A stretch of DNA of 42,313 bases from assembly GCA_937871295.1 (NCBI GenBank), contig CALMRE010000116.1:1-42313 (forward strand), written 5' to 3'. A program made the position numbers and the translations under genes. Source of the DNA: an uncultured bacterium. Lineage in GTDB: Bacteria > UBP6 > UBA1177 > JAKLFG01. Under the pieces are notes generated by a model. The model had not been told where the DNA came from. It did no database searches and saw only the letters and a program-made list of their open reading frames with translations. This document shows positions 1 through 42,313 of this stretch, one piece after another; positions within the stretch are counted from its first letter, which is position 1; the number at the start of each line of letters is the position of its first letter.

Positions 1-10
1 TTTCATGCAC
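1..10 (-). CDS. 5' end of a leftward gene, truncated by the window edge
   Basis: Only the first few bases are present. Read on the minus strand there is an AAGGAG Shine-Dalgarno (plus 18-23) followed after 7 nt by a GTG (plus 8-10) and after 11 nt by an ATG (plus 4-6) in a different frame. The good ribosome site so close to the edge argues that a gene runs leftward out of the window, divergent from the operon starting at 332. The spacing favours the GTG but the ATG is possible. Nothing can be said about the product. Confidence 0.5.
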
Positions 11-331
11 AGTTATACTCCTTTTCCTGTGTCTGAAAAGTCGGGGCCATTATAATTTATTCTTCCGGGCAAGCTTCGGCGAAAGCCTCCTTGGCCGCGT
101 TTTTTATTTCTCCGACAACCGAAATGGTAATGCATTACACTTTTCAAGGATGAATTATGGTAATGGATTACCAAAAATCATGGCAACGGCCCGAGCGGCG
201 ACACACCATTCGCCTGTCGAAAAATTTGATTCCGCTTTATTTATGTGGTAGGGTGCCGCGTTCGTTCCGGCACCGCACGGAGGCCGCCGGGACAGGTCGT
301 TATAACTGTCTGAATCAGCGGGAGATATACC
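11..331. promoter_or_regulatory. Divergent intergenic region with possible promoters
   Basis: This 321-nt stretch holds no convincing gene; a 64-codon open frame at 157-351 lacks a ribosome site and is ignored. A perfect TATAAT reads leftward from plus 49-54 and an overlapping TATAAT reads rightward at 51-56, neither with a good -35. A weak rightward candidate is TTGATT at 226-231 with TAGGGT at 249-254 (17-nt spacer). The paired palindromes at 127-172 are listed separately. The region presumably controls both the leftward gene at the edge and the operon from 332. Confidence 0.4.
127..172. promoter_or_regulatory. Pair of GTAAT-N2-ATTAC palindromes, candidate operator
   Basis: GTAATGCATTAC at 127-138 is a perfect 12-bp palindrome. 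GGTAATGGATTACC at 159-172 is the same motif with one centre mismatch. The GTAAT starts are 33 bp apart, about three helical turns, so a dimeric regulator could bind both on one DNA face. They lie in the divergent intergenic region, about 160-205 nt upstream of the first gene of the ceramide-like operon. The sequence shows the repeat; the regulatory role is inferred. Confidence 0.45.
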
Positions 332-1111
332 GTGGCCGAATGGTCCACTGAATTAAGTTCCGTCAAACAGAACGAGATACTGGTGCGGGGCTATCCCGTC
401 GAACAGTTGATGGAGAAGGCCTCCTACACCGACGCCGTCTACCTCCTGTTCAAGGGTGAACTCCCCTCCGCCGCCGAAAGCGCCCTCTTCGCCGCGCTGC
501 TGACCTCCTGCGTCGACCACGGGGTAACGCCCCCTTCCATCCACGCGGCGATGAACGCCGCTTCGACCGGCGCGCCGCTCAATGCCGCGGTCGCCTCGGG
601 GATACTCTCGATCAACCGTTTCCACGGCGGCGCGGTCGAAGATGCGATGGAACTCTTCGCCGAGGCGGTGACGGAGACCGGGCCGTCGGCCGACCGCGTG
701 AAGATCGCCCGGTTCGTCGAAGAGGGGCTCGCAAAGGGACGCCGGTTCCCGGGCTACGGCCACCTCAACCACACCACCGACCCGCGCACCGTGAAACTGG
801 GCGAACTGGCGCGCCGCCACCTGACGCCGGCCCAGCGGATATACGCCGACGCCGCCTTCCTCATCGAGGAGGAGATGGCGCGGCTCAAGGGTAAGAAACT
901 GCCGCTCAACGTCGACGGGATGATCGGGGCGCTCCTGCTCGGACTCGCCTTCCCCCCCGAACTGGCCAACGGTATCTTCATGATATCGCGCGTCCCGGGA
1001 CTCATCGCTCATTATGTCGAAGAGCGCAGGACCCAGAAACCGATGCGCGCCATAGACCCGCACGCCGCGCAGTACGCCGGCAGACCGAAACGCAATATCG
1101 ACAGACCGTGA
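332..1111 (+). CDS. Short citrate-synthase superfamily protein (citryl-CoA lyase-like)
   Basis: A 259-residue member of the citrate synthase fold, shorter than full citrate synthases (about 370-430 residues) and close in size to citryl-CoA lyases and the C-terminal part of ATP-citrate lyase. Family landmarks are visible: a DHG near residues 62-64, RFHGGA at 96-101, the RFPGYGH loop with His144, and NVD with Asp195, matching the catalytic His/His/Asp arrangement of citrate synthase. This suggests a working C-C lyase or condensing enzyme acting on an acyl-CoA, but the substrate cannot be read. The GTG start is chosen because GGAG at 321-324 lies 7 nt upstream. Its stop codon merges into the ribosome site of the next gene, so it is the first gene of the ceramide-like operon. 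Its role in that pathway is unknown. Confidence 0.75.
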   Translation: MAEWSTELSSVKQNEILVRGYPVEQLMEKASYTDAVYLLFKGELPSAAESALFAALLTSCVDHGVTPPSIHAAMNAASTGAPLNAAVASGILSINRFHGGAVEDAMELFAEAVTETGPSADRVKIARFVEEGLAKGRRFPGYGHLNHTTDPRTVKLGELARRHLTPAQRIYADAAFLIEEEMARLKGKKLPLNVDGMIGALLLGLAFPPELANGIFMISRVPGLIAHYVEERRTQKPMRAIDPHAAQYAGRPKRNIDRP

Positions 1112-1121
1112 GGATATACAC

Positions 1122-2318
1122 GTGAGAACGAAAGCCATCTTCGACAAGTGCGACGCCTACCAGCGCACGATCATCGCCAAAAAGGAGGGCTACTACCCCT
1201 ACTTCAAGACCATCATTTCGGAACAGGACACCGAGGTCTATCTGCAGAGCGGCAAGAAGGTCCTCATGCTCGGCTCCAACTCCTACATGGGGCTCACCAA
1301 CCACCCCGAGGTGAAAGAGGCGGCGCGACAGGCCATCACCAAATACGGCAGCGGCTGCGCCGGGTCGCCGTTCCTCAACGGGACGCTCGACATCCATGAG
1401 GAACTGGCCGCCGAACTGGCCGCCTTTGTCGGCAAGGAGGCGGCGCTCCTCTACTCGACCGGCTTCGGCGTCAATCAAGGGGTCATCTCTACCCTCACCG
1501 GACGGCACGACACCATCTTCATGGATGCGCTCAACCATGCCTCGATCATCGAGGGCTCGCGCCTGTCGTTCGCGACGGTCAAACGCTACGAGCACAACGA
1601 CATGGCCGACCTCGAAAAAGCGCTTGCCTCGGTGCCCCGGGAAAAGGGCAAATTCATAGTCGCCGACGGCGTATTCTCTATGGACGGCGATATCGCGAAA
1701 CTCCCGGCCATGGTCGAACTCTCCGAAAAATACGATGCGGTCGTGATGGTCGACGACGCCCATGCGCTCGGCGTACTCGGACCGAAAGGCGACGGCACCG
1801 CCGCCCATTTCGGGCTGATCGACAAGGTCGATCTCATCATGGGGACCTTCAGTAAATCGCTTGCCTCGATCGGCGGCTTCATCGCCGGCGACGCCCAGAC
1901 GATCGAATTCCTCAAACACCACAGCCGCGCGCTCATCTTCAGCGCCTCGATGCCCCCCGCCTCGGCCGCCTCGGCTCTTGCGGCGCTCCGCGTGATGAAA
2001 CGGGAACCGTGGCGCATCGAGAAACTGTGGCACAATACGACCCTGTTGCGCGAAGGGCTCCAGAAACTCGGGTTCAACACCGGCCTGTCCGAGACCCCCG
2101 TCATCCCCTTTTTCGTCGGCGACGACATGAATGCCTTCTTCATGCGCAAGCGGCTCGAGGACGAGGGCATCTTCGTCAATCCGGTCATCAGTCCCGCCGT
2201 CCCGAAGGATCAGGCGCTCATCCGCCTCAGTCTCATGTCGAACCACACCGAGGAGCAGATCGCTTTCGCCCTTGAGAAGATCGCGCTCTGCGGCCGCGAG
2301 ATAGGGATAATACCATGA
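1122..2318 (+). CDS. spt: Serine palmitoyltransferase-like alpha-oxoamine synthase
   Basis: A 398-residue PLP enzyme of the alpha-oxoamine synthase family, which condenses an amino acid with an acyl-CoA (or acyl-ACP) with loss of CO2. Visible are the substrate/PLP region GSGCAGSPFLNGT, the VDDAHALGVLG strand with the PLP-contacting Asp and His, and the Schiff-base lysine K245 in GTFSKSLASIGG. The TFSKS form is typical of serine palmitoyltransferases, whereas glycine C-acetyltransferase (Kbl) and BioF usually read TLGKA. I therefore prefer serine palmitoyltransferase, making 3-keto-sphinganine, the first step to ceramide. The GTG start has AGGA 7 nt upstream. It overlaps the next gene by ATGA, implying translational coupling. 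Kbl or another oxoamine synthase remains possible; the two downstream genes support the sphingolipid reading. Confidence 0.72.
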   Translation: MRTKAIFDKCDAYQRTIIAKKEGYYPYFKTIISEQDTEVYLQSGKKVLMLGSNSYMGLTNHPEVKEAARQAITKYGSGCAGSPFLNGTLDIHEELAAELAAFVGKEAALLYSTGFGVNQGVISTLTGRHDTIFMDALNHASIIEGSRLSFATVKRYEHNDMADLEKALASVPREKGKFIVADGVFSMDGDIAKLPAMVELSEKYDAVVMVDDAHALGVLGPKGDGTAAHFGLIDKVDLIMGTFSKSLASIGGFIAGDAQTIEFLKHHSRALIFSASMPPASAASALAALRVMKREPWRIEKLWHNTTLLREGLQKLGFNTGLSETPVIPFFVGDDMNAFFMRKRLEDEGIFVNPVISPAVPKDQALIRLSLMSNHTEEQIAFALEKIALCGREIGIIP

Positions 2319-3454
2319 TCGAAGTACGCACCGTCACCGACCGTCGATCACTCGGCCATTTTCTCGACCTCCCCTACCGGCTCTACCGCGACGACCCGAA
2401 CTGGGTGCCGCCGCTCCGTTTCGAACGGAAACTGTTCTTCGACCGCAAGAAGAACCCGTTCTTCGAACACGGCGAGGCCGACTATTTCGTCTGCTACCGC
2501 GACGGCAGGCCGGTCGGCCGCATCACCGCCCACATCGACCGCAACTACGATACCTATCATAAGACCCGCCACGGCTTTTTCGGTTTTTTCGAATGCGCGG
2601 ACGATCCGGAGACGGCCCGCGCGCTCATCGAAACGGCCGAGAACTGGCTGAAGGCCCGCAAATACGACCGCATCATCGGGCCGATGAACTTCACCACCAA
2701 TCACGACTCCCCCGGCTTCAGCATATTTGGCGCCGACACTCCGCCCTATCTGATGAATCCCCACACCATGCCCTACTATCCCGATCTGTTCCGTGCCGCC
2801 GGATATGCCGACGAGCAGTTGCTCAACAGTTGGGCGCTCACCGAACCGAAGGACCTGCCACAGGAATTCCACGACCGGGACGAGAAACTCTGCGCGAAAT
2901 ACGGCGACCGCCTGCAGGTGCGCCATATCGATCTCAAGAACCTGCGGCGGGATGTCGACACCATCCTCAAGATATTCAACGAGGCGTGGTGTGACAACTG
3001 GGGCTATGTCCCCATGACCGACCGCGAGATAACGGCGATGGCCGACGAACTGAAACTCATCGTCGACATCCGCCTCACCTACCTGGTGTTCCTCGACGGC
3101 GAACCGGCCGCCTTCATGGTCTCGATGCCCGACATCAACCAGATACTGATCAAGAACCGCAACGGCTCTCTCTTTAGCCGCCATTTTTTCAACCTGCTCT
3201 TCAACAGCAAACGGCACATCAACCAGTTCCGCGTCATGCTGCTTGGGTCGCTCAAGAAATACCGGCTCCTCGGATTTGACGCGCTGATGTATCACCGGCT
3301 CCTTCACGACGGACTCGATACCGGCCACCGCGAGGTCGAGATGTCGTGGATACTCGACACCAACCGGCCGATGAACAACGCCGCCGCCCACATGGGCGCT
3401 CACCTTTTCCAGCAGTATCTCATCCTCGCAAAACCGCTCGACCCGACCGCATGA
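2315..3454 (+). CDS. bcerS: GNAT-fold acyltransferase, candidate bacterial ceramide synthase (YghO-like)
   Basis: A 379-residue protein of the GNAT/YghO-like type. The N-terminal half holds the acyltransferase-like core: DDPNWVPPLRFE near 26-37, RPVGRITAHIDR near 65-76, and the diagnostic IIGPMNFTTNHDSPG region near 124-138. The C-terminal half repeats an acyltransferase-like fold with YLVFLDGEPAAFMVSMPD. From what is known of Caulobacter, bacterial ceramide synthase is a GNAT-like protein unrelated to eukaryotic ceramide synthases and is encoded near spt and an NAD-dependent reductase. Size, family and its place between an SPT-like and a reductase-like gene fit that role: acylating the amino group of the sphingoid base. 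Start and stop overlap both neighbours by 4 nt. The family call is firm; the substrate is inferred from context. Confidence 0.62.
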   Translation: MIEVRTVTDRRSLGHFLDLPYRLYRDDPNWVPPLRFERKLFFDRKKNPFFEHGEADYFVCYRDGRPVGRITAHIDRNYDTYHKTRHGFFGFFECADDPETARALIETAENWLKARKYDRIIGPMNFTTNHDSPGFSIFGADTPPYLMNPHTMPYYPDLFRAAGYADEQLLNSWALTEPKDLPQEFHDRDEKLCAKYGDRLQVRHIDLKNLRRDVDTILKIFNEAWCDNWGYVPMTDREITAMADELKLIVDIRLTYLVFLDGEPAAFMVSMPDINQILIKNRNGSLFSRHFFNLLFNSKRHINQFRVMLLGSLKKYRLLGFDALMYHRLLHDGLDTGHREVEMSWILDTNRPMNNAAAHMGAHLFQQYLILAKPLDPTA

Positions 3455-4437
3455 AAGATACTCTCGTCACCGGCGCTACCGGCTTCATCGGCAGTTATCT
3501 GACCGAAGAATTGCGTGCCCGGGGGCACCGTTTACGGCTACTCGTTAGACGGCGGAATGCGGCGGTCGAACAATTCGAAAAAAATGACGCCAAGATATTT
3601 ATCGGCGATTTTACCGATAACGACATCGTTCGGCGCGCGGTCGAGAACTGCGGCACCGTCATCCATGTCGCCGGCGCGACCAAGAAGAACAGCGAGAAGG
3701 AGTACCTCGAAGGGAACACCCTTTTCACCGAAAAACTGCTCGCACCGCTCGCCAAAGAGCAGCGCTTTATCCTCATCAGTTCACAGGCGGCCGCCGGCCC
3801 ATCGACCGGAAATAGGTCGGTGACGGAAAGCGACCCCCCGCGCCCCCTCACCTGGTACGGGAGATCGAAACTGGCCGCCGAGGAGGCGGTGAAACGCTGG
3901 GGAGCCGACCCCGACGACAACTACCTGATACTCCGCCCCTGTTCGGTCTTCGGGCCGGGCGAACGCGACATCTACACCATTTTCAGGATGCTCGACCGCG
4001 GCGTGCTTACCCTTCTGGGGACCGGCGAAAAACGCTTTTCGGTGGTCTATGTCGCCGACCTTTCCGCCGCCATCATCGCGGCGGCCGAGGGAGGGGTGAC
4101 CGGCAAAACCTTTTTCGTATCCAACGACGCACCGGTATCGTGGCGCGAATTCAGCGAAGAGATCCGTGTCGCGATGGGCAAAAAACGGGTCCTGCGGCTG
4201 ATGATACCCGAATGGCTCGCCGCTCCGGTCGGCCATACTGCGGGACTGATCGGCAAAATGGTCGGGAAGACCTTTCCGGTCAACGGCCAGAAGGTCATCG
4301 AGATGAAACAGGAGGCGTGGATATGCGCCAACGACGCGATAAAAAAGGAACTCGGCTGGCGGCAACGGACCACGCTCGACCGGGCGATGCGCGACACCGT
4401 CGAATGGTACCGCCGCAACGGCTGGCTTTCGGCGTGA
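3451..4437 (+). CDS. cerR: NAD-dependent epimerase/dehydratase family reductase, candidate ceramide reductase
   Basis: A 328-residue extended short-chain dehydrogenase. [10 protein letters not shown] near residues 8-17 is the NAD(P)-binding glycine motif and WYGRSK gives the catalytic Tyr136 and Lys140 (YxxxK). The family includes sugar epimerases, 3-beta-hydroxysteroid dehydrogenases and the bacterial ceramide reductase CerR. In Caulobacter CerR reduces the 3-keto group after N-acylation, so an SPT, GNAT, reductase gene order gives a complete ceramide path. The ATG at 3451 overlaps the preceding stop codon (ATGA). An in-frame upstream extension to 3346 lies inside the previous gene and is rejected. 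A sugar-nucleotide epimerase acting with the WbpD/WbpE-like genes downstream is the main alternative. Confidence 0.6.
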
Positions 4438-4450
4438 AACGGAGGAGACG

Positions 4451-5023
4451 ATGAGCGAAACATTCATCCATGAAAGCAGTTACGTCGACGAGGATGTGCA
4501 GATAGGCGCCGGCACCAAGATATGGTTCTTCTGCCATGTGCTGACCGGGTCGCGCATCGGCGCCGACTCTTCGTTCGGCCAGAACTGCATGATAGGTCCG
4601 CGCGCCATCGTCGGCAACGGCGTCCGGGTGCAGAACAATGTCAGCATCTATGAAGGGGTCGTCATCGAGGACGATGTCTTCCTCGGCCCCTCGATGGTCT
4701 TCACCAATGTGATAAACCCGCGCAGTTTCATACCGCGCAAGGATGAATACCGTAAAACGCTCCTGAAAAAAGGGTGTTCGGTCGGCGCGAACGCCACCAT
4801 CGTCTGCGGGGTCACCATCGGCGAATATGCCTTTGTCGGCGCCGGAACGGTCGTGACCAAGGATGTTCCCGCCTACGCGCTGGTCTACGGTAACCCGGCA
4901 AAACAGCACGGGTGGGTCGGCCGGTCGGGCAACAAGCTCACCTTCGGCAGGGAGGGGATCACCACCGACGCGAGCGACGGCGCCCGCTATGAACTCGAGA
5001 ATGGAAAAGTGAGGCCGCTGTGA
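4451..5023 (+). CDS. wbpD: Left-handed beta-helix N-acetyltransferase, WbpD/WlbB-like
   Basis: A 190-residue hexapeptide-repeat acetyltransferase, the usual length for WbpD/WlbB. Repeats run from about residue 10 to 160 ([42 protein letters not shown]), with the loop [17 protein letters not shown] typical of the family. WbpD acetylates the 3-amino group of UDP-2-acetamido-3-amino-2,3-dideoxyglucuronate using acetyl-CoA; the next gene is the matching aminotransferase type. AGGAG sits just upstream of the ATG. It follows the reductase gene by 13 nt and overlaps the next gene by GTGA, so it belongs to the same operon as the lipid genes. The WbpA- and WbpB-type dehydrogenases that complete the pathway are not in this operon. 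Confidence 0.8.
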
Positions 5024-6123
5024 AGAATAACATACCGCTCATCGATCTGGCGACGCAGTACCGCGCCTATAAAGAAGAGATGGACACCGCCATGGGGAAG
5101 GTCTGCGAACGGGCCTCTTTCATTATGGGACCGGAGGTGACCGAACTGGAAAGAAAACTCGTCCTTTTCTGCGGTGCCGACCGCTGCGTCACCTGCGCCA
5201 ACGGCACCGACGCGCTGGTGTTGGCGCTCCGAGCCCTCGATATCGGCCCCGGCGACGAGGTGATCACCTCCGCTTTTTCCTTCATCGCCACGGCCGAGGC
5301 CATCGCCACGGTCGGCGCCACGCCGGTATTCATAGACATCGAACCCGACACCTGTCTCATCGACGCGAAGAAGATAGAGAACAAGGTCACCGCCCGGACG
5401 CGCGCCATCATCCCGGTCAGTCTCTACGGACAATGCCCCGATATCGATGCGGTCAACGCCATCGCGGCGCGCCATGAACTGACCGTCATCGAGGATGCGG
5501 CGCAGAGTTTCGGCGCCCGCTACAAGAACGGGAAGAGTTGCGCCATCACCCGGCTCGCGACCACCAGTTTCTTCCCCGCCAAACCGCTCGGCTGCTACGG
5601 CGACGGCGGCGCGGTCTTCACCGACGACCCCGCCCTTGCAGAGAAGATAGCATCCCTGCGGCTTCACGGGCAATCGAAACGCTACTACCACCGCCACATC
5701 GGCATGAACTCGCGGCTCGACACGCTGCAGGCGGCGGTATTGCTGGTAAAACTCGCTCACTTCCCCGCCGAGATAGAGGAACGCCAGCGGATCGCCCGCC
5801 ACTACGACAAACTGCTTGCCGGCCTGCCGCTCGAACGGCCGATCGTCCATAACGGGCGGCTTTCGGTCTGGGCTCAGTACGCCGTCCGGGTGAAGGATCG
5901 CGATACCGTCGCGCAGAAACTGAATGATGCCGGCGTCGCGACCGCCGTCCATTATCCCCTGCCGCTCCATCTGCAGGAGGTCTTCGCGCCGCTCGGCCAT
6001 CGACCGGGATCGCTTCCGGTCGCCGAAGAAGCGGCCCGCACGGTACTCTCGCTCCCGATGAGCGCCTTTGTGGCAGCGGAGCAGCAGAAGCAGATCGCCG
6101 ATGCGCTTGCTGCGGCACTGTGA
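5020..6123 (+). CDS. wbpE: DegT/DnrJ/EryC1 sugar aminotransferase, WbpE-like
   Basis: A 367-residue PLP-dependent sugar-nucleotide aminotransferase. It begins [18 protein letters not shown], carries the [12 protein letters not shown] phosphate-binding region, the [10 protein letters not shown] aspartate region, and the PLP lysine K188 in [15 protein letters not shown]. These match WbpE/WlbC, which converts a UDP-3-keto-GlcNAcA to the 3-amino sugar that WbpD then acetylates. The GTG start overlaps the preceding TGA (GTGA) with GAGG 5 nt upstream. Last gene of the first operon; a promoter for the polysaccharide genes follows. Exact sugar substrate is inferred from the paired acetyltransferase. 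Confidence 0.8.
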
Positions 6124-6129
6124 CCCCAA

Positions 6130-6145
6130 AAAACAGGCCTGTTTT
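6130..6145. terminator. Weak terminator-like palindrome after the first operon
   Basis: AAAACAGGCCTGTTTT is a perfect 16-bp palindrome just after the wbpE-like stop codon. As RNA it can form a 6-bp stem closed by a GGCC loop, ending in a short U run. The stem is AU-rich, so it is at best a weak intrinsic terminator, or a protein-binding palindrome. Confidence 0.3.
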
Positions 6146-6146
6146 C

Positions 6147-6174
6147 TTGTATTTTCAAGGCGTATCGGTATAAT
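6147..6174 (+). promoter_or_regulatory. Sigma-70-type promoter for the polysaccharide operon
   Basis: A perfect -10 TATAAT at 6169-6174 is preceded after 16 nt by TTGTAT at 6147-6152 (TTG of the -35). It lies 37 nt before the ATG of the wza-like gene and after the terminator-like palindrome, so a new transcript probably starts here. Confidence 0.55.
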
Positions 6175-6210
6175 TACCTCGTTTTTTGAAGACAGCGCTT
6201 CGGGTTGAAG

Positions 6211-7251
6211 ATGGAACGGATCGTCAGCATAACGCTTCTTGCGCTCGCCTTTATTATAGGGTGTAGGCACACCGAACACTACGGGAAACAGATGGCGGGC
6301 AAGGAACTCCCCTTCGCCCCTCTTTCGGCCGAGAACGATGTTAAGGAACTGTTAGCCGACGGTGACGAATATCGCATCGGCACCGGCGATGAACTCAAGG
6401 TCGATGTCTACAACATCCCTGAACTCAGTTCCAAATCGATGTCGATCAGTCAGTTCTTCGGGCAGGTAGTGGATGAAAAGGGAGAGATATTGTTTCCCAT
6501 CATCAAGAGCATCAAGGTCGGCGGTCTCACCAAGAAGGAGGCGGCACAGGCGATAGAAGAGCGGCTCAAGGAGTTCGTCAAGAACCCCGACGTTTCTATG
6601 GAGATCGTTAAGTTCCAGAGTAAATTCTATTATATAACAGGCGCCTCAAACAATAATGGCAAATACAACATCACCCCCACCACGACCATCATGGAGGCGC
6701 TTTCTCGTATCACCCCGCTCGCCACTTCAAGTTCTGTGACGATGGCCAATACCATTTACCTCAAGCGCGATGAAAAGGTTATCCCTCTTTCGATAACCGA
6801 GGTCAGTAAGTCGCAGACCGACTATTCCCGGATCCGCATCCATAACGGCGACACCTTCTTCGTTCCTCCCGCATCGGCCGAACGGGTTTACATTGTCGGC
6901 GAGATCGCGCGCCCGGGAGCCTACCAGATAACCAAACCCGATTACACCGTACTCGACCTTATCGCCGAGGCGGGCGGCGTCAACCCGGTGACAGCCGACA
7001 CCACCGCCCTGTATCTCGTCCGGCAGTACGGCGGTAAATTCCAGTACGCGGTGCTCGATTACCACAAAATAATCGGCGGCGATTCCGGTAGCGACCTGCG
7101 CCTCCAGCCGGGCGACCGGCTCGTCGTTTCTCCGACCGGTCTGGCCAGTTACAACCGCATCATCGAACAACTGCTTCCGACCTTCCAGATGATCAACTCC
7201 ATCACCGGCACCATAAAGAATGTGATCGACATCTCCAACGGCGGAAAGTGA
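6211..7251 (+). CDS. wza: Polysaccharide export outer-membrane lipoprotein (Wza family)
   Basis: A 346-residue export protein. The N-terminus is a lipoprotein signal (LALAFIIGC, lipidated Cys18). A Poly_export domain starts at about residue 50 (EYRIGTGDELKVDVYN), followed by two SLBB-type segments (near 140-215 and from VYIVGEIARPGAYQ onward). Wza-family proteins form the outer-membrane channel through which capsule or exopolysaccharide leaves the cell and pair with a Wzc-type inner-membrane partner, here the next gene, 7 nt downstream. Neither candidate start has a strong ribosome site. ATG 6211 is preferred over TTG 6205, which would add only Met-Lys. Confidence 0.88.
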   Translation: MERIVSITLLALAFIIGCRHTEHYGKQMAGKELPFAPLSAENDVKELLADGDEYRIGTGDELKVDVYNIPELSSKSMSISQFFGQVVDEKGEILFPIIKSIKVGGLTKKEAAQAIEERLKEFVKNPDVSMEIVKFQSKFYYITGASNNNGKYNITPTTTIMEALSRITPLATSSSVTMANTIYLKRDEKVIPLSITEVSKSQTDYSRIRIHNGDTFFVPPASAERVYIVGEIARPGAYQITKPDYTVLDLIAEAGGVNPVTADTTALYLVRQYGGKFQYAVLDYHKIIGGDSGSDLRLQPGDRLVVSPTGLASYNRIIEQLLPTFQMINSITGTIKNVIDISNGGK

Positions 7252-7258
7252 GCAGAAG

Positions 7259-9388
7259 ATGACCGACCTCACCGTAAAAGACCTCATTGCCGTCGTACGG
7301 CACGGTACGCGCATGGCGGTCATCGTATTTTCGGTCACTTTCTGCGTCAGTCTTTTCGCGATGTTCCTGTTCGCACCCGAATACGAGGTCTCGACCACGA
7401 TACTCATCGAGCAGGAGGATCCATCGGCGCTCATGTTGCCCAATCCGGCGGCACTGCTCATGGGCGGCTTTCAGGCGGCGCAGAACGAGACCGAGCTCAT
7501 CAAAAGCCGCGTCATCATCGACGCCCTCATCGAGAAATTCAACCTGCAGTTCCCGGTCGAACGGATCAACGACAGCTTTTTCCGTCAGTTCGTGGGGAAA
7601 TTCCGTGGAGAACCCGATTTCATCGGAGCGCCCTATTTCGCCAAGACCCATCCCGGTCTTGCCAACGGGGACGGGACCATAACGGTTACCGCGGCGGGCT
7701 ATCTTATAGAGAACGGTTCGGAAAAGATCGAATGCGCATGGGGCAAACCCTGCTCCTTCAAGGGAGGAGAGATCGTACTGGAGAAGGCGGGCGATATCCC
7801 GTCCGGCGAACACTACGAATACAGTTACCGCAACCTCGTCAGGTCACGCAAGGCGGTCCGTGAATCGTACGAGGCTTTCCCGCTGGGAGAGGACAAGGCC
7901 CCTTCTCTTTTCCGCGTCTCGATGGAAACGACCAACACCCCCTTTGCCGCGCTCTTTCTGAACGAACTGGTCACCGTGTTCGCGGCCAAAAAGGTGCAGT
8001 GGCGTACCGAAACGACCGAGATAACGCGCGGCTTCCTTGAAAAATTGGCCGTCCGCCTCAAGGACGAGCGGGACGAGAAGCTCCGCAAGCTCACCACCTT
8101 CATGTCCAACAGCCGTACCATCCTACCTGACGAACAGGTAAAGACGCTCGTCATGCAGAAACTGGAGCTGGAACAGCAGAAAAAAGAGATAGATATCCGC
8201 CGCAGTCTTATCGGCGAGTTCCGCAAAACCATTGACGAAGGGGGCGCCCGGATGCTCCCCGCGCCGATGCTGGATGACGACAAGGCATTCGGCGAGGTCG
8301 TGGCCACCTACAACACGCTGGTCATGGAGGAGAAAAAGGCGTCTGAACTATATTTCGACTCGCATCCCGACCTCATCATGCTCCGGCAGCAGTTGACCGC
8401 CGCCCGCAAGACCATCGGCACCATGGCCGACGACACCGATTCGAACATCCGGCAGGTCGAATCCTTGCTGAGCGCCAAGATCGGAGCAATAGACGGCGAG
8501 ATGCGGCGCCTGCCGCCGGAATTGAGCGAGCTGGCGGTGCTCAAGGCCGAGGAACAGGCGGTCGAGAAGATATATTGGTTCCTCAACGAGAAACTCTACG
8601 AGAACGAGATAAAGAAGGAATCGATGAAACACGATATCCGTGTCATCGACCGCGCTGACCCCAATGAAGAGAAACTGTTCCCGCGTATCTCCATTTCGAT
8701 GATGCTCGCATTCGCGCTGGCGCTTCTGTTGAGCCTCGGCACCGTGTTCGGTCATTACCTTTTCCGCCGCACCGTACCGTTCGGCGAAGAGGTCTCCCGC
8801 TTTGTCGGGAACACTTACCGTCGTTTCGACCTGCCCTGGGTGGGGACGACACATCCCGCCGACGATCTTGATGCCCGCCTTCTGCGCATCATGGTCTCCT
8901 CGGGGCTGCTCGACAAACGCACCGGCACCATCGCCGTCTGTTCCATTGAACCGGGCGCCGGGAAAACCTTCCTCGCGGGACGGCTGGCGCAAATGCTGAC
9001 CGATCTCGGGTACCGGACCGTGCTCCTGGGCGAGACCGATGGAACGGCGCCGCAGAGTGGCAAGGATCAGCCGGCCCAGCCGGCCCGTCTCCGGCTCGAC
9101 GGCGATTCGGCCGCCGGCACGCTGGTTGCCGCCGACGGTATCGGGCTGAAAAAGATACGGGAGCTGCGTGAGCAGTACGATTTCGTCATCCTCGACACCC
9201 CGGCGATGAACACATCGGTCGAAGCTCTTATCGCCGCCGCAGAGGCCGATCGGACACTCTTTGTCGTCCGGGCCGGGAACACCCCGCGCGCCATCTTCAA
9301 GAAATACTTCAGCATTCTTTCCGAGCGCTCACCGCGGGACGGACAGATCGTCATCGCGGTGAACGATTCGGCATTTATACCGTCGTGA
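7259..9388 (+). CDS. Wzc-like chain-length determinant with degenerate BY-kinase domain
   Basis: A 709-residue polysaccharide co-polymerase. Membrane segment 1 lies near residues 19-40. A long periplasmic Wzz/GNVR region with coiled-coil stretches follows (about 260-450), then membrane segment 2 near 478-500 and a cytoplasmic P-loop domain. That domain has a Walker A (EPGAGKT) and Walker B (FVILDTPA). The Walker A' aspartate motif of tyrosine kinases is altered (VLLGETDGT), and the C-terminus ends without a tyrosine cluster. I therefore read it as a Wzc relative that probably binds nucleotide but may not autophosphorylate. It sits between the Wza export protein and a Wzy-like polymerase, the normal setting for chain-length control and export. 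Confidence 0.85.
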   Translation: MTDLTVKDLIAVVRHGTRMAVIVFSVTFCVSLFAMFLFAPEYEVSTTILIEQEDPSALMLPNPAALLMGGFQAAQNETELIKSRVIIDALIEKFNLQFPVERINDSFFRQFVGKFRGEPDFIGAPYFAKTHPGLANGDGTITVTAAGYLIENGSEKIECAWGKPCSFKGGEIVLEKAGDIPSGEHYEYSYRNLVRSRKAVRESYEAFPLGEDKAPSLFRVSMETTNTPFAALFLNELVTVFAAKKVQWRTETTEITRGFLEKLAVRLKDERDEKLRKLTTFMSNSRTILPDEQVKTLVMQKLELEQQKKEIDIRRSLIGEFRKTIDEGGARMLPAPMLDDDKAFGEVVATYNTLVMEEKKASELYFDSHPDLIMLRQQLTAARKTIGTMADDTDSNIRQVESLLSAKIGAIDGEMRRLPPELSELAVLKAEEQAVEKIYWFLNEKLYENEIKKESMKHDIRVIDRADPNEEKLFPRISISMMLAFALALLLSLGTVFGHYLFRRTVPFGEEVSRFVGNTYRRFDLPWVGTTHPADDLDARLLRIMVSSGLLDKRTGTIAVCSIEPGAGKTFLAGRLAQMLTDLGYRTVLLGETDGTAPQSGKDQPAQPARLRLDGDSAAGTLVAADGIGLKKIRELREQYDFVILDTPAMNTSVEALIAAAEADRTLFVVRAGNTPRAIFKKYFSILSERSPRDGQIVIAVNDSAFIPS

Positions 9389-9413
9389 TCATCGACTAGC
9401 CGGGCGGATACCT

Positions 9414-10730
9414 GTGGGAACCATCCTTTCGATCGCGCTTCTGACCCTCTGCATCGTTGAAGCCTTTCGCGATCTAAAACGAAGCCTCTCCTTCTTTCTG
9501 CTGGCGCTCCTATTCGCCCCCTACATCATTATCGGATCGCTCTACATCCGGATAGAACTGCCTCTGACGCCCATCTATCTGGGGATACTCCTCGCGCGCC
9601 GCGAGTTCAGCGTGATACGGATCCCGTCCATTGCCTGGCCGCTGATCCTGCTGTGGGGATATACCCTCGCACTCACACTGTTCTCCGCTATTGTCGGGAC
9701 CGCGGTCTCTCCCTCATGGTTCAATGTGTACGCCTATATCAAGCCGGTATTCCTGATCCTGCTGTTCGCCAATACGGATTTCTCCGAATCCGATCTTGCG
9801 CGTCTTCTGCGCTGGTTCGCAGCGAGCGCCATCCCGCTCGCTCTGCTGGCGGCCGGGCAAACCTTCGGCGTACAGGCAGCGACCGATATCACCATGAATG
9901 CCTACATGTCGCCGGGTCGGCTGGTCGTCGAACGGCTGGTCAACGAGATCGGATTCATTCTGCGCGCGGTCAGCGTGTTCGAATCGCCGTCCTATGCGGC
10001 CACCTATTTTCTGGCGACCCTTGCCACCGCGGTCTACCTGCTGTTCGAGCTGCGCGGTCAACAGGCGGCGAAACGGGCATTCCTGCTGCCGCTGATCGCT
10101 CTTTTTGCATCCTTCCTCGGCGGCGTGGTGACCCTTTCGGCCACCTTCGTCGCCGGTATCGGACTCATTCTTTTCATGCTTTTCCTGCGACTCGAATGGC
10201 GCAACAAGGTCCGCGCCGTGGCGATATCGGCCGCCTTCGGCGCCATCATCATCGGGTACCTGATGTTCCTCGGCAAGGACGAGGAATATGCCTCGATCGC
10301 GAATAACATCACCTATCAGGCCCGGCGCGTGGTGACCCTTGAACTCTTCGAGACCCGTTATGCCGGAAATACCGGCTATCTTAACAAAACGATGACCGCC
10401 ATAGGCGACAGTCCGCTCATCGGCTACGGTTGGATGCGCAAACCGGGCATCTTCATCGGCGATTCGATGTATGTGGTGCTGCTCTATCAGAGTGGCATCA
10501 TCGGGCTGGCCCTTTTTCTGTTCTGGCTGCTTCAGGCATACCGCATGGTCGCAGCAACGCGACCTCTACGCGAGATACTGGTGTTCTGGCTCTTCGTCAT
10601 GCTCATCTCCGGGATGGGCAGCCCATCCTTCTTCATCCCCCGCCTCAATGACTGGTGGTGGGCGCTCTGCGGCATCGGAGCGTCACTTTCCGCCTCTTCC
10701 GTACTCAACGACCAGAGAAACCTCCCATGA
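9414..10730 (+). CDS. O-antigen polymerase/ligase-like membrane protein (Wzy-like)
   Basis: A 438-residue polytopic membrane protein with about ten to twelve hydrophobic segments and a longer soluble loop around residues 280-350 (ending near IGYGWMRKPGIFIGD). This loop and the IG(Y/H)G motif near it are typical of the O-antigen ligase/polymerase superfamily. In a Wza/Wzc/Wzx locus such a protein usually polymerises repeat units at the periplasmic face. The GTG start lies 25 nt after the wzc-like stop, and its stop overlaps the next gene by ATGA. Sequence is poorly conserved in this family, so Wzy versus ligase cannot be decided. Confidence 0.75.
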   Translation: MGTILSIALLTLCIVEAFRDLKRSLSFFLLALLFAPYIIIGSLYIRIELPLTPIYLGILLARREFSVIRIPSIAWPLILLWGYTLALTLFSAIVGTAVSPSWFNVYAYIKPVFLILLFANTDFSESDLARLLRWFAASAIPLALLAAGQTFGVQAATDITMNAYMSPGRLVVERLVNEIGFILRAVSVFESPSYAATYFLATLATAVYLLFELRGQQAAKRAFLLPLIALFASFLGGVVTLSATFVAGIGLILFMLFLRLEWRNKVRAVAISAAFGAIIIGYLMFLGKDEEYASIANNITYQARRVVTLELFETRYAGNTGYLNKTMTAIGDSPLIGYGWMRKPGIFIGDSMYVVLLYQSGIIGLALFLFWLLQAYRMVAATRPLREILVFWLFVMLISGMGSPSFFIPRLNDWWWALCGIGASLSASSVLNDQRNLP

Positions 10731-11950
10731 AGATACTCTATATCACCTCCAGCCTCCCGATAGGCACGCAGGAAACCTTTATCGTGCCGGAGATAACGGC
10801 TCTTGTGGCGGCCGGACACGATATCACCGTCATTCCGGTCCACCCGCGCGGTGGCTTTATCCACGACGATGCCCGCCCGTTGCTCACCCGATCGCTGATC
10901 CTGCCGATCCTGTCGCCGCGGTTGCTGGGAAGCATCATCTTCCTGCTGCGCCATCCGAAGATATCGCTCCGCGCGCTCTGTGCGCTTCTTACTCTCAACT
11001 TGCTCCATGCGCTGAAGAACAAGGCGGCCTTCTTCAAGGCGCTCTACCTTGCGCGGACCATCGACCTGCGTTCGTTCGACCACATCCACGCCCATTGGGC
11101 GGCCGCCTCATCGTCGCTCGCTATGGCTCTGCACCATCTAAGCGGCGTACCGTGGAGTTTCACTGCTCACCGCTGGGATCTGGTCGACAACAATCTGCTG
11201 GCCCGGAAAACGGCATCGGCATCATTTGTGCGGCTCATCTCGCAGAACAGTCTGGAGCTCGTGCGGACGCATCTCGCCGAACCGCCGATGGAAAAGATAC
11301 ATATCATCCCCATGGGGGTCGCCATCCCCGACGCCCCAATGAGCTCTGAAAAGAACGAGCGCACCGCCCCGCTCACCATGATCTGTCCGGCCAATCTTCT
11401 TCCGGTCAAAGGTCATCGATACCTCATAGAGGCGATCGCCCTGCTGAAAAAGAGCGGCCTGTCGGTACGGCTCATCGTTGCGGGATGCGGGCCTCTGGAA
11501 AAAGAACTCCGGCAACAGGTCGCCGCCGAGACACTCGGGGACCGGATCGAGTTCGCCGGCCGACTCGCCCATGGAAAGCTTCTGGGACTCTACCGCGATC
11601 GCACGGTCGATGCCGTGGTCCTGCCGAGCGTTGACCTCGGCAACGGCGTACGCGAAGGGATCCCGGTATCGCTCATCGAAGCAATGGCCCACGGTCTGCC
11701 GGTCATCTCCACGCAGACCGGCGGCATGCCCGAACTTCTGGGCGACGGCGCGGGACTCATGGTCCCCGAAAAAGACGCATCTGCGCTGGCCGCGGCCATC
11801 GACCGGCTTTCCCGCGATGCGGCATTCCGGCGGACACTGGCCGAAAAGGGTCGTGCCCGTGCCGTGGAGCGTTTCTCCATAGTTTCCGTCACGGCACAAC
11901 TGGAACGACTGTTCGTCGACCATAAAAACCCTCATCGGGGGATCATCTGA
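10727..11950 (+). CDS. Glycosyltransferase family 4 (GT-B fold)
   Basis: A 407-residue GT4 enzyme. The N-terminal Rossmann domain starts MKILYITSSLPIGTQETFIV, a pattern seen in WcaL/EpsD-type transferases. The C-terminal domain has PVKGHRYLIEAI, LIVAGCGPLEKEL and the E-x7-E nucleotide-sugar motif EGIPVSLIE followed by AMAHGLPVISTQTGGMPE. It should transfer a sugar to the growing lipid-linked repeat unit at the inner-membrane cytoplasmic face; donor and acceptor are unknown. The ATG overlaps the upstream stop by ATGA; the downstream gene starts within its stop (TGATG). An in-frame extension back to 10655 lies inside the previous gene and is rejected. Confidence 0.85.
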   Translation: MKILYITSSLPIGTQETFIVPEITALVAAGHDITVIPVHPRGGFIHDDARPLLTRSLILPILSPRLLGSIIFLLRHPKISLRALCALLTLNLLHALKNKAAFFKALYLARTIDLRSFDHIHAHWAAASSSLAMALHHLSGVPWSFTAHRWDLVDNNLLARKTASASFVRLISQNSLELVRTHLAEPPMEKIHIIPMGVAIPDAPMSSEKNERTAPLTMICPANLLPVKGHRYLIEAIALLKKSGLSVRLIVAGCGPLEKELRQQVAAETLGDRIEFAGRLAHGKLLGLYRDRTVDAVVLPSVDLGNGVREGIPVSLIEAMAHGLPVISTQTGGMPELLGDGAGLMVPEKDASALAAAIDRLSRDAAFRRTLAEKGRARAVERFSIVSVTAQLERLFVDHKNPHRGII

Positions 11951-13089
11951 TGGACCGGATACCGGGACTTCTGCGCCGGAGCGTATCGTTTCTGCGGGAA
12001 TGGTCCCGCTTTCCGGCGAATTTGCGGCGGCTGTACGCGTTCCTGACCGATCGCCGTACCGCATCATACCTTACCGACAAGGCCCTGATGAAGCGCAAAT
12101 TCAGGATATGGATGGACAATCTTATCTGGCTTCTGCGACATCGCGAAGTGAACGAATTCTATTACCTGTACCAGTTCGACAGCCGCGAGCCCAGAGATCT
12201 GTCGACCTATATATCCTACGAGGATTTCCGAAAACTCCGCGACCGGATAAATTTCAACCGTCACCTGGTCGCCGGACGCGATTATTCAATCCTTCTCCGG
12301 GACAAGTTCGTCTTCAACAAATACATGGAAAGCCTTCAACTGCCGGTCCCCCCGACCGTGGCACTCATCGAACAGGGTTGCATCCGCTGGGCGGGTGCCA
12401 GAGACCTCGCGAGCCTCGACTCCCTGTACGATGCGTCCCGCGCCGATATTTCCGCCTACTGCAAATATGTGTACGGCGAATGCGGCGAAAAGATATACCG
12501 GCTGGTCAAACGGAAGGGACAGGTCCTGCTGGATGATCGCGCGGTTGGCAAAGAAGAGCTTGCCGCAACGCTGAAGGGAACATTTTTCGTTCAGCAGGAG
12601 GTCCGTCAGCATCCCGATCTGGACGAATTCTACCCGCTGACCACCAATACCCTCCGCCTCTACACGGTCATGACGAAAAAAGGGCCGGAACTCTTCTACG
12701 GCATCATGCGGTTCGGCGCGAACGGCAACCGCGTCGACAACTGGGCCATCGGCGGGATCATCATCAAGCTCGATCTCGCATCAGGAGAACTTCGTCCCGA
12801 AGGCTATTTCAAGCCGGAGTACGGCGGCAGGGTCACCGCCCATCCCCACACCGGGCGCTCCTTTGCCGGATATCGCATCCCCTTCTTCGCCGAAGCGGCC
12901 GCTCTGGTGATGGAGACGCACCGTTATTTCTACGGCATCCGCCACATCGGGTGGGATGTCGCGATAACCGCGACCGGTCCGGTCATCATCGAGGGGAACG
13001 ACAACTGGGAGATATCGGTCATGCAGGGACTCGACCGGCGCGGATGGAAACAGTGGATGTACGAGAACTCCCGCCCCGAACCGCTTTAG
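11950..13089 (+). CDS. Sugar-transfer-associated ATP-grasp protein
   Basis: A 379-residue ATP-grasp protein of the type found next to sugar-transfer genes. The N-terminal 100 residues are basic and helical. The ATP-binding region follows DYSILLRDKFVFNKYMES, and the C-terminal IGWDVAITATGPVIIEGND near 335-353 carries the metal-binding Glu and Asn. ATP-grasp enzymes join a carboxylate to an amine through an acyl phosphate, so it may add an amino-acid-like group to the polysaccharide. It is translationally coupled to the GT4 gene (TGATG) and its stop overlaps that of the convergent capA-like gene. The acceptor is unknown. A second, unrelated-looking ATP-grasp gene is at 16824. Confidence 0.78.
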   Translation: MDRIPGLLRRSVSFLREWSRFPANLRRLYAFLTDRRTASYLTDKALMKRKFRIWMDNLIWLLRHREVNEFYYLYQFDSREPRDLSTYISYEDFRKLRDRINFNRHLVAGRDYSILLRDKFVFNKYMESLQLPVPPTVALIEQGCIRWAGARDLASLDSLYDASRADISAYCKYVYGECGEKIYRLVKRKGQVLLDDRAVGKEELAATLKGTFFVQQEVRQHPDLDEFYPLTTNTLRLYTVMTKKGPELFYGIMRFGANGNRVDNWAIGGIIIKLDLASGELRPEGYFKPEYGGRVTAHPHTGRSFAGYRIPFFAEAAALVMETHRYFYGIRHIGWDVAITATGPVIIEGNDNWEISVMQGLDRRGWKQWMYENSRPEPL

Positions 13090-14231
13090 GCCCGGACCCT
13101 CAGCAGGCCCAGTTTACGCAGAACAAGATATTTCAGCGCCGCGCAGAGCACCGGACGGGTGTCGGGCGTGCGGAACAGCGTCCAGAGCGTTTTAAGATGC
13201 TGCGATGAAAGATAGCGCCTCAGCGACCGTTGTCCCGACGCCGCCGTTGTGGGACCGGCAGTTCCCGCCCCTTCCCGATGCCGCCGGTTGTCGAAAAGGG
13301 TCCTGTGGGCATCGGCAAGCCACGCCACGCGCGGATCGGCCACATGGGGGAGCGTTAAGCGGCTGAAAAGTTCGTCGGTCGCCTCACCGCAGGAGACCGA
13401 TCCGGATTCCCGGTCGACCCGCAACGGGACGAGCGACCAGACGACCCCGCTCCCCGACAACTCAAGAACGACCAACGACCCCTTGTCGGTATCGTCCCGT
13501 TTACGGTGCGGCGGGATATCGAACATGAAATTCCCCAGAGAATAGAACACCGGGCGCCCATCGACCACTTCATAGCCTTGGTAGACATGGGAATGGTGCG
13601 CCACCACCGCGTCCACCGGCAATGCGGCGAACCGGCGAAGCAAGTCCCGTTTGGCGGGCATCGGGATACGCGTGTATTCCTCGCCGCCGTGATAGTTGAT
13701 CACAATGCGGTCGGCCTTGCCGACATCCCGGAGATACGCGATCCGTTCGCGCAGGGCTCCGATAGACCGAAAGACCGCGGTACCGGCCCGTTGTTTTCCG
13801 GCGGCGGGACTCAGACCATCGGTGACCGAAAGGAGCGCCACACGCAGCCCCTCTTTTTCCACCACCACAGTATCGAACCCGTTGTCGCCAAGCCGCCCCG
13901 CACCGAAATGAAGAACGCCGGCGGCCTGTATGTTTCGTACCGTATCGGCATATCCTTCCTCTCCGCAGTCGAACAGGTGGTTGTTGCCGAGATTGAACAC
14001 CGTGATGCCGCGCGCCGCCAGATAGGCGACCGACGCTGGCGCGCTGACCACCTCGAAACCGTAATCGGTCGACGCGCGAACGGCGGTCGCCGGTCCCTCG
14101 AAGTTGGCTACCACCCGGTCGCAGCCGCTCAGAATATCGAGAAGTTCCTCCGAGAACACCTCCTCATTGCGCGCCATACGCTCGCCGAACCGGCCGGTAG
14201 CGCTGAGATCGCCGGTAAAGGCTATCCTCAT
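13086..14231 (-). CDS. CapA-family protein (poly-gamma-glutamate/capsule metallophosphatase-like)
   Basis: A 381-residue CapA-domain protein. Motifs in order: FTGDLS at the N-terminus, NFEGP, FNLGNNHLFD, YHGGEEY, AHHSHVYQG and FYSLGNFMFD, all typical of the CapA/PgsA metallophosphoesterase-like fold. It has no signal peptide and carries a C-terminal basic tail (about residues 310-381) beyond the core domain. In poly-gamma-glutamate systems CapA takes part in polymer export or anchoring; in polysaccharide loci its role is less clear. It lies leftward, starts within the stop codon of the Wzx-like gene (ATGA) and its stop overlaps that of the rightward ATP-grasp gene by 4 bp. Its presence with two ATP-grasp genes points to an amino-acid-containing surface polymer. 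Confidence 0.85.
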   Translation of the reverse strand: MRIAFTGDLSATGRFGERMARNEEVFSEELLDILSGCDRVVANFEGPATAVRASTDYGFEVVSAPASVAYLAARGITVFNLGNNHLFDCGEEGYADTVRNIQAAGVLHFGAGRLGDNGFDTVVVEKEGLRVALLSVTDGLSPAAGKQRAGTAVFRSIGALRERIAYLRDVGKADRIVINYHGGEEYTRIPMPAKRDLLRRFAALPVDAVVAHHSHVYQGYEVVDGRPVFYSLGNFMFDIPPHRKRDDTDKGSLVVLELSGSGVVWSLVPLRVDRESGSVSCGEATDELFSRLTLPHVADPRVAWLADAHRTLFDNRRHREGAGTAGPTTAASGQRSLRRYLSSQHLKTLWTLFRTPDTRPVLCAALKYLVLRKLGLLRVRA

Positions 14232-15478
14232 GCCGCCTCCGGCGCTTCGGCGGCCTTCAGACGACGATAGGCCGCAAAACAGAGTGCCGCCATAACGATA
14301 CGCGTGATCGACACCGTCACCGCGGCTCCGTAATGCTGGAAGAACACTATCCCGCCGCAGAGCAGGACCAGCCCGCCCAGCGAAGAATACATGATGATGC
14401 GCATATACAGTTTATCCTGTTTATGTACCAGCAGATAGTTGGAACCGTACGCCCCCATCACCCCTATGGTCAGCGGACTGACCGCGAGGAGCCGCAGGAT
14501 CAGCGCGGTATCGCCGAAGGCATCGGTGAAAAGTATCTTCACCGCGATATCGGCCAGCAGCAGAAAAGCGACCGTCATCAGCAAACCGGGCAAGAGCAGA
14601 TACTTCTTCATGGTCTGGAAAGCGTGGCGGTTGCGGTTCATATAGGGATAAATGGTCCGCGCGATGATGTACATGAACGCGTTCCCCACCTCGATGAGCT
14701 TTGCTCCGGCGGTGTAGTAGCCGACGGCGGTATTCGACGCAAGTATGCCCAACAGGAAGGTCGAAGAATTGTGATACAGCGAAGGGGTGATATTGGCGAT
14801 GAAGATATTCCATCCGTCGACGAACAGATGCCGGACCATCGCAACGGGCGGAACAAAGAAACGAATGGAAAAATAACGGTTGACCACATACAGCGAGACC
14901 AGACCGACCGAAACGAACCCGATCCCGTTCACTAAAGGAACCAGCATGACATCCTCGGGACCGCGTACCAGCAGGAAGACCAGGCAGGTGAATATCAGCT
15001 TCGCCGAAATGTTGAAATAGGCGATGAACTTCATCCGCTCCATTCCCTGAAAGAACCAGACCGGGATGAGAACATCACCCATGACCAGTCCGAAGGAAAA
15101 GAGATGGACCATCCAATAGTCGCGGAAAAGAGGGAAAACGGCGATGGTCGACAGCAATATCAAAAAACAGACGGCTGCCAACAGGAGCTTCACCGTCATG
15201 ACCGACAGGAATATCTCGTTGATCTTCTTGGGATCGTCACGATTGAGCGATATCTCCCGCGTCGCCGACAAAGTGAATCCATATTGGGTGATCAGGATGA
15301 AATATTGCGCGAAGGACTGCGCGAACGAAACGATGCCGAAATGTTCGACCCCGAGGACCCGCACCAGATACGGCAGGGTGATGAGCGGAAGGATGTAATC
15401 GAAGCCCTTGAGCGAGGCCAGCGAAAGAAAATTACCCCAAAGGGTCTTTTTATCAGCGGAGGAAACGGCCGTACTCAT
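14228..15478 (-). CDS. wzx: Wzx-type polysaccharide flippase
   Basis: A 416-residue protein of the oligosaccharide flippase (MOP/Wzx) family with 12 or more hydrophobic segments. Typical family features are the N-terminal LASLKGFDYILPLITLPYL, VRVLGVEHFGIVSFAQSFAQ and the following YGFTLSATREIS. It should move lipid-linked repeat units across the inner membrane. I chose ATG 15478; AAGGA lies about 14 nt upstream, a long spacing. An 11-codon extension to TTG 15511 has no ribosome site. First gene of a two-gene leftward unit with capA. Confidence 0.88.
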   Translation of the reverse strand: MSTAVSSADKKTLWGNFLSLASLKGFDYILPLITLPYLVRVLGVEHFGIVSFAQSFAQYFILITQYGFTLSATREISLNRDDPKKINEIFLSVMTVKLLLAAVCFLILLSTIAVFPLFRDYWMVHLFSFGLVMGDVLIPVWFFQGMERMKFIAYFNISAKLIFTCLVFLLVRGPEDVMLVPLVNGIGFVSVGLVSLYVVNRYFSIRFFVPPVAMVRHLFVDGWNIFIANITPSLYHNSSTFLLGILASNTAVGYYTAGAKLIEVGNAFMYIIARTIYPYMNRNRHAFQTMKKYLLLPGLLMTVAFLLLADIAVKILFTDAFGDTALILRLLAVSPLTIGVMGAYGSNYLLVHKQDKLYMRIIMYSSLGGLVLLCGGIVFFQHYGAAVTVSITRIVMAALCFAAYRRLKAAEAPEAA

Positions 15479-15511
15479 GGGAACCGTCGGTATCCTTTGG
15501 AAAACACTCAA

Positions 15512-15635
15512 GGCAGAGCGAAACTATCAGATACTCACGGCAAGTCAAGCAAAAAAATCTTTACTTCCCCCCGATTTCCATGAATAATCGGCCGTTCAAC
15601 GCGTCTCGAAAGGACCGCTGTCACGGGGAGGGCAT
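15512..15635. promoter_or_regulatory. Divergent intergenic region between wzx and the AlaDH-like gene
   Basis: A weak leftward promoter can be drawn: TTGACT read from plus 15543-15548, 16-nt spacer, then TAGTTT. A CCGATT/AATCGG inverted repeat (15571-15576 and 15586-15591, 9-nt loop) lies in the middle. GGAG at 15627-15630 is the ribosome site of the rightward gene. No clear rightward promoter is seen. Confidence 0.3.
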
Positions 15636-16802
15636 ATGATCATCGGCGTGCTTAAGGAAATCAAGAAGGACGAGAACCGCATCGCCCTGGTCCCTGCACA
15701 GGCGAAAACCCTCGTCGAACGCGGGCACACCGTCCATATCCAGACCGGCGCCGGGAACAATTCCGGGTATTCCGACGAAGACTACCGTGCCGCCGGCGCC
15801 ATTATTTCCGATAAAAAGGCCCTTCTTGCTAATTCATCCCTCCTCCTGAAGATAAAAGAACCGATAGAGTCGGAGATCGGCGATTACGGCCCTGACCAGA
15901 CCCTCTTCACCTATCTCCATTTCGACGGCAACACGCCGCGCGCCATGATAGATCGCCTCATCGAGAGCGGATTCCTCGGGATCGCCTACGAATGGGTCGA
16001 AGAGAAAGGGCATCATCTCCTGCTTGAACCGATGAGTCGCCTGACGGGCTATTTGTTCGCCTTAAAGGCGGTCGAATTATGCACACGCTATAAAGGCATC
16101 ATCTGCGGCCGGCATGAAAAACTCCTCCCCGGCGCGAAGGTGCTCCTCATCGGCATCGGGACCATCGGCTCAACCGCATTGAAATACTTTCTGGACATCA
16201 ACGCCGACATTACCATCGTGGACAAGCATCCGGAAACGCTTAACGATCGCATCAACAAGCGTTTCGACATGACCGGCGATCATATCGCGGCCCGCGGCAT
16301 AAAGACGATCCGCTTCGACACTGAACACCCCTATGCCATCCGCGATATCCTCGCTCCCCTCATGCCGACCTTCGACATCGTCATCAACAGCGCGTTACGC
16401 CGCGCCGATCTGCCCCCCGAACGGCTTGACCACCTGATAACCGCCGATATGATAAAAACCATGCGCCCCGACAGCGTGGTCTGCGACGCGACCGCCAATA
16501 TCCGCGATCTCATCCAGACCGCCTACCCCTTCGAGGAACTCGATCATTTCTACCGCGAATACGGCGTCATCCACTACAACAACGACCATATTCCTTCGAC
16601 GGTCGGCCGCACCGCCACCGATATCCTGACCGCCGCGACATTTCCCTTTGTGCGGGAGATGGCGGAACTCGGCGTACACGAGGCGATCCGGCGGAACGCC
16701 GCCCTGCGCGCCGGGGTATCCTGCTACCGCGGACGGATAACCCATGACTACACCGCCCGGCAAAAAGGCTATGACCCCCTACCGATACTACAGCTTCTCT
16801 AA
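15636..16802 (+). CDS. Alanine dehydrogenase/transhydrogenase-family protein
   Basis: A 388-residue protein of the AlaDH/PNT family. The N-terminal MIIGVLKEIKKDENRIALVP supplies Arg15; KIKEP gives Lys74 and TYLHFDG gives His95, equivalent to the pyruvate-binding Arg15, Lys75 and His96 of alanine dehydrogenases. The Rossmann motif is VLLIGIGTIGSTAL. The C-terminal substrate loop differs: where alanine dehydrogenases have DQGG and NMPGAVPRTST, this one reads CDATANIRD and NNDHIPSTVGRTAT. It may thus act on another 2-oxo acid or imine. Its place inside a surface-polysaccharide locus, 21 nt before an ATP-grasp ligase, suggests it makes an amino acid or opine used to decorate the polymer. Plain alanine dehydrogenase remains possible. 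Confidence 0.75.
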   Translation: MIIGVLKEIKKDENRIALVPAQAKTLVERGHTVHIQTGAGNNSGYSDEDYRAAGAIISDKKALLANSSLLLKIKEPIESEIGDYGPDQTLFTYLHFDGNTPRAMIDRLIESGFLGIAYEWVEEKGHHLLLEPMSRLTGYLFALKAVELCTRYKGIICGRHEKLLPGAKVLLIGIGTIGSTALKYFLDINADITIVDKHPETLNDRINKRFDMTGDHIAARGIKTIRFDTEHPYAIRDILAPLMPTFDIVINSALRRADLPPERLDHLITADMIKTMRPDSVVCDATANIRDLIQTAYPFEELDHFYREYGVIHYNNDHIPSTVGRTATDILTAATFPFVREMAELGVHEAIRRNAALRAGVSCYRGRITHDYTARQKGYDPLPILQLL

Positions 16803-16823
16803 GTCTCTACGGGAGTATCCCTG

Positions 16824-17942
16824 ATGAAGAACCCCCATCTTTTCAAACTCAAGCAACATCTCGCGCAATATCCCATCGTCGAATGGTATCGCCGCCGGCA
16901 CCTCGACAGGAAAACATTCAAGCCCGAGATGCTCGACGGCGCCGATACGGTCGCCATCGACTGGCCCGTCGACCTCCCCAAGCCGCGCATCGGACTGGTC
17001 AAGGACTGCGGCAAGATGCTCTTCACGCAACCCTACGCCTATTGGCCGCGCTATGAACGGTTCCTGAAGAACAACGGCTTCGCCTACGAATTCTACGATA
17101 TCCGGCGATCCGACTGGATGGCGCAGGCAGACCGTTTCGATGTGGTCGTGTGGCGCACCGAAAGCGACCCGGCGAGCCAGTACGAGGCGGAAAACAAGAT
17201 ACGCATCCTCGAAATGATGGGAAAGAAGTGTCTCCCCTCCTTCGATCTGGTCTGGTCGTACGAAGACAAGATCCGGCAGGCACACATGTTCGCACTACAC
17301 GGCGTCCCGACCGTCCCGACCTTCATATCCTACGACCGCGACGAGGCACTCACCTATGTCGCCTCAGCGCCGCTGCCGATAGTCTCAAAGCTCGCCACCG
17401 GTTCCGGCTCGATGGGCGTTGAACTGTTCCGGCATCGCGACGCGGCCGAACGGTTCGTGCGCCGCGTCTTCGCGCCGGGGAATCCCACCTACTGGACCTA
17501 CCTGCGCCAGAAGGACTATGTCTATTTTCAGGAATTCTTCGAGGACGCCGCCTTTGACCTGCGCGTCATCGTCATCGGCGACCGGATCTTCGGTTACTAC
17601 CGGATGCGTCCCGAGGACGATTTCCGCGCGTCGGGTGCCGGCAAGGTCGTCAAAAAAGAGATCCCCGAAGAGGCCTTGCACATCGCCGTACGCACGGCCC
17701 GCGCCATGGGCGCCCCGATGATCGCCGTCGACATGATACATTCCCCCCGGCGCGGCGGTTTTTTTGTCATCGAGGCATCGATCTCTTTCCAGATAGACAC
17801 TCATGAACAGTTGAAACTCGGCGATACCCCCGGCTACTACCGGCATGAGGAGGGTCGATTCACCTTCGTTCCGGGCCGTTTCTGGGTGCAGGAACTGGCG
17901 CTCCGCCGTTTCCTTGAGACCACTTATCTCCACCGCGGATGA
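16824..17942 (+). CDS. RimK-like ATP-grasp ligase
   Basis: A 372-residue ATP-grasp protein. SYEDKIRQAHMFALHGVPTVPTF near 150-172 and PIVSKLATGSGSMGVEL near 185-200 form the ATP-grasp core; YVYFQEFFEDAAFDLRVIVIGD and MIAVDMI near 299-305 supply metal and nucleotide residues. The last metal-binding segment reads VIEASIS where RimK-type enzymes usually have a Glu-x-Asn, so the Asn is missing. GGGAG lies 8 nt before the ATG. It follows the AlaDH-like gene and overlaps the next glycosyltransferase (ATGA), so it probably attaches an amino acid or similar group to a sugar acid or peptide of the surface polymer. Substrates cannot be read from the sequence. Confidence 0.75.
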   Translation: MKNPHLFKLKQHLAQYPIVEWYRRRHLDRKTFKPEMLDGADTVAIDWPVDLPKPRIGLVKDCGKMLFTQPYAYWPRYERFLKNNGFAYEFYDIRRSDWMAQADRFDVVVWRTESDPASQYEAENKIRILEMMGKKCLPSFDLVWSYEDKIRQAHMFALHGVPTVPTFISYDRDEALTYVASAPLPIVSKLATGSGSMGVELFRHRDAAERFVRRVFAPGNPTYWTYLRQKDYVYFQEFFEDAAFDLRVIVIGDRIFGYYRMRPEDDFRASGAGKVVKKEIPEEALHIAVRTARAMGAPMIAVDMIHSPRRGGFFVIEASISFQIDTHEQLKLGDTPGYYRHEEGRFTFVPGRFWVQELALRRFLETTYLHRG

Positions 17943-19039
17943 GGACCGTCGCCTGCATACTGCCCGATCTCCGCGGCGGCGGCGCCGAACGGGTCATCGT
18001 CCGCCTGCTTAACGCTCTTGACCGGAAACGATTCCGGCCGGTCCTCATACTCATCGAAAAGAACGGTGATTATCTTGACGAGGTGGCATCCGATGTCGAG
18101 ATAGTCGATCTGAAACGGTCGCGCATGCTCACCGCCCTTCCCGCTCTTTTTTCCGTCATGCGCCGCCTCCGACCCGATATCGTGCTGGCCACCCACGGCT
18201 ATGTCAGCCTCCCGCTCGCCCTGCTGATGCCTTTTCTGCCGCGCGGCATCCGTTTCATAGCCCGCGAGGCGAACACCCCCTCACGCTGGAGCGCCCTGCA
18301 ACCTCCGTTGCGCCGCCGGATATTCTCCTTTCTTTACCGTCACCTTTTCCGCCGCTTTAACGGCATCGTCGCCCAATCCGACACGATGCGCCGCGATATG
18401 CTGTCGTTCTGCCGCCTGCCGGAGGAACGGATAACGGTCATCCATAATCCGGTCGATATCGCCGCCATCGACCGCCAGTCGGCCCTGCCGTCGGCGGTGG
18501 CCCTGCCTGAAGGGGTGAAACGGATCATCGCGGTCGGGCGACTTCACCCGCAGAAACAGTATCCCATGCTCATTGAGGCCTTTTCCCGGCTCAACGATAT
18601 CCCGGCTCACTTGACGATACTCGGTGACGGCCCCGACAAGGAGACCATACTGGAGAACATACTGGAACGGCGACTTGCGGCGCGCGTCCATCTCGCCGGG
18701 TTCATCAAGAACCCCTACGCCGTTATGCGGCGCGCCGACCTGCTGGTCCTCCCCTCCGCCTTTGAGGGCTTTCCCAACGCCCTTATCGAGGCGAACGCCT
18801 GCGGGATACCGGCGGTCGTCTTTCACGATATCGGCGGCGCTTCGGAGATAATCATCGAGGGCGTCAACGGCCATCTGGCCCAACAGGGCTCGATCGACGA
18901 TCTTGCCGCAAAGATGCGGGCGGCGCTGATCGGCGACTGGGACCGGGAACGGATACGGGCCTCCGCCTATGATCGCTTCGGTCTACCCCGTATCGTGGCA
19001 CAATGGGAGGATTATTTTTCCTCCGGCGGTACCGATTAA
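17939..19039 (+). CDS. Glycosyltransferase family 4 (GT-B fold)
   Basis: A 366-residue GT4 enzyme. The N-terminus ILPDLRGGGAERVIVRLLNAL is the acceptor-side glycine-rich loop common to many EPS transferases. The C-terminal domain has IAVGRLHPQKQYPMLIEAF, LTILGDGPDKE, LPSAFEGFPNALIEA with the E-x7-E pair, and GGASEII. It should add a hexose or modified sugar to the lipid-linked repeat unit in the cytoplasm. The start overlaps the ATP-grasp stop by ATGA; the stop is followed by a 70-nt gap with a candidate promoter for the next gene. Confidence 0.87.
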   Translation: MRTVACILPDLRGGGAERVIVRLLNALDRKRFRPVLILIEKNGDYLDEVASDVEIVDLKRSRMLTALPALFSVMRRLRPDIVLATHGYVSLPLALLMPFLPRGIRFIAREANTPSRWSALQPPLRRRIFSFLYRHLFRRFNGIVAQSDTMRRDMLSFCRLPEERITVIHNPVDIAAIDRQSALPSAVALPEGVKRIIAVGRLHPQKQYPMLIEAFSRLNDIPAHLTILGDGPDKETILENILERRLAARVHLAGFIKNPYAVMRRADLLVLPSAFEGFPNALIEANACGIPAVVFHDIGGASEIIIEGVNGHLAQQGSIDDLAAKMRAALIGDWDRERIRASAYDRFGLPRIVAQWEDYFSSGGTD

Positions 19040-19041
19040 AC

Positions 19042-19070
19042 TTGTAATTTCCTCTCTAAAAGCATACAGT
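19042..19070 (+). promoter_or_regulatory. Candidate promoter before the GT2 gene
   Basis: TTGTAA at 19042-19047 and TACAGT at 19065-19070, 17 nt apart, each match four of six consensus bases. They lie about 40 nt before the GT2 start, which has TAGGA as ribosome site. The whole 70-nt gap is more AT-rich than its flanks. Confidence 0.35.
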
Positions 19071-19109
19071 ACCGCACGCCTTTTGTGGCGACCGGTGGAA
19101 CGGTAGGAC

Positions 19110-20156
19110 ATGAAAGTATCGATACTTATTCCGACTTTTCAAGAAGGCAGATACATTACCCGCTGCCTTAACAGCATCATCACCAACGAATATGATTTTT
19201 TCGGCACCGATTCCGAGATACTGGTCATAGACGGTCATTCGACCGACGGGACCCGCGACATCGTGGCCGGGTTCATCGAGCGCTACCCCTTCGTCAAGAT
19301 GATCGACAATCCCGATATCGTGCAGGTGGTGGGCCTCAATGTCGGGCTCAAGCTGGCGACCGGCGACATTATCATCCGCTGTGACGCTCATTCCGAATAT
19401 CCGCGCAATTATGTGAGCGAACTGGTCGCATGGCACGCCAAGGGGCTTGCGGCCAATATCGGCGGCTGCTGGGTCACCCTGCCGGGCGACGACAGCATCC
19501 GGGCGCAGGCCATCGCCGAAGTGATGCGTCATCCGGTCGGCGTCGGGCTCACCTACCGCACCGCGCCGGAGGGAAAGGAACGGTTCGTCGACACCGTCCC
19601 GTTCGGTTCCTGGAAACGGGAGACCATCGAATCGGTCGGTCCGTTCGACGAGGAATTCATCCGGGCGCAGGACCTTGAACACAACATGCGGCTCCGTGCA
19701 CGCGGCGAAAAGATACTGATGCTGCCGTGGCTCCGCATCCGCTACTATGCCCGCGAATCGTACGACAAGGCGGCGAGTATGTTCTACCAGTACGGGTACT
19801 GGAAGAACAAGGTGAACCGCAAATTCGGCACCATCTGCAGTCTGCGCCAACTCATTCCACCGCTGTTCGTTCTCGGACTCATCACGCTGGCGATAGGCGC
19901 CTGCTGTTCTCCCGTGATCACGGGCCTGCTCATCGCCTACCTCGCCCTTTATATCGTCCCGATACTCGCCTTTTCGTTGCTCATCATCTTCCAACAACCG
20001 CCCGAACGGCGATCGTTCGGTTTCTTCCTGCTGATCGCCATAGCCTTCTTCATGACCCATTTCAGCTACGGCTTCGGGTACATCATGGGTTTCATCAATA
20101 TCATCCTATTGCGCCGCAAGGATCTCGCCAAGAATCTCACGAATCACACCCGCTGA
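19110..20156 (+). CDS. Glycosyltransferase family 2, ExoA-like, with C-terminal membrane segments
   Basis: A 348-residue GT-A enzyme. The N-terminal SILIPTFQEGRYITRCLNSI and LVIDGHSTDGT are the nucleotide-binding start of GT2 enzymes. The usual DxD is DAH in IIRCDAHSEYP, as in the ExoA group of succinoglycan-type transferases. FGSWKRETIESVGPFDE and the QDLEHNMRLR acceptor motif follow. After residue 245 there are two to three hydrophobic segments that anchor the protein in the inner membrane. It acts in assembly of the polysaccharide repeat unit; sugar unknown. It stands between a GT4 gene and ugd with small gaps on both sides. Confidence 0.87.
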   Translation: MKVSILIPTFQEGRYITRCLNSIITNEYDFFGTDSEILVIDGHSTDGTRDIVAGFIERYPFVKMIDNPDIVQVVGLNVGLKLATGDIIIRCDAHSEYPRNYVSELVAWHAKGLAANIGGCWVTLPGDDSIRAQAIAEVMRHPVGVGLTYRTAPEGKERFVDTVPFGSWKRETIESVGPFDEEFIRAQDLEHNMRLRARGEKILMLPWLRIRYYARESYDKAASMFYQYGYWKNKVNRKFGTICSLRQLIPPLFVLGLITLAIGACCSPVITGLLIAYLALYIVPILAFSLLIIFQQPPERRSFGFFLLIAIAFFMTHFSYGFGYIMGFINIILLRRKDLAKNLTNHTR

Positions 20157-20171
20157 CCGGCCCCTCTTTTC

Positions 20172-20199
20172 TTGACCTAATCCCTCAAATCGTTAAGGT
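20172..20199 (+). promoter_or_regulatory. Weak candidate promoter for ugd
   Basis: TTGACC at 20172-20177 matches the -35 consensus in five positions; the best -10 is TAAGGT at 20194-20199 (16-nt spacer, three of six). It lies 36 nt before the ugd ATG. The -35 is good, the -10 is poor. Confidence 0.3.
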
Positions 20200-20235
20200 A
20201 GGGCGACACTGTTCGCGCGGCAAATGGAGGCACGC

Positions 20236-21561
20236 ATGAAGATCGCTGTTGTCGGTTCCGGCTATGTGGGGCTCGTTTCGGGGACCTGTCTGGCCGATTT
20301 CGGCCTTGATGTCATCTGCATGGATATCGATGAGAAGAAGATAGCGGCGCTGAAAAGCGGGAAGATGCCCATTTACGAACCGGGTCTCGATACCCTCGTG
20401 GAGCGCAATGTGGCCAACAAGCGGCTATCGTTCACCACCGACATGAAATATACGGTCGAGACCGCCACCGTCATCTTCATCGCCGTCGGCACGCCGCCCA
20501 AGGACGACGGTTCGGCCGACCTGCAGTATGTTCTCGCGGTGGCCGAAGAGATCGGTCGCTACATGAACAAGTACACCGTTATCGTCGACAAGTCGACCGT
20601 CCCGGTGGGGACCGGCCAGCTGGTCAAGAAGACCATCGCCGACGAGTTGAAGAAGCGCGGCGTTTCGTTTGAATTCGATGTCGTCTCGAACCCCGAGTTC
20701 CTGCGCGAAGGACACGCCATTCACGATTTCACCCATCCCGACCGAGTCGTCATCGGCACCGAGGGGAAAAAGGCCGAGGAGGCGATGCAGAAGGTCTACC
20801 GTGTCCTCTACCTCAACCAGACGCCGTTCGTCTTCACCACGATAGAGACCGCCGAAATGATAAAGTACGCCTCGAACGCCTTCCTCGCGGCGAAGATATC
20901 GTTCATCAACGAGATGGCGCTCCTCTCCGAACGGGTCGGCGCCAATGTGCAGGATATCGCCAAGGCGATGGGAATGGACGGCCGCATATCGCCGAAGTTC
21001 CTCCACGCCGGTCCCGGCTACGGCGGCAGCTGTTTCCCGAAGGACACCAAGGCGATCTACGACATCGGCAAGAAACACGGCGTCGAGCTGATGGTGGTCA
21101 AGGCGGCCATCGAGGCGAACGAGAAACAGAAACAGAAGATGGTCGAAAAGATAACGACCGCGATGGGTCCGGTGAAGGGCAAGACCTTCGCCGTCCTCGG
21201 ACTCACCTTCAAGCCCGACACCGACGATATGCGCGACGCCCCGGCGCTGACCATCGTCCCGGCGCTCGTGAAGGCGGGCGCGACGATACGGACCTTCTGC
21301 CCGCAGGGCTTCCACGAGGCGAAGTGGCGGCTGGCAGACCATGAGAAGGCGATCACCTACTGCGCCGACAGTTACGAGGCGGTCACGGGGGCCGACGCGG
21401 TGGTCATCCTTACCGAATGGAACCAGTTCCGCGGCATGGATCTCGCCCAGATACGGTCGCTGATGAAGGACAAGTTCTTCTTCGATCTGCGCAATGTCTA
21501 TTCCCGCGACCCGCAGGTCCGCGAACTGTTCACTTACTCCGGCGTCGGCCTGCCTCACTGA
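20236..21561 (+). CDS. ugd: UDP-glucose 6-dehydrogenase
   Basis: A 441-residue UDP-sugar dehydrogenase, full length for the bacterial Ugd family. It oxidises UDP-glucose twice with NAD+ to UDP-glucuronate. Visible are the Rossmann motif VVGSGYVGLVSG, the VGTPPKDDGSADL loop, SNPEFLREGHA, the EMIKYASNAFLAAKISFINE helix with the catalytic Lys, and the catalytic Cys266 in GPGYGGSCFPKD. The ATG at 20236 has GGAGG 5 nt upstream; an in-frame ATG at 20224 overlaps that site and is rejected. UDP-glucuronate can feed the polysaccharide and possibly a uronic-acid glycolipid. Its stop overlaps the convergent hflX stop by 7 bp. A UDP-GlcNAc or UDP-ManNAc dehydrogenase is less likely. Confidence 0.88.
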   Translation: MKIAVVGSGYVGLVSGTCLADFGLDVICMDIDEKKIAALKSGKMPIYEPGLDTLVERNVANKRLSFTTDMKYTVETATVIFIAVGTPPKDDGSADLQYVLAVAEEIGRYMNKYTVIVDKSTVPVGTGQLVKKTIADELKKRGVSFEFDVVSNPEFLREGHAIHDFTHPDRVVIGTEGKKAEEAMQKVYRVLYLNQTPFVFTTIETAEMIKYASNAFLAAKISFINEMALLSERVGANVQDIAKAMGMDGRISPKFLHAGPGYGGSCFPKDTKAIYDIGKKHGVELMVVKAAIEANEKQKQKMVEKITTAMGPVKGKTFAVLGLTFKPDTDDMRDAPALTIVPALVKAGATIRTFCPQGFHEAKWRLADHEKAITYCADSYEAVTGADAVVILTEWNQFRGMDLAQIRSLMKDKFFFDLRNVYSRDPQVRELFTYSGVGLPH

Positions 21562-22991
21562 GGCGTGACGCCCTCCCCGAAAAGTCGTTCAAACACAAAT
21601 TTTTTCAGCCGCCGGATGTCGTCGCGTTCCTGCGCGGCATAACACTTATCGCCGCCGTCGGGCAGATGCTCTTTCAGAAGATCGCGCTTTGAGTAAAGCA
21701 CCTCGACCGATCCCACCGCCACGCCGCAGGCGTCGAGCAGTTCATCGACATAGCGTTTCTTAACGCGCCATTCGCGGTCGGTCGGATCGACCACCTGCAG
21801 GATGAGCGTCGCGTTCAGTATCTCGGTGAAGGTCTGCTCGAAGGCGTCGAGCGCCCCTTTTGACATACCTTCGATGAAACCGACCGTATCGAGCAGGAAG
21901 AGTTTTTTGCCGAAAAGCGACACGAGCCGTATCTTGGGGTCTATCGAGGAGAAGAACTCGCCCGATTCGCGCACCACCTTCTCGCCGACCAGCGCATTGA
22001 AGAGGGTCGATTTCCCCGCGTTGGTGTAGCCGACGATGGCCACGGTCGGATGGTTGGTCTTGGCGCGGAATTTCCGTTGATTCTCGCGGCGGCCGCGCTC
22101 TTTTTCAAGCGCCGTGCGGATGAGCCGCTGGCGCACCTTGAGCGACCGCTTCCGTTCCTCCTGCACCGTTTCGCCGGGGCCGCGCGCCCCCACCCCGCCG
22201 GTGATACGCGACAGACCGTGCGACCGTTCGTGGTGCTCCAGCCGTTCGCGCCCCGTGGCCGAAGCGGCCGCCTTGAGCTTGCCGCTCTGGCCGTCGGCCC
22301 GTTTTTCGAATATCGAGACGATTAGATCTTCGCGGGTGATGATCCGTTTGCCCGAAAGCCGGGAAAGCGTCGCGATGGCCCGCCCGCCGGGATCGCGGGC
22401 GAAGATGACGGTATCGAACCCCTCCGCGTCGGCAAGCCGCTTGCCCAGCGTCTCGGCGCCGGTCCGCGTGAACATCTCGGTGCGCAGCATCTCGGTCGCG
22501 GTGATGCGGTAGCCGGCGTCGGCCGCCAGTTTCATCGTTTCGCGGATGAAGGATTTATCCGTGGTACCGTTGAAAAGAAGGAGCGCCGTATGAAGACCGC
22601 GCGGTACCGGCAGAGAGAACTCTTCCGGCATCAGGAAAAAGGGATATTTCTTGTGCCGCGCCGCCGTATCGGTCCGCAGATGGACCGTCGCGGTGGTCGG
22701 GATGCCCGACTCATCGCGCGCCACCAGCATCAGCAGATCGACCAGACACTCGTTCAGGAGTCCCTGCGGATCGGGCAGGGCCAGTTCCTGCCGTGACGCG
22801 ACGATAAGTCCCCGCACGCGGTTCGCAGGACGGAAACGCTGGAAATGTTCGGCGACCGCCCATTCGGTCGGATAATGGGCGCTTTTCAGTATCGCGTCGG
22901 CCGAAAGTTCCACCACCAGATAGTGGTCTGCCGGCGTAGCGAGGATGAGTTCGGTCAGTTCCGGTTTAGTTACCCGCACGCCGCTTCTCAT
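21555..22991 (-). CDS. hflX: HflX-family ribosome-associated GTPase, long form
   Basis: A 478-residue HflX, which binds 50S subunits and splits stalled or hibernating ribosomes. The family signature GGVGARGPGE lies near residues 265-274, G1 (GYTNAGKS) near 320-327 and G3 (DTVGF) near 367. The G4 motif is YSKRD instead of NKxD, so guanine recognition may be altered. About 80 residues precede the usual N-terminal domain, as in the long HflX forms known in several phyla. The ATG at 22991 lies inside the upstream DUF721 gene (26-bp overlap) without a clear ribosome site; GTG 22979 is an alternative. Last gene of the folD operon. Confidence 0.87.
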   Translation of the reverse strand: MRSGVRVTKPELTELILATPADHYLVVELSADAILKSAHYPTEWAVAEHFQRFRPANRVRGLIVASRQELALPDPQGLLNECLVDLLMLVARDESGIPTTATVHLRTDTAARHKKYPFFLMPEEFSLPVPRGLHTALLLFNGTTDKSFIRETMKLAADAGYRITATEMLRTEMFTRTGAETLGKRLADAEGFDTVIFARDPGGRAIATLSRLSGKRIITREDLIVSIFEKRADGQSGKLKAAASATGRERLEHHERSHGLSRITGGVGARGPGETVQEERKRSLKVRQRLIRTALEKERGRRENQRKFRAKTNHPTVAIVGYTNAGKSTLFNALVGEKVVRESGEFFSSIDPKIRLVSLFGKKLFLLDTVGFIEGMSKGALDAFEQTFTEILNATLILQVVDPTDREWRVKKRYVDELLDACGVAVGSVEVLYSKRDLLKEHLPDGGDKCYAAQERDDIRRLKKFVFERLFGEGVTPQ

Positions 22992-23418
22992 CGATGAGGA
23001 CCGCTATCTCGGCAAGCACCCGCGCCTTTTCGGTCGAAACGCCCCCCGCGATGAGTCGCCGCTCCGCCTCGGCGACGGTCGCCGGATCGGGCGCGGGCCG
23101 CGGCGGACGGGCCGGCGGACGCCGTTTCTTCTTCTCGAAATGCCGCGGCTCGACCGACAGCGCGATCCCGGCCACCCGCGCCTCGGGGAGCAACCGCGCC
23201 ATCTTCTCGACGATGAGCGGCAGGAGCGGTTCGTACTGGGAACGGACCATCGAATTGGGTACCGCGACCTTGAGCAGCCGCTTACGCCGGTCGAATTCGT
23301 ACGGGAACAGCATATTCCGGCTCTTTTTGCCCACGATGGCGGTCCACTGAAAAAGAACGGCCGTCAGCAGTTCACGGTCGGCGGGGATATCTGAAATTAT
23401 CTTAGTTATTGCCGGCAT
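22966..23418 (-). CDS. DUF721/DciA-like protein
   Basis: A 150-residue protein whose first 100 residues match the DUF721/DciA pattern: [18 protein letters not shown], then [19 protein letters not shown] and a following amphipathic helix. In many bacteria without DnaC, DciA loads the replicative helicase DnaB. The C-terminal third is a proline/arginine-rich linker ([15 protein letters not shown]) and a short helical tail. The ATG lies inside the end of fabZ (17-bp overlap) and its stop lies inside hflX. The family match is moderate; a role in DNA replication is inferred from the family only. Confidence 0.65.
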
Positions 23419-23833
23419 CGAGCGCCGCCATCATCTCCGCCTCGGCCACCTTCTTGCCGTCGACCGACGCAACCCCCTTGAACTTGAGGATGCCGCCGCG
23501 CTGCTGGACAACCTCGACATCGAGGATGAGCTGATCGCCCGGCCGCACCTCTTTACGGAAACGGCAGGCGTCGATACCCATGAACAGCATTTTCTTGCCC
23601 GAATTACCGGCATCGCTGAAGAGTATCCCGGCGCTCTGCGCCATCGCCTCGACGATGAGGACCCCCGGCATGATGGGATAGAACGGGAAATGGCCCTGAA
23701 AGTGCGGTTCGTTCGCCGTCACATTCTTGAGCGTCTTTATCCGTTTGCCCGGCTCCTCTTCCAGCACCCGGTCCACCAGCAGGAACGGATAACGGTGCGG
23801 TATCGCCTTCATGATAGCGTCGATGTCTCTCAT
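23402..23833 (-). CDS. fabZ: 3-hydroxyacyl-[ACP] dehydratase FabZ
   Basis: A 143-residue hotdog-fold dehydratase of normal FabZ length. It removes water from 3-hydroxyacyl-ACP in fatty acid elongation. [13 protein letters not shown] opens the protein; the catalytic His48 is in [11 protein letters not shown] and Glu62 in [14 protein letters not shown] 23833 is chosen because GGAGG lies 5 nt upstream; an in-frame extension of 10 codons would run into folD. It starts 2 nt after the folD stop, with its ribosome site inside folD. Confidence 0.93.
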
Positions 23834-23835
23834 CC

Positions 23836-24669
23836 TTACCTCCCCTGTTGCATACGATGACATTCGATAAGATTGCGCAGCATCACGGCGTTGGTCACCA
23901 CTCCGGCGCCGCCCGGCACCGGCGAATAATGTATCCGATCCGCCTCTTTATCGTCCTGCGGCGCAAAATCGCCGCAGAGATTTCCGTCGGGCCCCACATT
24001 GATGCCGATATCGACCACCGCCGCCCCGTCATGCACATCGACCGAGCGGACGAGTCCCGCCTTGCCGGTCGCCACGGCGATGACATCGAACCGGCCGACG
24101 AGCCCCGAAAGCCCCGGCGTCCGGCTGTGGGCCACCGTGACGGTCGCGTCGCGGTTAAGCAGCAGTTTGAACAGCGGCATCCCGACGATGTTCGACCGCC
24201 CCACCACGAGCACTTGGCGACCCGCAAGCGGGACCTGATAATGCTCCAGCAGGAGTACCGCCCCGAGCGCCGTGCAGGGAACGATCCGTTCCTCGCGGGT
24301 GGCGTAGAGGAGCCCCTGAGTATGGTAGGAAACGCCGTCGACATCCTTTTTCGGGTCTATCCGGAGATTCACCTCATGGGCTGGTATCCCGCCGGGAAGC
24401 GGCAATTCGACCATGATGCCGTGGATGCCGGGGTCGCGATTCGCCTTGTCGAGCGCCGTGAAAAAAGCGTCGGCGGAGGCATCTTTGGTCAGTGAAACGA
24501 GCTCCATCGTGAAGTTGAGGCGGGCCAGCGCCTTCTGTTTCGCCTTGAGATAGCTTTCGGCCGAGGCGTCGCCCGCAGGGTGAAAAACGGCCAGTCTGAG
24601 CGGCGACGTCCCGTACGCGGAAAGTTTCTCGATAAGCGCGTCGGCCGCCGGTTTACCTTTGAGTAGCAT
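23836..24669 (-). CDS. folD: Methylenetetrahydrofolate dehydrogenase/cyclohydrolase FolD
   Basis: A 277-residue bifunctional folate enzyme that interconverts 5,10-methylene-, 5,10-methenyl- and 10-formyl-tetrahydrofolate. The catalytic Tyr40 and Lys44 are in [30 protein letters not shown] and the dinucleotide motif [17 protein letters not shown] follow in order. The C-terminal motif reads [13 protein letters not shown] where most FolD have PGGVGPMT, a mild departure. ATG 24669 has GAGG 6 nt upstream; a 52-codon upstream extension has no family similarity. First gene of the folD-fabZ-DUF721-hflX unit. Confidence 0.92.
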
Positions 24670-24700
24670 CAGTGACCTCGTCACAGTTAGTGGCCCGCCG

Positions 24701-24728
24701 AGTATAGCAGAACGGCGGCCGAATGCAA
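24701..24728 (-). promoter_or_regulatory. Sigma-70-type promoter for the folD operon
   Basis: On the minus strand TTGCAT (plus 24723-24728), a 16-nt spacer and TATACT (plus 24701-24706) form a plausible promoter about 30 nt before the folD start. The rest of the 133-nt gap to the sigma-factor gene shows no clear rightward sigma-70 promoter, as expected if the sigma gene is self-controlled. Confidence 0.45.
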
Positions 24729-24802
24729 GGAGCGGCGAAGCGATGAAATAATTTACGGGGCGCCTCTGTTTGAGTAGACTGTGGCAAACGAACGGAGGTC
24801 CG

Positions 24803-25381
24803 ATGTCCCGCTCCCCGGTAGACATGAAACAGGTGCTGACGGCCCATCTCGATCTGATGTTCAGCTACAGCCTCTTCATCACCGGGAACCGCGACAAGGC
24901 GCTCGACCTGATGCAGGACACCATCGCCAGCCTGCTTACCAAAAAAGGGGCCTACGAAGAGCGCGACGCCTTCCGGACCTGGATATTCCGCGTCCTCAAG
25001 AACAACTGGCTCAACCGCGTCGCCAAAGATATGGCAAGCCGCGAGGTGACCGAAGCGACCTTCCGCACGGAGGACGACGAGACGATCGACTTCGCCGACC
25101 CCCAGACCGCTCAGCCGACCGATCCGCTCCTGCGCGAACGGCTCCTCGACGCCTTCGCCCAGTTGCCCTCCGACCAGCAAGAGGTCTGCTATCTGGTCGA
25201 TGTCGAGGGGCTTTCCTACGACGAGACCGCCAAACGGCTCGCGATACCCATAGGCACCGTGATGTCGCGCCTCCACCGCGGCCGGGAGTTCCTGAAAACG
25301 AAACTCCGGCGCGAGGCGGCCGAACTGCGCATAGTACCGTTCCCTGACGAGGTGAGTGATGAAAAACGAAAAGCCGTGTGA
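24803..25381 (+). CDS. ECF-type RNA polymerase sigma factor
   Basis: A 192-residue extracytoplasmic-function sigma factor. Region 2 spans about residues 12-70 (FITGNRDKALDLMQDTIASL and FRTWIFRVLKNNWLN); region 4 spans about 115-170 (LPSDQQEVCYLVDVEGLSY and the helix-turn-helix ETAKRLAIPIGTVMSRLHRG). It redirects RNA polymerase to envelope or stress genes. GGAGG is 4 nt before the chosen ATG; an in-frame extension of 11 codons upstream covers that site. It overlaps the next gene, its anti-sigma factor, by 23 bp. Confidence 0.9.
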   Translation: MSRSPVDMKQVLTAHLDLMFSYSLFITGNRDKALDLMQDTIASLLTKKGAYEERDAFRTWIFRVLKNNWLNRVAKDMASREVTEATFRTEDDETIDFADPQTAQPTDPLLRERLLDAFAQLPSDQQEVCYLVDVEGLSYDETAKRLAIPIGTVMSRLHRGREFLKTKLRREAAELRIVPFPDEVSDEKRKAV

Positions 25382-26162
25382 GATGAACCCGCTCTTCATC
25401 GAGCAGTTCGCCGACAGCGAACTCTCCTACGCCGAGAGCGCCGAGATGTCTGAACATCTCAAGACCTGCGCCGCCTGCCGCCGCCTCTTCGACGAGATAC
25501 GCGGCATGAAAAAGGCTCTACGCGCCGTGAACACCGCCGAACATCTCACCGCCATCGAGCGGGCCGGTCTGGAGAAACTCATCGCCGACACCGGCGAGCG
25601 CCGTCCCTTCCTGCCGCCGCTCCTTTCGTTCTTTTTCTCGGGAACGCGACTCGCCGTCACCGGCGCGACTCTGGCGGTCGGAGCACTCGTCACGGTCCTT
25701 TTTTATCAGATATTCACCATCGAACGGAGCGCCGACCTGCTCATCAGCGAAATACTGAACATCCACGAGAATTCCCTGCCCGACGAGTTCGCCGGCGGCG
25801 GGAATGTCGATCAGGTCATCGAGAAGAACCTTCAGATACCGGCGCCGAAACTGAAGAAATTCGTGGCGAACCGGCCGGTATCCAAGGCCCGTTTCGCGAA
25901 TCTCGGCACCCATCCCGCCGCCTCGGTGCGGCTTGCCGACGCCGGCGGCGACGGCACGTTGGTCATGACCCGCAGGAACGACGATATCAAGCGGCTTTTT
26001 ACCGATTCGGAGTGTGTCCGCGAGGTCAACTGCCGCGCCCATAAAAAGCGGATGAACGGCCGCGATATGCTCTTCTGGCAGGAGGAAGGGAACGATTTCC
26101 TGTTCGTTTCGGGGAATCAGCGGATGACCAACGGTATGGTCCAGCTCATCAGCGCAGAGTAA
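25359..26162 (+). CDS. Membrane-bound zinc-finger anti-sigma factor
   Basis: A 267-residue protein. The N-terminus holds a ZAS-type motif H-x3-C-x2-C (His33, Cys37, Cys40), which binds zinc and holds the ECF sigma factor inactive. A single membrane segment lies near residues 96-119. About 145 residues follow outside the membrane and would sense an envelope signal; this part is rich in basic and acidic residues and has two Cys (ECVREVNC) but no domain I recognise. ATG 25359 has GAGG 6 nt upstream, inside the sigma gene. The coupling to the sigma gene supports the call. Confidence 0.85.
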   Translation: MKNEKPCEMNPLFIEQFADSELSYAESAEMSEHLKTCAACRRLFDEIRGMKKALRAVNTAEHLTAIERAGLEKLIADTGERRPFLPPLLSFFFSGTRLAVTGATLAVGALVTVLFYQIFTIERSADLLISEILNIHENSLPDEFAGGGNVDQVIEKNLQIPAPKLKKFVANRPVSKARFANLGTHPAASVRLADAGGDGTLVMTRRNDDIKRLFTDSECVREVNCRAHKKRMNGRDMLFWQEEGNDFLFVSGNQRMTNGMVQLISAE

Positions 26163-26174
26163 AACCCCCGAATG

Positions 26175-26272
26175 ACCTCATCCCGACCTTCTCCTTGCAA
26201 AAGGAGAAGGAGTATTTTGGTTTTACCCTCGCCTTTTACAAGGAGAGGGCGGCGCAAAGCGGCAGGTGAGGT
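26175..26272. repeat. Folded intergenic repeat (double hairpin with outer stem), likely bidirectional terminator
   Basis: Three nested inverted repeats fill the gap between two convergent genes. CCTTCTCCTT/AAGGAGAAGG (26187-26196 and 26201-26210) is a perfect 10-bp stem closed by a GCAA (GNRA) tetraloop. CCCTCGCCTT/AAGGAGAGGG (26226-26235 and 26240-26249) has one mismatch and a TTAC loop. ACCTCA (26175-26180) pairs with TGAGGT (26267-26272) as an outer stem. The pattern CCTCATCCC...GAGAAGG...GGTGAGG resembles short interspersed palindromic elements in many bacterial genomes. T-rich stretches after the first hairpin fit termination. Confidence 0.65.
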
Positions 26273-26273
26273 A

Positions 26274-27374
26274 TTATTCCGACGACAGGACGAAGGGTAT
26301 CGTCACCTCAGTGAGGGTACCGTTGAATTCGGGGAAGACCCATTTCTTCTTGATGAGATCCTTGACGCACCGCTCAAGGTTGGTTCCTTTGAACTTCTGG
26401 GTATTGGTATCGACCTTGGCGACCCGGCCGGTGCCGAGTACCGACAGCGTCACCTCGAGTTTGCCCGACAGCGACGCATCGAGTTTGAGCGATTTGTTAT
26501 AGCAGTAGGCGATGGTGTTATTGGAGTTCTCCTTGACCACCTGCGCCACCTGCCGCGACGAGAGTTCTTCGGGTATCGCCGCCATCTTCGCGGTATTGTC
26601 CTTGACCACGGCTTTCTTCGATCCGGTGTAGCCGCCCCCCTTGGCCAGCAACGACCGGCGGAACTGCTCGACCTCCTCGTCGGAGACCTTGTCGAAGATA
26701 CTCGCCGGCTTTTTCTTCACCTCGGTCTTCGCCTCGGCGACCGGGGTCCCCTTCTCTTTCGGTGTCTCGGGGGCCGCCTGTTGCGCTTCCAATGCCTCTT
26801 CCCGCTTCATGTCGGCAAGTATCTCGGCGAGCAGGTCTTTTTCTTTCTTCTTATCGACCTTCTTGATGGATATGCCCTTGACCTCGTCTATCTTGGTGAC
26901 GCCCGAAGCCATCCGTATCCGTTCGATGTCGATGGTCTCGACCTGCTCTTCGATAACCGTACCAAGAAGCGCCTGTCCTTCCTGAGTATAAAAGAGGGTA
27001 TTCAGGAACTTGACGGCCGAGCCGATCATGGCGACACAGGCAAGCGCCGTAATGGTCCACCGCAACCACGGACGCCGCTCGGCGAAAAGCGCCTGCTTTT
27101 CCTGCGATGCGCTCGAAAGCGCCCCACGGAGCTCCTTGCGCTCCAACGATTCGGCATCGGTACCCATCGCCTTTTTAAGCGCCTCTTCCGCCTCGACCTC
27201 ATAGGCCGCGAAGACCTCGTGGAAATCGGGATAGTCACGCAGTTTCACCCAATCAGGCAACGCCGGCTCCCAGATGAGCGATTCTTTGACGAGTTTGCCG
27301 GTGACTATCTTTTCTGCGATCTCTTCAAAAGAGTATACATTGTCGTCGTTGACCAGTCTGAACTTCTGTTCCAT
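26274..27374 (-). CDS. GYF-like/AgmX-PglI-type energy-transduction protein
   Basis: A 366-residue protein. The N-terminal 55 residues look like a GYF_2/DUF4339-type module (VYSFEEIAEKIVTGKL, then WEPALPDWVKLRDYPDF). A membrane segment lies near 104-126. A long charged Lys/Glu-rich linker follows to about residue 270, and the last 95 residues form a TonB-like AgmX/PglI C-terminal domain (ENSNNTIAYCYNKSLK, then LSVLGTGRVAKVDT and LERCVKDLIKKKWVFPEF) with the usual paired cysteines. Such proteins work with ExbB/ExbD motors or gliding machinery in myxobacteria and related groups; no motor genes are nearby. ATG 27374 has GAGGA 6 nt upstream. A second long frame antisense to this gene is an artefact. 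Confidence 0.75.
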   Translation of the reverse strand: MEQKFRLVNDDNVYSFEEIAEKIVTGKLVKESLIWEPALPDWVKLRDYPDFHEVFAAYEVEAEEALKKAMGTDAESLERKELRGALSSASQEKQALFAERRPWLRWTITALACVAMIGSAVKFLNTLFYTQEGQALLGTVIEEQVETIDIERIRMASGVTKIDEVKGISIKKVDKKKEKDLLAEILADMKREEALEAQQAAPETPKEKGTPVAEAKTEVKKKPASIFDKVSDEEVEQFRRSLLAKGGGYTGSKKAVVKDNTAKMAAIPEELSSRQVAQVVKENSNNTIAYCYNKSLKLDASLSGKLEVTLSVLGTGRVAKVDTNTQKFKGTNLERCVKDLIKKKWVFPEFNGTLTEVTIPFVLSSE

Positions 27375-27402
27375 CCGGCTTCCTCGCACACAGGGTTCAC
27401 GC

Positions 27403-27431
27403 ATTGTGCCCGAAATCGTTGCCGATGTCAA
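27403..27431 (-). promoter_or_regulatory. Sigma-70-type promoter for the GYF/AgmX-type gene
   Basis: On the minus strand a perfect TTGACA (plus 27426-27431), a 17-nt spacer and CACAAT (plus 27403-27408, four of six) lie about 30 nt before the start codon. It is back to back with the rightward promoter region of the oxidoreductase operon. Confidence 0.6.
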
Positions 27432-27456
27432 ACAAATCGACTGCCCCTCCCTTTTG

Positions 27457-27496
27457 TTGACTTTTCATGCCGGTCGCATAGGTTTAGAACCGGCAT
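27457..27496 (+). promoter_or_regulatory. Promoter and overlapping 8-bp inverted repeat, candidate operator
   Basis: TTGACT at 27457-27462 with TAGGTT at 27479-27484 (16-nt spacer) is a possible promoter for the oxidoreductase operon. Overlapping its spacer and -10 is a perfect inverted repeat: ATGCCGGT at 27467-27474 and ACCGGCAT at 27489-27496 with 14 nt between. The arms are about two helical turns apart (22 bp), as for a dimeric repressor site. A 5'-leader hairpin is the alternative. Confidence 0.45.
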
Positions 27497-27527
27497 TGAG
27501 ATAACGCTCTATCAGTGGAGACACAGC

Positions 27528-29597
27528 ATGAGTCGCATTCAGGAACACCCGGTACTCGAAACGAAAAAGGAAGCGCGTCAGGTCGCCTTCACCTTCGACG
27601 GCGCGCCGATGACCGGACTTGAAGGGGAGATGGTCAGTTCGGCGCTCTTCGCGGGCGGCGTCACCCGCTTCTCGATACACCGCAAGGACGGCGCGCCGCA
27701 GGGGATCTTCTGCGCCAACGGCCAGTGTTCGCAGTGCACCGTCATCATCGACGGCCATGCGCTGAAATCGTGCGTGACGCCGCTGCGCGACGGGATGGAC
27801 ATCCGGACGCTCGACCGGCTTCCGGCGCTCCCGGCCGACGACGAACCGCTGCGCAACTATGAGAAGAAGGTCGTCAACTGCGATGTGCTCGTGGTCGGCG
27901 GCGGCCCCTCGGGCCTCACGGCGGCCATTGAACTCGCCAAGCTCGGCCTGCGTATCGTGCTGGCCGACGACAAGGACCGGCTCGGCGGCAAACTGGTGCT
28001 CCAGACCCACAAATTCTTCGGCTCCGAAGAGGACTGCTACGCCGGGACGCGCGGCTACGAGATCGCCAAAATACTCGAAAAAGAACTGCGCTCATACAAA
28101 AATGTCACGATCTATCCCGAGACCTCGGTGGTCGGCATCTACAAAGACCGTAAGGCGGGGCTCTTCGTCGGCAACGCCCGCTATCTGATAGTCAGTTTCG
28201 AGGGGCTCATCGTGTCGGCCGGCGCGCGCGAAAAGTCCATCGTCTTCCCCGGCAACGATCTCCCCGGCGTCTACGGCGCGGGCGCCTTCCAGACGCTCGT
28301 CAACCGCGATCTGGTGAGGGCGGCGCAGAAGGTGCTCATCGTCGGTTCGGGCAATGTCGGCCTCATCGCCGCCTACCACGCCCTGCAGGCGGGCATCAAT
28401 GTCGCCGGGATCGTCGAGATCGCGGGGCAGATCAGCGGCTACAAGGTCCACGCCGACAAGATAAAGCGCATGGGGGTGCCGATATATCTCAACACCACCG
28501 TCCTTTCGGCCGCCGGTAACGGAAAGGTCGAACGGGTGACGGTCGCCGAGGTCGACAAACAGTGGAACCCGATCATCGAGACGGCGCGCACCTTCGCGGT
28601 CGACACGCTCCTCATCGCGGCGGGACTCACCCCGGCCGACGAGTTCTACGACATGGCCGAACGGTTCGAATTCAAGGTGATCAAGGCGGGCGACGCCGAC
28701 GAGATCGCCGAGGCGTCCAGCGCCATGTTCGGCGGCCGCATCGCGGGACTCAAAATGGCAAAACTGCTCGGCGAGGATGTGGTCATCGACGATACTTGGC
28801 TTAAAAAGGCCGAGGTGCTCAAGAGCAAACCCGGCGAGGTCCATCCGCTCGACGGCGTCGAACTGACCGACAAATTCAAGCCGGTCTTCACCTGTATCGA
28901 AGAGATCCCGTGCAACCCCTGCACCACCGTCTGCCCGAAGAACGCGATAAAACTCAAGGACAAGATCGGCACCATCATGGATGTCCCCTATCTCGCCGGT
29001 GAGTGCATCGGCTGCGGCATCTGCGTGGCGGCCTGTCCGGGGCTGGCGATAACGCTCGCCCGGAAAGTGGACGCGAAGAGCGCCGAGGTCGTATTACCGC
29101 ACGAATACATCGTTTCGTTCAAGGTCGGCGACAAAATAGCGCTCACCGACATCGACGGCAACCCGCTTGAAACCGCCGAGGTCATGAAGATACAACCGAA
29201 TAAGAAGTATCGCACGACGCTCGTCACGGTCCGCACCAGCCTCAAGAACGCCGCGACTGCCGCCGGTATCCGGGTGCAGGATGAAAAGGAGACGAAGCCG
29301 CTCGCCGTTCCGGTGCTCGATCACATCCCCGACAACGGCATCGTCTGCCGCTGCGAACGGGTGACGCTCGGCGAGGTGGTGAAGTTCATCAAGGAACACA
29401 AGGTGCGCGACATCAACCAACTGAAGCAGATACGCGTCGGCATGGGGGCCTGCGGTTCGAAAACCTGTTCGGTCCAGTTCCCGCGCGTCTTCCGGGCGGC
29501 GGGGGTCGATTTCTCGACCGTCGCCGAGGGCAGCATCCGCCCGCTGTCGGTCGAAACGCCGATGTATGCCCTCATCAACGAGACGGAGGGAGAATAA
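27528..29597 (+). CDS. Iron-sulfur/FAD oxidoreductase, sarcosine-oxidase alpha / HcnAB-like fusion
   Basis: A 689-residue multi-cofactor protein. Domain 1 (about 18-100) is a 2Fe-2S ferredoxin with Cys62, 67, 70 and 82. Domain 2 is a pyridine-nucleotide-disulfide-type FAD oxidoreductase with VVGGGPSGLTAA at 122-133 and a second Rossmann motif VLIVGSGNVGL. It is followed by two 4Fe-4S motifs, CNPCTTVCP near 462 and CIGCGICVAACP near 492, and by a C-terminal BFD-like 2Fe-2S domain (CRCERV near 607, GACGSKTC near 642). This arrangement matches the electron-transfer subunit of dye-linked amine or amino-acid dehydrogenases. The next gene is the FAD catalytic subunit. The ATG has TGGAG 7 nt upstream. 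Substrate is unknown; proline, hydroxyproline, sarcosine or glycine derivatives are likely classes. Confidence 0.85.
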   Translation: MSRIQEHPVLETKKEARQVAFTFDGAPMTGLEGEMVSSALFAGGVTRFSIHRKDGAPQGIFCANGQCSQCTVIIDGHALKSCVTPLRDGMDIRTLDRLPALPADDEPLRNYEKKVVNCDVLVVGGGPSGLTAAIELAKLGLRIVLADDKDRLGGKLVLQTHKFFGSEEDCYAGTRGYEIAKILEKELRSYKNVTIYPETSVVGIYKDRKAGLFVGNARYLIVSFEGLIVSAGAREKSIVFPGNDLPGVYGAGAFQTLVNRDLVRAAQKVLIVGSGNVGLIAAYHALQAGINVAGIVEIAGQISGYKVHADKIKRMGVPIYLNTTVLSAAGNGKVERVTVAEVDKQWNPIIETARTFAVDTLLIAAGLTPADEFYDMAERFEFKVIKAGDADEIAEASSAMFGGRIAGLKMAKLLGEDVVIDDTWLKKAEVLKSKPGEVHPLDGVELTDKFKPVFTCIEEIPCNPCTTVCPKNAIKLKDKIGTIMDVPYLAGECIGCGICVAACPGLAITLARKVDAKSAEVVLPHEYIVSFKVGDKIALTDIDGNPLETAEVMKIQPNKKYRTTLVTVRTSLKNAATAAGIRVQDEKETKPLAVPVLDHIPDNGIVCRCERVTLGEVVKFIKEHKVRDINQLKQIRVGMGACGSKTCSVQFPRVFRAAGVDFSTVAEGSIRPLSVETPMYALINETEGE

Positions 29598-29599
29598 CC

Positions 29600-30748
29600 A
29601 TGAAAACCTACGATATCCTCATCATCGGCGGCGGTTCGGTCGGCGTTCCGGTAGCGCTCTATCTCGCCAAGAAAGGTAAGAAAGTGGCGGTCGTCGAGAA
29701 ACACGCATCGACCGGCCGCGGCCAGAACCGCGCCGCGATCGGCGGCATCCGCGCGACCTTCTCCGACCCGGCCAAGATAAAGATCTGCCAACTTTCACTC
29801 GACATCGCCCGCACCATGCACAAAGATCACGGCATCGACATCGACTGGCATCAGGGCGGCTATCTCTTCCCGGTCTACGACACCGAGCGGGAACGGTCGC
29901 TCAAAACGCTGCTGGAGGTCCAGCATAAGTTCGGGCTCAACATCGATTGGGTGGACGCCGAGAAGGTCCAAAACCTCTGCCCCGGCATCAATCCGCGCGG
30001 TCTGCGGGGCGGCACCTATTCACCCGAGGACGGCTTCGCCTCGCCGCTCAAGACCACCGGCGCCTTCTACAAACTCGCCTGTGACGCCGGGGTCGATTTC
30101 TATTTCTACGAAACGGTCCTCTCGTTCGAGAAGAAGGATACGAAAATAGTTTCGGTCAAGACCGACAAGAACACCTTCTCGGCGGGGCTGGTCATCAATG
30201 CCGCCGGCGGCGACGCGCGCAAGATCGGACAACTGGTCGGCGCCGACCTGCCGGTCTATCCCGACAGCCACGAGGGGGGCATCACCGAGCCGGTCCAGCG
30301 ATTCTTCGAGCCGATGGTGGTCGACATCCGTCCCGACGGCCACAGCGACAACTACTACTTTTATCAAGCGGCGGGCGGTCAGATCATCTTCTGCATCACC
30401 CCCAACCCGAAATTCTACGGCAAGGATATCGACAATACCTCCGAGTTCCTGCCGCTCTGCGTCCGCCGGATGTTGGAGCTCTATCCGCGGCTCCGCAACA
30501 TCCGCGTCCGCCGCACTTGGCGCGGCCTCTACCCGATGACACCCGACGGCTTTCCGATAGTCGGCTACACCAAAGAGGCGGAGAATATGCTGAACCTCGT
30601 CGGGATGTGCGGTCAGGGCTACATGCTCGGCCCGGGACTCGGCAAGGTTATCGCCGAGACCATCTGCGACAACAGCAAAGACTACAAATTCATCTTCGAC
30701 CAACTCTCCCCCTACCGCGCCTTCACCGGCACCGAGATGCTCAAGTAG
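29600..30748 (+). CDS. FAD-dependent amine/amino-acid oxidoreductase (DAO family, sarcosine oxidase beta-like)
   Basis: A 382-residue DAO-family flavoprotein. GGGSVGVPVALYLAKKG at 10-26 is the FAD-binding motif; RAAIGGIRATFSDP follows, and TWRGLYPMTPDGFPIVGYT plus LVGMCGQGYMLGPGLGK form the C-terminal FAD contacts. Such proteins oxidise N-methyl or secondary amino acids. It starts 2 nt after the alpha-type subunit with GGGAG 7 nt upstream, so the two very likely form a complex that passes electrons through Fe-S centres rather than to O2. The substrate cannot be read. Confidence 0.85.
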   Translation: MKTYDILIIGGGSVGVPVALYLAKKGKKVAVVEKHASTGRGQNRAAIGGIRATFSDPAKIKICQLSLDIARTMHKDHGIDIDWHQGGYLFPVYDTERERSLKTLLEVQHKFGLNIDWVDAEKVQNLCPGINPRGLRGGTYSPEDGFASPLKTTGAFYKLACDAGVDFYFYETVLSFEKKDTKIVSVKTDKNTFSAGLVINAAGGDARKIGQLVGADLPVYPDSHEGGITEPVQRFFEPMVVDIRPDGHSDNYYFYQAAGGQIIFCITPNPKFYGKDIDNTSEFLPLCVRRMLELYPRLRNIRVRRTWRGLYPMTPDGFPIVGYTKEAENMLNLVGMCGQGYMLGPGLGKVIAETICDNSKDYKFIFDQLSPYRAFTGTEMLK

Positions 30749-30749
30749 C

Positions 30750-31178
30750 ATGACGGGATACGCCGATATCCTCGACCGCTTCAATCCGAAAAAGAACGCC
30801 CGGACCCATGCCGTAGAACTGGTGACCGATATCTCGCGCCGCGACGGCATCAGCCCCGAGGCGGTTCTGGAGAAGGTCGGCGCTTCGGAACTGCTTGCTC
30901 GGCCCGGCCATTCGCTGGAGAACTTCGACGAACTGGTGAAACGACTGGAGGCGCTCCGCTATCCGCTCTGGACCGCGAAAAAGGAGCGTTTGAACGCCCT
31001 CTGCGCCCGGCTGGCGGCGAAAAGCGGCGTGACCGCCACCTACCCCTCGTTCGCCGAGGGCGACACCGTGACGCTAACGCTCAAGGTCAAAAGCGCCGCC
31101 GACCTCACCGACCGGCTGGCGGCCCTCGACCGCGAAAAAGATACCGTTGAGAAGATACTCAAAGAGTTGGGCGAGTAA
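30750..31178 (+). CDS. Small protein of unknown function, third gene of the oxidoreductase operon
   Basis: A 142-residue soluble, charged and mostly helical protein beginning MTGYADILDRFNPKKNARTH. It starts 1 nt after the upstream stop codon and so is almost surely co-translated with the two oxidoreductase subunits. It has no Cys cluster, signal peptide or membrane segment; two Cys are absent apart from one in NALCARL. The C-terminal 40 residues (TLKVKSAADLTDRLAALDREKD) look like a helical pairing segment. I do not recognise the family. An accessory or assembly role for the enzyme complex is possible but unproven. Confidence 0.7.
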   Translation: MTGYADILDRFNPKKNARTHAVELVTDISRRDGISPEAVLEKVGASELLARPGHSLENFDELVKRLEALRYPLWTAKKERLNALCARLAAKSGVTATYPSFAEGDTVTLTLKVKSAADLTDRLAALDREKDTVEKILKELGE

Positions 31179-31186
31179 GACTTCCG

Positions 31187-31465
31187 TTAATCAGAATCTT
31201 TTTTCTTGATATAGTTGTGAGGAAAGAAAAGCCCCCCTATTGCTGCAATGGGGAACGCAATGAGCCCGCCAACAAAAAAAGCAATAATAAAAAATGGGTC
31301 AAGATAACCTTCATAAAAATACGCTGCTATTCCGAAAACCACATTGCCGACAATCGTTGCGCAAAAAGAAGCGATAAGATGACGATGAATCAACCAATGA
31401 AAGATTGCTGAAGAAATCAGAACAATACCGAGGAATACGAGAAATCCTACCAATCCTTCATCCAT
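31187..31465 (-). CDS. Small integral membrane protein, unknown function
   Basis: A 92-residue protein with three hydrophobic segments (about residues 4-22, 27-47 and 53-78) and a lysine-rich tail IKKKDSD. The chosen ATG 31465 has GGGGGA 4 nt upstream, which is strong; a longer in-frame version to 31558 has no such site. The gene is leftward, convergent with the oxidoreductase operon, and is more AT-rich than the surrounding genes, like the RloA/RloB pair to its right. It may have come with that pair. No known family recognised. Confidence 0.65.
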   Translation of the reverse strand: MDEGLVGFLVFLGIVLISSAIFHWLIHRHLIASFCATIVGNVVFGIAAYFYEGYLDPFFIIAFFVGGLIAFPIAAIGGLFFPHNYIKKKDSD

Positions 31466-31560
31466 ACGACTTCCCCCATTGACATCGCCATTGTGCCGGA
31501 TGGCATCGCCTTTGTCAAGACAGCGCTCGGCCAACAAGAAAATACACAAGAAACGCAATA

Positions 31561-31580
31561 ATCAACAAATTTCTGTTGAT
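31561..31580. terminator. AT-rich hairpin before the rloA-like gene
   Basis: ATCAACA (31561-31567) and TGTTGAT (31574-31580) form a 7-bp stem with a 6-nt loop, followed by TTTATCATTTTT. It looks like a weak intrinsic terminator reading rightward, but no rightward gene ends just upstream, so it may isolate the following promoter or be fortuitous. Confidence 0.3.
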
Positions 31581-31603
31581 TTTATCATTTTTCATGCTAA
31601 TAT
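31576..31603 (+). promoter_or_regulatory. Candidate promoter for the rloA-rloB unit
   Basis: TTGATT at 31576-31581 and TAATAT at 31598-31603 (16-nt spacer) each match four of six consensus bases and lie about 50 nt before the rloA-like ATG in an AT-rich patch. The -35 overlaps the preceding hairpin. Confidence 0.4.
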
Positions 31604-31651
31604 CGCCTTGTGATTGACTGTCGCCGACCATCCGTCGGCATCGGAGGAACC

Positions 31652-32875
31652 ATGATCATTTCATTCAGTTTTGAGAACTTCTTTTCCTTCCTTGAACGGA
31701 CAGAGGTGTCGTTCCTCGCCGGGAAACAGGACCCCGACACCGCCCACTACACCACCACCGACACCGGCCTTCGCCTATCAAAAATGATGAGCGTGATCGG
31801 GGCGAACGGGAGTGGCAAAACAAACATCCTTCGCGCTTACAACTTCCTCATGCATGTCATGCGCGATTCTTTTAAGTTCAATCCGGATCAGGAACTGCCT
31901 CTCGATCAATTTCTCTTTACCGGAGAACCGCGCCAAGAAACCTCTTTTTCTCTACTCTTCGAACTGGACAAATTCCTTTACCGTTACGAACTCTCACTTA
32001 CCAAGAAACAGATAGTGAACGAGGTTCTATCGGTTAAAACCGAAAGTAATTTTCGCTATCTGTTTAAGCGCACATTGGATAAAGAAAGCGGCACATACAC
32101 AGTACGCGAGCAAGATTTCGGAAAAAAAGTCGAAACCATCGCATCGGGAATATTGAACAGCCGCCGTAACGCCACATTATTCTCAGGCCTCATCTTTGCC
32201 AACTATGAACCGATCAAACCGATAGCGGACTATCTTCTCGGCCACACAACGAATGTCGGAAGGATGGGAGTAATCGCGCTACCTTTCTTGACGAACCCCG
32301 AAATGGTAGCCTCTCAATGCATGGCGTCCCCTGAAATACGAACAGCCATCGAATCGCTTATGGCGCGCATAGACCTCGGCATCAGTGGAATAGACATTCG
32401 GGAGGTACGATTCCCCGAAGAGGCCAAGAAGCAGATGAACGCCGATAAATTCTATACTCCGTTCGCTAAACATACGGTAAATGGCACCGAGTATACACTA
32501 CACTTCAGCATGGAGTCGGGCGGCACACAGAGTCTCTTTGTCTTGCTATACCATATACTCACTGCTTTATCGAGGCCGGGGATAGCGGTCATGGATGAAT
32601 TAGAGGCCAGTCTACATCCCCATATGATACCGGCGATACTCGATCTTTTTATCTCTCCCGAAAGCAATCCTCATAACACACAATTACTGTTCACCTCGCA
32701 CAGCCTCGAAGTTCTCAACCATCTTGACAAGAACCAGATCGTACTCGTCGAGAAGAACCCCGAAACATTGATGAGCGAGGCATGGCGGCTCGATGAAATG
32801 ACCGGCGTTCGTCGCGACGACAATCTCTACGCCAAATACATGGCGGGCCGCTACGGCGCCGTCCCGCGGCTGTAA
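31652..32875 (+). CDS. AAA ATPase, RloA-type (AAA_15/OLD-like)
   Basis: A 407-residue ABC/SMC-like AAA ATPase. It opens MIISFSFENFFSFLERTEVSF, the usual N-terminal strand of AAA_15 proteins. The Walker A is GANGSGKT at 50-57; the signature SMESGGTQSLF lies near 285-295, and the Walker B region AVMDELEASLHPHM near 312-325 with the catalytic Asp-Glu; the H-motif is FTSHSLEVL. RloA-type ATPases pair with a Toprim partner, as OLD and PARIS do, and are found in defence islands. The ATG has GGAGG 4 nt upstream and the RloB-like gene begins 11 nt after its stop. Lower GC than the neighbours suggests recent arrival. Confidence 0.82.
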   Translation: MIISFSFENFFSFLERTEVSFLAGKQDPDTAHYTTTDTGLRLSKMMSVIGANGSGKTNILRAYNFLMHVMRDSFKFNPDQELPLDQFLFTGEPRQETSFSLLFELDKFLYRYELSLTKKQIVNEVLSVKTESNFRYLFKRTLDKESGTYTVREQDFGKKVETIASGILNSRRNATLFSGLIFANYEPIKPIADYLLGHTTNVGRMGVIALPFLTNPEMVASQCMASPEIRTAIESLMARIDLGISGIDIREVRFPEEAKKQMNADKFYTPFAKHTVNGTEYTLHFSMESGGTQSLFVLLYHILTALSRPGIAVMDELEASLHPHMIPAILDLFISPESNPHNTQLLFTSHSLEVLNHLDKNQIVLVEKNPETLMSEAWRLDEMTGVRRDDNLYAKYMAGRYGAVPRL

Positions 32876-32886
32876 GGAGGCGGACG

Positions 32887-33423
32887 ATGTCACGCACCGA
32901 CCCACACAAGAAAAAACCGCGCGCACCACAGAAAACGCTTCTCATCGTATGCGAAGGATATACAGAATATGCTTTTGTGACATATCTGAAAGGAGCGTAT
33001 ACCACCCGATCAAGCGGACATATCCACATTCAGAATGCCTACGGCGGAGACCCGGTTTCCATCGTGCGTGTCGCCGAAAAAATGCTCGCATCGCGCGACT
33101 TCAACCGTTGCTTGCTGGTGTTCGACAGCGATCGAATGGGAACAACAACGAAGCCAAAGAACATCCATTGCGATTCCGTTAAACACATTATTCCAGACCC
33201 TTGCATTGAGAATCTCTTTCTTCGCGTCTTGAACAGCAAATTCATTCCAAGAACAACGGACCTATGCAAAAAAGAATTCGACAAAAAACACCTGGGCTCG
33301 CATAAAAAGACCGAACCAGCGACCTACACCATTCTTTTTCCCAAGATACTACTGGAAAAAAGACGAGGCTCAATCACCGAACTCGACCAGCTTATCAGTA
33401 TTATTAAAAACTGTGGATGGTGA
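32887..33423 (+). CDS. RloB-like protein (Toprim-type nuclease partner)
   Basis: A 178-residue RloB-family protein. LLIVCEGYTEYAFVTYLK near 18-35 carries the first acidic residue, CLLVFDSDRM near 75-84 the D-x-D pair, and IPDPCIENLFL near 101-111 the family's C-terminal motif. Together these are the Toprim-like metal-binding set. Its ATPase partner lies 11 nt upstream; in related systems (OLD, PARIS) the ATPase senses a phage trigger and releases or activates a Toprim nuclease. GGAGG is 6 nt before the ATG. The product is slightly shorter than usual RloB. Its stop overlaps the possible GTG start of the next gene. Confidence 0.78.
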   Translation: MSRTDPHKKKPRAPQKTLLIVCEGYTEYAFVTYLKGAYTTRSSGHIHIQNAYGGDPVSIVRVAEKMLASRDFNRCLLVFDSDRMGTTTKPKNIHCDSVKHIIPDPCIENLFLRVLNSKFIPRTTDLCKKEFDKKHLGSHKKTEPATYTILFPKILLEKRRGSITELDQLISIIKNCGW

Positions 33424-33427
33424 ACGA

Positions 33428-34510
33428 GTGACCATCGCCCGCATCGTTGCCGACAAAAGTCTTACCAATCTGACGCTGGCCGGGAAGGCGGCGGCTCGTT
33501 ACGGGCTGACCATCGAGCGGCTGACCAAGGATGAACTGGTCGCCGAGATAACCGCCCTGCCGCTTGAGGAGCGTTACCGGCGGGCGAAGCGGACGCTGTT
33601 CTTCACCACCCGCAAGGGTCCGTTCCTCTCCACCTGCCGCTGTCCCTCCGGCGCCGACTACCGCTGCTGCGGCTACCATACCATTCAGAGCGTGTCGGGC
33701 TGCCCGTTCGACTGTTCCTACTGCATTTTACAGCACTACATCGGCAACAACCCCTTCATTTCGATATTCGTGAATCGTGAGACGATAGAAACGGAGATGC
33801 GGGAACACCTTGTAAAACACAACCATATCCGTGTCGGCACCGGCGAACTGGCCGACAGCCTCGCGCTCGACGACCTGCTCGATGAATCGGGCTTCTTCCT
33901 CTCGATGATCGCCCGGAACGGCTGGGAGAAGCGCGTCACCTTCGAGTTCAAGACCAAATCGGACCGTGTCGACACCCTCATCGCGACGCACCAGCGGCAT
34001 CCGGCCGTTGACTGCGTCGCCGGATTCACCCTGACGCTCGACCGTTTCCATGCGACCGACGAGATCGGCACCGCCCCGGTACTGGCACGACTTCACGCGG
34101 CGGCCCGCTGTGCGGCGGCCGGAGTGCGGGTGGCGTTCCATTTCGATCCGCTGGTGATGCAGGAACAGTTCCTCGACGATTACCGGCTCCTCGCGGCTCA
34201 GGCACTCGATGCGGTACCGCACGAAAAGATCGCGTGGATAAGCCTCGGCGGCCTGCGCCATACCGTTTCGATGACCGACCTCATCCGCCGCCGTTGGCCC
34301 GCTTCAACGCTCACGCTCGGCGAGATGTTCCCGTCGGCCGACGACCATAAACTCCGCCCCTTCGCGCCGCTCCGCGCCCGGTTCTACCGCGCCATCGCCG
34401 AAACGATACGAAAACATATCCCCGAACCGCCGCTCTACCTCTGCATGGAGAAAGAGTTCATGTGGGAACGGGTGGGAGGACTGAAATGGAACCATTCTCG
34501 ATCGATCTGA
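33428..34510 (+). CDS. Spore photoproduct lyase-family radical SAM protein
   Basis: A 360-residue radical SAM protein. The S-adenosylmethionine 4Fe-4S motif is Cys92-x3-Cys96-x2-Cys99 in SGCPFDCSYCILQHY. An upstream cysteine group (TCRCPSGADYRCCGYH, residues 69-84) is typical of the SPL-like family in non-sporulating bacteria. It may repair or process a thymine photoproduct or another substrate; real spore photoproduct lyases occur in endospore formers, and nothing else here suggests sporulation. I chose GTG 33428 just after the RloB stop; an earlier GTG at 33413 overlaps rloB. It is probably co-transcribed from rloA-rloB, which sit where its own promoter should be. Confidence 0.8.
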   Translation: MTIARIVADKSLTNLTLAGKAAARYGLTIERLTKDELVAEITALPLEERYRRAKRTLFFTTRKGPFLSTCRCPSGADYRCCGYHTIQSVSGCPFDCSYCILQHYIGNNPFISIFVNRETIETEMREHLVKHNHIRVGTGELADSLALDDLLDESGFFLSMIARNGWEKRVTFEFKTKSDRVDTLIATHQRHPAVDCVAGFTLTLDRFHATDEIGTAPVLARLHAAARCAAAGVRVAFHFDPLVMQEQFLDDYRLLAAQALDAVPHEKIAWISLGGLRHTVSMTDLIRRRWPASTLTLGEMFPSADDHKLRPFAPLRARFYRAIAETIRKHIPEPPLYLCMEKEFMWERVGGLKWNHSRSI

Positions 34511-35598
34511 AACGGTTGGCGGCCGAATTGCCGCTGCCTTTCGACTTTGACGGACCCTCGCCCGACCCGACGCGCACCGCGCTCATCGCGCTGGGCAAAT
34601 CGGCCCGTTTCATGCTCTCCCGCTTTCTGGCAACCCATCCGGCTTACGCGACGGCTCACAGCATCGCGATATTCCCTGAAGGGCTGACCGACGATCTCGC
34701 TCTGCCGTCGCAGACGCTCCTCATCCCCTCGACCCATCCCCGGCTGACCGAAAAGAGTTTCGTCGCCGGGAAAGCGCTCATGGATTTCGTCACGACCCAC
34801 GCGCACCTCGACCGGTTCATCTGCCTCCTTTCGGGCGGCGCCTCGGCGCTCGTCGAACAAAGCGACGACCCGGCGGCCCACATCGCGTGGTGGCATGACC
34901 TGCTTCACGCGGGGCTTCCCATCGAGGAGATGAACCGCCGCCGGATAGCCCGCTCGGCGATAAAGGGGGGAAAACTGACCGACTTTGCGCCGCACAGCCG
35001 CTTCACCACCTTCGTGATGAGCGATATCCCCGCCGAGACCGGCTATCGGCTCGCCGGGTCGATGCCCTTCTGGCGCGACGGCGACGAGCGGTTGACGCTC
35101 CGGTGCATTGCCGACTGCACCACCCTCCACCGCTGGTACGAGGAACAACTCCGGTCGCAGGGCTATCGGGTCGCTTTCTCTAAAACCCGTTTCGCGGGGA
35201 CCGTGGCCGAACTTACCGCTTTGATAACGGCCGAAAAGGGGCGGTTGACCCCCGGAGAAGCGCTCCTGATGACCGGCGAACCGATCCTCAAGGTCGATAT
35301 CCCCCACCCCGGCCACGGCGGCCGGATGGCCCATCTTGCCCTTCTGCTGGCCACGGAATCGCGCGGGGATGAGACGCTCTATGCACTATCGAGCGACGGC
35401 ATCGACGGCTCTTCCGACTATGCCGGGGTCGTCGTGACGCCCGAAGCGCGAAAACATTTCGACCTCACCCTGCGCGACGATCATCTTGCGCGATTCGACG
35501 CCTATCCCTTTTTCGAACGGTACGGCTGTGCGGTAAAGACCGGCTACACCGGCATCAATCTCAACGACGCGGTGGTGATCACCATGCCCATTCGATAA
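34486..35598 (+). CDS. MOFRL-family glycerate 2-kinase, short form
   Basis: A 370-residue member of the glycerate kinase (GckA/TtuD) family, which phosphorylates D-glycerate to 2-phosphoglycerate. It is shorter than the usual 420-450 residues. Visible landmarks: FICLLSGGASALVE near 112-125, RRRIARSAIKGGKLTDFA, GEPILKVDIPHPGHGGRMAHLA and SSDGIDGSSDYAGVVV near the end. ATG 34486 has GGGAGGA 5 nt upstream, inside the preceding gene (25-bp overlap). The stop overlaps the convergent symporter gene by 20 bp. The glucosylglycerate genes on the other strand give a link: hydrolysis of glucosylglycerate yields glycerate. Confidence 0.8.
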   Translation: MEPFSIDLKRLAAELPLPFDFDGPSPDPTRTALIALGKSARFMLSRFLATHPAYATAHSIAIFPEGLTDDLALPSQTLLIPSTHPRLTEKSFVAGKALMDFVTTHAHLDRFICLLSGGASALVEQSDDPAAHIAWWHDLLHAGLPIEEMNRRRIARSAIKGGKLTDFAPHSRFTTFVMSDIPAETGYRLAGSMPFWRDGDERLTLRCIADCTTLHRWYEEQLRSQGYRVAFSKTRFAGTVAELTALITAEKGRLTPGEALLMTGEPILKVDIPHPGHGGRMAHLALLLATESRGDETLYALSSDGIDGSSDYAGVVVTPEARKHFDLTLRDDHLARFDAYPFFERYGCAVKTGYTGINLNDAVVITMPIR

Positions 35599-37144
35599 GG
35601 GCGCCGCACAGTACGATAACGACGAACCATCCCAGCAGTACCCACACGATACGGCCATGCCAAGGCAACGGCTCCGTATGCGCGGAGACGGGCTCAACCC
35701 CTTTTCCGACGGCAAGCGCCGCGAGAGTGCAGACGGCGAATCCGACGAGGTTCCACCACATCCAGCTGACCTGATCGCCGTGCCGGAGCCAGAGATAGAG
35801 GTTCGCGGCAACACCGGCGGCAAGACCGAGGAGCGCCCCCGGGCCGCTCACCCGCCGGAACAGGATGCCCAGAATGAATACCGCCGCCACCGGCCCGTAA
35901 AAGGCCGACCCGATCTTGTTGACCAGTTCGATGACGGTATCATGCCCCCCGCCGAGCCACAGGGCGAAGAGTATCGAGATACCGCCCCAGAAGGCGGCGA
36001 TGAGACGCGACCAGCGGACCTTCGCGCGGTCGGCGATGAGATCGAGCGACGGCCGGAAGCGCACCAGAAAATCGTTCCAACTCGCGGCGGAGAGCGAATT
36101 GACCGCCGAATCTATCGACGACATCGACGCGGCAAAGACCCCGGCGATGATCAGCCCCAGAAAACCGGTCGGGACATGGTGCAGAAAAAAAGTAGGCATC
36201 AGATAATCGGGCGGCAGCGCGGCGACCTGCGCGCTGAAATAGGGATGCGACGCCATGAACGGGAGCATCAGCACGCCGAGCGGGCAGTAGGTCAGGCCGA
36301 GCGGGTAGCGCAGGATACCGTTGAGCGCCAGCGCCTTGGCCGATTCGCCGGGCCCTTTGGTGCTCAGCAGCCGCTGGGCCTGCGTCTGGTCGCAACCGTA
36401 ATAGGAAAGATAGAGGAACAGGCCGCCGAACAGCATCGGCCAGAAGGAGAAGGTCGCCCCGTCCACGATGCCGTTCCGGGAGAACTCGAACACCGAAAGC
36501 CGCCCCTGCCATTGGGCGAATTCCCACCCGCCGACGGGTATCTGGAGGGCGATGATGACGCCGCAGACCAGCGCGGCGAACCATAACACCCCCAGTTGGA
36601 TGATGTCTGAGTAGATGTCGGCCCGTATGCCGCCCCATATCGTGTAGAGCACCGATACCGCGCCGACCAGCACGATGGTCATGGTCAGGCCGATGTCGAG
36701 ACAGACCGCCGTCACATAGGAGGTGGCGAGGAGCGCAACGCCGGTGCCCATCGAGCGGCTGAGAAGGAATATGGCGCTTACCGCCAGCCGGACCGCGACG
36801 CCGAACCGTTCCTGCAGATAGCCGTAAATGGTGAATCCGCGATTCTTCCAGTAGGCCGGAAGGAGGATCGCGATGATCGGTATCATCGCCAGCGGCACCG
36901 CCATCTCGTACTGGAGCCAAGTAAGTCCGCCGCCGCTTTTAACGGCGATGAAGGCGGGTGCGCCGATAAGACTGACGGCGCTCACCTGATTGGCGACCAG
37001 CGACAGCCCCACCTGCCACCACGGTATCGTTTCACCCGCGATATAATATTCCTTCTGGTCGCGCTGGCGGCGACCGATAAAGAACCCCATGCCGAGAATG
37101 ACCGCCAGATAGACGGCGAGTATCGCCCAGTCGAGCGGCTTCAT
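35579..37144 (-). CDS. Sodium:solute symporter (SSS/SLC5 family)
   Basis: A 521-residue transporter with about 13 hydrophobic segments. DWAILAVYLAVILGMGFFIG opens TM1; WWQVGLSLVANQVSAVSLIGAP is the first sodium-site helix and GGIRADIYSDIIQ the conserved intracellular motif of SLC5 proteins. It imports a solute with Na+. Substrate cannot be read. Being the last gene of the glucosylglycerate operon (its ATG overlaps the gpgS stop by ATGA) suggests a sugar, sugar acid or compatible solute. Its 3' end overlaps the convergent glycerate-kinase gene by 20 bp. Confidence 0.88.
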   Translation of the reverse strand: MKPLDWAILAVYLAVILGMGFFIGRRQRDQKEYYIAGETIPWWQVGLSLVANQVSAVSLIGAPAFIAVKSGGGLTWLQYEMAVPLAMIPIIAILLPAYWKNRGFTIYGYLQERFGVAVRLAVSAIFLLSRSMGTGVALLATSYVTAVCLDIGLTMTIVLVGAVSVLYTIWGGIRADIYSDIIQLGVLWFAALVCGVIIALQIPVGGWEFAQWQGRLSVFEFSRNGIVDGATFSFWPMLFGGLFLYLSYYGCDQTQAQRLLSTKGPGESAKALALNGILRYPLGLTYCPLGVLMLPFMASHPYFSAQVAALPPDYLMPTFFLHHVPTGFLGLIIAGVFAASMSSIDSAVNSLSAASWNDFLVRFRPSLDLIADRAKVRWSRLIAAFWGGISILFALWLGGGHDTVIELVNKIGSAFYGPVAAVFILGILFRRVSGPGALLGLAAGVAANLYLWLRHGDQVSWMWWNLVGFAVCTLAALAVGKGVEPVSAHTEPLPWHGRIVWVLLGWFVVIVLCGALIEWAW

Positions 37145-38355
37145 CCGTTATGCTTTTCCACGATGGCGAACAAGCGGTCCTGCAGGTCGGGGATCGCCGC
37201 GCGGACCCGCACCCATGCCGACATGAGCGGTATGCCGACCGGGTCGCGGGAGAATTCCTCCTGCGCCCGTTTGATCGAGCCGACGAACACCTCGGTCGCA
37301 CCGACCTCGGCGTTCCGGTCATAGGTAAGGCCGTTGAGCGATGCGAGCCCGTTGTATTTCTCTATCGCCTTGCGCGATTCCTGAATGTAGGTCGAAAGAA
37401 GCGTGCGGAAGAAGGAATCGGACATCACATAACCATCCTGACTGAGCACCCGGAACAGCGCCTGCGCGATGTCCTCGGCCATCCGCGACAGACCGGCCGA
37501 AGGATCGTCCTTTGAAAGTTCGCGGTGTTTGTGCTCGTAGGTGTCGAGTATCTCGACCTGACAGACACGGTTGACATTGGTCTGCTGATAAACCTCCGAG
37601 AGCATTGAGACCTCGAGCCCCCATGTCGGCGATATGCGTATGGAGCGGGCCAGTTCGCCGATGCAGGCGAATTCGCCCGACAGCGCGTAACGGAACGAAT
37701 CGAGGAAATCGAGGAACGGCCGGTTGCCGAGTATCTTGGTGAGCGACCGGAGAAGCGGCGTGTAGAAAATGCGGGTGACGCGGCCGTAGAGCCGGTCGGT
37801 GGCGCGGGCGTAATACCCCTTGCTGAACTCGAAATTGAGCGCCGGGTGGACGATGGGATACACCAGCCGGGCCAGCAGTTCCCGTGAATAGTTGACGATA
37901 TCGCAGTCATGCAGCGCTATGGCGCAGGCTTCGGTCTCATGATCGGCGAGAATATAGCCGAGCGACAGCCACACCGACCGGCCCTTTCCCGGTATCCGCA
38001 CATTGAAGCCGGCGACATCGAGTTCGTCGTAGATCGCCTTGATATCGGGACTGTCCTGCCACAGAACGCGGCATTCCGCGGGGAGACCGTTCATGATGCC
38101 CCGCACCCGATGGAACTGCGCTTCGTCGGCCTTGTCGAGCGACAGCACGATCTTTTTAAGGTACGGAACACCGCGTAGTTCCTCGATGATACGCGGCATG
38201 GCCGGCCCCTCGAATTCACTGTAGAGGGCCGGTAAAAGCAGGATCACCGATCGTTGCCGCGAAAAATCCCGCAACTCCGCTTCGATCTCGGCGACCGGCC
38301 GCTCGCCGATCCGCTGGAGCGTCGCGATGACGCCGTTCTGGAAAAAATCGGTCAT
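37141..38355 (-). CDS. gpgS: Glucosyl-3-phosphoglycerate synthase
   Basis: A 404-residue GT81-type glycosyltransferase. It joins an NDP-glucose and 3-phosphoglycerate to give glucosyl-3-phosphoglycerate. Family blocks are strong: LLPALYSEFEGPAMPRIIEE at 40-59, IPGKGRSVWLSLGYILA at 121-137, the HDCD metal motif at 149-152, FEFSKGYYARATDRLYGRV and ISPTWGLEVSMLSE. ATG 38355 has GGGGAGG 6 nt upstream and overlaps the next upstream gene by ATGA; a longer start inside that gene is rejected. The phosphatase two genes upstream completes the two-step route to glucosylglycerate. Confidence 0.88.
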   Translation of the reverse strand: MTDFFQNGVIATLQRIGERPVAEIEAELRDFSRQRSVILLLPALYSEFEGPAMPRIIEELRGVPYLKKIVLSLDKADEAQFHRVRGIMNGLPAECRVLWQDSPDIKAIYDELDVAGFNVRIPGKGRSVWLSLGYILADHETEACAIALHDCDIVNYSRELLARLVYPIVHPALNFEFSKGYYARATDRLYGRVTRIFYTPLLRSLTKILGNRPFLDFLDSFRYALSGEFACIGELARSIRISPTWGLEVSMLSEVYQQTNVNRVCQVEILDTYEHKHRELSKDDPSAGLSRMAEDIAQALFRVLSQDGYVMSDSFFRTLLSTYIQESRKAIEKYNGLASLNGLTYDRNAEVGATEVFVGSIKRAQEEFSRDPVGIPLMSAWVRVRAAIPDLQDRLFAIVEKHNG

Positions 38356-39605
38356 GATGCGCCTCCCCTCTCCCATTTCTCTATCAGGTACGGTTTCATT
38401 TTCTCAAAGAGCGATGCCTGCTCCTCGAAAAAGAGCTCGGCGCCATCGCCGTCCCGGTCCTTGAGGGCATGCACCAGACTGGCGACCCGGCCATAGTAAA
38501 GCGGCACCATCGTGCTCAACAGTTTGAACCGCTGGACCGGCGTCGCCCTCAGAGCGCAGGCGTAGTCGTACACGATACGGACCCACGCCTGATCCGGAAG
38601 CCGCAGCGGACAGCAGTCGCTTTCGGCCAGTTGTTTGACCGCCGCGAAGTCGTCGGTCCCGATGATCCGCTCCCAGACACCGGCGAAGTTCTGGTATCCC
38701 ACCTTGAAATATTCGATAAGCGCCGCCTCATTGATCTCGAAAGGTTTCACCTCGGCGCCGACGAAGTTGCCGAACGACGGCACCTCTATCTCAGGATGCT
38801 CTTTTTTCCAGAAATCCTCATGTTCCTCCATGAGTTGGAACACGGTGCCGACCACCTCCCGGAACATACCCGACAGATCGGAGGAGGGATCCTTCTCGCC
38901 GTGCACCTTCGCCCCGAGCCGCGCCTGACAGGCGAGAAAACCGCCGGTGACCGCGGTGATCGTCATCCAGATATCGATGCCGAAACGGGCCACATCGGTC
39001 TCCCACACATCCTGATCGAGATAATGTTTCGCCAGTTTGCGCGACACGGCGAAATCGCCGCCGATCGGCTGTCGGATGCGGGCGCCGAACAGGGCGCGCG
39101 TAAGGTTGTAGACGATGGTATTGGTGATCGTGCCGTCGAATTTATAGCGGCGGTACTGCGGTGCGACGAAATCGTAGCCCGAGAAGACCGGCCCGGCGAG
39201 ATTCTGCACCCATTCGGGGTTTATCGACTTGAGATCGCTGTCGAAGAAGAGGATCGCCTTCGCCTTGAGAAAGGTCCCCGCCTCGAGTATCTCGCGCATC
39301 GCCGAGCCTTTGCCCGGTATGCCGCGGTAGATCGACGACACCTTGTGGACATTGGGATAGTTCAGAGCGACCTGCGCGATGGTCTCGCGGGTGTCGTCGG
39401 TCGACCCGCCGTCGGAGGCGATGATCAGCGCCCGCATCCCGCCGAAATAGCGGTTCAGCCCCGCCGCCGCCATCCGGATGACATGGACCACCGATTCTTC
39501 GCTGAAATAACAGGGTATCCCCACGACAATGTCGACTTGGCCGAGCTGTTCTATCTCGCGACGGGTCGATTCTCGCATCGCCGAGAAAAAGCGTTTTTTT
39601 GTCAT
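38352..39605 (-). CDS. GT-A glycosyltransferase, mannosyl/glucosylglycerate synthase-like
   Basis: A 417-residue GT-A enzyme. VDIVVGIPCYFSEESV at 24-39 starts the nucleotide-binding fold, SDGGSTDDT follows, IPGKGSAMREI at 96-106 and the metal-binding DSD at 122-124 match MGS/GGS-type synthases, and QPIGGDFAVSRKLA plus FGIDIWMTITAV are the acceptor-side blocks. Such enzymes can transfer a sugar directly to D-glycerate in one step, or extend a glycosylglycerate. Present with gpgS and the phosphatase, it suggests either two parallel routes or a longer solute such as a di-hexosyl glycerate. AGGAG is 6 nt before the ATG. Confidence 0.7.
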   Translation of the reverse strand: MTKKRFFSAMRESTRREIEQLGQVDIVVGIPCYFSEESVVHVIRMAAAGLNRYFGGMRALIIASDGGSTDDTRETIAQVALNYPNVHKVSSIYRGIPGKGSAMREILEAGTFLKAKAILFFDSDLKSINPEWVQNLAGPVFSGYDFVAPQYRRYKFDGTITNTIVYNLTRALFGARIRQPIGGDFAVSRKLAKHYLDQDVWETDVARFGIDIWMTITAVTGGFLACQARLGAKVHGEKDPSSDLSGMFREVVGTVFQLMEEHEDFWKKEHPEIEVPSFGNFVGAEVKPFEINEAALIEYFKVGYQNFAGVWERIIGTDDFAAVKQLAESDCCPLRLPDQAWVRIVYDYACALRATPVQRFKLLSTMVPLYYGRVASLVHALKDRDGDGAELFFEEQASLFEKMKPYLIEKWERGGAS

Positions 39606-39614
39606 GGGAAACTC

Positions 39615-40412
39615 CTATGGGTTATTCAATAACATTTCAACGCTCTCCACCCAACCGCGCGGCGCCGGATGTTCCGCCCGCATAAGACGCGGATGCTCGA
39701 ACGGCTCGTGCGGCAGGCCGGGACGCGGGATGAGCACCGCGACATCGGCCCGCGCGAGCATCGGCAGGTCGTTCAAGCCGTCACCGAGCGCCACCACCGG
39801 ACCAAGCCCGGCATCAAGATGCCGATAACGCGCGATCAGCCGGTCGACGGCGGACCCCTTATCGACGCCGACACCCATCAAATGGTGGAATCGCCCCCCC
39901 TTGGTGACCGACAACCCCGCTTCGGCGGCCCATTGGACGATAAGGGGCAAATAACCGGGCTCCTTCGGCAGGAACGGCTCCGAGAACATCCGCTCTTTTG
40001 CCGCCGTTGCCGCCTCAAGCGAAAGACCGGTCAATTGCGCCACTTCCGGCGCGGTCAGATCACCGAAGCCGGTCAACCGTCCCTTCATGCGACGTGAAGC
40101 GATGAACCGCCGTATCGCGGCATAACTCGGCCCGAGTGGTTCAAGAAGATATCCCTGCCGCAGCGGCTCCAGAGCCTCCTGCGCCAGCGGATGAGCCGTC
40201 GGGATGGCGATGCCGCCGCCGTTCTCTACGATGAACGGCTCGGTCAGACCAAGTTCCCTATGAAGCGGCGTCGTCTCGGTGAAGGTCTTGGAGGAAACGA
40301 GCACCACCGGGATGCGGTGTTCGATCAATCTGCGCATAAGCGGCCGCACCTCTTCGTACCGGTAGTCGTCATGCCCTATCAGCGTGGCGTCGATATCGGT
40401 GAAGATGATCAT
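39615..40412 (-). CDS. Mannosyl/glucosyl-3-phosphoglycerate phosphatase (HAD family)
   Basis: A 265-residue HAD phosphatase of the MpgP/GpgP type. The nucleophile Asp6 lies in FTDIDATLIG, SSKTFTE is motif II, and GDGLNDLPMLA motif IV. Family-specific blocks FSEPF and KGGRFHHLMGVGVDKGSAV are present. It removes phosphate from glucosyl-3-phosphoglycerate to give glucosylglycerate. GGAG is 4 nt before the ATG. It starts 13 nt after the small gene upstream and is 9 nt before the next gene, so it is clearly in one operon with the two glycosyltransferases. Confidence 0.86.
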   Translation of the reverse strand: MIIFTDIDATLIGHDDYRYEEVRPLMRRLIEHRIPVVLVSSKTFTETTPLHRELGLTEPFIVENGGGIAIPTAHPLAQEALEPLRQGYLLEPLGPSYAAIRRFIASRRMKGRLTGFGDLTAPEVAQLTGLSLEAATAAKERMFSEPFLPKEPGYLPLIVQWAAEAGLSVTKGGRFHHLMGVGVDKGSAVDRLIARYRHLDAGLGPVVALGDGLNDLPMLARADVAVLIPRPGLPHEPFEHPRLMRAEHPAPRGWVESVEMLLNNP

Positions 40413-40425
40413 GCCGCTCCTCTGT

Positions 40426-40656
40426 TCAAGAAACCGGAGGGTCCTCCTGTTTGACCGCCACCAACTGGTCGAGTTGCTGCTTGACGAAATTGTTCTGGTC
40501 GAGGAACCACTTCTGAAAATCGCCGGTGAAATCGATGGTCATGTTAAGGATCTTGGCCCGTTCACGATTACTCCGGTAAAGTTCAAAAAGATCGTCGCTC
40601 AGATAGAAAGTGACCTTTTGAGATGCTTTTTTCCGCTTCGGAACCAGACTGGCCAT
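40426..40656 (-). CDS. Small possible ribbon-helix-helix protein heading the glucosylglycerate operon
   Basis: A 76-residue basic protein. KVTFYLSDDLFELYRSNRER near residues 14-33 could be the beta-strand and first helix of a ribbon-helix-helix DNA-binding fold, followed by two more predicted helices; it has no family I recognise with certainty. ATG 40656 has AGGAGGAG 5 nt upstream. As the first gene of the compatible-solute operon, next to an array of palindromic half-sites, it is a good candidate autoregulator. The fold call is an inference from pattern only. Confidence 0.6.
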   Translation of the reverse strand: MASLVPKRKKASQKVTFYLSDDLFELYRSNRERAKILNMTIDFTGDFQKWFLDQNNFVKQQLDQLVAVKQEDPPVS

Positions 40657-40692
40657 GAAAACTCCTCCTTTTTCCAACGAACATCCCGTTGC

Positions 40693-40720
40693 ATCATACC
40701 GGAAAGATGATTATTGTCAA
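40693..40720 (-). promoter_or_regulatory. Strong sigma-70-type promoter for the glucosylglycerate operon
   Basis: On the minus strand a perfect TTGACA (plus 40715-40720), 16-nt spacer and TATGAT (plus 40693-40698, five of six). It lies about 37 nt before the small regulator-like gene. Confidence 0.7.
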
Positions 40721-40745
40721 CAGAATATGCAATGCAATAGATGTT

Positions 40746-40808
40746 ATATCTATAAGTTATAGACTTTTTTGTCTATAAGCATTGATTTGAAGATATCTAT
40801 ATGTTATA
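40746..40808. promoter_or_regulatory. Array of TCTATAA half-sites between divergent promoters
   Basis: A perfect palindrome TCTATAA-G-TTATAGA spans 40749-40763. The second arm is also part of a hairpin TTATAGAC-T6-GTCTATAA (40757-40778). A direct repeat follows: ATATCTATAAGTTATA at 40746-40761 recurs as ATATCTATATGTTATA at 40793-40808 (15 of 16 identical). The array lies between the two divergent promoters and overlaps the rightward -10. It looks like a multi-site operator. Confidence 0.55.
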
Positions 40809-40810
40809 AT
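40782..40810 (+). promoter_or_regulatory. Sigma-70-type promoter for the pal-like gene
   Basis: TTGATT at 40782-40787, a 17-nt spacer and a perfect TATAAT at 40805-40810, about 55 nt before the pal-like ATG. Its -10 lies within the second copy of the repeat array. Confidence 0.65.
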
Positions 40811-40865
40811 CAACACTGTAGGCCATCCTGTGGTCATTGAAAAACTTCAATCGGAGGGAAATGTT

Positions 40866-41375
40866 ATGAGAAACTTAATAAGGCCCGGAGCTGTCGTTCT
40901 TTTCCTCCTCCTGCTTCCTTTCCTTTTCTCCTGCGCCACCCAGAAGGTTTCGGCAACGACAGAGGCCGCACCACAACCGGTAGTAACAAAAGAGGTCGAA
41001 GTGGCGCCTCCGCCCCAACCCGTTGAGGAGCAACCGGCCGGCTTCACCTATCACACCCTCTACTTCGACTTCGACAGAAGCGAGGTGCTCTATCGCGACA
41101 AAGAATATCTCGATCATTTGGCCGAATTCCTTCTGGCCAACGACGACACCCTGCTCACGATAGCGGGACATGCCGATGAACGCGGATCGATCGATTACAA
41201 TTTTTCGCTCGGCGAACAGCGGGCGCTCGGGATCAAACAGGAACTGCAGAAACGGGGCATCGCCCCCGAACGGATACGCATCCTCTCGTACGGGGAAGAG
41301 CGTCCGGCGGTAGGCGGCGAAAGCGAAGATGCCTACTCGCAGAATCGCCGCGCCGAATTCAACGAGATGCGATGA
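40866..41375 (+). CDS. pal: Pal/OmpA-family peptidoglycan-associated lipoprotein
   Basis: A 169-residue lipoprotein. The signal ends LLLLPFLFSC with lipidated Cys23. A Pro/Val-rich spacer (about 30-60) is followed by an OmpA-like peptidoglycan-binding domain: YFDFDRSEVL, then TIAGHADERGSIDYNFSLGEQRA and ILSYGEERPAV. Pal tethers the outer membrane to the wall and works with Tol proteins; here no tol genes are seen but the next gene may be a partner. ATG 40866 has GGAGG 8 nt upstream; an in-frame start 12 codons earlier has no such site, and a 3-codon ATG-TTA-TGA lies between. Confidence 0.85.
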   Translation: MRNLIRPGAVVLFLLLLPFLFSCATQKVSATTEAAPQPVVTKEVEVAPPPQPVEEQPAGFTYHTLYFDFDRSEVLYRDKEYLDHLAEFLLANDDTLLTIAGHADERGSIDYNFSLGEQRALGIKQELQKRGIAPERIRILSYGEERPAVGGESEDAYSQNRRAEFNEMR

Positions 41376-41403
41376 CGTATCGTAATTATAGACGGAGGAG
41401 CTC

Positions 41404-42313
41404 ATGAGAACTCTGGTTTTGACCTTTCTCGCGGTGCTGTTGAGCGCACCGACGGCCTATGCCGGATCAAAGGTGCTCATTTTTCCCCCGGCATGGGGAA
41501 ACAGTTCCCTGAAAAGTTTCGCGCAGGAGATGGATGACAACTGCGAAGATCTCCTTCCCGCCATCAAGAACGCCGAGGGCTACTGCGCCTCCAGCGCCCT
41601 GTCGGCCGCGGAGAAGAAGAAACTGACGAAATGCAAAGGCAGTTACGTCTGCCTGAAAAAGAAGGCCCGGGCGCTGGAAGAGTACGATCTGGTGATACTT
41701 TCCTCTCTTGCGCAAAAAAAACGGCGCCTCCATCTGAAGGTCGCCCTGTACAACACCCGCGGCGACCTGCTGTACGATGAGAACCTGAGCGGCGAGCGCG
41801 GCGACGGTCCCGAAGAGACGGCGGCGCTCTATCTCACGGCGCTCCGGAATGCAAAAGATATTTTCTCCAAGCCGGCGAACAAGCACGAGATAAAAGAGGC
41901 GTTGCGCCGCGGCTTTGCGCTGTACAAAAAAGGAGATACCGGCGGCGCCCTTCGTTTCTTCGAGAAGGCGGGCAACGACGAGTTGGTACGGACCGCGAGC
42001 GATGTCGGCGAGTTCATGGAGCGGGCGACGGTCGAACTGCACAACGGCGATGTGCGCGATGCCATCGGCGATCTCCAACGAGCGCTTGAGAAGGATGAAG
42101 AGGTCCGGAAAGCCGGCTTCGCGGTCATATCCTACATCCGCGAGACGAGGAAAACCAAGCGGAGCGAGTTCGATAACGGCGATTTTTACGAAGATCTTCT
42201 CAAGGTGCATCAGTCCTTTGAACGGCGCTACGGCGATCTGGACCGGAAACGGAACGAGGAGGAGCGGAAGCTCGTCGAGCGCGAACAGAAGGCGGTGCGC
42301 GCCATAGAGAGGG
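41404..42313 (+). CDS. Periplasmic protein with helical-repeat (TPR-like) region, 3' end missing
   Basis: At least 303 residues, open at the window edge. The N-terminus is a signal peptide (MRTLVLTFLAVLL, cleavage likely after AYA at 20). A mixed domain with four cysteines (CEDLL, YCASS, TKCKGSYVC) runs to about residue 150. A helical region then resembles TPR repeats (ALRRGFALYKKGDTGGALRF, then NGDVRDAIGDLQRALEKD) and a charged coiled coil begins near 285. GGAGGAG lies 4 nt before the ATG. It follows pal by 28 nt and is probably co-transcribed. Function unknown; an envelope or Tol-Pal-like role is only suggested by position. Confidence 0.75.
   Translation, partial: MRTLVLTFLAVLLSAPTAYAGSKVLIFPPAWGNSSLKSFAQEMDDNCEDLLPAIKNAEGYCASSALSAAEKKKLTKCKGSYVCLKKKARALEEYDLVILSSLAQKKRRLHLKVALYNTRGDLLYDENLSGERGDGPEETAALYLTALRNAKDIFSKPANKHEIKEALRRGFALYKKGDTGGALRFFEKAGNDELVRTASDVGEFMERATVELHNGDVRDAIGDLQRALEKDEEVRKAGFAVISYIRETRKTKRSEFDNGDFYEDLLKVHQSFERRYGDLDRKRNEEERKLVEREQKAVRAIER

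Follow-up and report, generated by a model that had tools for sequence, protein, structure and literature searches.

A compact three-gene operon for predicted dihydroceramide synthesis in an uncultured bacterial phylum

Three contiguous genes of an uncultured bacterium very likely encode a dihydroceramide pathway (we put the probability at roughly 0.85). The predicted products are a serine palmitoyltransferase (SPT), an N-acyltransferase of the bCerS type and a CerR-type reductase. This assignment draws on linkage, since all three genes were found together in 39 of the 75 bCerS loci examined outside the order of the host. The genes lie in a window of 42,313 nucleotides (the whole stretch of DNA that was analysed), which is contig C116 of a 3.45-Mb MAG with 99.3% completeness. 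The original prediction that this organism makes sphingolipids was supported, as a predicted pathway, by the SPT clade of the synthase, the YghO-family GNAT protein, the CerR-type SDR and the linkage of the triad. The pathway itself is already known, and the operon of the host is one more member. The parts worth pursuing are a setting without lipid A genes and an altered loop in the SPT; the novelty is otherwise modest.

The region from 1122 to 4437 is filled by three plus-strand open reading frames of 398, 379 and 328 amino acids (Table 1). The coupling by ATGA that had been reported for these genes was read at both junctions, at 2315-2318 between spt and bcerS (accATGAtcg) and at 3451-3454 between bcerS and cerR (cgcATGAaag). 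A promoter scan upstream of the operon gave no signal above chance. The bcerS-type gene is present as a single copy in the host genome.

Table 1. Positions of the operon genes, the altered synthase loop and the neighbouring genes in the window
Feature	Position	Strand	Basis or remark
Citryl-CoA lyase-like protein, citrate synthase family	332..1111	+	NF004869, 232.9 bits (cut-off 212); 10 bp upstream of spt
spt, predicted serine palmitoyltransferase (alpha-oxoamine synthase, Bacteroidota/CFB type)	1122..2318	+	398 aa, GTG start; NCBIfam, PDB scores, tree, residues
spt codons 82-84 (S-P-F), loop by the substrate-carboxylate Ser	1365..1373	+	Pro83 for Arg, order-wide
bcerS-type N-acyltransferase (YghO family), tandem GNAT fold	2315..3454	+	379 aa; overlaps spt
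cerR-type NAD(P)-dependent reductase (extended SDR)	3451..4437	+	328 aa; overlaps bcerS
Hexapeptide-repeat acetyltransferase	4451..5023	+	13 bp downstream of cerR; start of polysaccharide locus
DegT/DnrJ/EryC1 sugar aminotransferase	5020..6123	+	PF01041, E 1.6e-115; kept in L018, L019 and L022
Wza-like polysaccharide export protein, outer-membrane locus marker	6205..7251	+	PF02563, SLBB, Wza_C

The first protein belongs to the Aminotran_1_2 family of Pfam (E 7e-58), and among the NCBIfam models it matched NF047600 (SerpalmtaseCFB, the Bacteroidota SPT) best, with 596.7 bits and a lead of 181 bits over the next model at 416. This score is under the equivalog cut-off of 640 bits, while the Parabacteroides SPT reached 683.8 bits. 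The shortfall weakens certainty about the exact substrate and leaves the placement in the SPT clade intact. In a maximum-likelihood tree of 66 sequences, the protein fell into a 13-row clade (support 100/98) with the SPTs of Sphingobacterium and Parabacteroides. The GTFSKS motif that had been taken as SPT-style is present, with the lysine at position 245, in a protein that shares its clade with proven Bacteroidota SPTs. Of the PLP and serine residues, N53, S82, H139, D211, H214 and K245, corresponding to Asn52, Ser81, His138, Asp210, His213 and Lys244 of the reference SmSPT, are all kept, as is R368. Both the synthase and the acyltransferase appear nearer to the Bacteroidota and candidate-phylum versions than to the Rhodobacterial type of Caulobacter.

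Two other identities of the synthase were weighed against this placement. If it were Kbl, BioF or another short-chain alpha-oxoamine synthase, the operon might serve threonine or biotin metabolism or a secondary metabolite. These enzymes form one superfamily with 35-40% identity, and with the models for Kbl and BioF the protein also exceeded 400 bits. However, tree, scores and gene neighbours all favour SPT. The clade of the predicted SPT excluded the Kbl and BioF of E. coli as well as two paralogues from the host genome itself (C10 and C12). A constraint forcing the synthases of the order to Kbl cost 39 log-likelihood units and was rejected (p-AU 0.028), so that the phylogeny separating SPT from Kbl and BioF came out on the side of SPT. 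A Kbl or BioF identity was thus discarded on the tree, the scores and the AU test, and we regard it as very improbable. Equally hard to credit is a cluster making a sulfonolipid of the capnine type, with cysteate replacing serine. Such lipids arise by an analogous synthesis with a related synthase and have been found in Bacteroidota (PMC9304779). Against the PDB set, the best match was the Sphingobacterium SPT (8guh/3a2b) with 463 bits, followed by another alpha-oxoamine synthase group with 302, Kbl with 285, cysteate acyltransferase with only 253 and E. coli BioF with about 209; the low score of the cysteate enzyme led us to reject this candidate.

The amino acid used by the predicted SPT is a more serious matter. 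Position 83, which adjoins the contact of the serine carboxylate, Ser82, carries Pro in each of seven non-redundant sequences from the order, which represent two families, whereas the 52 further SPT-clade sequences compared all have Arg. Throughout the order the loop reads GSPFLNG in place of GSRFLNG; the Arg of GSR that the order lacks is not a published defining residue. Because the score lies below the cut-off (597 of 640) and Pro83 replaces an otherwise kept Arg, serine specificity of the predicted SPT is not assured. The product of the operon might be ceramide-like but built on a different amino acid, as is 1-deoxyceramide when alanine is used, with an altered synthase loop and a co-diverged acyltransferase. 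This would agree with the long branch and the lineage-specific residues of the acyltransferase, and bacterial 1-deoxyceramides are known in anaerobic waters (PMC11334938). In the SPT of S. multivorum, the loop from Gly80 to Asn85 shapes the amino-acid substrate pocket, but the Arg of that loop is not named as a substrate contact in the available part of the report (PMC10196870). The reported serine, carboxylate and PLP contacts, including Ser82, Asn53 and His139, are also kept, and on balance we consider use of another amino acid unlikely, though deserving some weight. The order-wide change to Pro83 offers a specific handle on the determinants of SPT amino-acid choice.

The second gene had been described as encoding an acyltransferase of YghO/GNAT fold, and this description held. 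The protein is 34% identical to E. coli YghO over 99% of its length. The Pfam GNAT call was marginal (PF13480, 20.9 bits, under the cut-off). An AlphaFold model built on an alignment of 46 sequences had a pLDDT of 91.8, and its best PDB matches were tandem GNATs with TM scores of 0.57-0.63, followed by mycothiol synthase, FemX and N-myristoyltransferase. The yghO gene of E. coli B has been named as a homologue of Caulobacter CC_1154, which is required for ceramide (PMC9386255). As for a place outside the bCerS clade, which would have spoken against the original prediction, the protein shares its full-length family with YghO and with SPT-linked GNATs of many phyla. When 88 family members were placed in a tree, the acyltransferases of its own family sat on a long stem (0.85), and the protein deviates from the wider family at about 16 positions that are otherwise nearly invariant. 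The universally conserved residues G68, G90, G122, P123, N129, W225, N228, W229, E238, R306, G311, W345 and N350 are retained.

The third protein is an Epimerase-family member (Pfam, E 1.3e-38). Both motifs named for an NAD-dependent reductase were found, GxxGxxG as G8-A-T-G-F-I-G14 and YxxxK as Y136-G-R-S-K140. Family models were unspecific, and the best NCBIfam match, HpnA, was far under its cut-off. In a quick tree of this broad family, the protein grouped with SPT-linked SDRs, including the epimerase/dehydratase of the E. coli acp-spt cluster, and apart from sugar epimerases, with RfaD outside. The assignment to CerR is a prediction from this tree and the gene context. The protein has no N-terminal extension. 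Its Rossmann motif begins at residue 8 and leaves no space for a signal peptide, which suggests a cytoplasmic location; Caulobacter CerR, in contrast, is periplasmic (PMC11087976).

We infer the following reactions from these families. Spt would condense L-serine with a long-chain acyl thioester to 3-ketosphinganine. The acyl donor is probably acyl-CoA, since no AcpR or AasR genes adjoin the operon. The YghO-family tandem-GNAT enzyme would N-acylate the long-chain base, and the SDR reductase would reduce the 3-keto group, with acylation and reduction in either order. The original prediction had compared the operon with Caulobacter, where acylation was said to precede reduction. The three enzyme types were recovered, but published work disagrees on the order of the steps, and sequence does not reveal it. 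Even in Caulobacter the last two steps are disputed, one group placing acylation first and another reduction, and a Bacteroides enzyme directly reduces 3-ketosphinganine (PMC9278070).

The three-gene arrangement is not a product of chance, because within the order the triad is conserved with identities of 40-92%, families f1 and f3 being those that retain it, and it recurs outside the order. The acyltransferase had at least 583 relatives in a scan of GTDB genomes, from which 80 loci were kept, 75 of them outside the order of the window. All three genes were present in 43 of the 80, and 18 had spt, bcerS and cerR in this order on one strand. Plasmid-borne triads of adjacent genes were also found in Rubrobacter, Aureispira and Streptomyces. 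Published work on the Black Sea had already reported Spt-like genes from 38 phyla, many of them accompanied by co-located genes for bCerS and CerR (PMC11334938). Within the order, family f2 (genome G001) kept bcerS and cerR behind a citryl-CoA lyase-like gene, and SPT was not found in this 94%-complete assembly. Neither the 15 genomes of a sister genus, g8, nor the three of family f4 have the acyltransferase. A search for literature linking Sumerlaeota to sphingolipid synthesis returned nothing useful. The points that count against the ceramide reading are the sub-threshold score and Pro83 of the synthase, the departures of the acyltransferase, the breadth of the reductase family and the missing SPT in G001.

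Several known systems were compared with the operon. Caulobacter crescentus has the same three enzyme families in Spt (CC_1162), bCerS (CC_1154) and CerR (CC_1164), all required for its ceramide (PMC9386255), and a shared chemistry would follow by analogy. Its bcerS lies several genes from spt, while the genes of the host are contiguous and overlapping. Caulobacter, the Rhodobacterial type, also requires AcpR (CC_1163) and AasR (CC_1165) (PMC9386255, PMC11087976), whereas no ACP or acyl-ACP synthetase gene, the mark of the Rhodobacterial cluster, adjoins the host operon. The nearest characterised relatives of the synthase are the Bacteroidota SPTs of its clade, that of Parabacteroides having 58% identity, and the host differs from them in the Pro at 83. 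In Parabacteroides, unlike the host, spt is separate from the acyltransferase and reductase genes. The E. coli YghO cluster (yghO, acyl-AMP ligase, epimerase, acp and spt) carries the same three activities, but its genes differ in order and strand, its SPT is ACP-dependent and belongs to a different subgroup, and LptF/LptG-like genes lie nearby. It is intact in E. coli B and on plasmid NZ_MG591698. In E. coli K-12 (locus L105, 12147-13341), yghO is disrupted at its 5' end by an overlapping IS5 and the other genes of the cluster are missing, while the cluster is intact in locus L104. Operons for SPT, bCerS and CerR in Gemmatimonadota, Zixibacteria, Rubrobacter, Streptomyces and other groups have the same gene content and in some cases the same order with 4-bp overlaps. 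Their proteins share about 35-59% identity with those of the host, depending on the protein, and they keep the Arg of the SPT loop.

The envelope of the phylum gives the operon its setting. Among 28 phylum genomes (G000-G027), BamA (Omp85) was found in all, LpxC in one (G017) and LpxB above the cut-off in none; the lone LpxC may be contamination. The LpxC model was positive in the controls E. coli, Caulobacter, Synechococcus and Bacteroides, and 41 of 48 bCerS-bearing genomes tested from elsewhere had LpxC. Because BamA is kept while LpxC and LpxB are missing, the phylum is probably diderm without lipid A, as far as gene content can tell. The absence of LptD was discounted as evidence, since its model also failed to detect the protein in Bacteroides, a control that bears LPS. 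In Sphingomonas, sphingolipids replace LPS (PMC11087976, PMC11324152). The lipid-A-less setting therefore makes outer-leaflet sphingolipids a testable idea, and it is plausible that ceramides of the host, perhaps with sugar head groups, would be found in this layer of the outer membrane. A strict replacement of LPS by sphingolipid was weakened as a candidate by genus g8 and family f4, in which both the lipid A genes and the acyltransferase are missing. We consider it decidedly unlikely that the whole of a bolder proposal applies, namely that the outer leaflet consists of ceramide lipids sugar-capped via the neighbouring polysaccharide locus, and that the altered SPT loop and the diverged acyltransferase give an unusual long-chain base fitted to this role. 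What the analysis adds is a complete, compact ceramide operon placed in a small uncultured phylum with BamA and without LpxC and LpxB. If ceramides do stand in for LPS here, this would mark a further origin of the replacement, in a lineage distant from Sphingomonas, and the three contiguous genes are a ready test set for this idea.

The genes flanking the operon are kept to differing degrees. The position of the hexapeptide-repeat acetyltransferase is kept in six further loci (L010, L011, L012, L013, L018 and L019). The citryl-CoA lyase-like gene adjoins bcerS also in the f2 locus (L022), and from this position we initially favoured it as a fourth member of the pathway. It is, however, the sole citrate-synthase-family gene of the order and is present in the ceramide-less genomes G006 and G013 too, so this candidate was dropped, and a functional tie to ceramide is doubtful. 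In the 99%-complete host genome it was the only gene of this family found with PF00285, and no full-length citrate synthase was found.

Two further loci of the window were noted. An AAA ATPase and a RloB-like protein at 31610-33423 form an AbiL defence pair (AbiLi/AbiLii, called by PADLOC) within a local stretch of low GC (0.48-0.54). The segment from 34462 to 40412 holds a glycerate kinase-like gene, a sodium:solute symporter, a mannosylglycerate-synthase-like glycosyltransferase and a HAD phosphatase, and is likely a compatible-solute cluster for mannosyl- or glucosylglycerate.

Follow-up and report, generated by a model that had tools for sequence, protein, structure and literature searches.

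The window analyzed here is a stretch of 42,313 nucleotides (contig CALMRE010000116.1, positions 1–42313) from an uncultured bacterium. It contains a polysaccharide locus in which Wza, Wzc, Wzx, and glycosyltransferases lie together, the gene content by which we recognize a Wzx/Wzy locus (Table 1). The initial annotation had described a sugar-transfer ATP-grasp protein, a RimK-like ATP-grasp protein, CapA, and an alanine dehydrogenase (AlaDH)-family enzyme within 6 kb, among glycosyltransferases, Wzx, and Wzy. All four genes, together with Wzx, were located within 11950–17942 by Pfam profile search, and Wza, Wzc, GT4, and GT2 genes were found in the flanks; the Wzy-like match is weak. The DegT aminotransferase and the hexapeptide acyltransferase at 4451–6123 indicate that an amino sugar is probably present in the polymer. 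In G004/RA.bin151, a second genome from the same family, the genes are collinear, and G022, a third genome within the order, again has the AlaDH-like gene paired with the RimK-like gene. Thus, the arrangement is not due to chance or an assembly artefact.

Table 1. Features of the polysaccharide locus in the window (GT, glycosyltransferase; G001, a genome of the same genus)
Feature	Position	Strand	Evidence
Hexapeptide acyltransferase	4451–5023	+	PF00132
DegT sugar aminotransferase	5020–6123	+	PF01041
Wza export	6205–7251	+	PF02563
Wzc co-polymerase	7259–9388	+	PF02706/PF13807
Wzy-like polymerase	9414–10730	+	PF04932, weak: 24.7 bits, under cutoff 31.7
GT4 glycosyltransferase	10727–11950	+	PF00534
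Exchanged block, without DNA homology to the G001 locus	11809–17945	.	blastn
ATPgrasp_ST, sugar-transfer-associated ATP-grasp, accessory	11950–13089	+	PF14397, 149.8 bits, cutoff 31.4
CapA/PGA_cap protein, accessory	13086–14231	-	PF09587, 167.5 bits, cutoff 27
Wzx flippase of cassette	14228–15511	-	PF01943, 195.6 bits
AlaDH-fold dehydrogenase, 'DHIPS' clade; proposed opine-type (N-carboxyalkyl amino acid) synthase	15636–16802	+	
Codon 288 (Asn), site of AlaDH catalytic Asp270	16497–16499	+	41-protein alignment
Codons 317–321, DHIPS loop replacing AlaDH ANMPG	16584–16598	+	alignment
RimK/LysX/ArgX-like ATP-grasp ligase; proposed opine-to-glycan-precursor amide linker	16824–17942	+	
GT4 glycosyltransferase, conserved flank	17939–19039	+	94% in G001
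GT2 glycosyltransferase, conserved flank	19110–20156	+	90% in G001
UDP-glucose 6-dehydrogenase-like (UDP-GlcA supply)	20224–21561	+	PF03721/PF00984/PF03720; TuaD-like 540 bits

The AlaDH-like protein matched AlaDh_PNT_N (118 bits, cutoff 30.4) and AlaDh_PNT_C (99 bits, cutoff 23). Against the L-alanine dehydrogenase model TIGR00518 it scored 206.3 bits, below the curated equivalog cutoff of 391.85. The structure nearest to its AF2 model was the AlaDH 2vhx (Mycobacterium tuberculosis Ald; TM 0.83–0.87), with which it has the fold and the residues Arg15, Lys74, His95, and Glu119 in common, and identity to the sampled AlaDHs was ~36%. In the tree, the 'DHIPS' proteins formed a separate clade (support 100/100) that joins AlaDH (98/91). 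The clade of proteins of the N5-(carboxyethyl)ornithine synthase (CEOS) type stands apart, and membership of the window enzyme in CEOS was thereby ruled out. The branch of yeast saccharopine dehydrogenase (LYS1) is very long and its placement uncertain. Its row in the tree was matched to the PDB sequence in the C-terminal half.

Active-site motifs were compared in an alignment of 41 proteins, with 20 AlaDH, five DHIPS, and 14 CEOS-type sequences sampled. The altered substrate loop mentioned in the initial annotation was confirmed: the window enzyme reads 'NNDHIPSTV' where AlaDH has 'xV[AP]NMPG', and catalytic Asp270 is replaced by Asn288. This aspartate, which AlaDH activity requires (PMC4691113, PMC11101664), was present in all 20 AlaDHs and in none of the five DHIPS proteins, which carry Asn or Cys instead. 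The DHxP loop was found in 5/5 DHIPS proteins, 13/14 CEOS-type proteins, and yeast saccharopine dehydrogenase, but in 0/20 AlaDHs. Asp317 aligns with Asp319 of the yeast enzyme, and residues D317–S321 fit the DH-[LI]-P-S pattern of the LYS1 type by comparison with the PDB sequence (SIDHLPS in 3ugk). Arg15, Lys74/75, and His95/96, the pyruvate-binding or catalytic residues of AlaDH, are kept in all five DHIPS proteins. The window enzyme further differs from AlaDH by extra insertions. An ordinary AlaDH was ruled out by the TIGR00518 cutoff, the loss of Asp270, and the changed loop; judged by its sequence, the protein is not an alanine dehydrogenase.

Among the named relatives, CEOS belongs to the same superfamily, and its relatives have the DHxP loop of the window enzyme. 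However, identity of the window enzyme to CEOS and CEOS-type proteins is ~16–18%, CEOS-type proteins keep the Asp270 equivalent, and the loop of lactococcal-type CEOS is 'PNVPS' rather than DHxP. Yeast LYS1 resembles the DHIPS proteins in its loop but is a distant superfamily member, of which the profile search recovered the N-terminal part only.

The neighboring RimK-like protein scored 51.3 bits against PF08443 (cutoff 21) and 92.0 bits against the RimK subfamily model TIGR00768, under its cutoff of 143.4. The PDB folds nearest to its AF2 model were ArgX, LysX, and RimK (TM to target up to 0.79). It has the invariant catalytic residues of these ligases; the ATP/metal residues K149, K189, R247, D303, and E317 are invariant across 20 homologues. 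It differs from them in its sub-cutoff score, an identity of ~20–23%, and its setting in a glycan locus. A survey located this ATP-grasp family in 18 genomes. In the four belonging to the order of the window, the gene adjoins one for an opine-type enzyme; in the 14 sampled outside the order, no opine-enzyme homologue was found in the nearby DNA examined. The ligase family is therefore broader than opines.

The locus of G001 carries a different cassette at the same place. By blastn, the DNA is 79% identical at 5296–11808 and 89.5% at 17946–23400, and no DNA homology to the window was found in between. The replacement consists of an octopine dehydrogenase-family gene (PF02317, 79.2 bits, cutoff 30), a RimK-like ATP-grasp gene that overlaps it, and another Wzx, 44% identical to that of the window. 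The octopine/nopaline dehydrogenase family thus fills the equivalent slot, although it is a different Pfam family from that of the AlaDH-like enzyme, with no family match in common. The G001 cassette contains neither ATPgrasp_ST nor CapA. An obligate set of four genes was ruled out on this ground, and the core is the dehydrogenase and the RimK-like ligase.

A comparable pairing was found on the Escherichia coli plasmid NZ_AP027746.1 (locus L059), in the order ATP-grasp, 'N(5)-(carboxyethyl)ornithine synthase', flippase, glycosyltransferases, EpsG, epimerase, and nucleotide-sugar dehydrogenase. The setting is again a polysaccharide locus that includes uronate genes, with a CEOS-type gene next to an ATP-grasp gene of the family seen in the window, and the block is also present on a second E. 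coli plasmid. Among themselves, the G001, G022, and E. coli ATP-grasps are 48–57% alike, and their partners are octopine dehydrogenase, DHIPS, and CEOS-type enzymes, respectively. Conversely, DHIPS enzymes are paired with two ATP-grasp lineages that are ~25% alike. Taken with the window, these pairings place three enzyme families, known or proposed to make opines, next to related ligases. A UDP-glucose or nucleotide-sugar dehydrogenase gene was present in every locus with full context.

We consider it probable (about 0.6) that an exchangeable cassette of this Wzx/Wzy locus directs the synthesis of an opine-type amino acid and its amide linkage to the polymer. The substrates, products, and linkage are what we infer from the observed gene content, conservation, motif changes, and cassette exchange. 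In place of ammonia, the AlaDH-like enzyme would take an amino acid's amine and condense it, with NAD(P)H, with a 2-oxo acid; the product, an N-(1-carboxyalkyl) amino acid, would be an opine. The 2-oxo acid is probably pyruvate, held by the retained Arg15, Lys74, and His95. The RimK/LysX/ArgX-like ATP-grasp would then form an acyl phosphate and link the opine by an amide bond to one of the sugars in the repeat unit. The most likely site of linkage would be the carboxyl group of glucuronic acid, supplied through the UDP-glucose dehydrogenase of the locus; alternatively, the opine may acylate an amino sugar. The altered unit would be exported by the Wzx of the cassette, while ATPgrasp_ST and CapA probably serve a further, separate modification.

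An opine dehydrogenase working with an ATP-grasp ligase is supported by the swapping of the enzyme beside the ligase, the loop resembling saccharopine dehydrogenase, and the loss of Asp270. The earlier proposal of oxo-acid amination followed by ATP-grasp ligation to opine-like amides is thus partly supported, for this core and not as one pathway of all four genes. Several findings count against the opine cassette. In overall sequence the window enzyme is closer to AlaDH than to CEOS and CEOS-type proteins. Loss of Asp270 is no general mark of opine enzymes, as CEOS-type enzymes and saccharopine dehydrogenase keep an Asp there. Further points are the lactococcal loop, the ATP-grasps without opine enzymes elsewhere, the location of most CEOS-type genes outside polysaccharide loci, and two clade members in catabolic loci. 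Tentatively, at somewhat less than even odds, we propose a modular system for opine-decorated bacterial polysaccharides, in which a RimK/LysX-like ligase is combined with an interchangeable opine synthase from at least three families (octopine dehydrogenase, CEOS-type, and the new AlaDH-derived DHIPS clade) and the two are exchanged as a cassette between loci that are otherwise nearly identical.

The AlaDH-like enzyme might instead aminate an unusual 2-oxo acid with ammonia, the ATP-grasp attaching a plain amino acid. Its nearest relatives by tree and structure are AlaDHs, Arg15, Lys74, and His95 are kept, and uronic acids commonly carry plain amino acids as amides (PMC10609480). Nevertheless, we regard this as unlikely: all five members have lost the Asp270 that AlaDH needs, the loop is like that of secondary-amine-forming enzymes, and the slot in sister loci holds octopine dehydrogenase or CEOS-type enzymes, families that are known to make opines but not to aminate with ammonia. 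The wording of the initial annotation was closest to this reaction. Even less probable is an oxidative or central-metabolic dehydrogenase (alanine supply or opine breakdown) lying in the polysaccharide locus incidentally. Two of the five clade members do lie in uptake/catabolic plasmid loci outside polysaccharide loci, beside genes for peptide-type ABC permeases, FAD oxidoreductases, and MmgE/PrpD, and one of these loci also has M19 dipeptidase genes. The association with unrelated metabolic genes that had been named as evidence against the pathway therefore holds for this part of the clade. In all three genomes of the order that carry it, however, the gene lies ≤22 bp from the ATP-grasp gene or overlaps it, and in G001 a different opine-type family takes its place. 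An AlaDH-family gene of any kind is missing from nearly all other genomes of the order, so this one is not housekeeping.

A variant that overlaps with the preferred reading, and seems slightly less improbable than amination with ammonia, has the carboxyl group of the opine itself forming the bond, with the amino sugar that the DegT gene suggests as acceptor instead of glucuronic acid. The DegT and acyltransferase genes, the precedent of alanopine on Qui4N in Providencia alcalifaciens O35 (PMC10609480), and the products of octopine dehydrogenases, which have no free alpha-amine, are consistent with it. On the other hand, the nearest folds (ArgX, LysX, and RimK) activate an acceptor carboxylate and use the amine of a free amino acid, and UDP-glucose or nucleotide-sugar dehydrogenase genes occur in all full-context loci.

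The product predicted for the opine cassette, a surface polysaccharide to which an N-carboxyalkyl amino acid is joined as an amide, resembles known O-antigens of Providencia. Besides that of P. alcalifaciens O35, these include the antigen of P. rustigianii O14, which contains the N-eps-[(S)-1-carboxyethyl]-L-Lys amide of GalA (PMC10609480). The Providencia antigens are known as chemical structures, and the searchable open literature yielded no opine synthase or ligase gene assigned to them; the window enzyme falls in a different and uncharacterised clade. The existence of such opine-bearing O-antigens favors the proposed reading. If the proposal is correct, the pairing of an ATP-grasp gene with an opine synthase of whatever family would, within a Wzx/Wzy locus, be a recognizable gene signature, the DHIPS proteins would be a new clade of AlaDH-fold enzymes forming secondary amines, and functional replacement by different enzyme families would be a route to surface-antigen variation.

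The distribution of these enzymes was also surveyed. CEOS-type genes are mostly outside polysaccharide loci, and none of those in 16 genomes adjoins such an ATP-grasp gene; the octopine dehydrogenase homologues in G018/G019 and Serratia do not adjoin one either. A search of 386 genomes (E ≤ 1e-70) gave no member of the AlaDH-like clade beyond the three in the order, and viral contigs gave none. The phage matches listed had an identity of 32–34%, which is the AlaDH-like level.

The window comprises the entire contig G000:C116; the draft genome to which it belongs measures 3.45 Mb and represents a little sampled phylum. The contig carries a Wzx/Wzy-type polysaccharide locus, as judged by Pfam and profile matches. 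The four genes singled out in the initial annotation, encoding two ATP-grasp ligases, CapA, and an alanine dehydrogenase (AlaDH)-like enzyme, were confirmed at their positions, with Wzx located between CapA and the AlaDH-like gene. Immediately upstream of the polysaccharide locus, a run of three genes looks, from sequence, like a bacterial sphingolipid operon.

Coordinates of features in the window, with profile scores of minor candidates
Feature	Coordinates	Remarks
Citryl-CoA lyase-type protein	332-1111	NF004869 233 bits (cutoff 212); adjoins the sphingolipid-like genes
Serine-palmitoyltransferase-like gene, GNAT-like gene, HpnA-type SDR	1122-4437	consecutive; first gene NF047600 597 bits (cutoff 640)
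Hexapeptide acyltransferase, DegT aminotransferase	4451-6123	in the polysaccharide locus
Wza, Wzc, Wzy-like protein, GT4		after DegT, before the four-gene block; Wzy Pfam match weak
Block with ATPgrasp_ST, CapA, and Wzx, then the two genes below	11950-17942
AlaDH-like dehydrogenase	15636-16802
RimK-like ATP-grasp ligase	16824-17942
GT4, GT2, UDP-glucose 6-dehydrogenase		after the block
Candidate two-gene defence system, AbiL-like	31610-33423	PADLOC AbiLi 252 bits, AbiLii 46 bits

The assignment of the dehydrogenase as an ordinary AlaDH was rejected (TIGR00518, 206 bits compared to a cutoff of 392). In a tree of 41 proteins, the enzyme was placed in a clade of five members with full support, sister to AlaDH and separate from enzymes of the N5-(carboxyethyl)ornithine synthase (CEOS) type. 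All five members keep Arg15, Lys74, His95, and Glu119; the position of AlaDH Asp270 is occupied by Asn or Cys in each of them, and the AlaDH loop xV[AP]NMPG is changed to xxDHIP[SA] throughout the clade. AlaDH activity was reported to be abolished by the loss of His96 and Asp270 (PMC4691113, PMC11101664). A DHxP loop is common to 13 of 14 CEOS-type proteins and yeast saccharopine dehydrogenase, in which the Asp of the loop is residue 319 (PDB numbering). The products of both saccharopine dehydrogenase and CEOS are secondary amines. The nearest structure to the AF2 model of the window's enzyme (pLDDT 87.5) was AlaDH, as would be expected if the enzyme is derived from AlaDH.

The protein encoded downstream of the dehydrogenase showed a Pfam RimK match. 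Its AF2 model (pLDDT 84.5) was nearest to ArgX, LysX, and RimK, and the ATP/metal residues were invariant across 20 homologues. ArgX, LysX, and RimK couple a free amino acid, through its amine, to the carboxylate of an acceptor, a chemistry that, by analogy, would fit the predicted amide formation with a uronic acid.

Loci were compared across plasmids and a sample of genomes in which each family had one or a few representatives. In a genome of the same family (G004), the entire locus is collinear, with 75.8% DNA identity over 5009-21822, and in another family of the order (G022) the dehydrogenase/ATP-grasp pair is found in a different polysaccharide locus, the two genes overlapping. A genome of the window's own genus (G001) shows 79% DNA identity over 5296-11808 and 89.5% over 17946-23400, and shares no DNA with the window over 11809-17945. 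In this gap, G001 carries a Wzx (44% identical), a gene of the octopine/nopaline dehydrogenase family (PF02317), and a RimK-like ATP-grasp; neither ATPgrasp_ST nor CapA is present in it. The comparison shows a block exchange in which the functional pair was kept and its dehydrogenase was replaced by a member of another Pfam family. An E. coli plasmid provides a third arrangement, in which an ATP-grasp gene (48% to that of G001) overlaps a gene annotated as N(5)-(carboxyethyl)ornithine synthase, the next genes encoding a flippase, glycosyltransferases, EpsG, an epimerase, and a nucleotide-sugar dehydrogenase. This block was detected in 2 of 5,426 complete E. coli genomes, plasmid-borne in both. 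So far as known, opine formation is the activity common to the three dehydrogenase families.

We consider it probable (roughly 0.6) that the dehydrogenase/ligase pair serves to synthesise and attach an opine-type amino acid. The earlier proposal of a polysaccharide bearing amino-acid or opine-like amides, for which both ATP-grasp ligases, CapA, and the AlaDH-like enzyme had been invoked, is sharpened and in part supported: the dehydrogenase/ligase pair was kept across the swap, whereas ATPgrasp_ST and CapA were rejected as part of the conserved core. The predicted product is of a known kind, since opine-bearing O-antigens are on record: N-eps-[(S)-1-carboxyethyl]-L-lysine occurs in amide linkage to galacturonic acid, and alanopine on Qui4N (PMC10609480). 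What is new here, as judged on the open literature, is the clade of the enzyme together with the swap; genetic studies of these antigens may have appeared in subscription journals.

Two members of the AlaDH-like clade are encoded on Mesorhizobium and Methylobacterium plasmids (loci L045 and L046), in the neighbourhood of ABC permeases, FAD oxidoreductases, and MmgE/PrpD; one of the two loci also has M19 dipeptidases. Going by their gene content, these loci look like systems by which an amino-acid derivative is taken up and broken down, and are candidate opine-type catabolic loci. As iminodisuccinate epimerase belongs to MmgE/PrpD, the setting is compatible with an opine substrate. The AlaDH-like gene lies in polysaccharide loci in the window, G004, and G022, but the enzyme is not exclusive to such loci.

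Outside the window's order, the ATP-grasp family of the ligase was found in 14 sampled genomes, and no homologue of these opine enzymes was detected near the ATP-grasp in the flanking DNA fetched from them; the ligase family therefore extends beyond opines. In non-capsule settings, loci L086, L092, and L093 (genomes G278 and G141) contain several RimK-like ATP-grasps that belong to the window's lineage (34-36%), at times two per locus. Octopine dehydrogenase-family genes (28% to that of G001) occur in loci L098 and L099 (genomes G018 and G019) beside a gene that, by eye, appears to encode a sugar/choline-type nucleotidyltransferase; by analogy with the Proteus R-Cet-EtnP antigen, an N-carboxyethyl-ethanolamine phosphate route is possible there. 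In unrelated genomes, a CapA-like gene is directly followed by a RimK-like ATP-grasp gene (L057, 179-2321; L096, 4910-6901), a recurring pair in polysaccharide loci.
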